Notes under the pieces: generated by a model
The model's database searches: none
Told to the model about the DNA's origin: nothing
The model's input: only the letters and a program-made list of their open reading frames with translations
Shown: piece after piece, positions 1 to 47,950 of the stretch
Layout: every line of letters begins with the position of its first letter
Numbering within the stretch: position 1 is the first letter of the stretch
NCBI GenBank assembly: GCA_009377645.1
Contig: WHTQ01000030.1
Coordinates: forward strand, 1-47,950
Direction of reading: 5' to 3'
DNA: 47,950 nucleotides
DNA from: Micromonosporaceae bacterium
GTDB lineage: Bacteria; Actinomycetota; Actinomycetes; Mycobacteriales; Micromonosporaceae
Translations under genes and position numbers: made by a program

Positions 1-1014
1 AGTACGCGCGGGCGCCCCGTCGCGGCCGGCGCGCCCGATCTCCTGCAGATAGCTGTCGGGTGAGTTGGGCAGTGCGGTGTGGAACACCCAGCGGATGTTG
101 GGTTTGTCCACGCCCATGCCGAAGGCGCTGGTGGCTACCATCACCGGCGTCCGGTCGGCCATGAAGTCCGTGTAGCGCCGATCCCGCTCACCGGCGGCTA
201 GCCCGGCATGGAACGCGACCGCCTCGATCCCCGCCTCGCGCAGGCGCCCGGTCAGATGCTCCGTGGCCGCGCGGGTAGGCGCATACACGATGCCCGGGCG
301 ATCTTCCGCGCGTATCCGCGCCAGTAGCCGCTGCCAGCGCTGCTCGTCGCTGGCGCAGCGCACCGCCGCCAGGTGAAGATTTGGTCGGTCCAGCCCGGCG
401 ACGACCACGTACGGGTCGCGCAGCCTGAGCACGTCGATGATGTCGGCGCGTACCGGTGGTGAAGCGGTGGCAGTCAGCGCGACGACGGGCGGGCGGCCGA
501 GCTCCTGGATGAGGTGGCCCAGTTGCAGGTAGTCGGGCCGGAAGTCGTATCCCCACGCGGACACGCAGTGCGCCTCATCGACAGCGACCAGCGCCGGCTT
601 GAGCGCGCGCACCTCAGCCCGCCGTTGCGGGCTGGCCAACTGCTCAGGTGTGATGAACAGGAAGTGGGCCTGCTTGGCGCGCAAGGCGTCCAGCGCTTCT
701 CGTTGCTGCTTGGCACTCTGTGCGGAGCTGACCCGCACCGCTGCCACGCCAACGTCCGCGCGGGCGTTGAGCCCCGCGAGCTGGTCCTGCTGCAACGCCA
801 GCAACGGCGATACCACCACCGTTGGTCCATCCAAGACCGCGCCGCTGACTTGGTAGACCGCTGACTTTCCGCCGCCGGTGGGGAGTACGACAAGCGAGTC
901 GCGCCCCTTCAGTAGGGCCTTCATGGCCGGCAACTGACCAGCGCGCAGCGAGCCCCACCCGAAGTGGCGCCGGGCGGCGCGGCGCAGCCGCCACCCGCTG
1001 GGTACGAGGTTCAT
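1..1014 (-). CDS. RecQ-family ATP-dependent DNA helicase (3' end beyond window)
   Basis: An uninterrupted frame of 338 codons runs from an ATG at 1014 to the window edge without a stop, so the C-terminus is missing. The helicase motifs appear in order. Walker A is PTGGGKS near residue 45. Walker B is VDEAHC near 150, followed by the RecQ aromatic-rich loop WGYDFRPDY. Motif III is ALTATA, and motif VI is QEIGRAGRDG close to the edge. These identify a 3'-5' RecQ-type helicase that unwinds DNA during recombinational repair. The ATG follows directly after an in-frame TAG, so no longer start is likely. The RQC and HRDC regions cannot be judged. It may be the chromosomal RecQ or an accessory copy; the eroded surroundings leave both open. 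Confidence 0.93.
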   Translation of the reverse strand, partial: MNLVPSGWRLRRAARRHFGWGSLRAGQLPAMKALLKGRDSLVVLPTGGGKSAVYQVSGAVLDGPTVVVSPLLALQQDQLAGLNARADVGVAAVRVSSAQSAKQQREALDALRAKQAHFLFITPEQLASPQRRAEVRALKPALVAVDEAHCVSAWGYDFRPDYLQLGHLIQELGRPPVVALTATASPPVRADIIDVLRLRDPYVVVAGLDRPNLHLAAVRCASDEQRWQRLLARIRAEDRPGIVYAPTRAATEHLTGRLREAGIEAVAFHAGLAAGERDRRYTDFMADRTPVMVATSAFGMGVDKPNIRWVFHTALPNSPDSYLQEIGRAGRDGAPART

Positions 1015-1341
1015 CGACCGCTGAGCCTACCGGTCTGCTCCGGCCATCCGATGGTCTGGGCGATCGATTGCGGCCACCACCCAGTCGATGACGCCAGGTA
1101 GCAAGCCTGGTCACGCCTAGGTGCCACCGCCTGCCGGCCTTCGCCGAGGAATCCGGCGGCGACCAGATGATCGACGGCGTGTCCGTGATCAGGGACTTCA
1201 AGGGTCCCGGCAGGACCGCGCTGTCTACCAGCCGCCCACGTTGAGTGGTTCCGGGCGTACTCGCCCTGTTGCGAAACCAGCTGTCGCTTCGATACCCGAG
1301 TAATGCCAAAACCTCTCGGCGGCATGCCTAGGAGGCCATCG
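1015..1341. other. Intergenic stretch, no supported gene
   Basis: This spacer separates the divergent helicase gene from the secreted BNR protein. I see no frame with family resemblance. The only clear signal is the ribosome binding site AGGAGG at 1330-1335, six bases before the ATG at 1342. Codon-like patches near 1130-1230 hint at an old remnant, but they are too short to name. Confidence 0.4.
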
Positions 1342-3783
1342 ATGCGCGCGTTACCCGCCGCCGCGACCATCGTGTTTCTGACCGTCGCGCTTACTTCCGT
1401 GGCCGGTGCCTCCGCGCCGGCCGTTGCGGCCGAACCGTCGTCCGGCACGATCGGGCCAACCGAGCCGCAGGTGGCCTGGGAGGGTCAGCAGTACGCGGCC
1501 GCCGCGACGCTGTTTCCCGACCTGTGTCCGCCGGAGGCCGACCCGGCCAACGCGCTCTGCGACCACTTCTTCCTTACCGTGGAGGGCGCCGGCGAGGTTG
1601 TGGTCGAGATCTCGTGGCCGAGCGCCGACAACGACTTCGACCTTTCGGTCTTCGACGACACGGGGGCGCTCGTCGCCTCCTCCGCCCAGGGTGGGACGAC
1701 ATCCGAGCGGGCGACCTTCCAGAACGCCACGACGAGCACGTACGAAGTGCGCGTGAACCCGTTCCTGGTCACCGACTCCGCTTACGGGGGGACCGCGACC
1801 TTCACCGAGTCAGAGGTGCCGGTCAACCCGCGCCATCCCACCGGCGGTCTCCGCTTCGGCCCGGCGACCGTGATCGACGCCCAGCGGACGGAGGGCGAGC
1901 CGCTCAACTGGATCGACCAGGAGGGCAACTACTGGGAGTCGGGTCCATGGGGCTTCAGCACGGCGCAGTCGTTCGTCCACCGCTCCGTCGACGGCGGCGA
2001 CCAGTTCAACATCGTGAGCCCGATCGGGCTGCGGCCGGATCCGCCTCCGGGTGGAGGCGACACCGACGTGGTGACCGACGACCAGCAGAACGCCTACTTC
2101 GTCGACCTCGAGGGCCTCGTCAACCTCGGCGTAGCCGTCTCGAACGACGACGGCAACAGCTGGCGCAAGAACGCGATCGCCACTCAGGACACGATCGACG
2201 ACCGCCAGTGGTACGCCATCGACAACGGTACGACCGCGGCGGCCGGCGATAATACGGTCTTCCTTGCCTACCGGCAGGTCCCGCTCGGGTCGTTCATCCT
2301 CTCGTCGCCGGGCTCGACCGGACCCGCCGACCCGGTCGGCGGGTTGGTCTACACGGACTCTTCGGCGACGCCCAGGACACCCGTCTCGACCGGGGCTCCG
2401 TGCGGCCGGCTCGCCTTCGACCCGGTGCGGCGCAACCTCTACTACCCGTGCTCGGCCGGTGACCACGTGGAGGTCACCGTGGGGCATGTGGACCCGGGCC
2501 AGCGCACCGGGATCGAGTACCGGAACGTGCAGGCTCCGGCCTCCCCAGGCGGGGGGCCGGTCGGCGACATCTTCCCCGGCGTGACCGTCGACGACGCCGG
2601 CAACCTCTACGTCATCTGGGTGGACGAGTCAGACCACAACGTCTACTACGCGGCCTCGGGCGACGCGGGCGAGACCTTCGGCCCCGCCGTCCAGGTGAAC
2701 GGGCGCCCCGCGAACACGAATGTCTTCCCGTGGGCGGTCGCGGGCGCCGAGGGACGGCTCGCCATCGCCTGGTACGGGAACGACACCTTCCTCGACTCGG
2801 ACCAGATGCCCTCCTGGTACAACGACCGCCGCGCCGCGACCGCCTTCGAGTGGTTCGGCTACGCGGCCGTGGTGCGAGACGCAGACAGCGCGGACCCACG
2901 CATCGCCCAGCAGCGCTTCACCGACAAGCCGATGCACTACGGCCAGATCTGCAACGGTGGCCTCGGCTGCACGCTCACGGGCGGCGACCGTACGATGGCG
3001 GACTTCTTCGCCATCGCGCTCGACCGTGACGGCGCCATCCGTGTCGTCTACAACGACACGACCAGCCAGCACCACGGCGCGCACTTGGCCGAGACGCGCC
3101 AGCTCCAGGGCCTCGGCTTGCTGGGTGGCAGGCTACGAGGGGAGGCACCGACCAACCCGGTCTCCGACCCGACCGGTGACGCCCAGTCGCCGCACTACTC
3201 GCCGGCAGGGCCAGGCCCGAACCTCTCGCACCTCGACCTCACCGGACTGCGCCTGAGCCAGCCGGACGAAGAGACGCTCCGCGTCGAGATGACCCTCGCC
3301 TCGAGCCCGGAGAACGCGCTCAACCGGACGCCGCCCCTGGGGAAGGACGCGGCGGTCTGGCTCACGCGCTTCCAGGCGCTCTCGATCGGCGACGGCCTCC
3401 CGCTGGAAGGGCCAGAGGAGGCGTTCCGGATCTTCTATGTCGGGGCCGAGTCGGTCGGCGGCGGCCCGCTGACCTTCTTCGCCGGCAGCGGCGAGTCCGC
3501 CCAGGAGGAGGTCCCCGGCAACGGCTGCACGACCACGACGCCGGAGAACTGCAAGGTCGTCCAGTACCCGAGCGAGTTCCAGGCCGAGGGGAGCGTCGAG
3601 GGCAAGACGATCACGATCGACGTCCGGCTCCCCTTCGGCTTCGGGCCCGACCGGCCGGTCAAGGACGCGACGCTTTACAGCGTCACCGGGCTCACGGCGG
3701 GCCGTAACGCAGACGCGGCCGACGTCTACGCGGACGTCGACGCGACAGCGGCGTTCGACTTCGACCTCGCCGCAGTGAGGTAG
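1342..3783 (+). CDS. Secreted sialidase-fold (BNR/Asp-box repeat) protein
   Basis: The protein has 813 residues. The ATG at 1342 is preferred over an in-frame ATG at 1303 because AGGAGG lies six bases upstream and a classic signal peptide follows: MRA, a hydrophobic core, then AVAA|EP. Residues of about 60-150 resemble a pre-peptidase C-terminal (PPC) beta domain, with DNDFDLSVFDDTG and TYEVRVNPF. The middle is a beta-propeller with Asp-box signatures such as SNDDGNSW and SGDAGETF, as in exo-alpha-sialidases. Catalytic residues of true sialidases are not identifiable by eye, so enzymatic activity is uncertain. The C-terminal ~200 residues look like an extra beta domain. Leucine is mostly CTC here, whereas flanking genes use CTG, which suggests acquisition from another lineage. 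Confidence 0.8.
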   Translation: MRALPAAATIVFLTVALTSVAGASAPAVAAEPSSGTIGPTEPQVAWEGQQYAAAATLFPDLCPPEADPANALCDHFFLTVEGAGEVVVEISWPSADNDFDLSVFDDTGALVASSAQGGTTSERATFQNATTSTYEVRVNPFLVTDSAYGGTATFTESEVPVNPRHPTGGLRFGPATVIDAQRTEGEPLNWIDQEGNYWESGPWGFSTAQSFVHRSVDGGDQFNIVSPIGLRPDPPPGGGDTDVVTDDQQNAYFVDLEGLVNLGVAVSNDDGNSWRKNAIATQDTIDDRQWYAIDNGTTAAAGDNTVFLAYRQVPLGSFILSSPGSTGPADPVGGLVYTDSSATPRTPVSTGAPCGRLAFDPVRRNLYYPCSAGDHVEVTVGHVDPGQRTGIEYRNVQAPASPGGGPVGDIFPGVTVDDAGNLYVIWVDESDHNVYYAASGDAGETFGPAVQVNGRPANTNVFPWAVAGAEGRLAIAWYGNDTFLDSDQMPSWYNDRRAATAFEWFGYAAVVRDADSADPRIAQQRFTDKPMHYGQICNGGLGCTLTGGDRTMADFFAIALDRDGAIRVVYNDTTSQHHGAHLAETRQLQGLGLLGGRLRGEAPTNPVSDPTGDAQSPHYSPAGPGPNLSHLDLTGLRLSQPDEETLRVEMTLASSPENALNRTPPLGKDAAVWLTRFQALSIGDGLPLEGPEEAFRIFYVGAESVGGGPLTFFAGSGESAQEEVPGNGCTTTTPENCKVVQYPSEFQAEGSVEGKTITIDVRLPFGFGPDRPVKDATLYSVTGLTAGRNADAADVYADVDATAAFDFDLAAVR

Positions 3784-3879
3784 CGCCCAGGACCGCCAAG
3801 ATCATCTTGAGTGTGCTGGTCGTTCGGGCACGGACTGCCGTTCACGGATGGTGACCAAGGCGTTCAGGGGGAGGCGGCG

Positions 3880-4311
3880 AGCGTGGCGCCGGTGGTCGAC
3901 GTCAAGCCTGCGCAGATTCGTGGTGCCGGCCGCGGCCGTGACGTCCAGCCACTCGCCGGGATCGACGACGCGACCGCCGCCGGGTCGGGCCACCACGGCC
4001 ACCGTGCCGACCCGGCCGCCGCGCTCGCGCACGGCGCCGACCTGCAGCTGTCCGGGCACACCCATGGCGGCCAGATCTGGCCGTTCCACCTGCTGGTCCG
4101 GCTCGACCAGCCCACCGTCCAGGGCCTGAGCCGGCACGGCGAGCGGACCCAGCTCTACACCAGCCGGGGCACCGGCTTCTGGGGTCCGCCGCTGCGGATC
4201 TTCGCACCCAGCGAGATCACCGTCCTCACGCTGGCGTCCGTCCGCCGGCTCGGTGAGGTAGCCCCGCCCCAAGGATCCCTCACCCGACCGGTCAGGAGCT
4301 CTGGTCGCTGA
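3880..4311 (+). pseudogene. Metallophosphoesterase remnant (C-terminal part, internal deletion)
   Basis: Only the last part of a YaeI/YkuE-like metallophosphoesterase is readable. The clear block is DLQLSGHTHGGQIWPF, carrying the GHTHGGQ metal-binding motif. It is followed by YTSRGTGFWGPPLRI and the usual APSEITVLTL end. Upstream, AGIDDATAAG matches the family's core strand. The segment that should link the two, including the LxHxP metal site, is mostly missing, and the N-terminal catalytic half is absent. The gene is therefore judged non-functional. Its end runs convergently into the YqjF-like gene, overlapping it by about 20 bases. The 5' boundary given is approximate. Confidence 0.7.
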
Positions 4312-4990
4312 CCGGCCGCCATCTACCCACCCGCACCGGAACGCCGTCGGAGCCATGCAGCACCGGGTCGTGGTCGGGTGCCGCCAGGCCGGCGGCGGTG
4401 ACCAGGTCCTGCCGCAACTGCCGCAGCCGCACCTGCCGCAGCGGCCAGGGCGGGTGCGCCAGCTCGGCGACGACGAGCCGGCCGGCCAGCGCCGAGTACA
4501 GCCGGTGCCGGTCGGTCAGAAACTGGTCCAGCGGCGTGAGCGCTGCGTGGTCCCGGGGCCCGCCCAGCACCACCTCGATCCCGCCGCCCGCCCCGCCCGG
4601 ACCCGGCCAGCGCCGCCGGAACCGGTAGCTCAGCTCGGCGCCGGTGCGCCGCACCGACATCGAGGACCAGAAGTACGGCAGCCCGTATCCCAGGCGCCCG
4701 CCGACCACCGCCGCCAGCCGGGCCGCGTCCAGGGACAGGAACCAGACCCCGGTGCCGCCATCCGGCCCGCGTACGTAGGTGCGCAGGTTGATCTGCGGGA
4801 ACCGGGACAGCCAGGGCAGCGCCGGCAGCCGTGCCACCCGTACCTCCTCGATCAGCAGCGGGACAAGCCCGACCCAGGCGGTGCCGTCGAAGGTCTCCAC
4901 CGTCAGGCCGGCCGGCAGCCGGGACTGCACCACCTCGGCCGGATATCGCCAGTGCAGGAAGGTCAGCCACCGCAGCCGTTGGGTCAGCAC
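4292..4990 (-). CDS. YqjF/DUF2071 family protein
   Basis: From a GTG at 4990 the protein has 232 residues and begins VLTQRLRWLTFLHWRYP, the usual opening of DUF2071 (YqjF) proteins. Further family blocks are GLVPLLIEEVRVARLPALP, the FPQINLRTYVRG segment and GVWFLSLDAARL. The same frame is open further upstream, but that part only mirrors the neighbouring glycosyltransferase remnant. The GTG overlaps the TGA of that remnant in the string GTGCTGA, so the two were once translationally coupled. No biochemical role is established for the family; it is a soluble beta-rich protein. It looks intact although its operon partner has decayed. Confidence 0.8.
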   Translation of the reverse strand: MLTQRLRWLTFLHWRYPAEVVQSRLPAGLTVETFDGTAWVGLVPLLIEEVRVARLPALPWLSRFPQINLRTYVRGPDGGTGVWFLSLDAARLAAVVGGRLGYGLPYFWSSMSVRRTGAELSYRFRRRWPGPGGAGGGIEVVLGGPRDHAALTPLDQFLTDRHRLYSALAGRLVVAELAHPPWPLRQVRLRQLRQDLVTAAGLAAPDHDPVLHGSDGVPVRVGRWRPVSDQSS

Positions 4991-5600
4991 CGGCGCACCG
5001 GTCCGGGCAGCGTACGGGCGCGGTCGGGCGCCGGCTCCTCGTACCCTTCCTCGTACCCTTTCTGGTACCTCGACGGGCGCCGGAGGACCAGCGCCGGCAG
5101 CAGCAGCACCGCGGCGACCGCGGTCAGGCCCTGCAAGTCGATCACCAGCTCGGACAGCAACGGCGCCGTCGCGACGGTGGAGCCGAGCCATGGCCGAGGC
5201 TGGGGAAGCTGATGACCAGCCCCAGAAACCAACCCGCTACCAGCCGGAACCGCCCGGCCGCGGCGAGCGCCGCGATCGGCAGCGCCAGCCACACCAGGTG
5301 GTGGACCCAGGAGATCGGAGAGATCGCCACCGACAGCGCGGCCAGCACGCCGACCGCGGCCAGCCGGTTGCCCTGCCGCTCGCACCGCCAGGCCTGGTAG
5401 GTGCCGATCGCCACCAGCGCCACCGCGACCAGCAGCCACACCCGCCCGGCGGTGGCCTCCGGCAGGACCCGCAGCAGCATCCCGCGTACCGACTGGTTGC
5501 CGGCCGGCGAGGTCAGACATACCGCCCTAGTTTCCTTGCCGTCGGCGCTCTCGCGCAAATGCTGGCGGAGGCCGTCGGCGTAGTCGAAGGAGTTCGTGCG
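4984..5600 (-). pseudogene. GT87 (DUF2029) polyprenyl-phosphate glycosyltransferase remnant
   Basis: This is the C-terminal third of a multi-membrane-pass GT87 mannosyltransferase. NQSVRGMLLR is the family's conserved luminal motif. It is followed by a membrane span (VWLLVAVALVAIGTYQAW) and then by AISPISWVHHLVWLALPI, another conserved block. After SFPSLG the frame breaks near 5185-5205 and continues one frame over as STVATAPLLSELVIDL and a last hydrophobic segment. The first roughly 250 residues expected for the family are absent, because the prolyl oligopeptidase gene ends immediately upstream. A 12-base tandem repeat near 5035-5065 encodes the KGYEEGYEEP tail. Confidence 0.75.
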
Positions 5601-5602
5601 GC

Positions 5603-7777
5603 CTAAACCGTGGGTGTCGCCAGCACCAGGCCGGTGTAGGTGGCGGCGAACGCGAGCAGGTCGGCGGTCTCGGCCACCAGCGCCCCGCGCGGCTTGCTCG
5701 CCGCTCCGGTGCCTCCGTGCCCGGTGGCCGGGTCGATCCGGAGCAGCACCGGCCGCGACCCGGCGCTGGCGTGCTGCAGCGCGGCGGTGAACTTGTAGCT
5801 GTGCGCCGGCACCGCCCGGTCGTCGTGGTCACCGGTGAGCACCAGCACGGCCGGGTAGTCCGTACCCTCCCGGACTTGGTGCAGCGGTGAGTAGGCGCGC
5901 AGCACCGCGAAGTCCTCGGGCACCTCCGGGTCCCCGTGGTCGGGCGTCCACGCCCATCCGATCGTGAACCGGTGGAACCGGAGCATGTCCATGATCCCGA
6001 CCATCGGCAGGGTGACCGCGGCCAGGTCCGGCCGCTGGGTCAGCACTGCCGAGACCAGCAGCCCTCCGTGGCTACGCCCGTGCAGCGCCAGCTGCTCCCG
6101 GGTGGTGACCCCGGTGGCGACCAGGTCCTCGGCCACCGCGATGTAGTCGTCGAAGACATTCTGTTTGCGGTCCCGGCTGGCGCTCTCGTACCAGCTGCGC
6201 CCGTACTCCCCGCCACCGCGCAGGTTCGCCACCACCAGCACCCCGCCCGCCTCCACCCAGGCCGGCCAGGCCGGCCGGAAGATCGGGGTCATGGCGATCT
6301 GGTGCGCCCCGTACCCGAACAGGAGGGTCGGGGCCGGGATGCCGGCCGGCTGGTCGGCGCGCCGCACCAGGAAGTACCGCACGGGGGTGCCGTCGGCGCT
6401 GGTGGCCTGCCCGCGCCGGGTCTCCACCCGGGCCACGGTCCCGGCCGGTCGGGTGACCAGCGGCAGCTCCTCCTGCGCGCCGGTGGCCAGGTCCAGCCGG
6501 TAGCAGCGAGTGTCGTGCACGAACGCGGTGATCCCGACGAACGCCTCGGGATCGCCGGCCCGGCCGTGGACCGCCGCCACCGCGACCGGGCCGTCAAGGG
6601 CGAGCTCGCCCCGCTCGGTCCCATCCGCGGCCAGCCGGTACACCCGGTGGGAGGCGTCGTCCAGGTACACCGCCAGGAACCCGTCCCCGGCCCGGACCGC
6701 CTGCTCCAGCACCATCGCGCGCTCCGGGACCAGCTCCTGCCAGGCGGCACCCGGCCGGTCGCCGCCGGCCGCCAGCGCCGCCAGGTCCACCGCCAGCAGC
6801 CGGCCCCGGTCCGCGTCGTGGTCGGTGCGCAGGTAGAGCAGGTCCCCGTCGCTGCCGGCCAGCTCGAACCGGGCGTACGCCTCGCCCACCACGTCCAGCC
6901 GCGGTCCGAGCACGTCGCCGGCGCCGATCCGCTGGACCGCCACCCGATTCCGCCGGGCGATCCCGTCCGCGAGGCTCAGCACCAGCCACCGGCCGTCGTC
7001 GGTGACCTGGCCGAGAGCCACCTCGCGGGGGTTGGCCGGGCGGTGCACCACCTGGTCGTCCTGCTCGGGAGTGCCCAGCCGGTGGCACCGCAGCGACCCG
7101 TTGGGCAGGGCGGTGGGGTCGTCCCCACTGGTGCGCGCGGCCGCCGGGAAGCCCCAGTAGAGGAACCCGCTGGATCCGGGGAGCCACCGCGGGGAGCCGA
7201 ACTTGGCGTGGGTGACCCGGTCGTCGAGGTCGATGCCGGTGACCGCGTCCCGCACCCGCCAGGTGGTCCAGTCGCTGCCCGCCTCGTTCAGCCCGTACGC
7301 CAGCCACCGGCCGTCCGGGCTCAGCGTGACCCCGGTGACCGAGACCCGGCCGCCTGGGTCGAACTCGGTCGGGTCGAGCAGCGTCTGCCCGCCCCCGTCC
7401 ACCAGGGTGGCGAGATCCTCCGCCACCTGCCAGTAGTCCTGCTCGCCGGTGCCGTCGTTGCGGCTGAGCAGGTAGCGCCCGCCCCGCTGCTCGGGCACCC
7501 CGGCCCGCGGCGTACCCAGGATCCGGTCCAGGCAGGCGGTGAACCACGGTCGCGCCGCCAGCCCGGCCAGGTAGCCGTCGACGAGCTCGCGCTGCGCCGC
7601 CACCCACCGCCGGGTCCGCACCGCGCCGGGCTCCTCCAGCCAGCGGTACGGGTCTGCGACCGGGGTGCCGTGCCGGGTCTCCACCACGTCGTCCCGGTCG
7701 GCCGGCGGGTAACGCCACGTCCGGCCGGCTCCGGGCGCCCGGGAGGCACCGTCCACAGATCGGGTCACAAGCGCCAC
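5603..7777 (-). CDS. Prolyl oligopeptidase family serine peptidase (S9A)
   Basis: The protein has 724 residues, the usual length for S9A. It has an N-terminal beta-propeller (YRWLEEPGAVRTRRWVAAQ near residue 45 is typical) and a C-terminal alpha/beta hydrolase domain. Catalytic residues are visible: serine in GRSHGG near 569, aspartate in the DHDDRAVP loop near 650, and histidine in DPATGHGG near 687. The family hydrolyses short peptides after proline. Having histidine in GRSHGG where GRSNGG is usual is a mild variation. No signal peptide is seen, so it is probably cytoplasmic. The GTG at 7777 lies three bases after GGAGG; the in-frame GTG at 7768 has more normal spacing and is an alternative. 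Confidence 0.93.
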   Translation of the reverse strand: MALVTRSVDGASRAPGAGRTWRYPPADRDDVVETRHGTPVADPYRWLEEPGAVRTRRWVAAQRELVDGYLAGLAARPWFTACLDRILGTPRAGVPEQRGGRYLLSRNDGTGEQDYWQVAEDLATLVDGGGQTLLDPTEFDPGGRVSVTGVTLSPDGRWLAYGLNEAGSDWTTWRVRDAVTGIDLDDRVTHAKFGSPRWLPGSSGFLYWGFPAAARTSGDDPTALPNGSLRCHRLGTPEQDDQVVHRPANPREVALGQVTDDGRWLVLSLADGIARRNRVAVQRIGAGDVLGPRLDVVGEAYARFELAGSDGDLLYLRTDHDADRGRLLAVDLAALAAGGDRPGAAWQELVPERAMVLEQAVRAGDGFLAVYLDDASHRVYRLAADGTERGELALDGPVAVAAVHGRAGDPEAFVGITAFVHDTRCYRLDLATGAQEELPLVTRPAGTVARVETRRGQATSADGTPVRYFLVRRADQPAGIPAPTLLFGYGAHQIAMTPIFRPAWPAWVEAGGVLVVANLRGGGEYGRSWYESASRDRKQNVFDDYIAVAEDLVATGVTTREQLALHGRSHGGLLVSAVLTQRPDLAAVTLPMVGIMDMLRFHRFTIGWAWTPDHGDPEVPEDFAVLRAYSPLHQVREGTDYPAVLVLTGDHDDRAVPAHSYKFTAALQHASAGSRPVLLRIDPATGHGGTGAASKPRGALVAETADLLAFAATYTGLVLATPTV

Positions 7778-7869
7778 CGCCCTCCAGGTACCGGTCCAGG
7801 GTACGGTGACTATCGCACCGGGGCGGGCACCGCGCGCGGACTTTCACCGCCGGCGAACCTCGAGCGGCC

Positions 7870-8095
7870 GGTCGCTGGCGCCCTCCGGCGACGCGACCGG
7901 GGGTGGTCACCCGTACCACCGACCCGAACCGCGCCGACCAGCTCTGGTCGGTGGAGAAGCTGACCAGCGGTACCAGCAACCACGAGCGCTACGCGATCGT
8001 CAACGTCGACAACGGTCGGCGGCTGGCAGTGCGGAACAACGCCGCGGTGCTCGAGAACGTCCCGCCGGACGGCGGGCCCGTTTGGTGGTCCACCG
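7870..8095 (+). pseudogene. Ricin-type lectin domain fragment
   Basis: One frame reads NRADQLWSVEKLTSG, then YAIVNVDNGRRLAVRNNAAV. This resembles one repeat of a ricin-B/beta-trefoil carbohydrate-binding domain, with a QLW resembling the QxW motif. There is no start, signal peptide or second repeat, and the frame loses resemblance where the transposase sequence begins near 8095. I read it as the stub of a secreted lectin or glycoside-hydrolase tail cut by an insertion sequence. The family call rests on pattern only. Confidence 0.45.
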
Positions 8096-8096
8096 G

Positions 8097-8915
8097 CTAT
8101 GAGAGTGTTGGTTGCCGGTTGGTGATCCACTGCTCGTGGAAGGCCTCGGGTGTCAGCCAGTGGAGCGAGCCGTGGGGTCGGTAGGTGTTGTACTCGGTGC
8201 GCCAGTCCTCGGCCAGGACCTGGACTTCCAGCATGGGTGTGGAACTGTTCGCAGGCCAGGAACTCGTCACGGAAGCGGCGTTGAACGACTCGCACACCCC
8301 GTTCTGCCAGGGGAGCCCGGGTCGATGTAGGCGGGGTCCACACCGCGGTAGCGGCACCAGTCGGCCAGTGCCCGGGCGGTCAGCTCGGGGCCGTTGTCCA
8401 TGCGGATGTGCTCCGGGCGCCGCCCCAGGTCGGTGACCAGCTGGTCAAGCACGGCGATGGTGGCATCGGCGGTGAACGAGCGGGCCGCGCGGGTGGCCAA
8501 CGCCACCCGGGTGAACTCGTCGATGATGTTCAGAAACCGGATCTGCCTGCCGTCGACGGTCACATCGACTTGGAAGTCCAACGCCCACATCTGATCCGGC
8601 CGCACCGCCCGCATCCGCTGGTGCCGCCCGGGGCCGATGCGCTGCCCTTGACCACCCGGACCGGGCGTTTCAACCCCTTCGGCCAGCCACAGCCGCCGGG
8701 TGCGTTTGCGGTTGACCACCAGCCCTTCCCGGGCAGCGATGGCATGCGCTTTGCGCCATCCCCACCGGGGATGCTCGGCCGCGATCCGCCGCAGCCTTGC
8801 CCGCAGCAGCTCATCGGCGTCCACGGGTAGCCGGGCCGGGCGCCGCTGGGCCGAGCGAGGCTGCCCGACCAGCCGGCATGCACGTCGCTGCGATGCCCCG
8901 AATCGTTGCGATCAC
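8097..8915 (-). mobile_element. Decayed IS3-type insertion sequence (orfB transposase)
   Basis: The reading order on the minus strand is RRACRLVGQPRSAQRR, ARLRRIAAEHPRWGWRKAH, RPDQMWALDFQVDV, then LNIIDEFTRVALATRA and HIRMDNGPELTARALADWC. This is an IS3-family orfB integrase (DDE) core, with its first Asp in ALDFQ and second in MDNGPE. The frame then breaks twice, near 8315 and again between about 8270 and 8235. Pieces PWQNGVCESFNA, RFRDEFLACEQFHT and EDWRTEYNTYRPHGSL lie in different frames. The catalytic Glu (CESFN) is thus out of frame. Upstream, TGA interrupts the frame before the RRACR block, and no orfA is visible. Terminal inverted repeats were not identified. The element is judged inactive. 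Confidence 0.8.
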
Positions 8916-9414
8916 GAGCGGGCGGTGGCTCATCATCGGCCACGACGATCACCTGCTGGGCTACTTTCCCGCCGAACCAGAGATCTACCACCGACCTTCA
9001 ACCACCGATCCCAGGCGTGCCCCCAGTCGGCGAGTTCGGATCCGCGGAAACCGCAGGCGGCCATCTACGCGATCTGACCGCGGCAGACGCACGAGTGTGG
9101 CGGCGAGATGGTTCGGGCGGGTCGTGCGTAACGCGATCATGGCGGTGCAGCCCGGGCACGTCGCGGAGAACGTCGACTAGGTCGGGCAAGCTCTCCAGTA
9201 CCTGCACTCCATGCTCCGCAGCCAGGCGTTCGACCCAACGGCGCTGGCGTACATGATCACGGAACTTGTGCCAGAGCCAAAATTCGGCCGCCGTTGACAG
9301 CCCGGATCGCACAGAGCCGTGTGCTCCTCGTGTGCTCGAGCTCAGCCGCCCAGCCGACCCGATGCCCACCACCGCCTGGCACCGCACAGCGGGTAACCTG
9401 GGAAAACGACGCAC
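8916..9414. other. Region without a supported gene
   Basis: A 138-codon frame is open on the minus strand (8998-9414), with a plausible patch AAEFWLWHKFRDHVRQRRWVE. I recognise no family, and codon third positions are not convincing. Near 9316-9336 a short direct repeat (AGCACACG twice, three bases apart on the minus strand) occurs. The stretch probably holds old insertion-sequence or element debris upstream of tRNA-Lys. Confidence 0.3.
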
Positions 9415-9490
9415 GGGCCGTTAGCTCAATCGGCAGAGCTGCTGACTTTTAATCAGTAGGTTCAGGGTTCGAGTCCCTGGCGGCCCACCA
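9415..9490 (+). tRNA. tRNA-Lys (anticodon TTT)
   Basis: A complete cloverleaf can be drawn. The acceptor GGGCCGT pairs with GCGGCCC. The D stem is GCTC/GAGC. The anticodon stem GCTGA/TCAGT encloses loop CTTTTAA, with anticodon TTT. The T stem CAGGG/CCCTG closes the TTCGAGT loop. The discriminator is A, and CCA is encoded. It sits at the left edge of the integrative debris, and tRNA 3' ends are common recombinase targets. Confidence 0.96.
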
Positions 9491-10116
9491 CGCATTCCAG
9501 ACATATCGGGAGCTGGCCGTCGCAGGTCGCTGACCAGCCTGAACGTCCTGATGCAGCCGGCGAATCCGAGCCCGGATCACGCCGTCGGATAACATGCATA
9601 CTTTCCTATGCAAACCGTTTCCTGGGGCAGCGGCGCGGATGTCCGCTCTTGGTCGGGTCGCCCTCGCGCATGATGCCCGGTATGTCTGCATATGGGTACC
9701 GAGCAACAGCACCAGCAGGCCGTGAACGCACTGGCCGCCATGATCGCCAGATGGTGGGCAGCCGGCGGACACCACCTCACCACCCCATCCGCACAACCTG
9801 CCAGCCTCCACACGACAGGCAGACCTACAGATCTCCGGGCCTCCCATCAGCCTGTGCAGCTCCCGCGCCGGCGAGGTCGAACAGTCCTACCGCAACCTCC
9901 TGAGCAGCCACCGGTCCGTGACGCCGACCCACAGTGTCGGTGACTGGTGGAAGAACCGCGCGTTGCGGAGGCTGTTTCGTAACGTGCTTTCGATCAGGAC
10001 AGCCTTCGATGGGTGCGGGGCCTTCACGGCTTGGGCGAGGGCGCGGCGAAGCGCCCGAATGGGTGATGACGTGGGCCCGCTGCGGCAGATGCGCCTTGAG
10101 GTGGGGCCGGGTGGTG
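9491..10116. other. Element-edge region, no confident gene
   Basis: The stretch lies just inside the tRNA-Lys. The best small frame is 9692-9943 (+), beginning MGTEQQHQQAVNALAAMIARWW. This is an amphipathic helix-like start of the kind seen in small proteins of actinomycete elements, but it becomes low-complexity after about 35 residues and I cannot assign it. Other open frames here lack coding character. Confidence 0.3.
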
Positions 10117-10935
10117 TCAGTCGGAGAACTCGATGCTGCCGGTGCGCCTTCCGGACGTGGCAAGCCACTCAAGGATCAGCGCCGCCAGCAGGAGCCACCC
10201 CACCCCGACCGCCAGCGCTAGGCCGAGCTCCGTGATCACCTCAGCGGCTACCGGGGTTCCGGCGGGTGTGTCGGCCAGTGTGCGCACGGCCGCCAGTGCG
10301 TGTGTCAGCGGCACCGCTTGCACGGTGGCCGGGACCCACTCTGGCCAGAACGTCACGGGCACGGTCACGCCGCAGGTCAATGTCGTGCCCACCTGCGCGA
10401 CGTTGGCCACGACATTGCGCAGGCTCATCGCGTTCAGGACGATCGCGCCGAGCACCATCGCCAGGAAGTAGGTGGTCACGCTGGCCACGATGAGGCAGCC
10501 GAGTACCGCCACCGCCCGTATCGGGCTGAAGGTGACCCCGAAGAACGGTCCGAGGCCGAACAGCGCCACGGAGGCGGTCAGGACGCCGCTGGGTATCCAC
10601 TGGACGCTGCGCCCGACGAAGACTGGCCACAGCCGGGTTGGGGCCGCCACGAGAAGCGGCATCGTGCCCTGGCGCCGTTCCCAGGTGGTGGTGGCGGTGC
10701 TGGTCAGCGCCTCGGTCGCCGCGATCATGACGGCGACGCCAATGAACAGGAAGCGCACCGCGTCCGGAGAGTCCAGCAGCAACCCGATGATCGCGAAGAA
10801 CACCACTTGGAGCATTGCCCGGCTCATCCAGCCAACCGCCCACCCGAGCGGAGAGTACATCGCCCACATGTCGACCCACGCGTTGTAGGTGCTGTACCGG
10901 ATCACCCGCACCGGAGCGGCCACCAGCTCAGGCAT
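10117..10935 (-). CDS. ABC-2 type exporter permease
   Basis: Starting at the ATG at 10935 (MPELVAAPVRVIRYSTYNAW) the protein has 272 residues with about six membrane spans. Clear spans are VVFFAIIGLLL, ALFGLGPFFGV, VLGCLIVASVTTYFLAMVLGAIVL and LALAVGVGWLLLAALIL. The block TTTWERRQGTMPLLVAAPT between the second and third spans is typical of ABC-2 (DrrB-like) permeases. The cognate ATPase is not in the window, so the exporter is incomplete here. The start overlaps the TGA of a short upstream frame, which suggests loss of a coupled partner. It lies between the intact tRNA-Lys and the tRNA-Lys fragment, so it probably came in with an element. The substrate is unknown. Confidence 0.8.
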   Translation of the reverse strand: MPELVAAPVRVIRYSTYNAWVDMWAMYSPLGWAVGWMSRAMLQVVFFAIIGLLLDSPDAVRFLFIGVAVMIAATEALTSTATTTWERRQGTMPLLVAAPTRLWPVFVGRSVQWIPSGVLTASVALFGLGPFFGVTFSPIRAVAVLGCLIVASVTTYFLAMVLGAIVLNAMSLRNVVANVAQVGTTLTCGVTVPVTFWPEWVPATVQAVPLTHALAAVRTLADTPAGTPVAAEVITELGLALAVGVGWLLLAALILEWLATSGRRTGSIEFSD

Positions 10936-11091
10936 AGCCCATCGTCCCCGTCCTGCGTAGCCGGTCGACTGCGCGCCGCAGTAGCACCAGGCGACTGCTC
11001 GCCAAGACCGGTGCCGCCTCCCGCACCCAACTCGCCATCCGCCACCTACGCCGCACCTGAACCGGCGTAGCCCGCTGAGGCGCTCGCGGTG
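10928..11091 (-). pseudogene. Tail of a lost gene coupled to the ABC-2 permease
   Basis: An open frame ends with TGA at 10928-10930, overlapping the permease ATG. Its last residues read LVLLRRAVDRLRRTGTMGYA. The pattern (basic, after a hydrophobic run) resembles the cytoplasmic C-terminus of a second ABC-2 permease, which often pairs with the first. An in-frame TGA near 11091 and the lack of upstream homology show that only the tail remains. A 36-residue ORF from ATG 11038 is the alternative reading. Confidence 0.35.
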
Positions 11092-11342
11092 GTCAGTTCG
11101 CCCCATTGGCCCTCGGTCGTGGTGGCCGCCCCCCGGGACCGACCGCAGCTCGACATCGCCGTAACGTGCCGCGCCGGGACTCGGTCAGGCCGACCGTTCT
11201 GCCGACGTCAGCTGGGGACGAGCCTGAACGCCGGCCGCCGCGGCACCGCGGCAGGTCGGCCGAGCACACGACGAGCACATCAGCCTGGTTCTATTCCTAC
11301 GCGACGCGCGTATCCCCTGCTCAGGAGCGTGCGAGCGGACGC

Positions 11343-11394
11343 GAGCTGTGGGCTTTTAATCCATAGGTTCTGGGTTCGAGTCCCAGGCGGCCTA
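11343..11394 (+). repeat. Detached 3' half of a tRNA-Lys gene (putative att remnant)
   Basis: The segment reads as D-stem end GAGC, an anticodon arm with loop CTTTTAA (TTT), a T arm CTGGG/CCCAG, then acceptor strand GCGGCCT plus A. No matching 5' acceptor or normal D arm precedes it. Over 42 aligned bases it matches tRNA-Lys at 9449-9487 except for five positions, two of which are a compensatory swap in the T stem. It therefore comes from a different tRNA-Lys gene rather than from a fresh duplication. The truncated recombinase gene begins 133 bases downstream, as expected for an attachment site next to int. Confidence 0.65.
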
Positions 11395-11481
11395 CCCCAC
11401 CAACTCTCGCCTGCGGAAACGTGCCCTAGGTTGATCGACTTGACCAGGTTAAGGTCGCTACAGCTTTGCCACAGCGGACTA

Positions 11482-11592
11482 TTCGACGCCCTCCGCCAAC
11501 CGCTGTAGCGAATGTGAGAGACCTCTGTGGACCCCAACGAGCTGTACCTCGCCCTACCCGCGGCACCGGCGGCGCTGAACCGCTCACCAAAG
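11482..11592 (+). repeat. Direct repeat copy A (recombinase gene head)
   Basis: These bases cover the 45-base leader and first ~20 codons of the recombinase gene. They recur at 15731-15843 in the same orientation with roughly five-sixths identity by eye. The shared core includes CCGCTGTAGCGA and GAGAGACCTCTGTGGACC. The two copies bracket the XRE-containing segment. Confidence 0.75.
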
Positions 11593-12010
11593 ACCATCCA
11601 CGACTACTTGTATCGCATCGGCCAGCTCGCCAAGGCGCACCCCACCGCCGACGTGACCGACCTGGACCACGGCCCAGCTGAGCGACTACTTCGTGGGATG
11701 CTGGAACGCCAGGAAGCCAGCTCGGTCGCGATCCACTTCCGCATGCTCCGCGCGTTCTGCAACTGGACCGCCCGGGAGGAGATCACAACCAAGTCGCCGA
11801 TGGCCGGGATGGGCGAGCCGAAGGTCACCGACCAGCCGCCGCCGGTGCCTGACGACGCGATCCGAGCACTGCTGAAGGCGTGCGCCGATGTGGACTCCGA
11901 TGCCCACCGCGACACGGCGGTCATCCGGCTGTGGCTGGGGCCCGGCTCCCCCCGGGTATCCGAGATGGCCGGACTCAACGTGGATGACTTGGACCTGCGA
12001 CACGACCAGG
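11527..12010 (+). pseudogene. Tyrosine recombinase/integrase, truncated
   Basis: From a GTG at 11527 about 160 residues look genuine. SPKTIHDYLYRIGQLAKAH and IHFRMLRAFCNWTAREEI form the SAM-like core-binding domain. RDTAVIRLWLGPGSPRVSEMAGL is the start of the catalytic domain, with the first catalytic arginine. After LDLRHDQV, near 12010, homology stops. The frame stays open to 12849 only because it runs antisense to another decayed gene. The remaining catalytic residues (HxxR and the tyrosine) are absent, so it cannot act. It would have driven integration of the surrounding element, probably at a tRNA-Lys. Confidence 0.8.
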
Positions 12011-12590
12011 TCGACCGCCTCCACGCGTTCGCGAAGCTCGCCGAGCTGGCCAACGACTTGGCCCACTCCGGCGTTGACCCCCCGCAGCTCCTCCAGGACC
12101 AGCCGGGCGAACCCCGATGTGTTCCTTGGCCAGCCGTACCCGATCGCGCTCTACCGCTGCCACCCGCTGCGAGACTGCGCCGCCCCGGCCTCGACCTGCT
12201 CGGCCAGGTTCTGGACTGCGGCGTTGACCCGGCCCCCTGGTACAGCAGATCCCGGTTGACGACGTCTGCTGCCCGAGCCGGTTCTGCAACTCCGCCCGGT
12301 CCCGTTCGGCCGCGAGCACGCGCTCCCCCAGCTCGGCCTGGCCGGAGAGGATCTGACCCACCATGGCGGCGTACGTCTTGCCCTGACGGGTCGACCCGGT
12401 CCCGGATCTGCTCCGATAACTCGGCGATGGTCGCCAGGCCGCCGGTGATAGCGGCCGTCTGGTTCCGCAGCTCTCCCACACCTTCGGCTACGGCGTCATG
12501 GATGTGCAGGTGCACCCGGGCCAGATCCTGCCGGTGCTGGTCCCGAGTTGCTCGCAGGTGGCAGACGGCGATGATGCAGACGCCGGCGGT
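12010..12590 (-). pseudogene. Coiled-coil protein remnant, several frameshifts
   Basis: Read on the minus strand, blocks with strong coiled-coil character appear in sequence but in changing frames. They are VCIIAVCHLRATRDQHRQDL (hydrophobic start), GELRNQTAAITGGLATIAEL, GQAELGERVLAAERDRAELQ, AAVQNLAEQVEAGAAQ and LGELRERVEAVDLV. At least three frame changes are needed. The pattern suggests a membrane-anchored coiled-coil protein of an integrative element. I do not recognise the family. It abuts the truncated recombinase at about 12010, so insertion or recombination here likely broke both genes. Confidence 0.5.
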
Positions 12591-12880
12591 TGAGCGCCTA
12601 CCACCCGGTGGAGCCGCCCCGGCGGTGGCGTCGCCGGAACCTGCTGCGCCGGGTGCCGTGGCGTGCCCTGACCTGGCTCGCTGGGACCGCCGGCGCAGCC
12701 GGCTGGTGGGCCGCTCAGCCCGAGGTCGGCTGGCCGGAGGCGATCCCCGTGGCGTGCTGCTACGGGCTGCTGCGCTGCCCTCGGGCAGCCGATGGGGCGA
12801 AGACCATGATCGTGGTCTGGCTGGCCGAGTTGGTCGCCGCCGGCGGTAGGCTCGTCTGCGAGGGCGGGCCGCTGGGCTAG
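12590..12880 (+). CDS. Small hydrophobic protein, function unknown
   Basis: The frame encodes 96 residues from a TTG at 12590. A basic N-terminus (PPRRWRRRNLLRRVPWRA) leads into LTWLAGTAGAAGWWAA and a second hydrophobic stretch TMIVVWLAELVAAGG, so one or two membrane segments are plausible. The product resembles small membrane proteins carried next to XRE regulators in actinomycete elements, but I cannot name a family. A start a little further downstream is possible. It ends 48 bases before the XRE gene. Confidence 0.45.
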   Translation: MSAYHPVEPPRRWRRRNLLRRVPWRALTWLAGTAGAAGWWAAQPEVGWPEAIPVACCYGLLRCPRAADGAKTMIVVWLAELVAAGGRLVCEGGPLG

Positions 12881-12928
12881 CGGCCGGTGGCCCGCCATCC
12901 CTGACCGCTAGCAGGGGAGCACAGTCGA

Positions 12929-14116
12929 ATGCCTCGCCGCACCGTTGTGGACCCGCGGCTCGCCCCGCGGCTGCGCGAGCTGCTGGGCGAGTCCGGCATC
13001 TCGTTCCGGGCGTTGGCGGCCCGCACCTACTACTCCAAGAGCTACATCCACGCCCTGGCCACCGGCGTCAAGGCGCCGACAGTGGACATTGCCCGCCGGC
13101 TCGATGATGTGATGGGCGCCGGGGGTCAACTAGCGGCGCTCGTGGCGGTCGAGGGCCTGCCGGGCGGCGGCGACGAGCTGGAGGCGCTGGAGCTGGCCCG
13201 GCGGGCGGTTGCCAGCGATGTGGGTGAGGAGACCCTGACCCGGCTGGAACGGCAGGTGGATGATCTCGCCACGCTGTACGCGGCCACCCCACCGCAGGAG
13301 CTGCTGCAGCAGGTGCGGCAGTCGCTCAGCCTGGTGCGGCGGCTGCTCGACGCGCGGACCACCCTGTCCGGGCAGCGTCGGCTTCTGGTCGCGGGCGGGT
13401 GGCTGTCGCTGCTCGCCGCCACGATCCACATCGACCTGCGGCAGTCTGCCGCCGCGGAGGCCCGGCTCGGCACTGGCGCGGAGCTGGCCGGGCAATCTGA
13501 TCACCCAGAGATCGCAGCCTGGTGCCTGGAAACCCGGGCGTGGGATGTGCTCACCGGCGGCGACTACCCCGCTGCGGTCGACCTGTCCCGGCAGGCACAG
13601 GCCACCGCACCCCAGGGAAGCTCCGCGCTGATCCAAGCCACCGCCCAGGAGGGCCGGGCGTGGGCGCGGATGGGACGGCAGGCCGAAACCCGCGACGCGT
13701 TGGACCGGGTGGCGCGGATGGCCTCCACCCTGGCCGTCCCGGACCGGCCCGAGCACCACTACCGGTACGACCCGGACAAGGCCCTGTCCTACACCGCGAC
13801 CACATTGGCGTGGGCTGGCGACCCGGCCGCTGAAGGGTTCACGCGCACTCTGATCCGGCAGCTCGAAAACCCCGGCAACGGCACGCCCCGTCCGCGGCGG
13901 GTCGCATCAGCGCGGCTGGACCTGGCGCTGGCGCTACTGGCCGCCGGGGAGCCAGAGGAAGGCGCGGCGGAGGCGACCAACGCGATCTCCTCCGGACGAG
14001 TGGTGCCGTCCAACTGGTGGCGGGCGGCCGAAGTGCTCGCCGGGGTGGAGCGGCTGGGAGTGCGGCAGGCGGCCGACCTGCGTGAGGTGTACGAGGTTCA
14101 CCGGCCCAGTCAGTAG
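12929..14116 (+). CDS. XRE-family regulator with C-terminal TPR-like domain
   Basis: The protein has 395 residues from an ATG preceded ten bases earlier by AGGGGAG. Residues of about 10-65 form a helix-turn-helix (RELLGESGISFRALAARTYY, then SKSYIHALATGVKAPTVDIA). The rest is helical and TPR-like, with repeats such as AWCLETRAWDVLTGGDYPAA and ALIQATAQEGRAWARMGRQ. This is a common actinobacterial type in which the helical domain may sense a ligand or partner. The two small genes downstream are its usual companions. It is intact, in contrast to the debris around it, and probably regulates the element's own genes. Confidence 0.85.
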   Translation: MPRRTVVDPRLAPRLRELLGESGISFRALAARTYYSKSYIHALATGVKAPTVDIARRLDDVMGAGGQLAALVAVEGLPGGGDELEALELARRAVASDVGEETLTRLERQVDDLATLYAATPPQELLQQVRQSLSLVRRLLDARTTLSGQRRLLVAGGWLSLLAATIHIDLRQSAAAEARLGTGAELAGQSDHPEIAAWCLETRAWDVLTGGDYPAAVDLSRQAQATAPQGSSALIQATAQEGRAWARMGRQAETRDALDRVARMASTLAVPDRPEHHYRYDPDKALSYTATTLAWAGDPAAEGFTRTLIRQLENPGNGTPRPRRVASARLDLALALLAAGEPEEGAAEATNAISSGRVVPSNWWRAAEVLAGVERLGVRQAADLREVYEVHRPSQ

Positions 14117-14131
14117 CCGTCGCACCCGCTC

Positions 14132-14150
14132 TGGTGGACAGTGGTGGACA
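14132..14150 (+). promoter_or_regulatory. Operator-like direct repeat
   Basis: TGGTGGACA occurs twice with a 10-base period, one helical turn, directly after the XRE gene and upstream of the small genes. This geometry suits a dimeric regulator binding one face of DNA. The XRE protein next door is a candidate. No footprint or further copies are seen. Confidence 0.3.
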
Positions 14151-14335
14151 CCGATGCCCTTCCGATCACGCACGGCCGCCGTGAGGCTACCGGTGTGGGC
14201 CGGTTCGGCGCCGGACTGCCCCTAATGGTCAGGAAGACCGGGTCGGCCCACGGTAGACGGACGCGGTGGCGGTGGCTCCGGAAGTCCCAAACGGAGGACC
14301 GTCGCCGCGTCCCCAGACGAGCCGGAGGAGCGACG

Positions 14336-14610
14336 ATGCGGTGGCGACGGCGGCGACCGGAGCCGGAACCCGGCGACCCGGCGACCCGGCGGGCTGGCCG
14401 GGACCACCCGCCCGGCTACCCGACCCGGCACGGCGGCCGGAGCCGGCCGAGCATGGTGGCGCCTGGCTGGACCTGCTCCCCGGCTACCGGGCTGACAGTT
14501 CCGGCCGGGATGCGCTGACCGAGCCGACACAGATCCTCCCACGGCCGCTGATGACCCGCGGCCAGCAGTGGCGGGGCAACGGCGGGCGGCGGCCTGGCGG
14601 TGCCCGATGA
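14336..14610 (+). pseudogene. Small protein downstream of XRE gene, probable frameshift
   Basis: GGAGGAGCGACG precedes an ATG at 14336, whose frame starts MRWRRRRPEPEPGDP but ends at 14518. The C-terminal part that looks conserved (AWLDLLPGYRADSSGRD, TEPTQILPRPLMTRGQQWRG) lies in a different frame, which runs to a TGA at 14608-14610. That TGA overlaps the next gene's ATG as ATGA. The good ribosome site in one frame and the coupled stop in the other imply a frameshift between about 14345 and 14455, real or a sequencing error. The region carries a short tandem repeat (CCGGCGACC). Confidence 0.45.
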
Positions 14611-14840
14611 TCCCGCAGCACCTCGCCACCCGCCCGGAGTGGATCTGCCGCGCCTGCGGCCAGCCGTGCCCCTGCCCGCAGGCGCGGGTGCGGCTGGCGG
14701 CGGTGCACCAGGAGACCGGCAAGCTCGGCCGGATCGGGTACGAGATGCTAGAGCTGGCGGCTAAGGAGCTGCCCGACACGCCGGTGGCGGAGCTGTGGGA
14801 CCGGTTCGTAGCCTGGACAGAGCCGGTCCGTCAGCCTTGA
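14607..14840 (+). CDS. Small Cys-rich-start protein, conserved companion of XRE gene
   Basis: The product has 77 residues. The start (MIPQHLATRPEWICRACGQP) has a CRACGQPCPC cluster that could hold a metal. It is followed by an acidic helical tail (LGRIGYEMLELAAKEL). It overlaps the preceding frame by ATGA, so the two are translationally coupled. I do not know a function. Its position behind an XRE/TPR regulator and the coupling suggest a joint role with it. Confidence 0.6.
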   Translation: MIPQHLATRPEWICRACGQPCPCPQARVRLAAVHQETGKLGRIGYEMLELAAKELPDTPVAELWDRFVAWTEPVRQP

Positions 14841-15024
14841 TCGTCGCCTGGCACCTGGTCGATCGGCGGGTTCTCTGCGACGTACACCGCCTTGCCCTGC
14901 TGGCCCACGATCCAGCCCTGAGAACGCAGCGCCAGCTGTACTGTCTTGATCGTGGTCTTGCTAGTTTCGAGCCGGTCGAGCTGGATAGGCAGGTCCCGCG
15001 GGAGCGTCGAGCCTCCGGGTAGCT
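14831..15024 (-). pseudogene. GntR-type winged-helix fragment
   Basis: One minus-strand frame reads LPGGSTLPRDLPIQLDRLE, then TTIKTVQLALRSQGWIVGQQ and AVYVAENPP. That is the second half of a GntR DNA-binding domain: recognition helix, then a wing ending in GKAVYVAENPP. A TGA stands directly before QLPGGS, and no ligand-binding domain follows. It is either a remnant or a very short regulator that lost its start. Confidence 0.55.
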
Positions 15025-15092
15025 GTCAGATCAACGACTCTCCGGTCCGCTCCACCTCAGCCGAGGTGCACACTGCCGTGGTCGCACGGGGT

Positions 15093-15114
15093 GACTACAA
15101 CCAGACTACAACCA
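15093..15114 (+). repeat. Tandem 11-base repeat upstream of PASTA gene
   Basis: GACTACAACCA occurs twice head to tail, ending 15 bases before the GTG start at 15130. The position between promoter and start suits an operator or upstream promoter element. Nothing else in the window carries the same unit as far as I can see. Confidence 0.4.
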
Positions 15115-15129
15115 AGGAAGTAACAGCTC

Positions 15130-15624
15130 GTGAGCGTGTACGGCGTCCCGCAGGGTCCCCCACCCCCACCCCCACCACCTCCCCGGCCAACCCCGGCACG
15201 ACCGACTGGCCTGCCGGTGCTGGCCGTTGTCGGGATCGCAAGCGGGACGTTCCTGGCCGGTTGCCTCGGGGGCCTGGCGGTGGCGAACCTTCCCTCGAAC
15301 GACGGCCCGTCCGACGCCCTGCCGCCGAGCCCTGCCGTGGCCGAGGTGACGACGCCCGCTACCGAAGGCAGCGGCGCGCCGAGTCCGGAGCCTAGCGAGG
15401 TGAAGATTCTGGCCATCCCCGACGACTTAGTCGGTCAGAACGCGGCGGTGGCGGAGGACGAACTGCACCGGCTCGGGTTCACCAATGTGCAGTTCGCCTC
15501 CACAGATGTGGATGACACGGTGGTGCTCCTCCCCCCGAACTGGACCGTGGTGGAGGTTGCGCCCGAACCCGGGCGGGAGGTGCCGGCCGACGCTGCTCTG
15601 GTGCTCACCTGCACGAAGCAGTGA
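15130..15624 (+). CDS. Single-pass membrane protein with PASTA domain
   Basis: The product has 164 residues from a GTG; AAGGAAG lies about ten bases upstream. A proline-rich N-terminus (ten prolines in a row near residue 10) precedes one membrane span (LPVLAVVGIASGTFLAGCLG). Then come a Ser/Pro linker and a C-terminal PASTA-like domain (VGQNAAVAEDELHRLGFTNV, EPGREVPADAALVLTC). PASTA domains bind muropeptide-like ligands in kinases and PBPs. Here there is no kinase, so it may act as a small wall sensor or adaptor on the outer face. It lies between decayed genes but looks intact. Confidence 0.75.
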   Translation: MSVYGVPQGPPPPPPPPPRPTPARPTGLPVLAVVGIASGTFLAGCLGGLAVANLPSNDGPSDALPPSPAVAEVTTPATEGSGAPSPEPSEVKILAIPDDLVGQNAAVAEDELHRLGFTNVQFASTDVDDTVVLLPPNWTVVEVAPEPGREVPADAALVLTCTKQ

Positions 15625-15730
15625 CCAACCTCCGCTGTGACATAGAGCGATGGATTCGGTCCAGACAGAGAAGTCGTGACCTGCGCTTCTGCAGGTCGCC
15701 ACAGTGGTTCTGGCTCTCCGGACTCTAATT

Positions 15731-15843
15731 CGGCAACCCTCCGCCGACCGCTGTAGCGACTGCGAGAGACCTCTGTGGACCCAACGAGCTGCACCTCGCC
15801 TCCTCCGGCGGCACCTGCGCGCCCCGAACCGCTCACCCAAGAC
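15731..15843 (+). repeat. Direct repeat copy B (recombinase gene head, frameshifted)
   Basis: This matches 11482-11592. The GACCTCTGTGGACC start context is kept, but one C is missing in the following run (GGACCCAACG against GGACCCCAACG), which shifts the frame, and no recombinase follows. It marks the right border of the duplicated or rearranged element. Confidence 0.75.
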
Positions 15844-15951
15844 AGCGTGACTGGACCCTCGCCCAGGCGTCGATACGGCAATGGGGAGCCCACTTCGATG
15901 CCTACACCCTCGGCGAGGGTCGGCTCCAGCGGGTATCGACGACCCCCGGCC

Positions 15952-16055
15952 TCAGCCGTCGTCGGGGAAGTGGTCCCCGAGGACGTACACCGTCCACCCC
16001 AGCTCACCAGCAGGCGGGGTGCGCCTCTGCCCAGGCATCGGTCGGCGAAGAACTC
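15952..16055 (-). pseudogene. PIN-like (DUF5615/Mut7-C-type) toxin remnant
   Basis: Directly behind the DUF433 remnant, the minus strand reads EFFADRCLGRGAPRLL. One frame over it continues as ELGWTVYVLGDHFPDDG and then hits TGA. The opening FFADRCLGR carries the first acidic residue of PIN-like toxins that pair with DUF433 antitoxins. A one-base shift and an early stop remove the rest, including the TKDK motif. It is dead. Confidence 0.55.
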
Positions 16056-16514
16056 AGGCTACGCGGACGAGCGTCCGGACCTGCTCAACGTCTAGGCCGT
16101 ACTCGTCAGCGACAACATCAGGGGACTCTCCGGCTCTCCACATGCCGAGGACGGCGCTCACCGGGACGTGGGCCGGTTCGATGATGGGGGCACCCAGGCG
16201 AACCGTGGGTCGATCACGACCTCGGCGAGGTCTGGGGCGTACCTGCGCAGGGTCAGGCGGACTGGGAAGTCGTCCTCGTCTGTCCATCGGATGTACCGCA
16301 GGAAGTCGTTGATCACCATGCGGATCGGGGTCTGGTGGTCACCTGCCCGAGCCATCTCGTCGGTTTCCAGGTAGTGGACGAACACGTCGACGCCGTCGGT
16401 GGCGATGCGTCGGTTGGCTAGACCGTACTCAGTCCCGAACTCCTTGCGGATCTCCCCGGCAGCGTCTGCGATTTTCGCCGGGTGAGGCCGAGGTTGCGGA
16501 GTGACCGCAGCTTC
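16054..16514 (-). pseudogene. DUF433-domain antitoxin remnant
   Basis: The N-terminal part reads KIADAAGEIRKEFGTEYGLA, VFVHYLETDEMARAGDHQTP and INDFLRYIRWTDEDDFPVRL. After IDPRFA near 16195 the frame shifts by one base into GAPIIEPAHVPVSAVLGMWR and DVVADEYGLDVEQVRTLVRV. The second piece is the DUF433 domain, used as an antitoxin against PIN-like toxins. No start codon precedes KIADAAG before an in-frame stop. The two pieces join naturally if one base is restored, so the break is recent or a sequencing error. The toxin remnant overlaps its stop. Confidence 0.7.
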
Positions 16515-16598
16515 CCTTGCTTGTCACAGCATGGCACAACGTTGGTGCAATCCGCCGTCCCGGACTTACTCAGGCGACCCGCCCCGCCCCCGCCCGGG

Positions 16599-17555
16599 TC
16601 AGATCGACTCGACGTAGGTCAGCACGAACGCGGTACACGGCAGGGCGTACGCGCCGGCAACCACCACCACCGCCGGGAACGACGGCCGGTCCCGCAACAG
16701 GACCCGGTAGAGCACCAGCAGCACCGGGGTCAGGAGCAGGTGCAACGGCAGCAGCGACCGGTCGATGACCACGCCGGCCGCGGCCAACCCGAACGTGAGC
16801 GCAGCGCTGCCCGCCCACAGGGCGAATCCAAGCTCGAAGGTGGCGCGCCTTCCCAGCGCCACCGCCGTGGTCCGGATCCCGACCCGGCGGTCCGGGTCGT
16901 GATCGACCAGCGTCGTGGGGAGGTAGAGCGCCGCCACCGCCATGAACCCGACGGCCGAGATCGGCCACGGGAACCGGTCGACCGTCCCGGTCATCGCCAC
17001 CCACCCGCCGAGCGGTCCGAGCACGCCGAGCGCGAACGCGTTGGCCAACACGTCCGCTCCGGCTCTGGCCTTCAACCGCAGCGGGGGCGCGCTGTACGCC
17101 CACCCGAGAACCAACGTCAGCGCGGTGCCGAGGGCGAACTGGCCGCCCAGCGGTACCGCGCCGAGCACCGCCGCCAGGCTGGCCGCGGCGCCGACTCCGA
17201 CCGCCGCCCGCGGGGTGATGCTGCCCCGGACCAGCGGGGAGGCGGCCTTGCGGGGGTTGTTCCGGTCGCTGTCGAGGTCGTACGCGTCGTTGACCGACAG
17301 CACTGCCAGCCACAGCAGCGGGCCGGTGACCAGCATCGCGTGGAGCAGGCTCACTAGCTCGGTTCCGCGCGGCAGGACCCGGTGGGTGGCGAGGACGAAC
17401 CCGAGCTGCATGGCCGCGACCGAGAGCAGCCAGAACCGGGGCCGGGACATCATCAGCAGGTCGTGCAGCCGCCGCTGGGCCGGTCGGGTGGTGGGTAGGT
17501 CGCGATGGTCGAGGCGCGCGGTCTCCATGTGACCAGTGTCGAGCCGGCCACCCAC
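16599..17555 (-). CDS. UbiA-family prenyltransferase
   Basis: The product has 318 residues from a GTG at 17555; GGGAGGG lies six bases upstream, so this start is better than the inner ATG at 17528. About eight membrane spans are visible. The first Asp-rich motif is NDAYDLDSDRNN near residue 90 and the second is DHDPDRRVG near 220. Both bind magnesium-prenyl diphosphate in UbiA enzymes, which attach a prenyl chain to an aromatic or polar acceptor in the membrane. Neighbours do not reveal the acceptor: there is no menaquinone, heme or chlorophyll gene nearby. It lies divergent from the symporter gene. Confidence 0.88.
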   Translation of the reverse strand: MGGRLDTGHMETARLDHRDLPTTRPAQRRLHDLLMMSRPRFWLLSVAAMQLGFVLATHRVLPRGTELVSLLHAMLVTGPLLWLAVLSVNDAYDLDSDRNNPRKAASPLVRGSITPRAAVGVGAAASLAAVLGAVPLGGQFALGTALTLVLGWAYSAPPLRLKARAGADVLANAFALGVLGPLGGWVAMTGTVDRFPWPISAVGFMAVAALYLPTTLVDHDPDRRVGIRTTAVALGRRATFELGFALWAGSAALTFGLAAAGVVIDRSLLPLHLLLTPVLLVLYRVLLRDRPSFPAVVVVAGAYALPCTAFVLTYVESI

Positions 17556-17728
17556 CTCTACCCTCCCTCGCCGGGGGGATGCCGGTCACACCCCGGAGGG
17601 AGCCCTGCTGACCGGCCCGGCATCAGCGCAAAGACTGGTGACATCACCGATTCGGCCAGGCCCGGGGAGGGTGACCCCGCCGAAACACGAACCATCCTCG
17701 TCAGGCTGCATACACCGATGGGTGAGGG

Positions 17729-17734
17729 TACACT
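17729..17734 (+). promoter_or_regulatory. -10 box of the symporter gene
   Basis: TACACT lies 35 bases before the ATG at 17770. This would give a leader of about 29 bases that contains the GGAGAG ribosome site, in contrast to the leaderless genes nearby. Confidence 0.4.
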
Positions 17735-17769
17735 GCCGGAAACTTGGCTAGGCGCGCCTGGAGAGCACT

Positions 17770-19194
17770 ATGGACCTTCTCAATGACATCCTGGTACGGC
17801 TCGACGACGGGATCTGGGGCCCCTGGCTGCTGATTCCGCTGTTGCTCGGTACCGGCCTCTACCTGACGGTGGTGCTCCGGGGGTTGCAGTTCACCCGGCT
17901 CGGGGCCGCCTTCTGGCTGGCGCTGATCAAGCGCAAGGAGCCCGGTGGCGAGGGCGACATCAGCCACTACCAGGCGCTGACGGTAGCGCTCGCGGCCACG
18001 GTCGGTGTCGGCAACATCGCCGGCGTCGGCACCGCGATCGCGCTCGGCGGCCCGGGTGCGCTGTTCTGGATGTGGATCACCGGCCTGGTCGGCATGGCGA
18101 CCAAGTACGCCGAGGCGTTCCTCGGCGTCAAGTATCGCCGGGTGGATGCCAAGGGTGAGCAGAGCGGCGGCCCGATGTTCTACCTGAGCGAAGGGCTGAA
18201 GCGCCGGTTCGGCGGCCGGGTGGGCACGCTCGGCACCGGGCTGGCGATCGGGTACGCGGTGCTGGGCGCGATCGCCGCCTTCGGCATCGGCAACATGGTG
18301 CAGTCGAACAGCGTGGCCGACGCGCTGAACAGCGAGTGGGACGTCCCGCACGCGCTCACCGGGCTGGTGCTCATGCTGGTGGCCGGGGCGGTCATCCTCG
18401 GCGGGATCCGGGTGATCGGCCGGTTCACCGCCGGGTTCGTGCCGTTCATGGCGATCTTCTACGTGCTGGCCGCCAGCGTGGTGCTGGTCCGCAACGCGGG
18501 CGAGATCCCGGGGGCGCTCGGCACGATCTTCAGCAACGCCTTCACCGGCACCGCCGCCACCGGCGGGTTCGTCGGGGTCGCGTTCCTGGCGGCCCTGCGC
18601 TACGGGGTCGCCCGCGGGATCTTCTCCAACGAGTCCGGCCTGGGCACCGGCGGCATCGCCGCCGCGGCCGCTAAGACCACCCACGAGGTACGGCAGGCGC
18701 TGGTCTCGATGACCCAGACGTTCCTCGACACCCTGGTGGTGGTCACGTTCACCGGCCTGACCATCGTCGTCAGCGGCGCCTGGACCTTCGTCGACGAGGC
18801 CGGCGACGCGCTGACCGGCGCGACCCTGACCGCCACCGCGTTCCGGGTCGGCCTGCCCGGTGACCAGGGCGGGGTGGTGGTCTCGCTGGGAGTGGTCTTC
18901 TTCGCGTTCTCCACCCTGCTGGGCTGGGCGTACTACGGCGAGCGGTGCATGGACCGGCTGTTCGGGCGCGCGCTGGTGACCCCGTACCGGCTGGTGTTCG
19001 TGGCCGCCATCTTCCTCGGCTCGGTCACCGAGCTGACCACCGTCTGGACGTTCGCGGACATCATGAACGGCCTGATGGCGCTGCCGAACCTGGTCGGGCT
19101 GCTGCTGCTGTCGCTGCTGGTGGTCCAGGGCAGCCGGGAGTACTTCGCCCGCCCGGACTGGCGCAGCCCGGACCTCACCCGGTCCGGCGGCTGA
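17770..19194 (+). CDS. Alanine/glycine:cation symporter (AGCS family)
   Basis: The product has 474 residues with about ten or eleven membrane spans, the normal AGCS length. The signature is GVGNIAGVGTAIALGGPGAL followed by FWMWITGLVGMATKYAEAFL near residue 80-120. Later come VARGIFSNESGLGTGGIAAA and GWAYYGERCMDRLFG, both conserved in these sodium-coupled alanine or glycine importers. GGAGAG precedes the ATG at good spacing. The gene stands alone, divergent from the UbiA gene and followed by a tiny membrane protein. Confidence 0.95.
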   Translation: MDLLNDILVRLDDGIWGPWLLIPLLLGTGLYLTVVLRGLQFTRLGAAFWLALIKRKEPGGEGDISHYQALTVALAATVGVGNIAGVGTAIALGGPGALFWMWITGLVGMATKYAEAFLGVKYRRVDAKGEQSGGPMFYLSEGLKRRFGGRVGTLGTGLAIGYAVLGAIAAFGIGNMVQSNSVADALNSEWDVPHALTGLVLMLVAGAVILGGIRVIGRFTAGFVPFMAIFYVLAASVVLVRNAGEIPGALGTIFSNAFTGTAATGGFVGVAFLAALRYGVARGIFSNESGLGTGGIAAAAAKTTHEVRQALVSMTQTFLDTLVVVTFTGLTIVVSGAWTFVDEAGDALTGATLTATAFRVGLPGDQGGVVVSLGVVFFAFSTLLGWAYYGERCMDRLFGRALVTPYRLVFVAAIFLGSVTELTTVWTFADIMNGLMALPNLVGLLLLSLLVVQGSREYFARPDWRSPDLTRSGG

Positions 19195-19236
19195 CTTCTG
19201 AGTTTCCGGGCCACGGGTTCAGGGTATGGACCCGGC

Positions 19237-19380
19237 ATGGAGTTCCTGCTGTGGATTCTGGCGGTCGTGCTCGTGGTGGCCGGCATCGTGGCCCTGTTCC
19301 GTCGCCAGCTGCTCTGGGGGATCATGCTGATCATCGTCGGGCTGCTGGTCGGGCCCGGCGGAGTAAGCGTCTTCACGTAG
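19237..19380 (+). CDS. GPGG-motif small membrane protein
   Basis: The product has 47 residues, almost all hydrophobic. A first span is MEFLLWILAVVLVVAGIVAL, then FRRQLLWGIM and a second span LIIVGLLVGPGGVS. The short FRRQ turn and the closing GPGG motif define a known actinobacterial small-protein family of unknown function. TATGGA sits six bases before the ATG, a near match to the leaderless pattern seen elsewhere in this window. Confidence 0.85.
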   Translation: MEFLLWILAVVLVVAGIVALFRRQLLWGIMLIIVGLLVGPGGVSVFT

Positions 19381-19431
19381 CCGGCTCGGCTGGGTTCCGG
19401 GCCGGCGGGCACCGGCGGATAGCCTGGCGGC

Positions 19432-19761
19432 ATGAACCAGCCCTCGCCGCTGCCTCGACGGCTCAGCGTCAGCGCCACTCCGGACGTCGAAGCGGGGGTG
19501 TACGCGGACTTCGTCAGCGTCTGGCACCAGCCGCACCTGTTCGTGCTGGACTTCTCCGTTCACACCAACCCGCCCCAGGTGGTCGAGGTCGAAGGGCAGC
19601 GGGTGGTGAACGTTCCGGCCCGGATGGTAGCCCGGGTGCGGATCCGGCCGGAGCAGATCTGGGAGATCATGAAGGCGCTGGAGCAGCAGCTGTCCCGCTG
19701 GGAGAAGGAGCAGGGCCGGACCCAGCGCCAGGAGGACCCGCCGGCTGCGCCGCCGTCCTGA
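19432..19761 (+). CDS. DUF3467 family protein
   Basis: The product has 109 residues. EAGVYADFVSVWHQPHLFVL, VLDFSVHTNPPQV and ARVRIRPEQIWEIMKALEQQ follow the DUF3467 pattern: a small beta-rich core with a C-terminal helix. The function is unknown. A box TAGCCT lies exactly six bases before the ATG, with no Shine-Dalgarno site, so the message is probably leaderless. It converges on asd. Confidence 0.85.
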   Translation: MNQPSPLPRRLSVSATPDVEAGVYADFVSVWHQPHLFVLDFSVHTNPPQVVEVEGQRVVNVPARMVARVRIRPEQIWEIMKALEQQLSRWEKEQGRTQRQEDPPAAPPS

Positions 19762-19790
19762 CTCCCTTCCGTCGAGGGTCGAGAGCAGCG

Positions 19791-19821
19791 GCGGGTCAGG
19801 CGCGGGTCAGCTGCGGGTCAG
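19791..19821. repeat. Three 11-base-spaced GCGGGTCAG units over the asd stop
   Basis: GCGGGTCAG occurs at 19791, 19802 and 19813. The units span the last codons and stop of asd. They may reflect slippage that extended or moved the C-terminus. Confidence 0.6.
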
Positions 19822-20871
19822 CTCGGGGGCGAGCAGCTCGGCGATCTGGGCGGTGTTCAGGGCGGCGCCCTTGCGCAGGTTGTCCCCGGTGACGAACAGG
19901 TCCAGTGCCCGCGGGTCGTCGAACGACCGCCGGATCCGGCCCACCCAGGTCGGGTCGGTGCCGACCGCGTCGATCGGCATCGGGAACTCCCCGGCCGCCG
20001 GATCATCGACCACGATCACTCCGTGTGCATGCCGCAGCACGTCCCGGGCCGCGTCCGCCTCCACCTCGGTGCCGAACACCGCGTGCACCGCCACCGAGTG
20101 CCCGGTCACCACCGGCACCCGTACGCAGGTCGCGGACACCTTCAGGTCCGGCAGCCCGAGGATCTTACGGGTCTCGTTGCGCAGCTTCAGCTCCTCCGAG
20201 GACCAGCCGCCGTCGGCCAGCGAGCCGGCCCACGGCACCACGTTCAGCACCAGCGGCGCCGGGAACGGGCCGAGGTCGTCGCCGACCGCCTGCCGGACGT
20301 TGCCCGGCCGGGACCCGAGCGTCCGGTCCCCGCCGGTCTTCGCGAGCTGGTCGTGCAGCACGTCCACCCCGGCCTGGCCGGCCCCGGAGACCGCCTGGTA
20401 GGACGAGACCACCAGCTCCCGCAGCCCGTACTCCCGGTGCAGCGGGGCGACCGCCACGATCATCGCCAGGGTGGTGCAGTTGGCGTTGGCGATGATCCCC
20501 TTCGGCCGGTTCCGGACCTGCTCCGGGTTGATCTCCGGCACCACCAGCGGCACGTCCGGATCCATCCGGAACGCTGCGGAGTTGTCCACCGCCACCGCCC
20601 CGGCCGCGGCGGCGACCGGCGCCCACTGCTGCGACACCTCGTCGGGTACGTCGAACATGGCCACGTCGACACCGTCGAAGACCTCGGGTGCCAGGGCCTG
20701 CACCGCCAGCTCCTCCCCGCGTACCACGATCTTCTTGCCGGCTGAGCGGGGCGAGGCGACCAGCCGGATCTCCCCCCACAGGTTCTTGCGGGCGGACAGC
20801 AGCTCGCACATCACCGAGCCGACCGCGCCGGTGGCACCGACCACCGCCAGGGTGGGTAGCTGCTGGCTCAT
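19807..20871 (-). CDS. asd: Aspartate-semialdehyde dehydrogenase
   Basis: The product has 354 residues from the ATG at 20871 (MSQQLPTLAVVGATGAVG). The NADP-binding loop is VGATGAVGSVM. The catalytic cysteine lies in the NANCTTLAMI segment near residue 133, and VSSYQAVSGAG follows. The enzyme reduces aspartyl phosphate to the semialdehyde, the branch point to lysine/DAP, threonine and methionine. It begins five bases after the lysC stop, so both are one transcript. The C-terminus ends in the triple repeat noted separately. Confidence 0.96.
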   Translation of the reverse strand: MSQQLPTLAVVGATGAVGSVMCELLSARKNLWGEIRLVASPRSAGKKIVVRGEELAVQALAPEVFDGVDVAMFDVPDEVSQQWAPVAAAAGAVAVDNSAAFRMDPDVPLVVPEINPEQVRNRPKGIIANANCTTLAMIVAVAPLHREYGLRELVVSSYQAVSGAGQAGVDVLHDQLAKTGGDRTLGSRPGNVRQAVGDDLGPFPAPLVLNVVPWAGSLADGGWSSEELKLRNETRKILGLPDLKVSATCVRVPVVTGHSVAVHAVFGTEVEADAARDVLRHAHGVIVVDDPAAGEFPMPIDAVGTDPTWVGRIRRSFDDPRALDLFVTGDNLRKGAALNTAQIAELLAPELTRS

Positions 20872-20876
20872 CGGCG

Positions 20877-22160
20877 TCACCGTCCGGTCCCGGCGTAGAC
20901 CACCGCGGGCTCGGCGCTGCCGAGGTCGAAGGCCTGGTGGACCGCCCGGACCGCCAGGTCGAGGTCGGTGTCGCGGCACACCACCGAGACCCGGATCTCC
21001 GAGCTGGAGATCATCTCGATGTTGACCCCGGCGTCGCCGAGCGCGGCGAAGAACTTCGCCGCCACCCCGGGGTGGGAGCGCATCCCCGCCCCGACCAGCG
21101 AGACCTTGCCGACGTGGTCGTCGTAGAGCAGGTCCCGGAAGCCGACCTTCTCCTGCACCTTCGACAGCGCCGCCATCGCGGTCGGGCCGTCGGCCTGCGG
21201 CAGCGTGAACGAGATGTCGGTGAACCGCCGGGTGCCGTCGGTGTCGGTGGTGACGGTGGAGACGTTCTGCACGATCATGTCCAGGTTCAGCTCGGCGTCG
21301 GCGATCGTGTCGAAGATCCGCGCCGCTTCGCCCGGCTCGTCCGGCACCCCCACGATCGTGATCTTCGCCTCGCTGCGGTCGTGGGCGACGCCGGTGATCA
21401 GTGCCTGTTCCACGGGGACATCCTCCATCGAGCCGGTGACCAGGGTGCCGGGCCTGGACGAGTATGACGAGCGCACATGGATCGGGATCGCCGAGCGGCG
21501 CGCGTACTCCACGCTCCGTAGGTGCAGAACCTTAGCCCCGCACGCCGCCAGCTCCAACATCTCCTCGTACGTGACCTGCCGGATGTGTCGGGCGTTCTCG
21601 ACGATCCGGGGGTCGGCCGTGTAGACCCCGTCCACGTCGGTGTAGATCTCGCACATGTCGGCCTGCAGGGCGTCGGCCAGCGCCACCGCGGTGGTGTCGG
21701 AGGCGCCCCGGCCGAGCGTGGTGACGTCCTTGGTGTCCTGCGCCACCCCCTGGAACCCGGCGACGATCACGATCGCCCCCTCGTCCAGCGCCCCCCGGAG
21801 CCGGCCCGGGGTCACGTCGATGATCCGGGCCCGGCCGTGCGCCGAGGTGGTGATCACGCCCGCCTGGCTGCCCGTGTACGAGCGGGCCTCGTACCCGAGG
21901 TTGTGGATCGCCATCGCGAGCAGCGCCATCGAGATCCGCTCCCCGGCGGTGAGCAGCATGTCCAGCTCCCGGCCGGGTGGCACCGGGCTCACCTGGTGGG
22001 CCAGGTCGCGCAGCTCGTCGGTGGTGTCGCCCATCGCGGACACGACCACCACGATGTCGTGGCCGGCCTTCCGGGTGGTGACGATCAGCTCGGCGACCCG
22101 CTTGATCCGCTCCGCGTCGGCGACCGAGGACCCGCCATACTTCTGCACCACCAGCGCCAC
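20877..22160 (-). CDS. lysC: Aspartate kinase
   Basis: The product has 427 residues from the GTG at 22160 ([20 protein letters not shown]); GGAGG lies ten bases upstream. The frame is open further 5' but has no homology. The kinase core shows [19 protein letters not shown] and the [11 protein letters not shown] block. Two C-terminal ACT domains ([11 protein letters not shown] and [15 protein letters not shown]) mediate lysine/threonine feedback. The enzyme phosphorylates aspartate at the start of the aspartate-family pathway. An internal ATG at [17 protein letters not shown] matches where the separate beta subunit begins in Corynebacterium, so a beta form may be made here too; no strong ribosome site is visible there. 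Confidence 0.96.
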
Positions 22161-22291
22161 GACCGACAGCCCTCCCTCCTCGCTCCGAAGCTCCACAACC
22201 ACGCCCAACGCGTCACCCAGGGTACCGGTCTGAACGTCGAAGGTGTGTCGGGCACCGGACGGCCTGGTCGCCGTGACCAGAATGGGAACTT

Positions 22292-23170
22292 GTGCGCGTA
22301 CCACTGATTGTCCCGCCGCTGGCGGTGAGCGTGGCCGTGAGTGTGGCGCTGGGCGCGACGTTGGCCGGGTGCGGGGCCGGCGGCGGGCCGCCGGGGCAGT
22401 CCCCGACCCGCTCCGGCGGCCTCGACCCGACGCCGGCGGCCCGGACCGAGCTGGCCGCCCGCGCGGCCGCCGCCAAGGACCTGGTCGGGGTCGCCATCTA
22501 CACCCACACCCCGCCCGGCGGCGCCCAAGCGGGGACCCCTGCAGGGGCTGGAGAGGGAGCAGGGGACCCCTCCTCAAGCCCGGCGGCCGGCGGCGGCGAG
22601 CGGACGGTGATGGTGGTACGGGCGGCGGACGGCAGCTGGCGGGTGGACATCCCGGGCGGGGCGCTGGGCGGGACCGTCGACGTCTCGATCGCCGCCACCG
22701 CCGACGGGCTGTTCCACTGCACGCTGGCGACCCCGCCGGAGCGCGGCGGGTGTGTGCCGGTCGACGAGCTGACCGCCGAGGTCGATCCCCGGTTGCAGCA
22801 CGTCTTCACCGATTGGCTGGACGTGCTCACCGACCGGACGGCGGCGCTGGCGGTCGCCCACGTGCCGGTGCTGGACGGGATGGGCGGGACCGGCGGGCGG
22901 TGCTTCGCGGTCCAGCCGACCTCGGCCTCGCTGCTGGCGCCGCTGGACGGCGGCGTGTACTGCTACCAGCCGGACGGCACGCTCACCGGCGCTCAGCTCG
23001 GGCTCGGCGACCTGACGCTGGTCAGCGCCGACCCGGCGGCGCCGCCCTCGGTCGCTCTGCCCGGCCCGGTGGTGGCCGGTGGAGAGCCGCTGCCGACCGC
23101 TACCCCGACCCCGTCGCCGACCCGGTCACCGGCCGCGACGTCGACCGCGTCCGGGAACCGATCGGGATAG
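22292..23170 (+). CDS. Lipoprotein, function unknown
   Basis: The product has 292 residues from a GTG. The signal peptide ends in the lipobox LAGC near residue 27, so the protein is anchored to the outer face of the membrane. The mature part has a globular region ([60 protein letters not shown]) with three or four cysteines. It ends in a Thr/Pro/Ser-rich tail. Residues of about 80-100 are low complexity ([17 protein letters not shown]) because a palindromic repeat sits in the reading frame. I do not recognise the domain. It is divergent from lysC-asd. Confidence 0.75.
22536..22580 (+). repeat. Palindromic GGGGACCCCT repeat inside a coding region
   Basis: Two copies of GGGGACCCCT (22538 and 22562) and the perfect palindrome CCCCTGCAGGGG lie within the lipoprotein gene without breaking its frame. 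The codons they supply form a Gly/Ala/Pro-rich linker unlike the rest of the protein. It resembles small intergenic palindromes common in Micromonosporaceae genomes. Confidence 0.5.
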
Positions 23171-23179
23171 GTTAGGCAG

Positions 23180-23752
23180 ATGGCCCCACCCCCGGCCAGG
23201 GCCGTCGGGCTCCCGCTGCACCCATTGCTGGCGGCCCGGCGCAGCCCGTTCGCCTTCGACCCGTCCATCGAAGTGACCTCGCTGGAGCTGGCCACGCTGC
23301 TGGAGGCGGCGCGTTGGGCGCCGTCGCACCGCAACAGCCAACCGTGGCGGTTCCTGGTGGGGCGGCGCGAGGACGGCGCGTACCAGCGGGTCCTGGCCGA
23401 GCTGCCCGCCGATGACCAGCGCTGGGCGGCCCGCGCCCCGCTGCTGCTGGTGGCCGCGCACCTGACCCGGACGGTGACCGGGAGCCCGCTCCCGCACGGC
23501 GCCTACGACCTGGGGCAGGCGGTGGCGCACTTAACGGTGCAGGCGAGCGCGCTGGGGCTGTCGGTCCGGCAGGTCACCCCGGTCGACGGCGGCGCGCTGC
23601 GCTCGGTCCTGGAGCTGCCCGACCGGGTCGTCCCGGCGGTGGTGATCGCGGTCGGGCGGCTCGGGGACCCGGCCGGCCTGCCGGAGGACCTGCGGGCGCG
23701 GGAGGTCGCGCCACGGGTCCGTCAGCCGGCCGCCGCGCTCCTGCTGGGCTGA
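23180..23752 (+). CDS. Nitroreductase-family flavoprotein
   Basis: The product has 190 residues. RRSPFAFDPSIEVTSLELAT, then LLEAARWAPSHRNSQPWRFL near residue 55 is the FMN-binding signature of the family (R-R-S, then S-x-N-x-Q-P-W). DLGQAVAHLTVQASALGLSV carries the second cofactor helix. The enzymes reduce quinones, nitro compounds or similar acceptors with NAD(P)H. The real substrate is unknown. TAGGTT, overlapping the preceding gene's stop, lies six bases before the ATG, so it can be transcribed as a leaderless message on its own. Confidence 0.88.
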   Translation: MAPPPARAVGLPLHPLLAARRSPFAFDPSIEVTSLELATLLEAARWAPSHRNSQPWRFLVGRREDGAYQRVLAELPADDQRWAARAPLLLVAAHLTRTVTGSPLPHGAYDLGQAVAHLTVQASALGLSVRQVTPVDGGALRSVLELPDRVVPAVVIAVGRLGDPAGLPEDLRAREVAPRVRQPAAALLLG

Positions 23753-25750
<1,998 letters not shown>

Positions 25751-25808
25751 CCGACTCCGGGTGACCGACTCCGGGTGACCGGTTGCGCCGATCGCCTATG
25801 GTGGGCCG

Positions 25809-26981
25809 ATGCGTCCGTGGACCGCTGGCCTGGCCGTGGTGGTGACCGCAGCGCTACTGCTGGCCGGGTGTGGCCGCAGCAACGTGCCGGACGACGTAGA
25901 CGTGACGGTCGCCGGCACGGTGCGGCTGCCCGACGGCTCGCCCGCGGCCGGCGTGCCGGTGGGGCTGCTCAAGGAGCCGAGCGGGCTGAGCATCCTGTTC
26001 GAGTTCGCGGTGACGGTGGCGTCGATCGGCACCCTGTGCCTGACCCGGTCGGTGTCGATCTGCCAGGGCGCCCGGACCACCACCGCCGACGACGGCGGGC
26101 GGTTCTCCTTCACGGTGCCGGGCGAGGACACCAAGACGTTCTTCGGGAACCCCGGCTCGTTCGTGGTGGCCGCCGAGCTGCCGGCGGGGCAGGGGCAGGC
26201 GGCCGGGCCCGGCGTACAGACCCGGTTCGAGATCGACCAGGTCGAGCTGACGGTTCCGGAGGTGTCGTTCTGGGAGCCGGCGGCCCTGGCGGTCGCCACT
26301 GGGCCGCAGTGGGTCGACTACTCGGGTGCCGAGCGTGACCAGCACGGGCGGCCCGAGTTCACGGTGGTGGTGACCGAGGGAGACGACGTCGTCTGGTCCG
26401 AGCCGGCCGGTCCAGAGGGCCGGCTGGACGCCCGGTCGGTCGCCGATCTGCGGGGGGCGGTGCACGTCACCGCGGTCGAGCAGCGCGAACAGGACGGCGT
26501 CAGGTTCACAACCTCGTACAGCACCCAACGGCTGGCGGTCCAGGGCGCCGCCGGGCCGCCCCTGTCCCGTGGGGCCAGCTGCACCGTGGACGGTCCGGAG
26601 CCGACGGTGTTCGATCCGTGCCCGGTCACCGACGGCCGGTACGCCGACGAGCTCCCCCACCAGTCCTGCCCGGCGCCGTCGCCGACCCCCGGGCCGGACG
26701 CGTCGCCACCGCCGTGCACCGCGAACACCTGGGTGTCGGTCGATCTCGGGACGCCCCGTCCGATCGGGGCGGTGTTCGTACACGGGCTGAGCGTGAGCTC
26801 GGACGTGGCGGTGGAGACCAGCGGCGACGGAGTCACCTGGACCACGGTCACCACCGGCGAGCTGGCCTCCTACGACCGGGTCGAGCTGCCGGACCGGCCG
26901 CTCGCGCGGCACCTACGGCTGCGCACCGCCGACCCGTCGCACACCCTGGCCGGGCTGGCGGAGCTGTCGGTCTGGCCCTGA
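25809..26981 (+). CDS. Lipoprotein with carboxypeptidase-regulatory-like and discoidin-like domains
   Basis: The product has 390 residues. The signal peptide ends in lipobox LLAGC near residue 20. Next comes an Ig-like carboxypeptidase-regulatory fold (VTVAGTVRLPDGSPAAGVPV ... DDGGRFSFTVPG). A Cys-rich Pro linker near residue 290 follows. The C-terminal domain shows TWVSVDLGTPRPIGAVFVHG and SGDGVTWTTVTTG, the pattern of F5/8 type C (discoidin) carbohydrate-binding folds. A role in binding surface glycans is likely but unproven. TATGGT lies six bases before the ATG, so the message is probably leaderless. Confidence 0.78.
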   Translation: MRPWTAGLAVVVTAALLLAGCGRSNVPDDVDVTVAGTVRLPDGSPAAGVPVGLLKEPSGLSILFEFAVTVASIGTLCLTRSVSICQGARTTTADDGGRFSFTVPGEDTKTFFGNPGSFVVAAELPAGQGQAAGPGVQTRFEIDQVELTVPEVSFWEPAALAVATGPQWVDYSGAERDQHGRPEFTVVVTEGDDVVWSEPAGPEGRLDARSVADLRGAVHVTAVEQREQDGVRFTTSYSTQRLAVQGAAGPPLSRGASCTVDGPEPTVFDPCPVTDGRYADELPHQSCPAPSPTPGPDASPPPCTANTWVSVDLGTPRPIGAVFVHGLSVSSDVAVETSGDGVTWTTVTTGELASYDRVELPDRPLARHLRLRTADPSHTLAGLAELSVWP

Positions 26982-27001
26982 CCGGCGCCCGGACCGGCCG
27001 T

Positions 27002-27023
27002 GCGGTACACGGATCCGTACCGC
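27002..27023 (+). terminator. Hairpin downstream of the lipoprotein gene
   Basis: GCGGTAC and GTACCGC form a perfect 7-pair stem around an 8-base loop, 20 bases after the lipoprotein stop. There is no T-run, so it would be a weak or I-shaped terminator. Confidence 0.35.
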
Positions 27024-27151
27024 CGGCGTGTCTGAAGGGCGTGGACGGAAGCTTCGAGGAGTACACGTCCGGACCCGGCCGGCTGTCCGGTCGGGCGGCT
27101 AGCCACCGTACCGTCCGGGACAGCCGGGGCGGTCCGGCGTATGCCACCGCT

Positions 27152-27177
27152 ATGGTACATGGTGATACCATGATGGT
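27152..27177 (+). promoter_or_regulatory. Operator/promoter of the RHH-RelE module
   Basis: ATGGT-GAT-ACCAT (27159-27171) is a perfect inverted repeat. Half-sites ATGGTA recur at 27152 and 27173. The -10 candidate TACCAT (27166-27171) lies inside the palindrome, exactly six bases before the antitoxin ATG at 27178. A ribbon-helix-helix dimer bound here would mask the promoter, as in other autoregulated modules. Confidence 0.6.
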
Positions 27178-27435
27178 ATGGCGATGACCCTGAGACTGCC
27201 GGATGAGCTCGGTGCCGAGCTGCGCGCCGCGGCTGAGGAAGACCGCCGCAGCGTCCACCAGACCATCGCGCTCGCGGTGGAGAACTACCTGGCGGTGCGC
27301 GAGACCGCGGAGGTGAAGGCCGACCCCGACACGCTGCGAGCACTCGCGGAGGCGCGTGAGTCGGTGCGGGAAGGGGATGTCGTCTATGGAGTGGACGCCG
27401 TCCGGAGGCTGCTCCGCGGTCGCCCGCCGGCGTGA
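27178..27435 (+). CDS. Ribbon-helix-helix antitoxin
   Basis: The product has 85 residues. MAMTLRLPDELGAELRAAAE, then DRRSVHQTIALAVENYLAV is a ribbon-helix-helix DNA-binding fold: beta strand TLRLP, then two helices. An acidic C-terminal region would wrap the toxin. The TGA overlaps the toxin start in GTGA, so translation is coupled. The palindrome at the promoter is the presumed autoregulatory site. It neutralises the RelE/ParE-like protein that follows. Confidence 0.85.
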   Translation: MAMTLRLPDELGAELRAAAEEDRRSVHQTIALAVENYLAVRETAEVKADPDTLRALAEARESVREGDVVYGVDAVRRLLRGRPPA

Positions 27436-27710
27436 CGTCCAGATACGAGCTTGGGACGGCACGGCCGGCCCGTCGGGCAATCGCCGACCTACTGCCCCAC
27501 GAGGTCGCGGCCGCCGCTGTCGAGTTCATCACCGGTCCGCTCCTGACCAGCCCACGGCGGGTGGGTAAGGCGCTTGAGGAGGAGCTGGCCGGAATCTACA
27601 GTGCGCGACTCGGACGCGACTGGCGGATCTTCTGCGAGATCGACGAGACCCGGCAGACAGTGATCGTCCTCGACATCCGCCCACGGAAGTCCGCCTACCG
27701 ACACCGCTGA
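27432..27710 (+). CDS. RelE/ParE-family toxin
   Basis: The product has 92 residues from a GTG overlapping the antitoxin stop. YELGTARPARRAIADLLP, SPRRVGKALEEELAGIYSAR and DWRIFCEIDETRQTVIVLDI follow the RelE fold. The basic/Tyr end (RPRKSAYRHR) is where RelE toxins hold their mRNA-cleaving residues. Whether it cuts ribosomal mRNA (RelE) or poisons gyrase (ParE) cannot be settled from sequence; the SAYRHR end favours RelE. Confidence 0.88.
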   Translation: MTSRYELGTARPARRAIADLLPHEVAAAAVEFITGPLLTSPRRVGKALEEELAGIYSARLGRDWRIFCEIDETRQTVIVLDIRPRKSAYRHR

Positions 27711-27740
27711 GCCCCAGTCAGCCGCCCGGGAGACGCCGAG

Positions 27741-27818
27741 CTACGGCACCTGGGGGGCCCGGAACACCGGGGCGGCCGCCACGCCCTCCTCGGGGCGGAC
27801 CAGCGCCGCGTCCACCTC
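27741..27818 (-). repeat. Copied 3' end of the peptide-transporter ATPase gene
   Basis: On the minus strand it reads [20 protein letters not shown] then APQVP and TAG. The intact ATPase gene ends with the near-identical [25 protein letters not shown] (28732-28809). 68 of 78 bases match. The copy has no upstream gene body. It marks the outer edge of a ~0.9 kb insert carrying a TA module. Confidence 0.85.
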
Positions 27819-27854
27819 AGATGTCGTGCCCTGTCCAGCAGGGCCGGCTATCGC

Positions 27855-28154
27855 GTGTTCGAGGGACGAGCATTGACTTGCCTTGGCGGGATTCTACTTA
27901 GCCAAGAGCGGCACGCCGACACAGCCGTAGACGCACGTAAGGCGCTTGATAACCATCGCACGACCGGGCACCGGCTCGGAGAAGTGCGAACGCTCGCTGT
28001 GCTGGTTCGCCTCGCGCACGCCACAGGTCGGCCAGAGGAGTCGACCCGGCGCCAGCACGAAGCTCTCACACTGTTCGCCGAGACCGGTATCCATGCGCCT
28101 GAGGAGTTGATCACCGCGGTGAGCGGCAACGAGGACGTTCAGCGAGGACGGTAG
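27855..28154 (+). pseudogene. TPR-regulator C-terminal fragment
   Basis: A 99-codon frame from a GTG reads LTCLGGILLSQERHADTAVD, RTLAVLVRLAHATGRPEEST and RRQHEALTLFAETGI. These are two tetratricopeptide-like repeats of the kind ending SARP/AfsR or NB-ARC regulators. The DNA-binding and ATPase parts are missing. It lies between the copied ATPase tail and the second TA module, so it is passenger debris. Confidence 0.55.
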
Positions 28155-28405
28155 GCGTCGGTGCGGTGTCGCACATACGCGACCTCCACAACCACGCGAT
28201 CATCATGGATCGCATACACGACGCGGTACCCGCCCCGCCGGGCCGAGTACAGCCCGGTCAGCTCACCGACCAGCGGCTTCCCTACCCGGTGAGGGTTCTC
28301 AGCCAGCGGGCCGGAGCAGAACTCGACGATCGCCCTGGCGACCCGGTCAGGGAGCTTCGCGATGTCCCGCCGGGCGGCGGAGGTGAACTCCACCCGGTAG
28401 GTCAC
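28139..28405 (-). CDS. RelE-family toxin
   Basis: The product has 88 residues from a GTG that overlaps the antitoxin TGA. YRVEFTSAARRDIAKLPDRV, NPHRVGKPLVGELTGLYSAR and GYRVVYAIHDDRVVVEVAYV define a RelE toxin. The closing RHRTDAYRPR has the basic and tyrosine residues used for ribosome-bound mRNA cleavage. It converges on the TPR fragment. Sequence similarity to the toxin at 27432 is limited to the fold, so the two modules are separate acquisitions. Confidence 0.92.
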   Translation of the reverse strand: MTYRVEFTSAARRDIAKLPDRVARAIVEFCSGPLAENPHRVGKPLVGELTGLYSARRGGYRVVYAIHDDRVVVEVAYVRHRTDAYRPR

Positions 28406-28683
28406 GCCGCGCCGCCAGCTCGCCTGGTCTCCAAGTCTCGACGGACATCATCGATGGTGAACCGCTCGGGGTCGGCGAGCGACTCCCTGATCTCCGCCGC
28501 GGCGTCGGGATCGGCGAGGATTTCCAGCGTCTCGTCCAGAGACTCCAGATCCTCGTAAGCGATCAGGACCGCAGCCGGGCGGCCGTTCTTCGTGATCACC
28601 ACCCGCTCGTGGGTGCTCTCGACCGACGTGACGATGGGCGAGAGACGCTCCCGGACCTCCGCCAACGGCAACGTGGTGCTCAT
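28402..28683 (-). CDS. Phd/YefM-family antitoxin
   Basis: The product has 93 residues from the ATG at 28683. MSTTLPLAEVRERLSPIVTS, then HERVVITKNGRPAAVLIAYE is the Phd/YefM DNA-binding fold. The C-terminal half is acidic and binds the toxin. The frame is open upstream, but CATAAT lies only seven bases before this ATG, consistent with a leaderless start. It overlaps the toxin by four bases. Confidence 0.9.
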   Translation of the reverse strand: MSTTLPLAEVRERLSPIVTSVESTHERVVITKNGRPAAVLIAYEDLESLDETLEILADPDAAAEIRESLADPERFTIDDVRRDLETRRAGGAA

Positions 28684-28731
28684 GGGCACAATTATGCTCA
28701 GCTTCGTGAAGAACGGCAACCCCAGGCCGGG

Positions 28732-29847
28732 CTACGGCACCTGGGGGGCGCGGACTACCGGGGCGGCGGCTACGCCTTCCTGAGGGCGGACCAGCTCGGC
28801 GTCCACCTCGTGCGGCCGGATCCGGCCCTCGGCGATCTCCTCCACCCAGTGGCAGGCCACCCAGTGACCGGGGCGCGCCTCGTGCAGCACCGGCCGCTCG
28901 TCGGCGCACCGCTCCGGCTGCGCCCACGGGCAGCGGGTGTGGAACCGGCAGCCCGGCGGTGGGTTGGCCGGGGACGGCAGGTCACCGGAGAGCAGGATCC
29001 GCTCCCGCCGATCTTCCACATCCGGGTCCGGCACCGGCACCGCCGACATCAGCGAGCGGGTGTACGGGTGCAGCGGCTCGGCGTAGATCAGGTCCGACGG
29101 TGCCTCCTCCACCAGCGCGCCAAGATACATCACGCCCACCGTATCCGCGATGTGCCGCACCACCGCCAGGTCGTGCGCGATCACCAGGTAGGTCAAGCCC
29201 AACGAGTCCTGCAGCTCGTCCAGCAGGTTGATCACCTGCGCCTGGATCGACACGTCCAGCGCCGACACCGGCTCGTCGGCGACGATCAGCTCCGGTCCGA
29301 GCGCCAGCGCCCGGGCGATCCCGATCCGCTGCCGCTGCCCGCCCGAGAACTCATGCGGGTAACGGGACAGCGCCCACCGGGGCATCCCGACCGAGTCCAG
29401 CGTTTCGGAGATCAGCTCCCGCCGCTTGGCCCGGTCGGCGCCGATCCCGTGCGCCTCCAACCCCTCGGTGAGGATGGACTCGACGTTCTGCCGCGGGTCC
29501 AGGCTGGACACCGGATCCTGGAAGATCATCTGCATCCGCTGCCGCATCGACCGCAGCTGCTCGCCGGTCAGGGCGGTCAGCTCGACACCGTCGAACTGGA
29601 CCGAGCCGGCGGTCGGCGGGATCAGCTGCAGCAGTGCCCGGCCCAGCGTGGACTTGCCGCAACCCGACTCGCCCACCAGCCCGTACGTCTCGCCCCGGTT
29701 GATCAGCAGGTCGACCCCGTCGACGGCCAGGACGTGCCCGACTACATGGTTGAAGATGATCCCCCGGGTGATCGGGAAGTGGACCTTGAGATCCCGCACC
29801 TCGACCAGCGGTGCCTGCGCGGCGTCGGCCGGCTGCTCGTCGCTCAT
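28732..29847 (-). CDS. dppF: Peptide ABC transporter ATPase (DppF/OppF type)
   Basis: The product has 371 residues from the ATG at 29847, which overlaps the upstream gene's TGA as ATGA. Walker A is [17 protein letters not shown] near residue 60, signature [17 protein letters not shown], and Walker B is [13 protein letters not shown]. The C-terminal oligopeptide/dipeptide domain has the [15 protein letters not shown] cysteine cluster typical of DppD/F. It is one of the two cytoplasmic motor subunits for peptide uptake. Its final 78 bases are also present downstream as a stray copy. Gene symbols for this operon reflect type, not proven substrate. Confidence 0.93.
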
Positions 29848-30878
29848 GATGCCGCCGTCGCCGCCGGGCGCACCGGCCCGGTGGTCAGGTCCGGGTTGAC
29901 GCACCGGTAGGCGCGGCCGTCCGCGGCCGGGGTCAGCTCGGGTGGACCGTCCAGGCATTGCTCGACCCGGCGGGGGCAGCGCGGCGTAAACGCGCACCCT
30001 TCCTGCCACGGCAGCACATCCCGCACCGAGCCGGGGATCGCGTGCAGCGGCTCTCCCCGGGCCGCGTCCAGCCGGGGGATCGACTTGAGAAGGCCAACCG
30101 TGTACGGGTGGTGGGGCGCGGCGAACAGCGCCCGGCGCTCGGCCGACTCGACCACCTTCCCCGCGTACAGGACGTTGATCCGGTCGCACATGCCGGCCAC
30201 CACCCCGAGATCATGCGTGATCATGATGAGCGCGGTGTTCAGCTCGCGTACCAGCTCCTTGAGCAGCTCCAGGATCTGCGCCTGGATCGTGACGTCGAGC
30301 GCGGTGGTCGGCTCGTCCGCGATCAGCAGCCGGGGCTGGCAGGCGACCGCCATCGCGATCAACGCTCGTTGCCGCATCCCGCCGGAGAGCTGGTGCGGAT
30401 ACTCTCGCAGCCGCCGCTGCGGGTCCGGGATGCCGACCCGGTCGAGCAGCCCCGCTGCCTCCACCTTGGCCGCCCGCAACGACATCTCGCGGTGCCGGGT
30501 CAGCACCTCGGTGACCTGCACCCCGATCGGGACGACCGGGTTCAGGGACGAGATCGGGTCCTGGAAGACCATCGCGAGCTCGCGACCGCGCAGGTCCCGC
30601 CGGGTGCGCGGGTCCAGCGCGAGCAGGTCGGTGCCGCCGAACCGGGCCTGGCCGCCGACCTCGACCCCGCGCGGCGGCAGCAGCCCGGTCACCGCCAGCG
30701 CGGTCACGCTCTTGCCGCAGCCGGACTCCCCGACCAGCCCGACCACCTCGCCGGAGTCCACAGTGAACGAGATGCCGTCCACTGCCCGTACCTCCCGCTG
30801 GCCGCGGCGGCGGAACACGACCGAGAGGTCGGACACCTCCAGCAGCGGTCCGGCCTGCCGTTCCACCACCATCGTCAT
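29844..30878 (-). CDS. dppD: Peptide ABC transporter ATPase (DppD/OppD type)
   Basis: The product has 344 residues from the ATG at 30878, eleven bases after GGAGG; an in-frame GTG at 30890 overlaps the previous stop as an alternative. Walker A is [17 protein letters not shown], signature [17 protein letters not shown], and Walker B is [13 protein letters not shown]. The C-terminal [14 protein letters not shown] cluster may hold an iron-sulfur centre, as in related DppD proteins. It pairs with the following ATPase to power the permease dimer. Confidence 0.93.
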
Positions 30879-30886
30879 GCTGCCTA

Positions 30887-31882
30887 TCACCTCCGCAGCT
30901 TCGGGTCGAGGGCCTCACGCATCGACTCGCCGAGCAGGGTGAACCCGAGAGCGGTGATGATGATCGCGGCCGCCGGGTAGACCGCCAGGATCGGACGGAA
31001 CGACAGCTGGGCCTGGGCCTGGGCGAGCATCACACCCCACTCCGGGATCCGGGCGTCCGGGTTGCCGAGGCCGAGGAAGGACAGCCCGGCTGCCTCGATG
31101 ATCGCGGTAGCGAGGGTCAGGGTCGCCTGCACGATCACCGGTGCCAGCGAGTTGGGCAGCACATGCCCGAGCACCACCCGGTTGCGGCGCACTCCGAGCG
31201 CGGTGGCCGCGAGCACGTAGTCGCGGTGCGCCTGCGCGATCATGGAGCCGCGCAGCAGCCGGGCGAAGATCGGGGTGGCGGCCACTCCGACCGCGATCAT
31301 GACCGCGAGCAGGCTGCGCCCGAGCACCGCCGCGATGCTGAATGCCAGCAGCAGCGGCGGCATCGCCAGCAGCAGGTCGATGAATCGCATCAACACCGAG
31401 TCGACCCACCGGCCCAGCCGCCCGCCCAGCGCATTAGCCGCCCCGGCCAGGCCCCCGATCGCCGCCCCGGCGGTGAACCCGATCAGGGTGGCGACGATCC
31501 CGACCAGCAGGGTCTGCCGGGCACCGAACAGCAGCCGGCTGAACTCGTCCCGGCCCTGGTGGTCCAGGCCGAGCCAGTGGTCGGCGCTCGGACCCGGGAT
31601 CTGGCCGGGCCGAATCTGGTCCAGACCCACTAAGGCGGTGGGGGAGTAAGGGATCACGTACGGACCCACCAGCGCGACCACCACGAACACCAACACCACC
31701 GCGGCGCCGGTCATCGCCATCGGGCTGTGGCGCAGCCGCCGCAGGGTCTCCCGGGTCAGGCTCTCCCCGCGCTCGTCCGGCGGGGTGGCGGCCAGCTCCG
31801 CCAGCTGGTCCAGCCGCTCCCCCCGCCACCGCCCGATCGGACCCGGGGGCGGCGGCAGTTTCTGGGCGGGTTCGGTGGCCAT
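30887..31882 (-). CDS. dppC: Peptide ABC transporter permease (DppC/OppC type)
   Basis: The product has 331 residues and about six spans, with the long N-terminal cytoplasmic extension usual for DppC. GAAIGGLAGAANALGGRLGR, then DSVLMRFIDLLLAMPPLLLA leads into the permease core. GLSFLGLGNPDARIPEWGVM is the conserved periplasmic loop after the EAA helix. Its ATG shares one base with the dppB stop (TGATG), so the two subunits are translated together. Confidence 0.93.
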   Translation of the reverse strand: MATEPAQKLPPPPGPIGRWRGERLDQLAELAATPPDERGESLTRETLRRLRHSPMAMTGAAVVLVFVVVALVGPYVIPYSPTALVGLDQIRPGQIPGPSADHWLGLDHQGRDEFSRLLFGARQTLLVGIVATLIGFTAGAAIGGLAGAANALGGRLGRWVDSVLMRFIDLLLAMPPLLLAFSIAAVLGRSLLAVMIAVGVAATPIFARLLRGSMIAQAHRDYVLAATALGVRRNRVVLGHVLPNSLAPVIVQATLTLATAIIEAAGLSFLGLGNPDARIPEWGVMLAQAQAQLSFRPILAVYPAAAIIITALGFTLLGESMREALDPKLRR

Positions 31883-32886
31883 CAGTTCACTCTCACCCGA
31901 GGATCGATGATGCTGTACGAGATGTCGACCAGCAGGTTAACCATCACGAATGTGAAGGCGATGAACATGATGAAGCCCATCAGCACCGGATAGTCCGCGT
32001 TCCGGATCGCCTCGTAGACGAACAGGCCGATGCCGTTGAAGGCGAAGACGGTTTCGGTCAGCACCGCCCCGGACAGCAGGGCACCGGTCAGCACTCCGAT
32101 CGCGGTCACCACCGGCAACAGCGCGTTGCGCAGGACGTGCCGGCCCCGGACCACCCGGTGGGTGAGTCCTTTGGACTCGGCGGTGCGGACATAGTCCTCC
32201 CCCAGCACCTCAAGGACGCTGGCCCGGGTCATCCGCACGATGATCGCGAACGGGATGCTGGCCACCGCGATCCCGGGCAGCAGCAGGTGCAGGAAGGCGT
32301 CCCAGGCGGCGTCCCATTCGCGGGTGATGATCCCGTCCAGCACGAACAGGTTGGTGATGTGGGTGGCGCCGGCGCCGGGGCTCTGCCGGCCGATAGTCGG
32401 CAGCCAGCCCAGGTTCTCACCGAAGATCCACTTAAGGACGAACGCCAGGAAGAAGATCGGGGTGCAGATGCCGACCATCGAGCCGCCGACGGTCAGGTTG
32501 TCCAGCAGGCTGCCCCGCCGGCGGGCAGCGAAGTAGCCGAGCGGGATGCCCACCCCGACCGCGATCACCATCGCGGTGGCCGTCAGCTCGATCGTGCCCG
32601 GGAACCGGTTCAGGAACTCCTCCAGCACCGGCTGCCGGGTCTGGGTAGAAGTACCGAAGTCGAGCTGCAGCAGCTGCCGCACGTACGCGGCGTACTGTCC
32701 CAGAATCGGCTCGTCCAGCCCCAGCCGCTCCCGGATGGCCGCCTGGGTCTCCGGAGTAGCCCGCTCGCCGAGCAGCGCCGCTTCCGGACCGCCGGGCAGC
32801 GCCCGCAGCCAGATGAACAGCAGCACCGACAACGCCGCCAAGGTCGGTATCAGCTGAAGCAGCCGCCGGACGATGAATCGAGCCAT
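31882..32886 (-). CDS. dppB: Peptide ABC transporter permease (DppB/OppB type)
   Basis: The product has 334 residues and six spans. The N-terminus MARFIVRRLLQLIPTLAALS and the motif RALPGGPEAALLGERATPE are typical of DppB. RMTRASVLEVLGEDYVRTAE, then SKGLTHRVVRGRHVLRNALL is the EAA coupling region that touches the ATPase. GGTGACC precedes the ATG at 32886. A terminator-like hairpin lies between this gene and the binding-protein gene upstream. Confidence 0.93.
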   Translation of the reverse strand: MARFIVRRLLQLIPTLAALSVLLFIWLRALPGGPEAALLGERATPETQAAIRERLGLDEPILGQYAAYVRQLLQLDFGTSTQTRQPVLEEFLNRFPGTIELTATAMVIAVGVGIPLGYFAARRRGSLLDNLTVGGSMVGICTPIFFLAFVLKWIFGENLGWLPTIGRQSPGAGATHITNLFVLDGIITREWDAAWDAFLHLLLPGIAVASIPFAIIVRMTRASVLEVLGEDYVRTAESKGLTHRVVRGRHVLRNALLPVVTAIGVLTGALLSGAVLTETVFAFNGIGLFVYEAIRNADYPVLMGFIMFIAFTFVMVNLLVDISYSIIDPRVRVN

Positions 32887-32912
32887 CTGCAGGTCACCAT
32901 TCAGGAGGTGTC

Positions 32913-32950
32913 AAAAGCCGGGTGGGGCGTAGGCACGGCCCCACCCGGCT
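32913..32950 (-). terminator. Intercistronic terminator hairpin after the binding-protein gene
   Basis: AGCCGGGTGGGGC (32916-32928) and GCCCCACCCGGCT (32938-32950) form a perfect 13-pair stem with a 9-base loop. In the transcribed direction it is followed by TTTT. Placed seven bases after the SBP stop, it can end most transcripts there and protect the SBP message, giving more binding protein than permease. Confidence 0.75.
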
Positions 32951-32956
32951 GGTGCG

Positions 32957-34639
32957 CTACTCGTCGATCTGCGCCGTGTTGAACACCTCGTCCAGCAGCG
33001 GGCTGACCGGCACGCCGCTCACGTTCGGCGCGAACGCCATCGCCACCGGCGTGTGCGAGATCGGGACCCCCGGCAGGTATTCCATGATCTCGGCGTTCAG
33101 CTGCTCGTACATCGCCGTTTGGGCCGCCTCGTCCGGCTCGGCGTCGGCCTCGGCCAGCCCGTCGAAGATGGACTGGTTGTCGAAGCCCCACTGCGGCAGC
33201 GGCCGCAGGAACCAGGTCGCGAGGAAGTTGTTCGCGTGGGCGTAGTCGGCGGTCCAGCCGAGGAAGTGCAGGTCTGCCTCACCGTTCTGGACGTTCGACA
33301 GGTACGGCGGGGTCCACGGCTCGGAGATCGCGTTTACCGTGATGCCCGCGTCTTCCAGGTTGGCCTGGAACAGCTCGAAGATGCTCTGTGGGTCCGGCAT
33401 GTAGGGCCGGGTCACGTCGGTCGGGTACCAGAAGTCGACCTCCAGCTCACCCGGCTCGTATCCGGCCTCGGCCAGCAGGGTCGCGGCGCGCTCCGGATCG
33501 TACTCATAGGTCGGCACGGCCGAGTTCCAGCCGGGCAGGATCGGCGGCATGAACTGGGTCGCCACCTCGGCCCCCTCGGCCATCACCGCGTCCACCATCG
33601 CCTGCCGGTCGAGCGCGTGCGCGATCGCCTGCCGGACCCGGATGTCCTCCAGCGCCACGTTGTGGTCCTGGGTGAACGCGATGTAGAGCAGGTTCAACGC
33701 GTCCCGGACCTCCAGCCGCATCCCCTCGGCTTCCAAGGTTGCCCAGTCCGGCGGAGCCGGCTGGTCGTAGGCGTGGATCTCGCCGGAGAGCAGCGCCTGC
33801 CGCCGGGCGTTCTCGTCCGGGATCGCCCGGAAGATCAGTCGGGAGATGGTCGCCGGCCCACCCCAGTAGTCCTCATTGCGAACCATCACCACTTCACCGG
33901 CGGCCTGGTCCCAGGACTCGAACATGAACGGGCCGGTCCCGGTCGGGTGGGCGGTCGCGTACTCCGAGAACTCCGGCGCGGCCGGGGTCCCGCCGATCTC
34001 ATCGGCGTTGTACTGCTCCAGCGCGGTCGGGCTCTGCATGCCGAACTGCTGCCGCACCAGCAGGCCCACCATCTTGCTGGTCGGGTTCCGCAGCGTGATC
34101 ACGGCGGTCAGCTCGTCGGTCGCCTCGCAGGATACGTAGTTGGGCTCGCCGAGGTCGTCGCGGCCCTCCTCGTTCTCGGCGAAGCCGCCGGAGAACTGCT
34201 GCCAGTAGTAGCTCATGTCCGGCGACTGGTTGATCCCGGGCGGCTGGTTGTGCCACCGGTCGAAGTTGAAGCAGACCGCCTCGGCGTTGAAGGGGGTCCC
34301 ATCGTGGAACGTCACGCCGCCCCGCAGCTGGAAGGTCCAGACGGTGCCGGACTCGTCCGGCTCCCAGCTCTCGGCCAGCCCGCCCTCGATATCCACCGTG
34401 CCGGGCGTGTACGTCACGAGGGTCTCAATCATCTGCCCGTTGAGCCGGCTGCTGATGCTGTCGCTGGTGTACATCGGATCCATCGCCGTGTGCTCACCTT
34501 CGGCACCAAAGATGAATGTCGCGTCCGGGTTGGCGCCCGCGTCGTCGTCACCGCCGCGGTCACTCTCGGCGCAGGCGGACAGCAGCAGCGCCGAAGCGGC
34601 CGCGAGCGCGAGCGCGGCCTTGAACCTATTTACTCGCAT
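32957..34639 (-). CDS. dppA: Peptide ABC transporter substrate-binding lipoprotein
   Basis: The product has 560 residues from the ATG at 34639; GAGGTGA lies six bases upstream. The signal peptide ends in lipobox LLSAC. The body is an SBP_bac_5 (cluster C) fold: GLAESWEPDESGTVWTFQLR, the GVTFHDGTPFNAEAVCFNFD block and RVRQAIAHALDRQAMVDAVM are its usual signatures. It captures extracellular peptides and delivers them to DppBC. It is the first gene of the operon, followed by a terminator hairpin. The actual ligand (di-, oligo- or glycopeptide) cannot be read from sequence. Confidence 0.94.
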   Translation of the reverse strand: MRVNRFKAALALAAASALLLSACAESDRGGDDDAGANPDATFIFGAEGEHTAMDPMYTSDSISSRLNGQMIETLVTYTPGTVDIEGGLAESWEPDESGTVWTFQLRGGVTFHDGTPFNAEAVCFNFDRWHNQPPGINQSPDMSYYWQQFSGGFAENEEGRDDLGEPNYVSCEATDELTAVITLRNPTSKMVGLLVRQQFGMQSPTALEQYNADEIGGTPAAPEFSEYATAHPTGTGPFMFESWDQAAGEVVMVRNEDYWGGPATISRLIFRAIPDENARRQALLSGEIHAYDQPAPPDWATLEAEGMRLEVRDALNLLYIAFTQDHNVALEDIRVRQAIAHALDRQAMVDAVMAEGAEVATQFMPPILPGWNSAVPTYEYDPERAATLLAEAGYEPGELEVDFWYPTDVTRPYMPDPQSIFELFQANLEDAGITVNAISEPWTPPYLSNVQNGEADLHFLGWTADYAHANNFLATWFLRPLPQWGFDNQSIFDGLAEADAEPDEAAQTAMYEQLNAEIMEYLPGVPISHTPVAMAFAPNVSGVPVSPLLDEVFNTAQIDE

Positions 34640-34778
34640 GAGGGTCACCTCGATGTCGTTCCACGTAGTGGATGGGGTACGGCCGACCTTAGCGGTCGTT
34701 GAGTCGGGCGCAAAACCCAGCCGGAGGAGTTGGTACCGATTTGTGTCCTCCGGACCCGGACTCCGGCGCCGGACCAGG

Positions 34779-35372
34779 TCAGACGGCGCGCCGGCCCACG
34801 AACGCCCGGCCGAGGGTGATCTCGTCCGCGTACTCCAGGTCGCCGCCGACCGGCAGCCCACTGGCCAGCCTGGTCACGGTCAGTCCCATCGGCTTGACCA
34901 GCAGGGCCAGGTAGGTGGCGGTCGCCTCGCCCTCGGTGTTCGGGTCGGTGGCCAGGATCAGCTCCTTGACGGTGCCCGCAGACAGTCGGGCCATCAGCTC
35001 CCGGATCCGCAGCTGGTCCGGGCCGATCCCCTCCAGCGGGTTGATCGCCCCGCCGAGGACGTGATAGCGGCCCCGGAACTCGCCGGTCCGCTCGATCGCG
35101 ACCACGTCCTTGGGCTCCTCCACCACGCAGAGCACCTCGTCACTGCGCCGGGTGTCCCGGCACACCCGGCACTGCTCTTCCTCGGCAACGTTGAAGCAGG
35201 TGGTGCAGAACCGCACCACCTCCTTGACCCGACGCATCGTGGTCGCGAGCCGGTTCACGTCGACCGGGTCGGCGGACAGCAGGTGGAACGCGATCCGCTG
35301 GGCACTCTTCGGACCCACCCCCGGCAGCCGTCCGAGCTCGTCGATCAGGTCCTGGATCGCACCCTCGTACAC
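34779..35372 (-). CDS. recR: Recombination mediator RecR
   Basis: The product has 197 residues from a GTG at 35372 ([20 protein letters not shown]). The helix-hairpin-helix [17 protein letters not shown], the zinc finger [16 protein letters not shown] and the Toprim core [14 protein letters not shown] / [12 protein letters not shown] are all present. RecR with RecO/RecF loads RecA on gapped DNA. It starts two bases after the ybaB stop, in the standard dnaX-ybaB-recR order. Confidence 0.97.
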
Positions 35373-35374
35373 GG

Positions 35375-35719
35375 CTAGCTGCCCGGCAGGCCCGGGATGC
35401 CGCCGAGGCCGGGCAGGCCGGCGGTGAGCGGACCCAGCTTCTGCTCGGTGAGCTTGCGCTGCTCCTCGGCGGCGGCATGCAGCGCCGCCACGATCAGGTC
35501 CTCCAGGGTCTCGAGGTCGGCCGGGTCGACCGCCCGCGGGTCGATCTTCACCGCCCGGACCTCGCCGGATCCGGCCACAGTGGCCGTCACCAGCCCGCCG
35601 CCGGCGGACCCGGTCACCTCGGCCTCGGACAGCTCCGCCTGCGCCGAGGCGAGCTGGGCCTGCATCTGCTGGGCCTGCTGCATCAGCTGCTGCAGGTCGA
35701 ACTCTCCACCGGGCCCCAC
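35375..35719 (-). CDS. ybaB: YbaB/EbfC nucleoid-associated protein
   Basis: The product has 114 residues from the GTG at 35719, seven bases after GGAGG; an earlier in-frame GTG at 35746 lacks a site. [20 protein letters not shown] is the family's N-terminal helix. [20 protein letters not shown] is the central strand, and [20 protein letters not shown] the last helix. It is a homodimer that binds DNA. The C-terminal Gly/Pro/Leu tail ([14 protein letters not shown]) is common in actinobacteria. Confidence 0.95.
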
Positions 35720-35776
35720 GTTGCCGCCTCCTCGGTGCCGGGACACTGTCCGGGGGCGGTGCCCCCACGGATCAGC

Positions 35777-37615
35777 CTACGGCGCCACCTCGCCGATCTT
35801 CTCCGCGCCCAGGCTCCGCTGGAGCAGCTCCAACGCCTGCTGCTCGCCGGAAGCCGGGGCGGTCCGCGGGTCTGCGACCTCGTCAACCCCGTCGACCTCG
35901 TCCCGCCCGGCGCCGGCGGGGATGCCACCCGGGAGGGCGGGCTCGGGCCAGTCCCCGGCCTCGCGCCCGGCCCCGGTGGCGGCACTGGCGGCGGGTCGGG
36001 AGCCGGCCGGCTCGCCACCGCCCGGGTCAGCCGGTCGGGCGGCGTCGCGCGCCTCGCAGCGCACCTGCCAGGAGCCACCCAGCACCTCGTGCACCGCGTC
36101 CAGCAGCGGCTGCGGCGCGCTGGCGAGCATCGTCGCGTGCACCGTGTGCTGGAACAGCAGCACGATCGTGGAGCCGTCCACCTCTCGTACGCTGGCCTCC
36201 CGGATTACCGCCGCGGCGCGCTTGCTGCGCCTGCTGACGGTGGCCACGATCTCGTCCCAGACCCGCCGGACCGCCACCGCGTCCAGGGTCGGTGCGGCCC
36301 CGTCCGCCGGCGGGGCGGCCGGTTCCGGATCGGGGGCCGTCGCGGGGGCCGGGGGTTCGGCGGCCTCGGGTTGCGGGGCGGGGGCCGGGGGTTCGGCGGC
36401 CTCGGAGGGCGGCGGGGCGGGGGGCGCCGAGGCGGGGGGCGGCGCGGCATCGGCGGCACCGAGCCGGCGCTCCATCCGCTCCAGCCGCTGCAGCACCGCC
36501 CCACTGGCGTCGTCCGCGCCGGGCAGCAGCATCCGGGCACAGATCAGCTCCAGCAGCAGCCGCGGCGACGCGGTGCCGCGCATCTCGACCAGCCCGTCGT
36601 GGACGAGGTCGGCGCAGCGGGACAGCGTGGCCAGCCCGAACTGGGAGGCGTGCACCGCCATCCGGTCCAGCTGGTCGGCGGGCACGTCCAGCAGGCCCTT
36701 GGCCGCCGCGTCCGGCACCTGCTGGAGCACGATCAGGTCCCGGAGCCGCTCCAGCAGGTCGGCGGCGAACCGGCGGGCGTCGTGCCCGGCCTCGGCGACC
36801 CGGTCGATGGTCCCGAACGCCGCCGCACCGTCCCCGGCGGCGAGCGCGTCGCACAGCTCGTCCAGCAGCGCCGCGTCGGTCACCCCGAGCAGCGCCACCG
36901 CCCGCGCATACCCCACCCCGTCCGGGCCGGAGCCGGCGATCAGCTGGTCGAGCACCGACAGGCTGTCCCGCACCGAGCCGCCGCCAGCCCGGACCACCAG
37001 CGGGAACACCGCCGGCTCCACCGACACATCCTCGGCGGCGCACAGCCGCTCCAGGTACGGACGGAGCACGCCGGGCGGGACCAGCCGGAACGGGTAGTGG
37101 TGGGTCCGCGACTTGATGGTCGGCAGCACCTTCTCCGGCTCGGTGGTCGCGAACACGAACGTCACGAACTCGGGCGGCTCCTCGACCAGCTTCAGCAGCG
37201 CGTTGAAGCCGGCCGAGGAGACCATGTGGGCCTCGTCGATGACGTAGATCTTGAACCGCCCGGCCAGCGGCGTGAAGAACGCCCGCTCCCGCAGGTCCCG
37301 GGCGTCGTCCACCCCGCCGTGCGAGGCCGCGTCGATCTCGATCACGTCGATCGAGCCGGAACCGTCGGTGCCCAGCGCCCGGCAGGAGTCGCACTCACCG
37401 CACGGGTCCGGGGTGGGCCCGCGCTCGCAGTTCAGCGACCGGGCCAAAATCCGGGCCGAGGAGGTCTTGCCGGTCCCGCGAGGACCGGAGAACAGGTACG
37501 CATGGTGCAGCCGGCCCGCCCGCAGCGCCTGGCTGAGCGGCTCGGTGACGTGCTCCTGCCCGATGACCTCTGCGAAGGTCCGGGGCCGATACTTCCGGTA
37601 CAGCGCCAGCGCCAC
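35777..37615 (-). CDS. dnaX: DNA polymerase III subunit gamma/tau
   Basis: The product has 612 residues from the GTG at 37615 (VALALYRKYRPRTFAEVIGQ), preceded by GGAGG. Walker A is GPRGTGKTSSARILARSL. The zinc cysteines lie in the CERGPTPDPCGECDSC cluster, Walker B is VIDEAHM, and sensor 1 lies in FATTEPEKVLPTIKSRT. These build the clamp-loader ATPase. Residues of about 370-440 are an Ala/Pro-rich linker, encoded by repetitive GGCGGCC-type sequence. The tau-like C-terminus follows. No A- or T-rich slippery site is seen, so a separate gamma form is not evident. Confidence 0.97.
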   Translation of the reverse strand: MALALYRKYRPRTFAEVIGQEHVTEPLSQALRAGRLHHAYLFSGPRGTGKTSSARILARSLNCERGPTPDPCGECDSCRALGTDGSGSIDVIEIDAASHGGVDDARDLRERAFFTPLAGRFKIYVIDEAHMVSSAGFNALLKLVEEPPEFVTFVFATTEPEKVLPTIKSRTHHYPFRLVPPGVLRPYLERLCAAEDVSVEPAVFPLVVRAGGGSVRDSLSVLDQLIAGSGPDGVGYARAVALLGVTDAALLDELCDALAAGDGAAAFGTIDRVAEAGHDARRFAADLLERLRDLIVLQQVPDAAAKGLLDVPADQLDRMAVHASQFGLATLSRCADLVHDGLVEMRGTASPRLLLELICARMLLPGADDASGAVLQRLERMERRLGAADAAPPPASAPPAPPPSEAAEPPAPAPQPEAAEPPAPATAPDPEPAAPPADGAAPTLDAVAVRRVWDEIVATVSRRSKRAAAVIREASVREVDGSTIVLLFQHTVHATMLASAPQPLLDAVHEVLGGSWQVRCEARDAARPADPGGGEPAGSRPAASAATGAGREAGDWPEPALPGGIPAGAGRDEVDGVDEVADPRTAPASGEQQALELLQRSLGAEKIGEVAP

Positions 37616-37687
37616 GGTGCCTCCACCTCCTCCGCCGGCCACCGTACCCCCGGCGGCCGACCCCCGCCCGCCCGGCGGCGGGGACGC

Positions 37688-37782
37688 AGAGACCCCTCGC
37701 GCACCCGACAGAGCCCGCTTATCCTTGCTGCCTTCCGGCCCTGGGGAGGTTCACAGGGTGACGCCGCGCGAGGGGCGAGCCC
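37688..37782 (-). ncRNA. ffs: Bacterial small SRP RNA (4.5S/ffs)
   Basis: On the minus strand the conserved SRP domain IV is exact: TGTGAACCTCCCCAGGGCC, then GGAAGGCAGCAAGGATAAGC. Outer strands GCGCGAGGGGC and GCCCCTCGCGC-like sequences (37691-37702 with 37767-37778) close the molecule. The RNA binds Ffh and targets membrane proteins. TAGAGT at 37785-37790 (minus strand) is a good -10. Placement upstream of dnaX is usual in actinobacteria. The ends are accurate to a few bases. Confidence 0.93.
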
Positions 37783-37820
37783 CTACTCTACCCCGGACGG
37801 CCTGACGTATCCTGGCCGGC

Positions 37821-37905
37821 GGAGGATTCGCCTAGCGGCCTAGGGCGCACGCTTGGAAAGCGTGTTGGGGGCAACCCCTCACGAGTTCGAATCTCGTATC
37901 CTCCG
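37821..37905 (+). tRNA. tRNA-Ser (anticodon GGA)
   Basis: The acceptor GGAGGAT pairs with ATCCTCC. The anticodon loop is TTGGAAA in an ACGC..GCGT-type stem. The long class II variable arm (TTGGGGGCAACCCCTC) and T arm ACGAG/CTCGT are clear. The discriminator is G. CCA is not encoded. Confidence 0.95.
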
Positions 37906-37928
37906 CGCAGGCACCCACGGTCGTGCGG

Positions 37929-38444
37929 TCAGGCTGCGAAGCGGTAGCGGGTCTGGCTGTACGGCTCACCCTTGCCGAACGAGAGCACCTTGGTCGGTGC
38001 CACGCCGAAGACCAGCGGCGCGGTGCCGCCGTCCGGGTCGCGAAACCCGCCGTCGGCGACGTCGAAGCGCCAGTCGAGCTTCGACTCCCAGAGCGCGGCC
38101 AGCCGCCGGAGCAGCGGCTCGTCGGTCACCCGGACCGCGTCGCCCTCGACCACGACGTCCAGGCCGGACCGGAACTCGTTGGTGCCGGTGGTGAGGATGC
38201 AGTGAGGGTTGGACTCCAGGTTCTTCGCCTTCTGCTCACCGGCGCCGGTGCAGAAGTGCAGGGCGCCGTCGAGCCAGATCGCCGGAAGCGGGGTCACGTG
38301 CGGTCGCCCGTCCCGGCGGACGGTCGAGAGCCAGAACATCTCCGATGACGACAGCACCTCGGACACCTCTGCCCACGGCCGGGCGGTAGCACCGGGCTCG
38401 CTGAACCCCTCGTGCAGCGTCGGGGTTGGTTCGGTCTCGGGCAT
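37929..38444 (-). CDS. Pyridoxamine 5'-phosphate oxidase-fold (PPOX) flavoprotein
   Basis: The product has 171 residues from the ATG at 38444; GGGGGGAG lies eight bases upstream, better than the ATG at 38468. MFWLSTVRRDGRPHVTPLPA, then LHFCTGAGEQKAKNLESNPH is the split-barrel signature that binds FMN or F420. WRFDVADGGFRDPDGG, then VFGVAPTKVLSFGKGE closes the fold. In actinobacteria such proteins reduce or oxidise small molecules with F420 or FMN. The cofactor and substrate are not determined. It stands alone after tRNA-Ser. Confidence 0.85.
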   Translation of the reverse strand: MPETEPTPTLHEGFSEPGATARPWAEVSEVLSSSEMFWLSTVRRDGRPHVTPLPAIWLDGALHFCTGAGEQKAKNLESNPHCILTTGTNEFRSGLDVVVEGDAVRVTDEPLLRRLAALWESKLDWRFDVADGGFRDPDGGTAPLVFGVAPTKVLSFGKGEPYSQTRYRFAA

Positions 38445-38523
38445 CGACGCTCTCCCCCCGCTCGACATCCTCTGCGCTGCTCACATTGTGGCACGGCCGG
38501 GCGGTGCCGGCTGGCGACCGCGG

Positions 38524-38690
38524 CTACCCGAGCGCACGTGCGCGCAGCGCGGCGAGGTCGTCGCCGCTGACACCGGCTGCCGGGGTCCGCTCGATGACCG
38601 GGCCCTCGTCGGGGCGGCCCAGGGTGGCGTACAGCGCCCGCAGTGGCCCGGTAGACAGCTCATGATCTCCCGGTCGACGGCCATCGCGCC
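38524..38690 (-). pseudogene. Unassigned gene tail
   Basis: A minus-strand frame with strongly coding third positions reads ELSTGPLRALYATLGRPDEG, then IERTPAAGVSGDDLAALRAR and ends in TAG at 38524. No start or domain is found upstream. It looks like the C-terminus of a lost gene. The family is unknown. Confidence 0.35.
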
Positions 38691-38739
38691 GTCATCTCAC
38701 CGGCATCCCACCGGCCAGGGGGTGGTTGTCCGGACGCTA

Positions 38740-38843
38740 CCACTCTGCTTCGTCTGTGCGAGCACAGTGGCGGGGCGGGCGGCGGGAGTCCGGCCGCACC
38801 CGAACGGGCCAGCCGGCTGCTCCATCCGTGCGAGCAGAGTGGC
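38740..38843 (+). repeat. Two related hairpins with a shared 16-base direct repeat
   Basis: GTGCGAGCACAGTGGC (38756) and GTGCGAGCAGAGTGGC (38828) differ at one base. Each lies in the 3' part of a hairpin: CCACTCTGCT/AGCACAGTGG with one mismatch, and CTGCTC/GAGCAG. The spacer has no gene. They may be transcript ends or a small palindromic repeat family. Confidence 0.45.
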
Positions 38844-38955
38844 AGCGTCTCCACACACCCACCCCCGGTCGGCACCGGTCCCGGAAGAATGAGCCTTCCC
38901 GGACGTTACCGCCGCGCCGGCCCCAGTGCCCCTACCCTGGGCGGCAGGGGGAGCC

Positions 38956-39486
38956 ATGCAGCTAGCGATGAAGCTTCTGACGACGCTGCTCGCCGGGCTG
39001 ACCGGGCTCGCCGGGTGCACCGGAACGGTCGACCCGGCGCCGGAAGCGGCCTCACCCAGCCACGATCCACACCTGGTCAGCCAGGTCGGGCTGGCAGAGA
39101 TCCGGTTCGGGGACACCCGCGAGGTGCTGGAACGCGACCACGGGCTGATCCAGGAGCCCGGCGACTGCGCCCCCCGGCTGCCCGACCAGCCGGCGGTGTC
39201 TCCGGTGTTCGAGGGCGACCGGCTGGTGCTGCTGTGGGTCGACCCGCCTCTGCACACCCCGGCCGGGCTGGCGGTCGGCTCCCCGGTCGCGGCGGTCCGG
39301 GCAGCCCACCCGGATGCCGAGGACCTACCCGCGCCGGCCGACCCGTTCCAGTTCCATGGCCTGATCGTCACCGTCGACGACCGTGCCTACCTCTTCCTCC
39401 ACGACCAGGAGCTGGTGCAGAAACTGATCATCGGATTCGACCGGCACGCCCGGCTCGTGCATCACGAGCAGTTCGGGGTGTGCTGA
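38956..39486 (+). CDS. Small lipoprotein, function unknown
   Basis: The product has 176 residues from the ATG at 38956; the ATG at 38968 (MKLLTTLLAGLTGLAGC) is a possible start. GGGGGAG lies close upstream of the first. The lipobox is LAGC. The mature part shows VGLAEIRFGDTREVLERDHG, GDCAPRLPDQPAVSPVFEGD and LAVGSPVAAVRAAHPDAEDL. This pattern of a GDT/GS strand-turn repeated about 80 residues apart resembles duplicated SmpA/OmlA- or BLIP-like small domains. That fold link is tentative. TACCCT at 38933 is a candidate -10. Confidence 0.75.
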   Translation: MQLAMKLLTTLLAGLTGLAGCTGTVDPAPEAASPSHDPHLVSQVGLAEIRFGDTREVLERDHGLIQEPGDCAPRLPDQPAVSPVFEGDRLVLLWVDPPLHTPAGLAVGSPVAAVRAAHPDAEDLPAPADPFQFHGLIVTVDDRAYLFLHDQELVQKLIIGFDRHARLVHHEQFGVC

Positions 39487-39525
39487 ACCGGCGCACCGGG
39501 CCCCGAGGCGCCGGGTCAGCCACGG

Positions 39526-39612
39526 CGGTGGCGGCGGGATTCGAACCCGCGGAGGGCGTGAACCCTCACGCGCTTTCGAGGCGCGCTCCTTCGGCCACTC
39601 GGACACACCACC
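39526..39612 (-). tRNA. tRNA-Ser (anticodon CGA)
   Basis: The acceptor GGTGGTG pairs with CGCCACC (one G-U). The anticodon loop is CTCGAAA between GCGCG-type stems. The class II variable arm and the T arm GCGGG/CCCGC with TTCGAAT are complete. The discriminator is G. CCA is not encoded. Confidence 0.95.
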
Positions 39613-39701
39613 GCCGGCCAGGGTACCGGAACCGGCCGGCCGGCCATGGCACCGGCCGGGCGGGGGCACCGCCGGAGCCCCGCCTGGCATGATCGGGCGC
39701 C

Positions 39702-40427
39702 ATGAGTACCCACATCGGCGCCGAGCCGGGCCAGATCGCACCCCGGGTCCTGCTCCCGGGCGACCCGCTACGGGCGAGGTGGATCGCCGAGACGTACCTG
39801 GACGACCCCACCTGCTACTCGACGGTCCGGAACATGCTCGGCTTCACCGGCCGCTACCAGGGGGTCGAGGTCTCGGTCCAGGGCACCGGCATGGGGATGC
39901 CGTCCGCAGCCATCTACGCCCACGAGCTGATCACCGAGTACGCGGTCCGGACCCTGATCCGGGTCGGCTCCTGCGGTGCGCTGACCGAGTCCCTGCGGCT
40001 GCAGGATGTGATCGCCGCGATCGGCGCCTCGACCGACTCGGCGATGAACCGGATCCGGTTCGACGGGCTGGTCGACTACGCCCCGGTGGCCGACTTCCGG
40101 CTGCTGCGGGACGTCGTGGACGCCGCCGCCGGCCGCGGCGTCGAGCTGCGGGTCGGTCCGGTCCTGGCCTCGGACGCGTTCTACCACGCGCGGCCGGACC
40201 TCTACGGCGCGCTGGCCGAGCATGGCGTGCTCGCGGTGGAGATGGAGACCGCGGCGCTCTACACCGTGGCCGCCCAGCACGGCGCCCGGGCGGTGACCAT
40301 CCTCACGGTCAGCGACGTCATCCCGACCGGCGAACGGCTCGACGCCGAGGATCGGGAGCGCAGCTTCTCCCGGATGGCCGAGATCGCCCTGGACACCGCC
40401 GCCCGAACCGGTCCGGCCGATGAGTGA
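39702..40427 (+). CDS. deoD: Purine nucleoside phosphorylase (DeoD type)
   Basis: The product has 241 residues, the hexameric NP-II length. PRVLLPGDPLRARWIAETYL opens with the phosphate-binding GDP loop. GTGMGMPSAAIYAHEL and IRVGSCGALTESLRLQDV follow. VLAVEMETAALYTVAAQH carries the ribose-binding MEME-type glutamates. TVSDVI has the catalytic aspartate. It splits purine nucleosides with phosphate in salvage. CATGAT lies eight bases before the ATG. The end overlaps the next gene by eight bases. Confidence 0.95.
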   Translation: MSTHIGAEPGQIAPRVLLPGDPLRARWIAETYLDDPTCYSTVRNMLGFTGRYQGVEVSVQGTGMGMPSAAIYAHELITEYAVRTLIRVGSCGALTESLRLQDVIAAIGASTDSAMNRIRFDGLVDYAPVADFRLLRDVVDAAAGRGVELRVGPVLASDAFYHARPDLYGALAEHGVLAVEMETAALYTVAAQHGARAVTILTVSDVIPTGERLDAEDRERSFSRMAEIALDTAARTGPADE

Positions 40428-41169
40428 GCCGGTCGACCTGTCACCGGTCCGGTTCGCCGAGCTGGTCGCGCCGGCCGTCTCCCGTACCTTCGTGGCCGGG
40501 ATGCGGGCCGGCGGCACCGAGGGGCGGGACCTGGTCACCTCGTACGGTGGCGCCTCGGTCGGCTACCTTATCGACCTGCGCAACCCGCTGGCGGCCGGTC
40601 GCCGGCTCACCCCGGCCGACCTGGCCGCGGTCTACCGCTACCGGAACCCGGATGAGGTACGCGCGACGGTGCGGGGCGGTGTCGCGGACGGGCTGCTGGC
40701 GGAGGGGCCAGACGGCGCGGTCGCCGCCGGCGACCGGGGCCAGGAGTTCCTGCGGGACCTGTTCGCGCTGCACGGCCGGGTGCTCACCGAGCGGTGGCGG
40801 CCGCAGTCCTGGCCGGTCGACCGGCTCAACCAGGTCCTGACCCGGGTGCTGGCCGCCGCCGAGGAGACCGCCGGCGCGGCCTGGGCGGTGCAGGCGCCGC
40901 CGTACGAGCCGGCGGACGCCCCGCCCGGCGTACTGCTGCTGAACCGCCTCTCCACCCTGCGCTACCACCGGGCGGATGCGCACGCGGCCGCCTGGCAAGC
41001 GGCCGGGCTGACCGCGGCCGAGATGGTGGCGATGCCGTGGGGCACCGACTGGAGCCCGCAGCGGCGAGCGGTCGAGCAGGCGACGAACCAGCGCGCCGCC
41101 GCCCCGTTCGCGGTGCTGACCGCCGAGGAGCGGCTGACGCTGCTGGCCGACCTGGCGGCGCTCCCCTGA
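40420..41169 (+). CDS. Conserved actinobacterial protein, winged-helix-like, unknown
   Basis: The product has 249 residues from an ATG that overlaps deoD. An all-helical N-terminal part (RNPLAAGRRLTPADLAAVYR) is followed by RNPDEVRATVRGGVADGLLA, which reads like a winged helix with its wing at EGPDGAVAAG. A second helical half (PGVLLLNRLSTLRYHRADAH ... AWQAAGLTAAEMVAMPWGTD) repeats the layout. I do not recognise an enzyme motif. It is coupled to deoD and precedes the nucleotidyltransferase by 24 bases. Confidence 0.65.
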   Translation: MSEPVDLSPVRFAELVAPAVSRTFVAGMRAGGTEGRDLVTSYGGASVGYLIDLRNPLAAGRRLTPADLAAVYRYRNPDEVRATVRGGVADGLLAEGPDGAVAAGDRGQEFLRDLFALHGRVLTERWRPQSWPVDRLNQVLTRVLAAAEETAGAAWAVQAPPYEPADAPPGVLLLNRLSTLRYHRADAHAAAWQAAGLTAAEMVAMPWGTDWSPQRRAVEQATNQRAAAPFAVLTAEERLTLLADLAALP

Positions 41170-41193
41170 CCGGGGGCGGGATATCGTCGCCTG

Positions 41194-41997
41194 ATGATCG
41201 GACTGGTGCTGGCGGCCGGCGCCGGGCGCCGGCTGCGCCCCGACACCGACGCGCTGCCCAAGGCGCTGCTGCCGGTGCACGGACCGACCACGATCCTGGA
41301 CATCGCGCTGCGGAACCTGGCCCAGGTCGGGGTGACCGAGGTGGCGGTGGTGGTCGGGTACGCGGCCGACGCGATCCGGCGACAGCAGGCGACGCTGCAG
41401 CGGCGGCACCAGGTGACCCTGACGCTGATCCCGAACGACCGGGCCGAGGAGTGGAACAACGCCTACTCGTTGTGGCTGGCCCGGGAGCTTTTCGCCGCCG
41501 GAGTGCTGCTGCTCAACGGCGACACGGTGCACCCGGTGAGCGTGGAGCAGACGCTGCTGCGCCAGCGCGGACCGGAGCTGTTGCTGGCGGTCGACACCGG
41601 CAAGCCGCTGGCCGACGAGGAGATGAAGGTGCGGTTCGATCGGACCGGCCAGCTCACGCACATCCACAAGGGACTGGAGCCGGAGACTGCCCACGGGGAG
41701 TACATCGGGGCGGCGCTGATCGAGCCGGCGGCGGCCATCGGGCTGGCCGAGGCGCTGGCGGCGACCTGGCGGCGCGACCCGGGACTGTACTACGAGGACG
41801 GCTTCCAGGCGTACGCGGACCGGGGCGGGCGGGTGCGGGGCGCCCCGATCGGGGCGGTCGACTGGGTGGAGGTCGATGATCACGCCGACCTGGCCCGGGC
41901 CCGGGCCATCCTCGCGAGGGCCGTCAGCGAGGCGGAGCGCAGCGGAGCCGAGCGGCCAAGCGGCCCGAGCGGAAGTCACAGCGCATGCCGCTGCTGA
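41194..41997 (+). CDS. LicC-like sugar/polyol-phosphate nucleotidyltransferase
   Basis: The product has 267 residues. The activation loop is GLVLAAGAGRRLRPDTDALP followed by KALLPV (catalytic Arg and Lys). LLNGDTVHP carries the metal Asp. VDWVEVDDHADLARARAI is the usual closing motif of CTP/phosphocholine-type transferases. These enzymes couple CTP (or UTP/GTP) to a polyol or choline phosphate. The hydrophilic tail after residue 245 is probably disordered. TATCGT lies six bases before the ATG: leaderless start of a unit. The gene overlaps the next by 13 bases. Confidence 0.85.
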   Translation: MIGLVLAAGAGRRLRPDTDALPKALLPVHGPTTILDIALRNLAQVGVTEVAVVVGYAADAIRRQQATLQRRHQVTLTLIPNDRAEEWNNAYSLWLARELFAAGVLLLNGDTVHPVSVEQTLLRQRGPELLLAVDTGKPLADEEMKVRFDRTGQLTHIHKGLEPETAHGEYIGAALIEPAAAIGLAEALAATWRRDPGLYYEDGFQAYADRGGRVRGAPIGAVDWVEVDDHADLARARAILARAVSEAERSGAERPSGPSGSHSACRC

Positions 41998-43076
41998 CCC
42001 GCACGGTGAACACGCCGCTGGTGATCGAGGTGCGCCGCGGGGCGGTGGCCGAGCTGGGGACGATCCTGGCGGACCGGCGGATCTCGGCCGGCGGGGACGT
42101 AGCGGTGGTGGTCGGCCCGGGGCAGGGCGAGCGGCTGGCCGAGCTGGTCCGGCCGCAGCTCGGGGCGGCCGACCTGTTCCCGGTCGCCGGCGGAACCCTG
42201 GACGCGGCCCAGGAGCTGGGGGCGAAGCTGCGGCAGCGCTCCTACGACGCGGTGGTCGGGATCGGCGGCGGGAAGACATTGGACACTGCTAAGTGGGCAG
42301 CTTCCCGCTACGGCATCCCGATGGTCAGCGTCGCCACCAGCCTGGCCCACGACGGCCTCGCCTCCCCGGTCGCCTCACTGGACCACGAGGGCGGGAACGG
42401 CTCGTACGGCGTCCAGATCCCGATCGCGGTGGTGGTCGACCTGGAGCTCGTCGCCAGCTGCCCGGACGGGCAGAACCGGGGCGGGATCGGCGACGCGGTC
42501 AGCAACCTGTCCGCCTGCGCCGACTGGGAGCTGGCCCACACGGTACGCGGGGAGCAATTGGACGGGCTGGCGGTGGCACTGGCCCGGACCGGAGCCGAGG
42601 CGCTGCTGCACCATCCCGGCAGCCTGTCCGACGACGGCCTGCTCGGCGCACTCGCGGAGGCGCTGATCCTGGGCGGGATCGCGATGTCGGTGTGCGGGTC
42701 GTCCCGGCCCTGCTCGGGCGGCTGCCACGAGATCTCGCACGCGCTGGACGCCCGGCACCCGGGGTTGGCCAGCCACGGCGAGCAGGTCGGCATCGGGGCG
42801 CTGTTCTGCACCTGGTTGCGCGGTGAGGAGGCCCATCCCCGGTTCGCGGCGATGGCGGCCTGCCTGTCCCGGCACGGCCTGCCGGTCCGGCCGGCCGACC
42901 TGCCGCTGACCGACGCCGAGTTCGCGGCGGCGGTGGCGCATGCCCCGCGGACCCGCCCGGACCGGTACACCATCCTGGAGCACCTCGACCTGAGCCCGGC
43001 GGAGCTGGCCGGTCGGGTGGCAGACTACGGCGATGCACTCGACCGACTCCAGCTCCCAGGCGGACCGGCCGGCTAG
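41985..43076 (+). CDS. Glycerol-1-phosphate-dehydrogenase-like (AraM/EgsA) enzyme
   Basis: The product has 363 residues. The NAD(P)-binding stretch VVGIGGGKTLDTAKWAASRY lies near 91-110. Metal ligands of the DHQS-like family are Asp123 (in TSLAHDGLASP), His252 (CHEISHALD) and His264 (ASHGEQVG). These features and the length fit sn-glycerol-1-phosphate dehydrogenases, which reduce DHAP to G1P; a related alcohol dehydrogenase is the alternative. The 5' end overlaps the nucleotidyltransferase, and the 3' end overlaps the CDP-alcohol enzyme by 44 bases, so the three are tightly coupled. Confidence 0.85.
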   Translation: MPLLTRTVNTPLVIEVRRGAVAELGTILADRRISAGGDVAVVVGPGQGERLAELVRPQLGAADLFPVAGGTLDAAQELGAKLRQRSYDAVVGIGGGKTLDTAKWAASRYGIPMVSVATSLAHDGLASPVASLDHEGGNGSYGVQIPIAVVVDLELVASCPDGQNRGGIGDAVSNLSACADWELAHTVRGEQLDGLAVALARTGAEALLHHPGSLSDDGLLGALAEALILGGIAMSVCGSSRPCSGGCHEISHALDARHPGLASHGEQVGIGALFCTWLRGEEAHPRFAAMAACLSRHGLPVRPADLPLTDAEFAAAVAHAPRTRPDRYTILEHLDLSPAELAGRVADYGDALDRLQLPGGPAG

Positions 43077-43767
43077 GCTGGTCGACTTCTACGCCGTCAA
43101 CAAGGGCGGCGGGCTGTTCAGCGAGGCGACCGGACAGTGGCTCGGCGCGGCCCTGGCCGCCACCGGGCGCCGGCTCGGGCTGGCCCCGACCGTGCTGACC
43201 CTGGTGAACCTGGCGATCGGGCTGGCGACCTCGGTCACCGTGGTGGCGCTGGCGGCACCGGTGGCGGACGGCACCGTGCCGGCCTGGCCGGTCGGGCTGG
43301 TCGCGCTGGTCGGCTGGCAGCTCGCGTACGGGTTCGACTGCGCCGACGGCCAGCTGGCCCGGGTCACCGGCCAGACCAGCACCGCCGGTGCCCGTACCGA
43401 CATCCTGTCCGATGTGGCCTCCCAGATCGCCCTGGTGGCCGCCCTGTCGACGGTCACTCTCGCGCAGCAGCCGGACACTCCGACCTGGCTGCCGGCGGCA
43501 TTCGCCGGAACCTGGATGGTCAACCTGGTTACCTCCGCGCTGCAGTCCGGCCCGACCGCGACCAGCATGGTCCCGTCCCGCTCCCGCCCGGTCCGGATCG
43601 CCAAGCTGATCCGCGACCCGGGCGCGCTGTTCTTCGTCGCCGGCCTGATCCTGCTGTTCGCCCCGGCCGGGATGGTCTGGTTCGTGGCCGCGTTCACGGT
43701 CGTCAACGGCGGCTTCCTGCTCGCCTCGATCGCCTTCTCCGCCCGCACCGCCCTCCGCCAGTCGTAG
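43033..43767 (+). CDS. CDP-alcohol phosphotransferase
   Basis: The product has 244 residues with six membrane spans. The signature DCADGQLARVTGQTSTAGAR continues to TDILSD (residues 102-127). It matches D-x2-D-G-x2-A-R-x8-G-x3-D-x3-D exactly, with all four aspartates. Such enzymes displace CMP from a CDP-alcohol to form a phosphodiester with a lipid or inositol acceptor. It starts within the previous gene, so it likely uses that pathway's product. The start used (ATG 43033) overlaps by 44 bases; no later start fits better. Confidence 0.9.
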   Translation: MHSTDSSSQADRPARLVDFYAVNKGGGLFSEATGQWLGAALAATGRRLGLAPTVLTLVNLAIGLATSVTVVALAAPVADGTVPAWPVGLVALVGWQLAYGFDCADGQLARVTGQTSTAGARTDILSDVASQIALVAALSTVTLAQQPDTPTWLPAAFAGTWMVNLVTSALQSGPTATSMVPSRSRPVRIAKLIRDPGALFFVAGLILLFAPAGMVWFVAAFTVVNGGFLLASIAFSARTALRQS

Positions 43768-43774
43768 ACCCGGC

Positions 43775-44194
43775 TCACGGCCGCCGGCCGCCCACCCGCT
43801 CAGCGGTCAGCTCGGTGACGGAGGCGATGATGTCGTAGTCGCGGTCGTGATGCAGCACGGTGGCTCGGTAGGTCAGTGCGAACGCGGCGACCAGCACGTC
43901 GAACGAGCCGGCCGCCCGGTGCTGTCCGGCGACAGCGAGGGCGGCTTGGACCTCGCGGGCGCGGGTCGCCACTTCCGGGGTGTGGGGTAGCTCAACCAGG
44001 AACTCGCGGCGCTGCGCCATGATCAGCTGATGATCGGTCGGGGAGGTGGCCGAGAACCCCGCCTCCAGGTCGAGCGGAACGCACGTAGCGAGCAGCCCGG
44101 CCTCCATCAGCCGCGTCAGCCAGCCGGCCAGGTGCGCTTCCTTGCGAGCGGCCGCGGTCGCGGAAGTGTCGGCCAGGAAGAGCCCGGCGATCAA
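43775..44194 (-). CDS. vapC: VapC-family PIN-domain toxin
   Basis: The product has 139 residues from a TTG at 44194, overlapping the antitoxin TGA (TTGA). FLADTSA near the start holds the first acidic site. HRAAGSFDVLVAAFALTYRA carries the second (D in FDVLVAA), and VLHHDRDYDIIASV the third and fourth. PIN-domain VapC toxins cleave initiator tRNA or rRNA. The gene ends only eight bases from the stop of the convergent CDP-alcohol gene. Confidence 0.9.
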   Translation of the reverse strand: MIAGLFLADTSATAAARKEAHLAGWLTRLMEAGLLATCVPLDLEAGFSATSPTDHQLIMAQRREFLVELPHTPEVATRAREVQAALAVAGQHRAAGSFDVLVAAFALTYRATVLHHDRDYDIIASVTELTAERVGGRRP

Positions 44195-44424
44195 CGGCTG
44201 CGCTGGCGGCCGCGTCCGGTGGTCGACTCCTGCCGTACCGCCGGGTCGTCCCACCCGTGCGGGTCGCCGAACACATGGGTGGCAGCGGCGACCCGGGCCG
44301 CTCGGTCCCGCCGGGAGGCGATCAGCCGCAGTGCGGTGTTGATCGTTTCTTTCTTGGTCGTGGTGCCCAGCTCGGCGGCCGCGCCGGCGAGCGCGTCGTC
44401 ATCGATCTCCACCATCGTCCTCAT
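44191..44424 (-). CDS. vapB: VapB-family antitoxin
   Basis: The product has 77 residues from the ATG at 44424. MRTMVEIDDDALAGAAAELG, then TTTKKETINTALRLIASRRD is the VapB ribbon-helix-helix. The tail (HVFGDPHGWDDPAVRQ) binds VapC. TATCCT (44431-44436, minus strand) lies six bases before the ATG, the leaderless pattern; GATATC within it may be part of the operator. It sits 28 bases behind the GT4 gene stop, so it may also get read-through. Confidence 0.9.
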   Translation of the reverse strand: MRTMVEIDDDALAGAAAELGTTTKKETINTALRLIASRRDRAARVAAATHVFGDPHGWDDPAVRQESTTGRGRQRSR

Positions 44425-44452
44425 GTGTCGAGGATATCTCATAAGGCACCTT

Positions 44453-45625
44453 TTACACACCCCGATGCGCCGGGCGCCGGACCGACTCGTAGACGTCGAT
44501 GAGCTGGCGGGTGACCACGTCCGGGTGGAAGGTCGACTCGTACCGGGCCCGGGCGGCGGCGGCCCGCTCCGGGGCCTGCGCCGCGGCGGCCGGCAGGGCG
44601 GCCGCCAGCGCCGCCGCGGCCGGCTCCACCACCCAGCCGGCGTCGCCGACCAGGTAGGGCACGCCACCCAGCCCGGTGCCGAGCACCGGCCGGCCGGCCG
44701 CCAGCGCCTCGATCACCACGGTCGGGAGCACGTCGTGCCACAGTGGAGTGGCGACCACCACCGCGGCGGCCCGGAGCGCCGCGGCCACCCCGGGACCGTC
44801 CAGCGGGCCGAGATAGTCGACATCGGACCGGGCGGCGGCCGCCCGCTCGGCCAGCTCCCGCTGCGGGCCGTCGCCGGCGATCCGCAACGGCCCCAGCGCC
44901 CCGTCCGGGTGCCGGGCCCACGCGTCCAGCAGCAGCCCGAGCCCTTTCTCCGGCGCCAGCCGGCCGGAGGCGAACAGGAACCCGTCCCCGAGCGGGGCCG
45001 GTGGACCGGGGTCGGCGACGGCGTTCGGCTTCACCACGATCCGATCGGCCGGCACCCCGTACGACTCCAGGTGCTCGGCGATCGCGGCGGTGAGCGCGAC
45101 GAACCGGTCCACCGACCGCCAGGTCGGCCGGTGCGCGGCCAGCGTCACCGCCATCACCGCGCTCTGCGCCCGCGAGCCCCGGTAGCACCGGTGCACCACC
45201 GCCGGCAGCCCGAGCCGCCGGCCCCGGCAGTCGTGGCAGATCCCGCCGTCGCGGAAGTAGATCCCGGCCGCGCACACCTGCCGGTAGTTGTGCACCGTGT
45301 GCACCACCGGCAGCCCGTACCGGTGGGCGGTCCGGACCAGCCAGGGGGACAGCAGCGGGTACGGGTTGTGCAGGTGCAGCAGGTCCGGCCGGTGCTCCCG
45401 GATCAGCCCGGCCAGCTCCCGCGCCGCGGCCGGGTTCCACATCGGCGAGACCGGCAGCAGCGCCCGCCCGGCCAGCGGCAGCGCCGGGATGTCGTCGGAG
45501 CTGCGCAGCAGCGGCAGCACCTCCACCCCGGCGTCGGTCAGCTGCGCGATCTCGGCGTCCACCACCCGGTTCTCCCCGGACGGCTGGGCCGACCGGTACC
45601 GGTTGTGCGCCACCACCACCCTCAC
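44453..45625 (-). CDS. GT4-family glycosyltransferase
   Basis: The product has 390 residues from the GTG at 45625 (VRVVVAHNRYRSAQPSGENR); an in-frame TTG at 45640 would run over the promoter. GT-B fold: N-terminal HLHNPYPLLSPWLV and VVHTVHNYRQVCAAGIYFRD, with a four-cysteine patch. C-terminal FASGRLAPEKGLGLLLDAWA and VVVATPLWHDVLPTVVIEAL hold the donor EX7E-like motif. It transfers a sugar from an NDP-sugar to a cell-envelope or exopolysaccharide acceptor. Divergent from fpg with a shared -10 box. Confidence 0.9.
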   Translation of the reverse strand: MRVVVAHNRYRSAQPSGENRVVDAEIAQLTDAGVEVLPLLRSSDDIPALPLAGRALLPVSPMWNPAAARELAGLIREHRPDLLHLHNPYPLLSPWLVRTAHRYGLPVVHTVHNYRQVCAAGIYFRDGGICHDCRGRRLGLPAVVHRCYRGSRAQSAVMAVTLAAHRPTWRSVDRFVALTAAIAEHLESYGVPADRIVVKPNAVADPGPPAPLGDGFLFASGRLAPEKGLGLLLDAWARHPDGALGPLRIAGDGPQRELAERAAAARSDVDYLGPLDGPGVAAALRAAAVVVATPLWHDVLPTVVIEALAAGRPVLGTGLGGVPYLVGDAGWVVEPAAAALAAALPAAAAQAPERAAAARARYESTFHPDVVTRQLIDVYESVRRPAHRGV

Positions 45626-45630
45626 CGGGC

Positions 45631-45637
45631 TACCGTA
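45631..45637. promoter_or_regulatory. Shared symmetric -10 box for two divergent leaderless genes
   Basis: The 7-base palindrome-like TACCGTA gives TACCGT on the plus strand (45631-45636) and TACGGT on the minus strand (45637-45632). Each is exactly six bases before a GTG: fpg at 45643 and the GT4 gene at 45625. Only 17 bases separate the two starts and there is no Shine-Dalgarno site for either. Confidence 0.65.
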
Positions 45638-45642
45638 CAAGG

Positions 45643-46500
45643 GTGCCGGAGCTGCCAGAAGTGGAGGCGCTCGCCGCGTACCTGCGCGAGCGGGCGGTCG
45701 GCCACACGGTGGAGCGGGTCGAGGTGGCGGCGATCGGGGCGCTCAAGACCTACGACCCGCCGATCATTGCCGCCGGCGACCGGGAGCTGACCGGCGCCGG
45801 CCGGCACGGCAAGTTCCTCGATCTCGAGCTGTCCGGCGGGCTGCACCTGGTGGCGCACCTGGCCCGGGCCGGCTGGCTGCACTACCGGGAGGCGCTGACC
45901 GCCGGGCCGCTGAAACCCGGTAAGGGACCGATCGCGCTGCGGGTCCGGCTCGACGACGGCTCCGGGTTCGACCTGACCGAGGCCGGCACCAAGAAGAGCC
46001 TGGCCGCCTACCTGGTCACCGACCCGGCTCAGGTGCCCGGCGTCGCCCGGCTCGGCCCGGACGCGCTGGCGGTCGACCGGGCCACCTTCGGCGACCGACT
46101 GGGCAGCCGCAACGGCCAGGTTAAAGGGGTCCTGACCAGCCAGGACGTGTTGGCCGGAGTCGGCAACGCCTACTCCGACGAGATCCTGCACGCGGCCAAG
46201 CTGTCCCCGTTCGCGCTCACCGGGCGGCTCACCGACCCGCAGATCGACACCCTGTACGAGGCGACCCGGCGGGTGCTGACCGACGCGGTGACCCGATCGG
46301 TCGGGCAGAAGGCGGCCACTCTGAAGGCGGAGAAGCGCTCCGGGCTAGCCGTCCACGCCCGGACCGGCCTGCCCTGCCCGGTCTGCGGCGACACGGTGCG
46401 GGAGGTGTCGTTCGCCGGCTCCAGCCTGCAGTACTGTCCCGGCTGCCAGACCGACGGGAAACCACTCGCCGACCGGCGGCTGTCCCGCCTCGTACGCTGA
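45643..46500 (+). CDS. Fpg/Nei-family DNA glycosylase/AP lyase
   Basis: The product has 285 residues. The N-terminus after the initiator is PELPEVEALAAYL, with the catalytic Pro1 and Glu2 exposed when Met is removed. GRHGKFLDLEL has the conserved Lys of the beta-hairpin. GVGNAYSDEILHAAKLSPFA is the helix-two-turn-helix. The C-terminal zinc finger has two CxxC pairs (CPVCG ... YCPGCQ). It excises oxidised bases in base-excision repair. Whether it prefers 8-oxoG (Fpg) or pyrimidines (Nei) is not clear from sequence. The GTG start depends on the shared promoter. Confidence 0.92.
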   Translation: MPELPEVEALAAYLRERAVGHTVERVEVAAIGALKTYDPPIIAAGDRELTGAGRHGKFLDLELSGGLHLVAHLARAGWLHYREALTAGPLKPGKGPIALRVRLDDGSGFDLTEAGTKKSLAAYLVTDPAQVPGVARLGPDALAVDRATFGDRLGSRNGQVKGVLTSQDVLAGVGNAYSDEILHAAKLSPFALTGRLTDPQIDTLYEATRRVLTDAVTRSVGQKAATLKAEKRSGLAVHARTGLPCPVCGDTVREVSFAGSSLQYCPGCQTDGKPLADRRLSRLVR

Positions 46501-46531
46501 CCGGTCCGGCCGTCGTAGACTGCCTGACGTC

Positions 46532-47950
46532 ATGACGACCAGCCTGCAGCGCCCGATCCCCCGGACCCGGCGGGACCCACCCCCGGCGGACGCGACGAAC
46601 GGCGGGGAGAGTGTGCCTGACACCGAGAGCTTCGAGATCCTGCCGGGTCCCGCGCCCACCAACGGGGTACCGCGCAACTCGTGGCGCCGCAGCCGCCGGG
46701 CCTCCCGCTGGCACCGCCCGTACACCGCGATCCTGCTGTTGCTGGACTGGGGGGCGGCGGCACTGGCCAGCTACACCGCGATCGCGATCTTCGAGCAGGC
46801 AGACGCCGGGTTCCGGTCGGACACCGCGGACGTGTGGTTCGTCCCGACCGCGTACCTGTTCCTCCCCCTGACCTGGCTGATCATGCTGTGGGCGAACGGC
46901 GCCTACGAGCGGCGACACCTGGGGCTGGGCACCGAGGAGTACAAGCGGGTCACCCGAGCCTCGGTGGCGGTGGTGGCGACCGTATCGTTCGCCGCCTTCG
47001 CCACCAAGATCGACGTGTCCCGGCTGTCGGTCGCCACCGCCCTGCTCGGGGCGCTGGTCTACATCCTGTTTGTACGCGCGATCGCCCGCCGGGCGCTGCA
47101 CGTGGTGCGCCGGCGCAACGGCCTCGCCAGCCACCGGATGCTGCTGATCGGGACCCTGCCGGAGGCGCTGGAGATCTGCACCGCGGTCGCCCGCACCCCG
47201 GCGGCCGGACTGGTGCCGGTCGGCATCCACCTCACCGACGGGTACAGCGCGACCCGCGGCCTGCCCACCCCGGTCCCGGTCTACCCGGCCCGGGACGACG
47301 TGCTGCCGCTGATCCGCGAGCTGGCCGCCGACACGATCGCGGTCTGCGGCTCGGTCAGCGCCGAGCCGGGCGAGCTGCGCCGGCTGGCCTGGCAGCTGGA
47401 GGGCACCGGGGTGGACCTGGTGGTGGCCCCGCAGCTGACCGACATCGCCGGTCCCCGGGTGCACATCCGGCCGATTGAGGGGCTCCCGCTGCTGCACGTG
47501 GAGGAGCCCACCCTGTCCGGGGTGGCCTGGCTGGGCAAGAACGTGATGGACCGGGTGCTGGCCGCCACCGGGCTGCTGCTGCTGACCCCGCTGTTCGCGG
47601 TGGTCACGGTGGCGATCAAGCTGTCCGACGCGGGCCCGGTGTTCTTCCGGCAGGCCCGGGTCGGTCACGAGGGGCACACCTTCCACGTGTGGAAGTTCCG
47701 GACCATGTACTCCGACGCCGAAGACCGGCGGGCCGCGCTGCTGGACCAGAACGAGTCCGACGGCCAGCTGTTCAAGATCCGCGACGACCCCCGGATCTTC
47801 CCGCTCGGTCGGTTCCTGCGGGCCAGCTCGATCGACGAGCTGCCGCAGCTGATCAACGTGCTGCGGGGCGAGATGTCGCTGGTCGGCCCGCGCCCGCTGC
47901 CGGCCGACGACGGCGACTACCTGGGCGACGTGCGGCGCCGGCTGCTGGTC
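46532..47950 (+). CDS. Polyprenyl-phosphate sugar transferase for exopolysaccharide (3' end beyond window)
   Basis: 473 codons are visible from the ATG at 46532; TAGACT ten bases upstream suggests a near-leaderless start, while a GTG at 46613 behind GGGGAG is an alternative. A basic N-terminus leads into about four spans (YTAILLLLDWGAAALASYTA, then VWFVPTAYLFLPLTWLIMLW). A CoA-binding-like domain follows (HRMLLIGTLPEALEICTAVA). The catalytic sugar transferase domain starts near residue 340 with VMDRVLAATGLLLLTPLF. It continues through FFRQARVGHEGHTFHVWKFR and IDELPQLINVLRGEMSLVGP. It starts repeat-unit assembly by moving a sugar-1-phosphate to undecaprenyl phosphate. The last ~20 residues lie outside. 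Confidence 0.92.
   Translation, partial: MTTSLQRPIPRTRRDPPPADATNGGESVPDTESFEILPGPAPTNGVPRNSWRRSRRASRWHRPYTAILLLLDWGAAALASYTAIAIFEQADAGFRSDTADVWFVPTAYLFLPLTWLIMLWANGAYERRHLGLGTEEYKRVTRASVAVVATVSFAAFATKIDVSRLSVATALLGALVYILFVRAIARRALHVVRRRNGLASHRMLLIGTLPEALEICTAVARTPAAGLVPVGIHLTDGYSATRGLPTPVPVYPARDDVLPLIRELAADTIAVCGSVSAEPGELRRLAWQLEGTGVDLVVAPQLTDIAGPRVHIRPIEGLPLLHVEEPTLSGVAWLGKNVMDRVLAATGLLLLTPLFAVVTVAIKLSDAGPVFFRQARVGHEGHTFHVWKFRTMYSDAEDRRAALLDQNESDGQLFKIRDDPRIFPLGRFLRASSIDELPQLINVLRGEMSLVGPRPLPADDGDYLGDVRRRLLV

Follow-up and report, generated by a model that had tools for sequence, protein, structure and literature searches.

Three overlapping genes of a Micromonosporaceae bacterium, encoding a nucleotidyltransferase (NTase), a putative glycerol-1-phosphate dehydrogenase (G1PDH), and a CDP-alcohol phosphotransferase (CDP-PT), would together make sn-glycerol-1-phosphate (G1P), the archaeal enantiomer of glycerol phosphate, use CTP for its activation, and transfer it to a lipid or glycan of the envelope, a reading of the sequence to which we assign a probability of roughly 0.58. 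The window, that is, the whole stretch of DNA analyzed, comprises positions 1 to 47,950 of contig WHTQ01000030.1 (assembly GCA_009377645.1). In the proposed pathway, the EgsA/AraM-type dehydrogenase is expected from its family to reduce DHAP to G1P; the LicC/IPCT-like NTase would then combine G1P and CTP into CDP-sn-1-glycerol, a step suggested by its family, the fixed 13-nt overlap of the two genes, and their co-inheritance. CDP-PT may finally shift sn-glycerol-1-phosphate from CDP to an acceptor in the membrane, for which an envelope glycolipid or lipid-linked glycan is the likeliest candidate. Both activation and transfer would be cytoplasmic.

Layout and co-inheritance of the trio

The open reading frames all lie on the plus strand and span positions 41194-43767, as the initial annotation had described (Table 1), with overlaps of 13 nt between NTase and G1PDH and 44 nt between G1PDH and CDP-PT. 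The shorter of these overlaps is identical in 80 of 80 named relatives. The transcript had also been called leaderless, and in the window a TATCGT motif ends 6 nt 5' of the ATG, but a TANNNT motif ending 4 to 9 nt upstream occurs in 0 of 80 relatives, and a leaderless transcript was rejected as a conserved property.

Table 1. Genes of the trio and its neighbors in the window
Feature	Positions	Strand	Description and basis
LicC/IPCT/PntC-type nucleotidyltransferase (NTase)	41194-41997	+	267 aa; predicted CTP:sn-glycerol-1-phosphate cytidylyltransferase; Pfam PF00483/PF12804, PDB profile, fold
EgsA/AraM-group glycerol-1-phosphate dehydrogenase (G1PDH)	41985-43076	+	363 aa; predicted DHAP to G1P; NF002022 score, PDB matches, tree
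Class I CDP-alcohol phosphotransferase (CDP-PT)	43033-43767	+	244 aa; helical membrane fold; predicted G1P transfer to envelope acceptor; PF01066, signature, model
GT4 glycosyltransferase	44453-45640	-	Pfam; conserved neighbor of trio, opposite strand; functional tie a candidate
Polyprenyl-phosphate sugar-1-phosphate transferase	46532-47950	+	TIGR03025, 297.6 bits (cut-off 295.55); gene cut by contig end; tie to trio a candidate

A comparison of neighborhoods across actinobacteria, proposed with the initial annotation, found the genes to co-occur. The trio is present in all 80 of the best named relatives. Among 296 genomes sampled from the phylum, G1PDH occurs in 36 and NTase in 37, with both in 33, G1PDH alone in 3, and NTase alone in 4; the two genes are adjacent in 30 of the 33 genomes that have both. 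Within the family of the source organism, NTase is present in exactly the 17 of 25 genomes with a strong G1PDH (p 9e-7, uncorrected for relatedness). The system had been described as uncommon, which holds at the level of the phylum but not in its own family.

Co-occurrence of all three genes, although complete among the named relatives, does not extend through the phylum, where the conserved unit is the pair of NTase and G1PDH and the CDP-PT slot varies by lineage. In four loci of the family (L036-L039), the stretch read contains the pair but no CDP-alcohol transferase, and no such transferase was found within 8 kb of the pair in four distant loci (L167-L170). In one genome (G002) the operon is broken, with NTase and CDP-PT together, G1PDH elsewhere at a distance of about 300 kb, and all three genes retained.

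Downstream of the displaced G1PDH in G002 are genes for PEP mutase, a TPP-enzyme, and an Fe-ADH. A phosphonate role suggested by these genes was rejected because NTase and CDP-PT keep their usual neighbors in the other part of the split operon, and the arrangement is absent from the other loci read.

Assignment of the three enzymes

Sequence comparisons support placement of the dehydrogenase among the EgsA/AraM-group G1PDHs and not among the glycerol dehydrogenases. It matches Fe-ADH_2 in Pfam (8.8e-31) and scores 235.8 bits on the G1PDH model NF002022, as opposed to 69.1 bits on a glycerol dehydrogenase model. Its score does not reach the equivalog cut-off of NF002022 (413 bits); all seven comparison G1PDH-like proteins scanned also fall under this cut-off. 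A Bacillales protein encoded in an ara operon, from Priestia and annotated as sn-glycerol-1-phosphate dehydrogenase, has a similar score (229.9 bits). Four of its best five PDB matches (3ce9, 4rgq, 4rfl, 5fb3, and 9h4x) are G1PDHs, and the fifth, 3ce9, clusters with them in a tree. The dehydrogenase itself falls with the G1PDHs in this tree, including the ara-operon protein and 4rgq, across a split from the outgroup that has long branches and a support (80/92) below the program's star level. By scores and tree, then, it sides with the G1PDHs and not with a clade of sugar alcohol oxidizers.

The initial annotation had credited this enzyme with three metal ligands, and residues D170, H248, and H264 indeed align with the D, H, and H of 4rgq, the G1PDH structure from M. 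jannaschii, in which these residues are the metal ligands. Both histidines are invariant in 15 aligned rows, and D170 is replaced only once, by E in L033.

It is unlikely, but deserves some weight, that the substrate of the dehydrogenase has shifted to a different phosphorylated ketone or polyol, such that NTase and the transferase handle the corresponding CDP-alcohol and not that of glycerol. The substrate of this enzyme is predicted from its family, its score stays under the NF002022 cut-off, the nearest solved relatives of NTase (LicC, IPCT, and PntC) act on varied phospho-alcohols and phosphonates, and in one locus (L166) a mannitol-type dehydrogenase gene follows the pair. Countering such a drift are the company of G1PDHs in which scores and tree place the enzyme, the ara-operon protein and 4rgq among them, and the retention of the D/H/H residues save for the one exchange of D to E.

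NTase has Pfam matches to NTP_transferase and NTP_transf_3, and the three best PDB matches of its profile, LicC (3.4e-18), IPCT (5.1e-15), and PntC (1.8e-13), are all CTP enzymes. The earlier description of this protein as LicC-like is thus sustained, and its sequence supports a LicC/IPCT-like enzyme nearest to the CTP-dependent members. Its AlphaFold model (pLDDT 91.5) has a fold close to those of PntC, LicC, and IPCT but also near those of UTP and dTTP enzymes, with all three kinds intermixed at Z 24 to 29 in the fold search. Structure comparison by Foldseek/VIA does not discriminate among these three nucleotide specificities.

The annotation of the S. fungicidicus protein as a "phosphocholine cytidylyltransferase family protein," together with LicC as the best PDB match, might suggest that NTase is a true phosphocholine cytidylyltransferase and the dehydrogenase merely its neighbor; the close co-inheritance of NTase with G1PDH across the phylum, seen also in the broken operon of G002, makes this highly improbable.

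The third protein matches CDP-OH_P_transf (PF01066; 1.5e-8) and, as first annotated, contains the full signature of a CDP-alcohol phosphotransferase, D(x)2DG(x)2AR(x)8G(x)3D(x)3D, which is invariant in 12 aligned CDP-PT rows. Its model (pLDDT 82) adopts the helical membrane fold of the family. The Foldseek E-values are weak (best 2e-3), and all 21 top rows come from the CDP-alcohol phosphotransferase family.

Envelope neighborhoods and the probable fate of G1P

The GT4 and polyprenyl sugar transferase genes adjacent to the trio had been taken to suggest that its product decorates a surface polymer. These neighbors are conserved, with GT4 near the trio in 68 and PssY in 66 of 80 named loci, and PssY-like matches also lie near the pair in all four distant loci (L167-L170). 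They are nevertheless weak evidence for function, because the DNA-repair gene Fpg is conserved near the trio about as often (65 of 80), and they were downgraded as proof of function.

An envelope role is better backed by the ABC-exporter, TagF, and DUF5941 neighbors in other lineages. In S. fungicidicus and the f18 loci, the genes are arranged as DUF5941/CDP-PT, NTase, G1PDH, CDP-PT, GT2, ABC permease, and ABC ATPase, and in Micromonosporaceae a separate locus combines a DUF5941/CDP-PT fusion with genes for TagF and for an ABC permease and ATPase. TagF adjoins the pair in one genome (G156), lies no more than 5 kb from it in another (G309), and is contained in a locus of a third (G313) where a second G1PDH adjoins ribosomal protein L21. 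Since the pair in other lineages stands beside other CDP-alcohol transferases and an ABC-2 exporter, and in places beside TagF-type polymerases, the module may best be seen as the G1P counterpart of the TagD CDP-glycerol route.

TagF does not track the pair: of the 17 family genomes with the pair, 10 have a strong TagF match, as do 2 of the 8 that lack the pair (p 0.20). The sole strong TagF of the source genome sits in an apparent phosphonate cluster, and no TagF match was found in two trio-bearing genomes, G001 (same genus) and G008. An obligatory role of TagF as consumer was set aside, because the association is not significant and some trio genomes have no TagF match. Canonical TagD exceeds the cut-off in 0 of 50 genomes and in 2 of 14 controls; weak matches to the TagD model occur in 28 of the 50, such that these genomes may possibly encode a divergent TagD.

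The presence of the trio without TagF would also suit a Kennedy-type route, in which the acceptor of CDP-PT is diacylglycerol or a glycolipid, as in eukaryotic CEPT1, and the product is phosphatidylglycerol or a phosphoglycolipid and not a polymer. The best PDB sequence matches of CDP-PT are CEPT1 (1.8e-6) and CHPT1, and ordinary phosphatidylglycerol bears a headgroup of sn-1 configuration. By fold, however, the model of CDP-PT best matches archaeal AF2299 (Z 18.3, rmsd 3.2, 219 aligned) and IPCT-DIPPS (Z 17.1), with cholinephosphotransferases lower, and the exporter and TagF neighborhoods of other lineages point to glycans, leaving this route distinctly improbable.

An archaeal-type ether lipid, with G1P feeding a prenyl transferase as in the Bacillus AraM-PcrB pathway, is extremely improbable and is largely refuted for these genomes. 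PcrB/GGGPS (PF01884) exceeds the cut-off in 0 of 50 genomes, and the source genome has no match at all, whereas the control set of 14 genomes gave 7 with a match, including 5 that passed the cut-off. An ether lipid would here call for a non-homologous prenyl transferase. Short partial matches under the cut-off do occur in 4 of the 50, and Streptomyces is listed with G1PDH, GGGPS, and DGGGPS orthologues in the available text of one study (PMC6431249). Overall, the gene families, their co-conservation, and the PcrB and TagD results under cut-off point the actinobacterial G1PDH genes away from prenyl lipids and toward CDP activation.

Relation to known glycerophosphate pathways

The trio as we interpret it combines elements of several described systems. 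It resembles the AraM-PcrB heptaprenylglyceryl phosphate pathway of Bacillus in its EgsA/AraM-group G1PDH, which forms G1P from DHAP in that pathway (available portions of PMC5059525 and PMC13400652) and is predicted to do so here, and differs in that no PcrB passes the cut-off in the 50 genomes and G1P is predicted to enter NTase. With the TagD/TagF route to wall teichoic acid it would share CDP-glycerol as the activated form in which glycerol phosphate is supplied to envelope polymers, and ABC-2 exporters and TagF lie near the pair in several lineages. Unlike that route, it has a LicC-fold cytidylyltransferase in place of TagD, a predicted sn-1 and not sn-3 enantiomer, and a CDP-alcohol phosphotransferase as the last enzyme in the window.

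IPCT-DIPPS (CTP:inositol-1-phosphate cytidylyltransferase/CDP-inositol phosphotransferase), among the best fold matches, likewise pairs a related cytidylyltransferase with a CDP-alcohol transferase, but it is fused, whereas the trio consists of separate genes with a dehydrogenase in between, and the predicted polyol of the trio is glycerol and not inositol. The cytidylyltransferase and CDP-alcohol phosphotransferase logic also recurs in the eukaryotic Kennedy pathway (CCT with CEPT1/CHPT1), from which the trio differs in that its own dehydrogenase would make the phospho-alcohol. A Streptomyces syntenic region of araM, tagGH, and a CDP-alcohol transferase is the same kind of locus and is described as associated with teichoic acid (PMC13118837), although the accessible part of that account gives the Streptomyces G1PDH no function and no tie to CDP activation.

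For free sn-glycerol-1-phosphate in bacteria, the excerpted text of PMC13400652 names few routes: the Bacillus ether lipid and the archaeal-type lipids of FCB bacteria. In the open-access literature, we found no report of CDP-1-glycerol or of a G1P cytidylyltransferase, none of DUF5941 or of the three annotation names together, and no published test of the G1P use proposed for the trio in bacteria. Actinobacterial G1PDH genes have entered the discussion of how archaeal membranes arose, according to the portions available of PMC5059525 and PMC6431249.

Glycerophosphate derived from G1P is the enantiomer of that derived from G3P and is distinguishable from it, which makes for a sharp prediction. 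Lipoteichoic acid of the LtaS type has sn-glycerol-1-phosphate units in the envelope, as predicted for the trio, but LtaS takes its unit from phosphatidylglycerol outside the membrane (PMC5974469, in the part available), whereas the trio would take it from CDP-glycerol in the cytoplasm; stereochemistry alone is therefore insufficient, and the source of the unit counts as well.

How actinobacteria without LtaS make polyglycerolphosphate is a question raised in the available text of PMC3196553, and the trio bears on it. We tentatively suggest, as a possibility short of even odds, that many actinobacteria make CDP-sn-1-glycerol and that the glycerophosphate of their envelope, whether linked to lipid or of teichoic type, is built in the cytoplasm from the archaeal enantiomer. 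If so, the module would be the enantiomeric counterpart of TagD/TagF and might account for the glycerophosphate polymers of actinobacteria with neither LtaS nor canonical TagD.

Gene structure and enzyme families

The three genes (the trio) described by the initial annotation as an overlapping unit are present as such, and their Pfam domains (NTP transferase, Fe-ADH_2 and CDP-OH_P_transf) agree with the families assigned. The window is an entire contig (C134) of a 4.97-Mb assembly in 217 contigs. A VapBC-like pair, consisting of a PIN-domain protein and a small ORF that we take to be its antitoxin-like partner, separates the phosphotransferase gene from the GT4 gene; the corresponding interval in a close relative (L024) is only ~120 bp.

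Features located in the window and in other loci read
Feature	Source	Position	Strand	Remark
Trio (three genes)	Window	41194-43767	+	Overlaps of 13 and 44 nt
VapBC-like pair	Window	43775-44424	-	
PIN-domain protein	Window	43775-44254	-	Scanned; member of VapBC-like pair
Small ORF, presumably antitoxin-like	Window	44191-44424	-	
Second CDP-alcohol transferase subfamily	L156	8543-9268		Equivalents in L151, L152, L154, L158, L160, L161, L163
Relocated G1PDH and phosphonate genes	L032 (same-genus G002)	9379-15883		
IspD-SDR fusion	L036	18115-19455		
Weak TagD-like match and CDP-alcohol transferase	L194 (f18)	7956-9093		Back to back
Weak TagD-like match and CDP-alcohol transferase	L195 (f18)	7570-8785		Back to back
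Apparent phosphonate cluster	L180 (own-genome contig C46)	1-16000		

The dehydrogenase scores 235.8 bits with the NCBIfam model for sn-glycerol-1-phosphate dehydrogenase (G1PDH; NF002022), as opposed to 69.1 bits with the glycerol dehydrogenase model. This is below the curated NF002022 cut-off of 413 bits, which was reached by none of seven G1PDH-like comparison proteins scanned: a Priestia protein annotated as G1PDH and situated, like Bacillus AraM, in an arabinose operon (229.9 bits), and six further bacterial proteins (196-269 bits). A phosphonate-type Fe-ADH scores 20.7 bits. The best PDB match is 3ce9, deposited as a glycerol dehydrogenase (1.6e-39), followed by the G1PDHs 4rgq, 4rfl and 5fb3 (7e-38 to 9e-37) and then 9h4x (6e-20); other glycerol dehydrogenases appear from 8e-13 on. 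In a 32-row tree, 28 G1PDH-like rows, including 4rgq, 9h4x and the Priestia protein, separate from four other dehydrogenases (two glycerol, two phosphonate-type); the split has a support of 80/92, a value below the program's star level and accompanied by long-branch warnings. By score and by tree, the enzyme groups with G1PDHs and not with glycerol dehydrogenases. All three residues that we take to be metal ligands, as originally claimed, are in place: D170, H248 and H264 align with the D/H/H of 4rgq, with E replacing D170 in 1 of 15 aligned rows.

For the nucleotidyltransferase (NTase), the three best PDB sequences in a 15-row profile search are LicC (3.4e-18), inositol-1-phosphate cytidylyltransferase (IPCT; 5.1e-15) and the phosphonate cytidylyltransferase PntC (1.8e-13), with UTP and GTP enzymes ranking behind, from 2e-10. 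Its predicted model (pLDDT 91.5) resembles PntC, LicC and IPCT, but RmlA, GalU and GlmU are similar too, and CTP use cannot be deduced from the fold by itself.

The CDP-alcohol signature of the phosphotransferase is complete, as initially described, and invariant across 12 rows. The top fold match of its predicted model (pLDDT 82) is AF2299 (Z 18.3, rmsd 3.2, 219 aligned), and IPCT-DIPPS also matches (Z 17.1), with cholinephosphotransferases and PIP synthases ranking below. Foldseek E-values are weak (best, 2e-3), yet every one of its top 21 rows is a CDP-alcohol transferase. The best PDB sequence match is CEPT1 (1.8e-6); alternatively, therefore, the enzyme may be CEPT1-like and its product a lipid.

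Co-conservation of the genes

Strong G1PDH matches (E below 1e-90; next match, 1.1e-17) occur in 17 of 25 genomes of the family, own genome included, and the NTase is found in exactly those 17. The trio lies side by side in 12 (the window, L024-L031 and L033-L035), the NTase-G1PDH pair lacks a CDP-alcohol phosphotransferase in the stretch read in four (L036-L039), and the operon is broken in one (G002). G002 retains all three genes: the NTase and phosphotransferase genes remain with deoD, an SCO6745-like gene and GT4. The G1PDH gene lies ~300 kb from them and is followed after ~2 kb by phosphonate genes, namely a cytidylyltransferase-PEP mutase fusion, a TPP enzyme and an Fe-ADH.

The expectation that the three genes recur together elsewhere held. 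Among the best 80 of 218 named relatives, which we take from their genus names to be Micromonosporaceae except for one MAG labelled Actinomycetales, all 80 have the trio and its 13-nt NTase/G1PDH overlap. Neighbors include GT4 (68), PssY (66), Fpg (65) and the SCO6745-like gene (38), several of these loci stopping at contig edges. Across 296 genomes of the phylum, G1PDH (E ≤ 1e-40) occurs in 36, the NTase (E ≤ 1e-25) in 37 and both in 33 (Fisher p 7e-36, without correction for relatedness). Three genomes have only G1PDH, among them one with a weaker NTase match adjoining it (G276) and one whose G1PDH match is on a 4.3-kb contig (G304); four have only the NTase. The pair is adjacent in 30 of 33 genomes, the exceptions being G043 (3.3 kb apart), G144 (15 kb) and G095 (different contigs). 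Window-type phosphotransferases are strong in only two of the 296, both from the window's family (f1), with five others matching weakly.

Neighborhoods in other lineages

We assign family f18 to Streptomyces on the grounds that its cluster matches the one annotated on S. fungicidicus plasmid p1. In five loci read from 11 positive f18 genomes (Pfam on one locus) and in the plasmid, the order is a DUF5941/CDP-alcohol phosphotransferase fusion, NTase, G1PDH, second CDP-alcohol phosphotransferase, GT2, ABC-2 permease and ABC ATPase; in PMC13118837, the exporter genes in a region of this kind are called tagG/tagH. The second transferase lacks the last signature Asp, and its subfamily, with a DCVDGEVAR-like motif and GVYLDR, adjoins G1PDH in eight loci. 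The hpnCDE genes follow the plasmid cluster, and each of the five f18 loci except L156 has genes resembling them. Three Micromonosporaceae genomes (Pfam run on one) carry the DUF5941 fusion with an ABC-2 permease, ABC ATPase and GT2-TagF protein away from the pair, indicating that parts joined in f18 occupy two places in Micromonosporaceae.

One f18 genome (G313) has a second G1PDH between ribosomal protein L21 and a long gene, presumably rne; TagF and a TarS-linker GT2 are encoded at the same locus. Wall teichoic acid genes have been described beside L21/L27 in Streptomyces (PMC13274773). In L194 and L195, the CDP-alcohol transferase is distantly similar to that of the window and has glycosyltransferase-like neighbors. 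In another family, f23 (loci read in 4 of 12 positive genomes), the pair has type I phosphodiesterase-like (Pfam match from one locus) and PssY-like genes downstream of it, an additional gene intervening in L169, and no phosphotransferase signature was found within 8 kb of the pair in L167-L170. The family locus L036, with NTase, G1PDH and ABC-2 permease, also has an IspD-SDR fusion, which we take to be TarIJ-like and to make CDP-ribitol, a hint that this locus combines the chemistries of ribitol phosphate and glycerol phosphate.

Acceptors and proposed route

PcrB/GGGPS was over the cut-off in 0 of 50 genomes (short sub-cut-off matches in four, none in the own genome; 7 of 14 controls matched, five over the cut-off), which, judged from this one prenyltransferase, disfavors an archaeal-lipid reading for the genomes tested, although PMC6431249 includes Streptomyces among the carriers of all three archaeal genes. 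TagD was over the cut-off in 0 of 50 (weak matches in 28; controls, 2 of 14).

TagF matches occur in 34 of 50 genomes. A TagF gene adjoins the pair in G156, is less than 5 kb from it in G309 and lies within ~6 kb of the NTase in G144. Within the family, the distribution of strong TagF does not follow that of the pair (10/17 pair-bearing versus 2/8 pair-less genomes, p 0.20), and trio-bearing G001 and G008 have no TagF match, ruling out the trio as a mere donor supply for TagF everywhere. The trio's own phosphotransferase is therefore the more likely consumer in Micromonosporaceae. The own genome's only strong TagF, a 1171-aa GT2-TagF protein, lies in a putative phosphonate cluster with a TPP-enzyme gene, an NTase and an Fe-ADH that groups with the phosphonate type in the tree; this TagF may act on a phosphonate.

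The most economical reading of the trio, judged from its enzyme families, is that the dehydrogenase would convert DHAP to sn-glycerol-1-phosphate, the NTase would activate this with CTP to CDP-sn-1-glycerol, and the phosphotransferase would pass glycerol-1-phosphate to a membrane-linked acceptor. Observed directly are the gene structure, its conservation and its genomic context. Published work already covers G1PDH in bacteria, reports it from Streptomyces and describes synteny of its gene with tagGH and a CDP-alcohol transferase (PMC5059525, PMC6431249 and PMC13118837); the link to CTP activation, not found in the open-access literature searched, is the part beyond this. Chemically, a natural sn-1 donor is plausible: given racemic CDP-glycerol in vitro, two TagF-like polymerases use either enantiomer (PMC5974469, PMC8262930). 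In lipoteichoic acid, sn-glycerol-1-phosphate units have been documented before, with phosphatidylglycerol as their source (PMC5974469). According to the accessible text of PMC3196553, actinobacteria lack clear LtaS orthologues and a Streptomyces has polyglycerolphosphate lipoteichoic acid; the authors favor synthesis by a pathway in common with wall teichoic acid. The trio module is a candidate donor source for actinobacterial polyglycerolphosphate.
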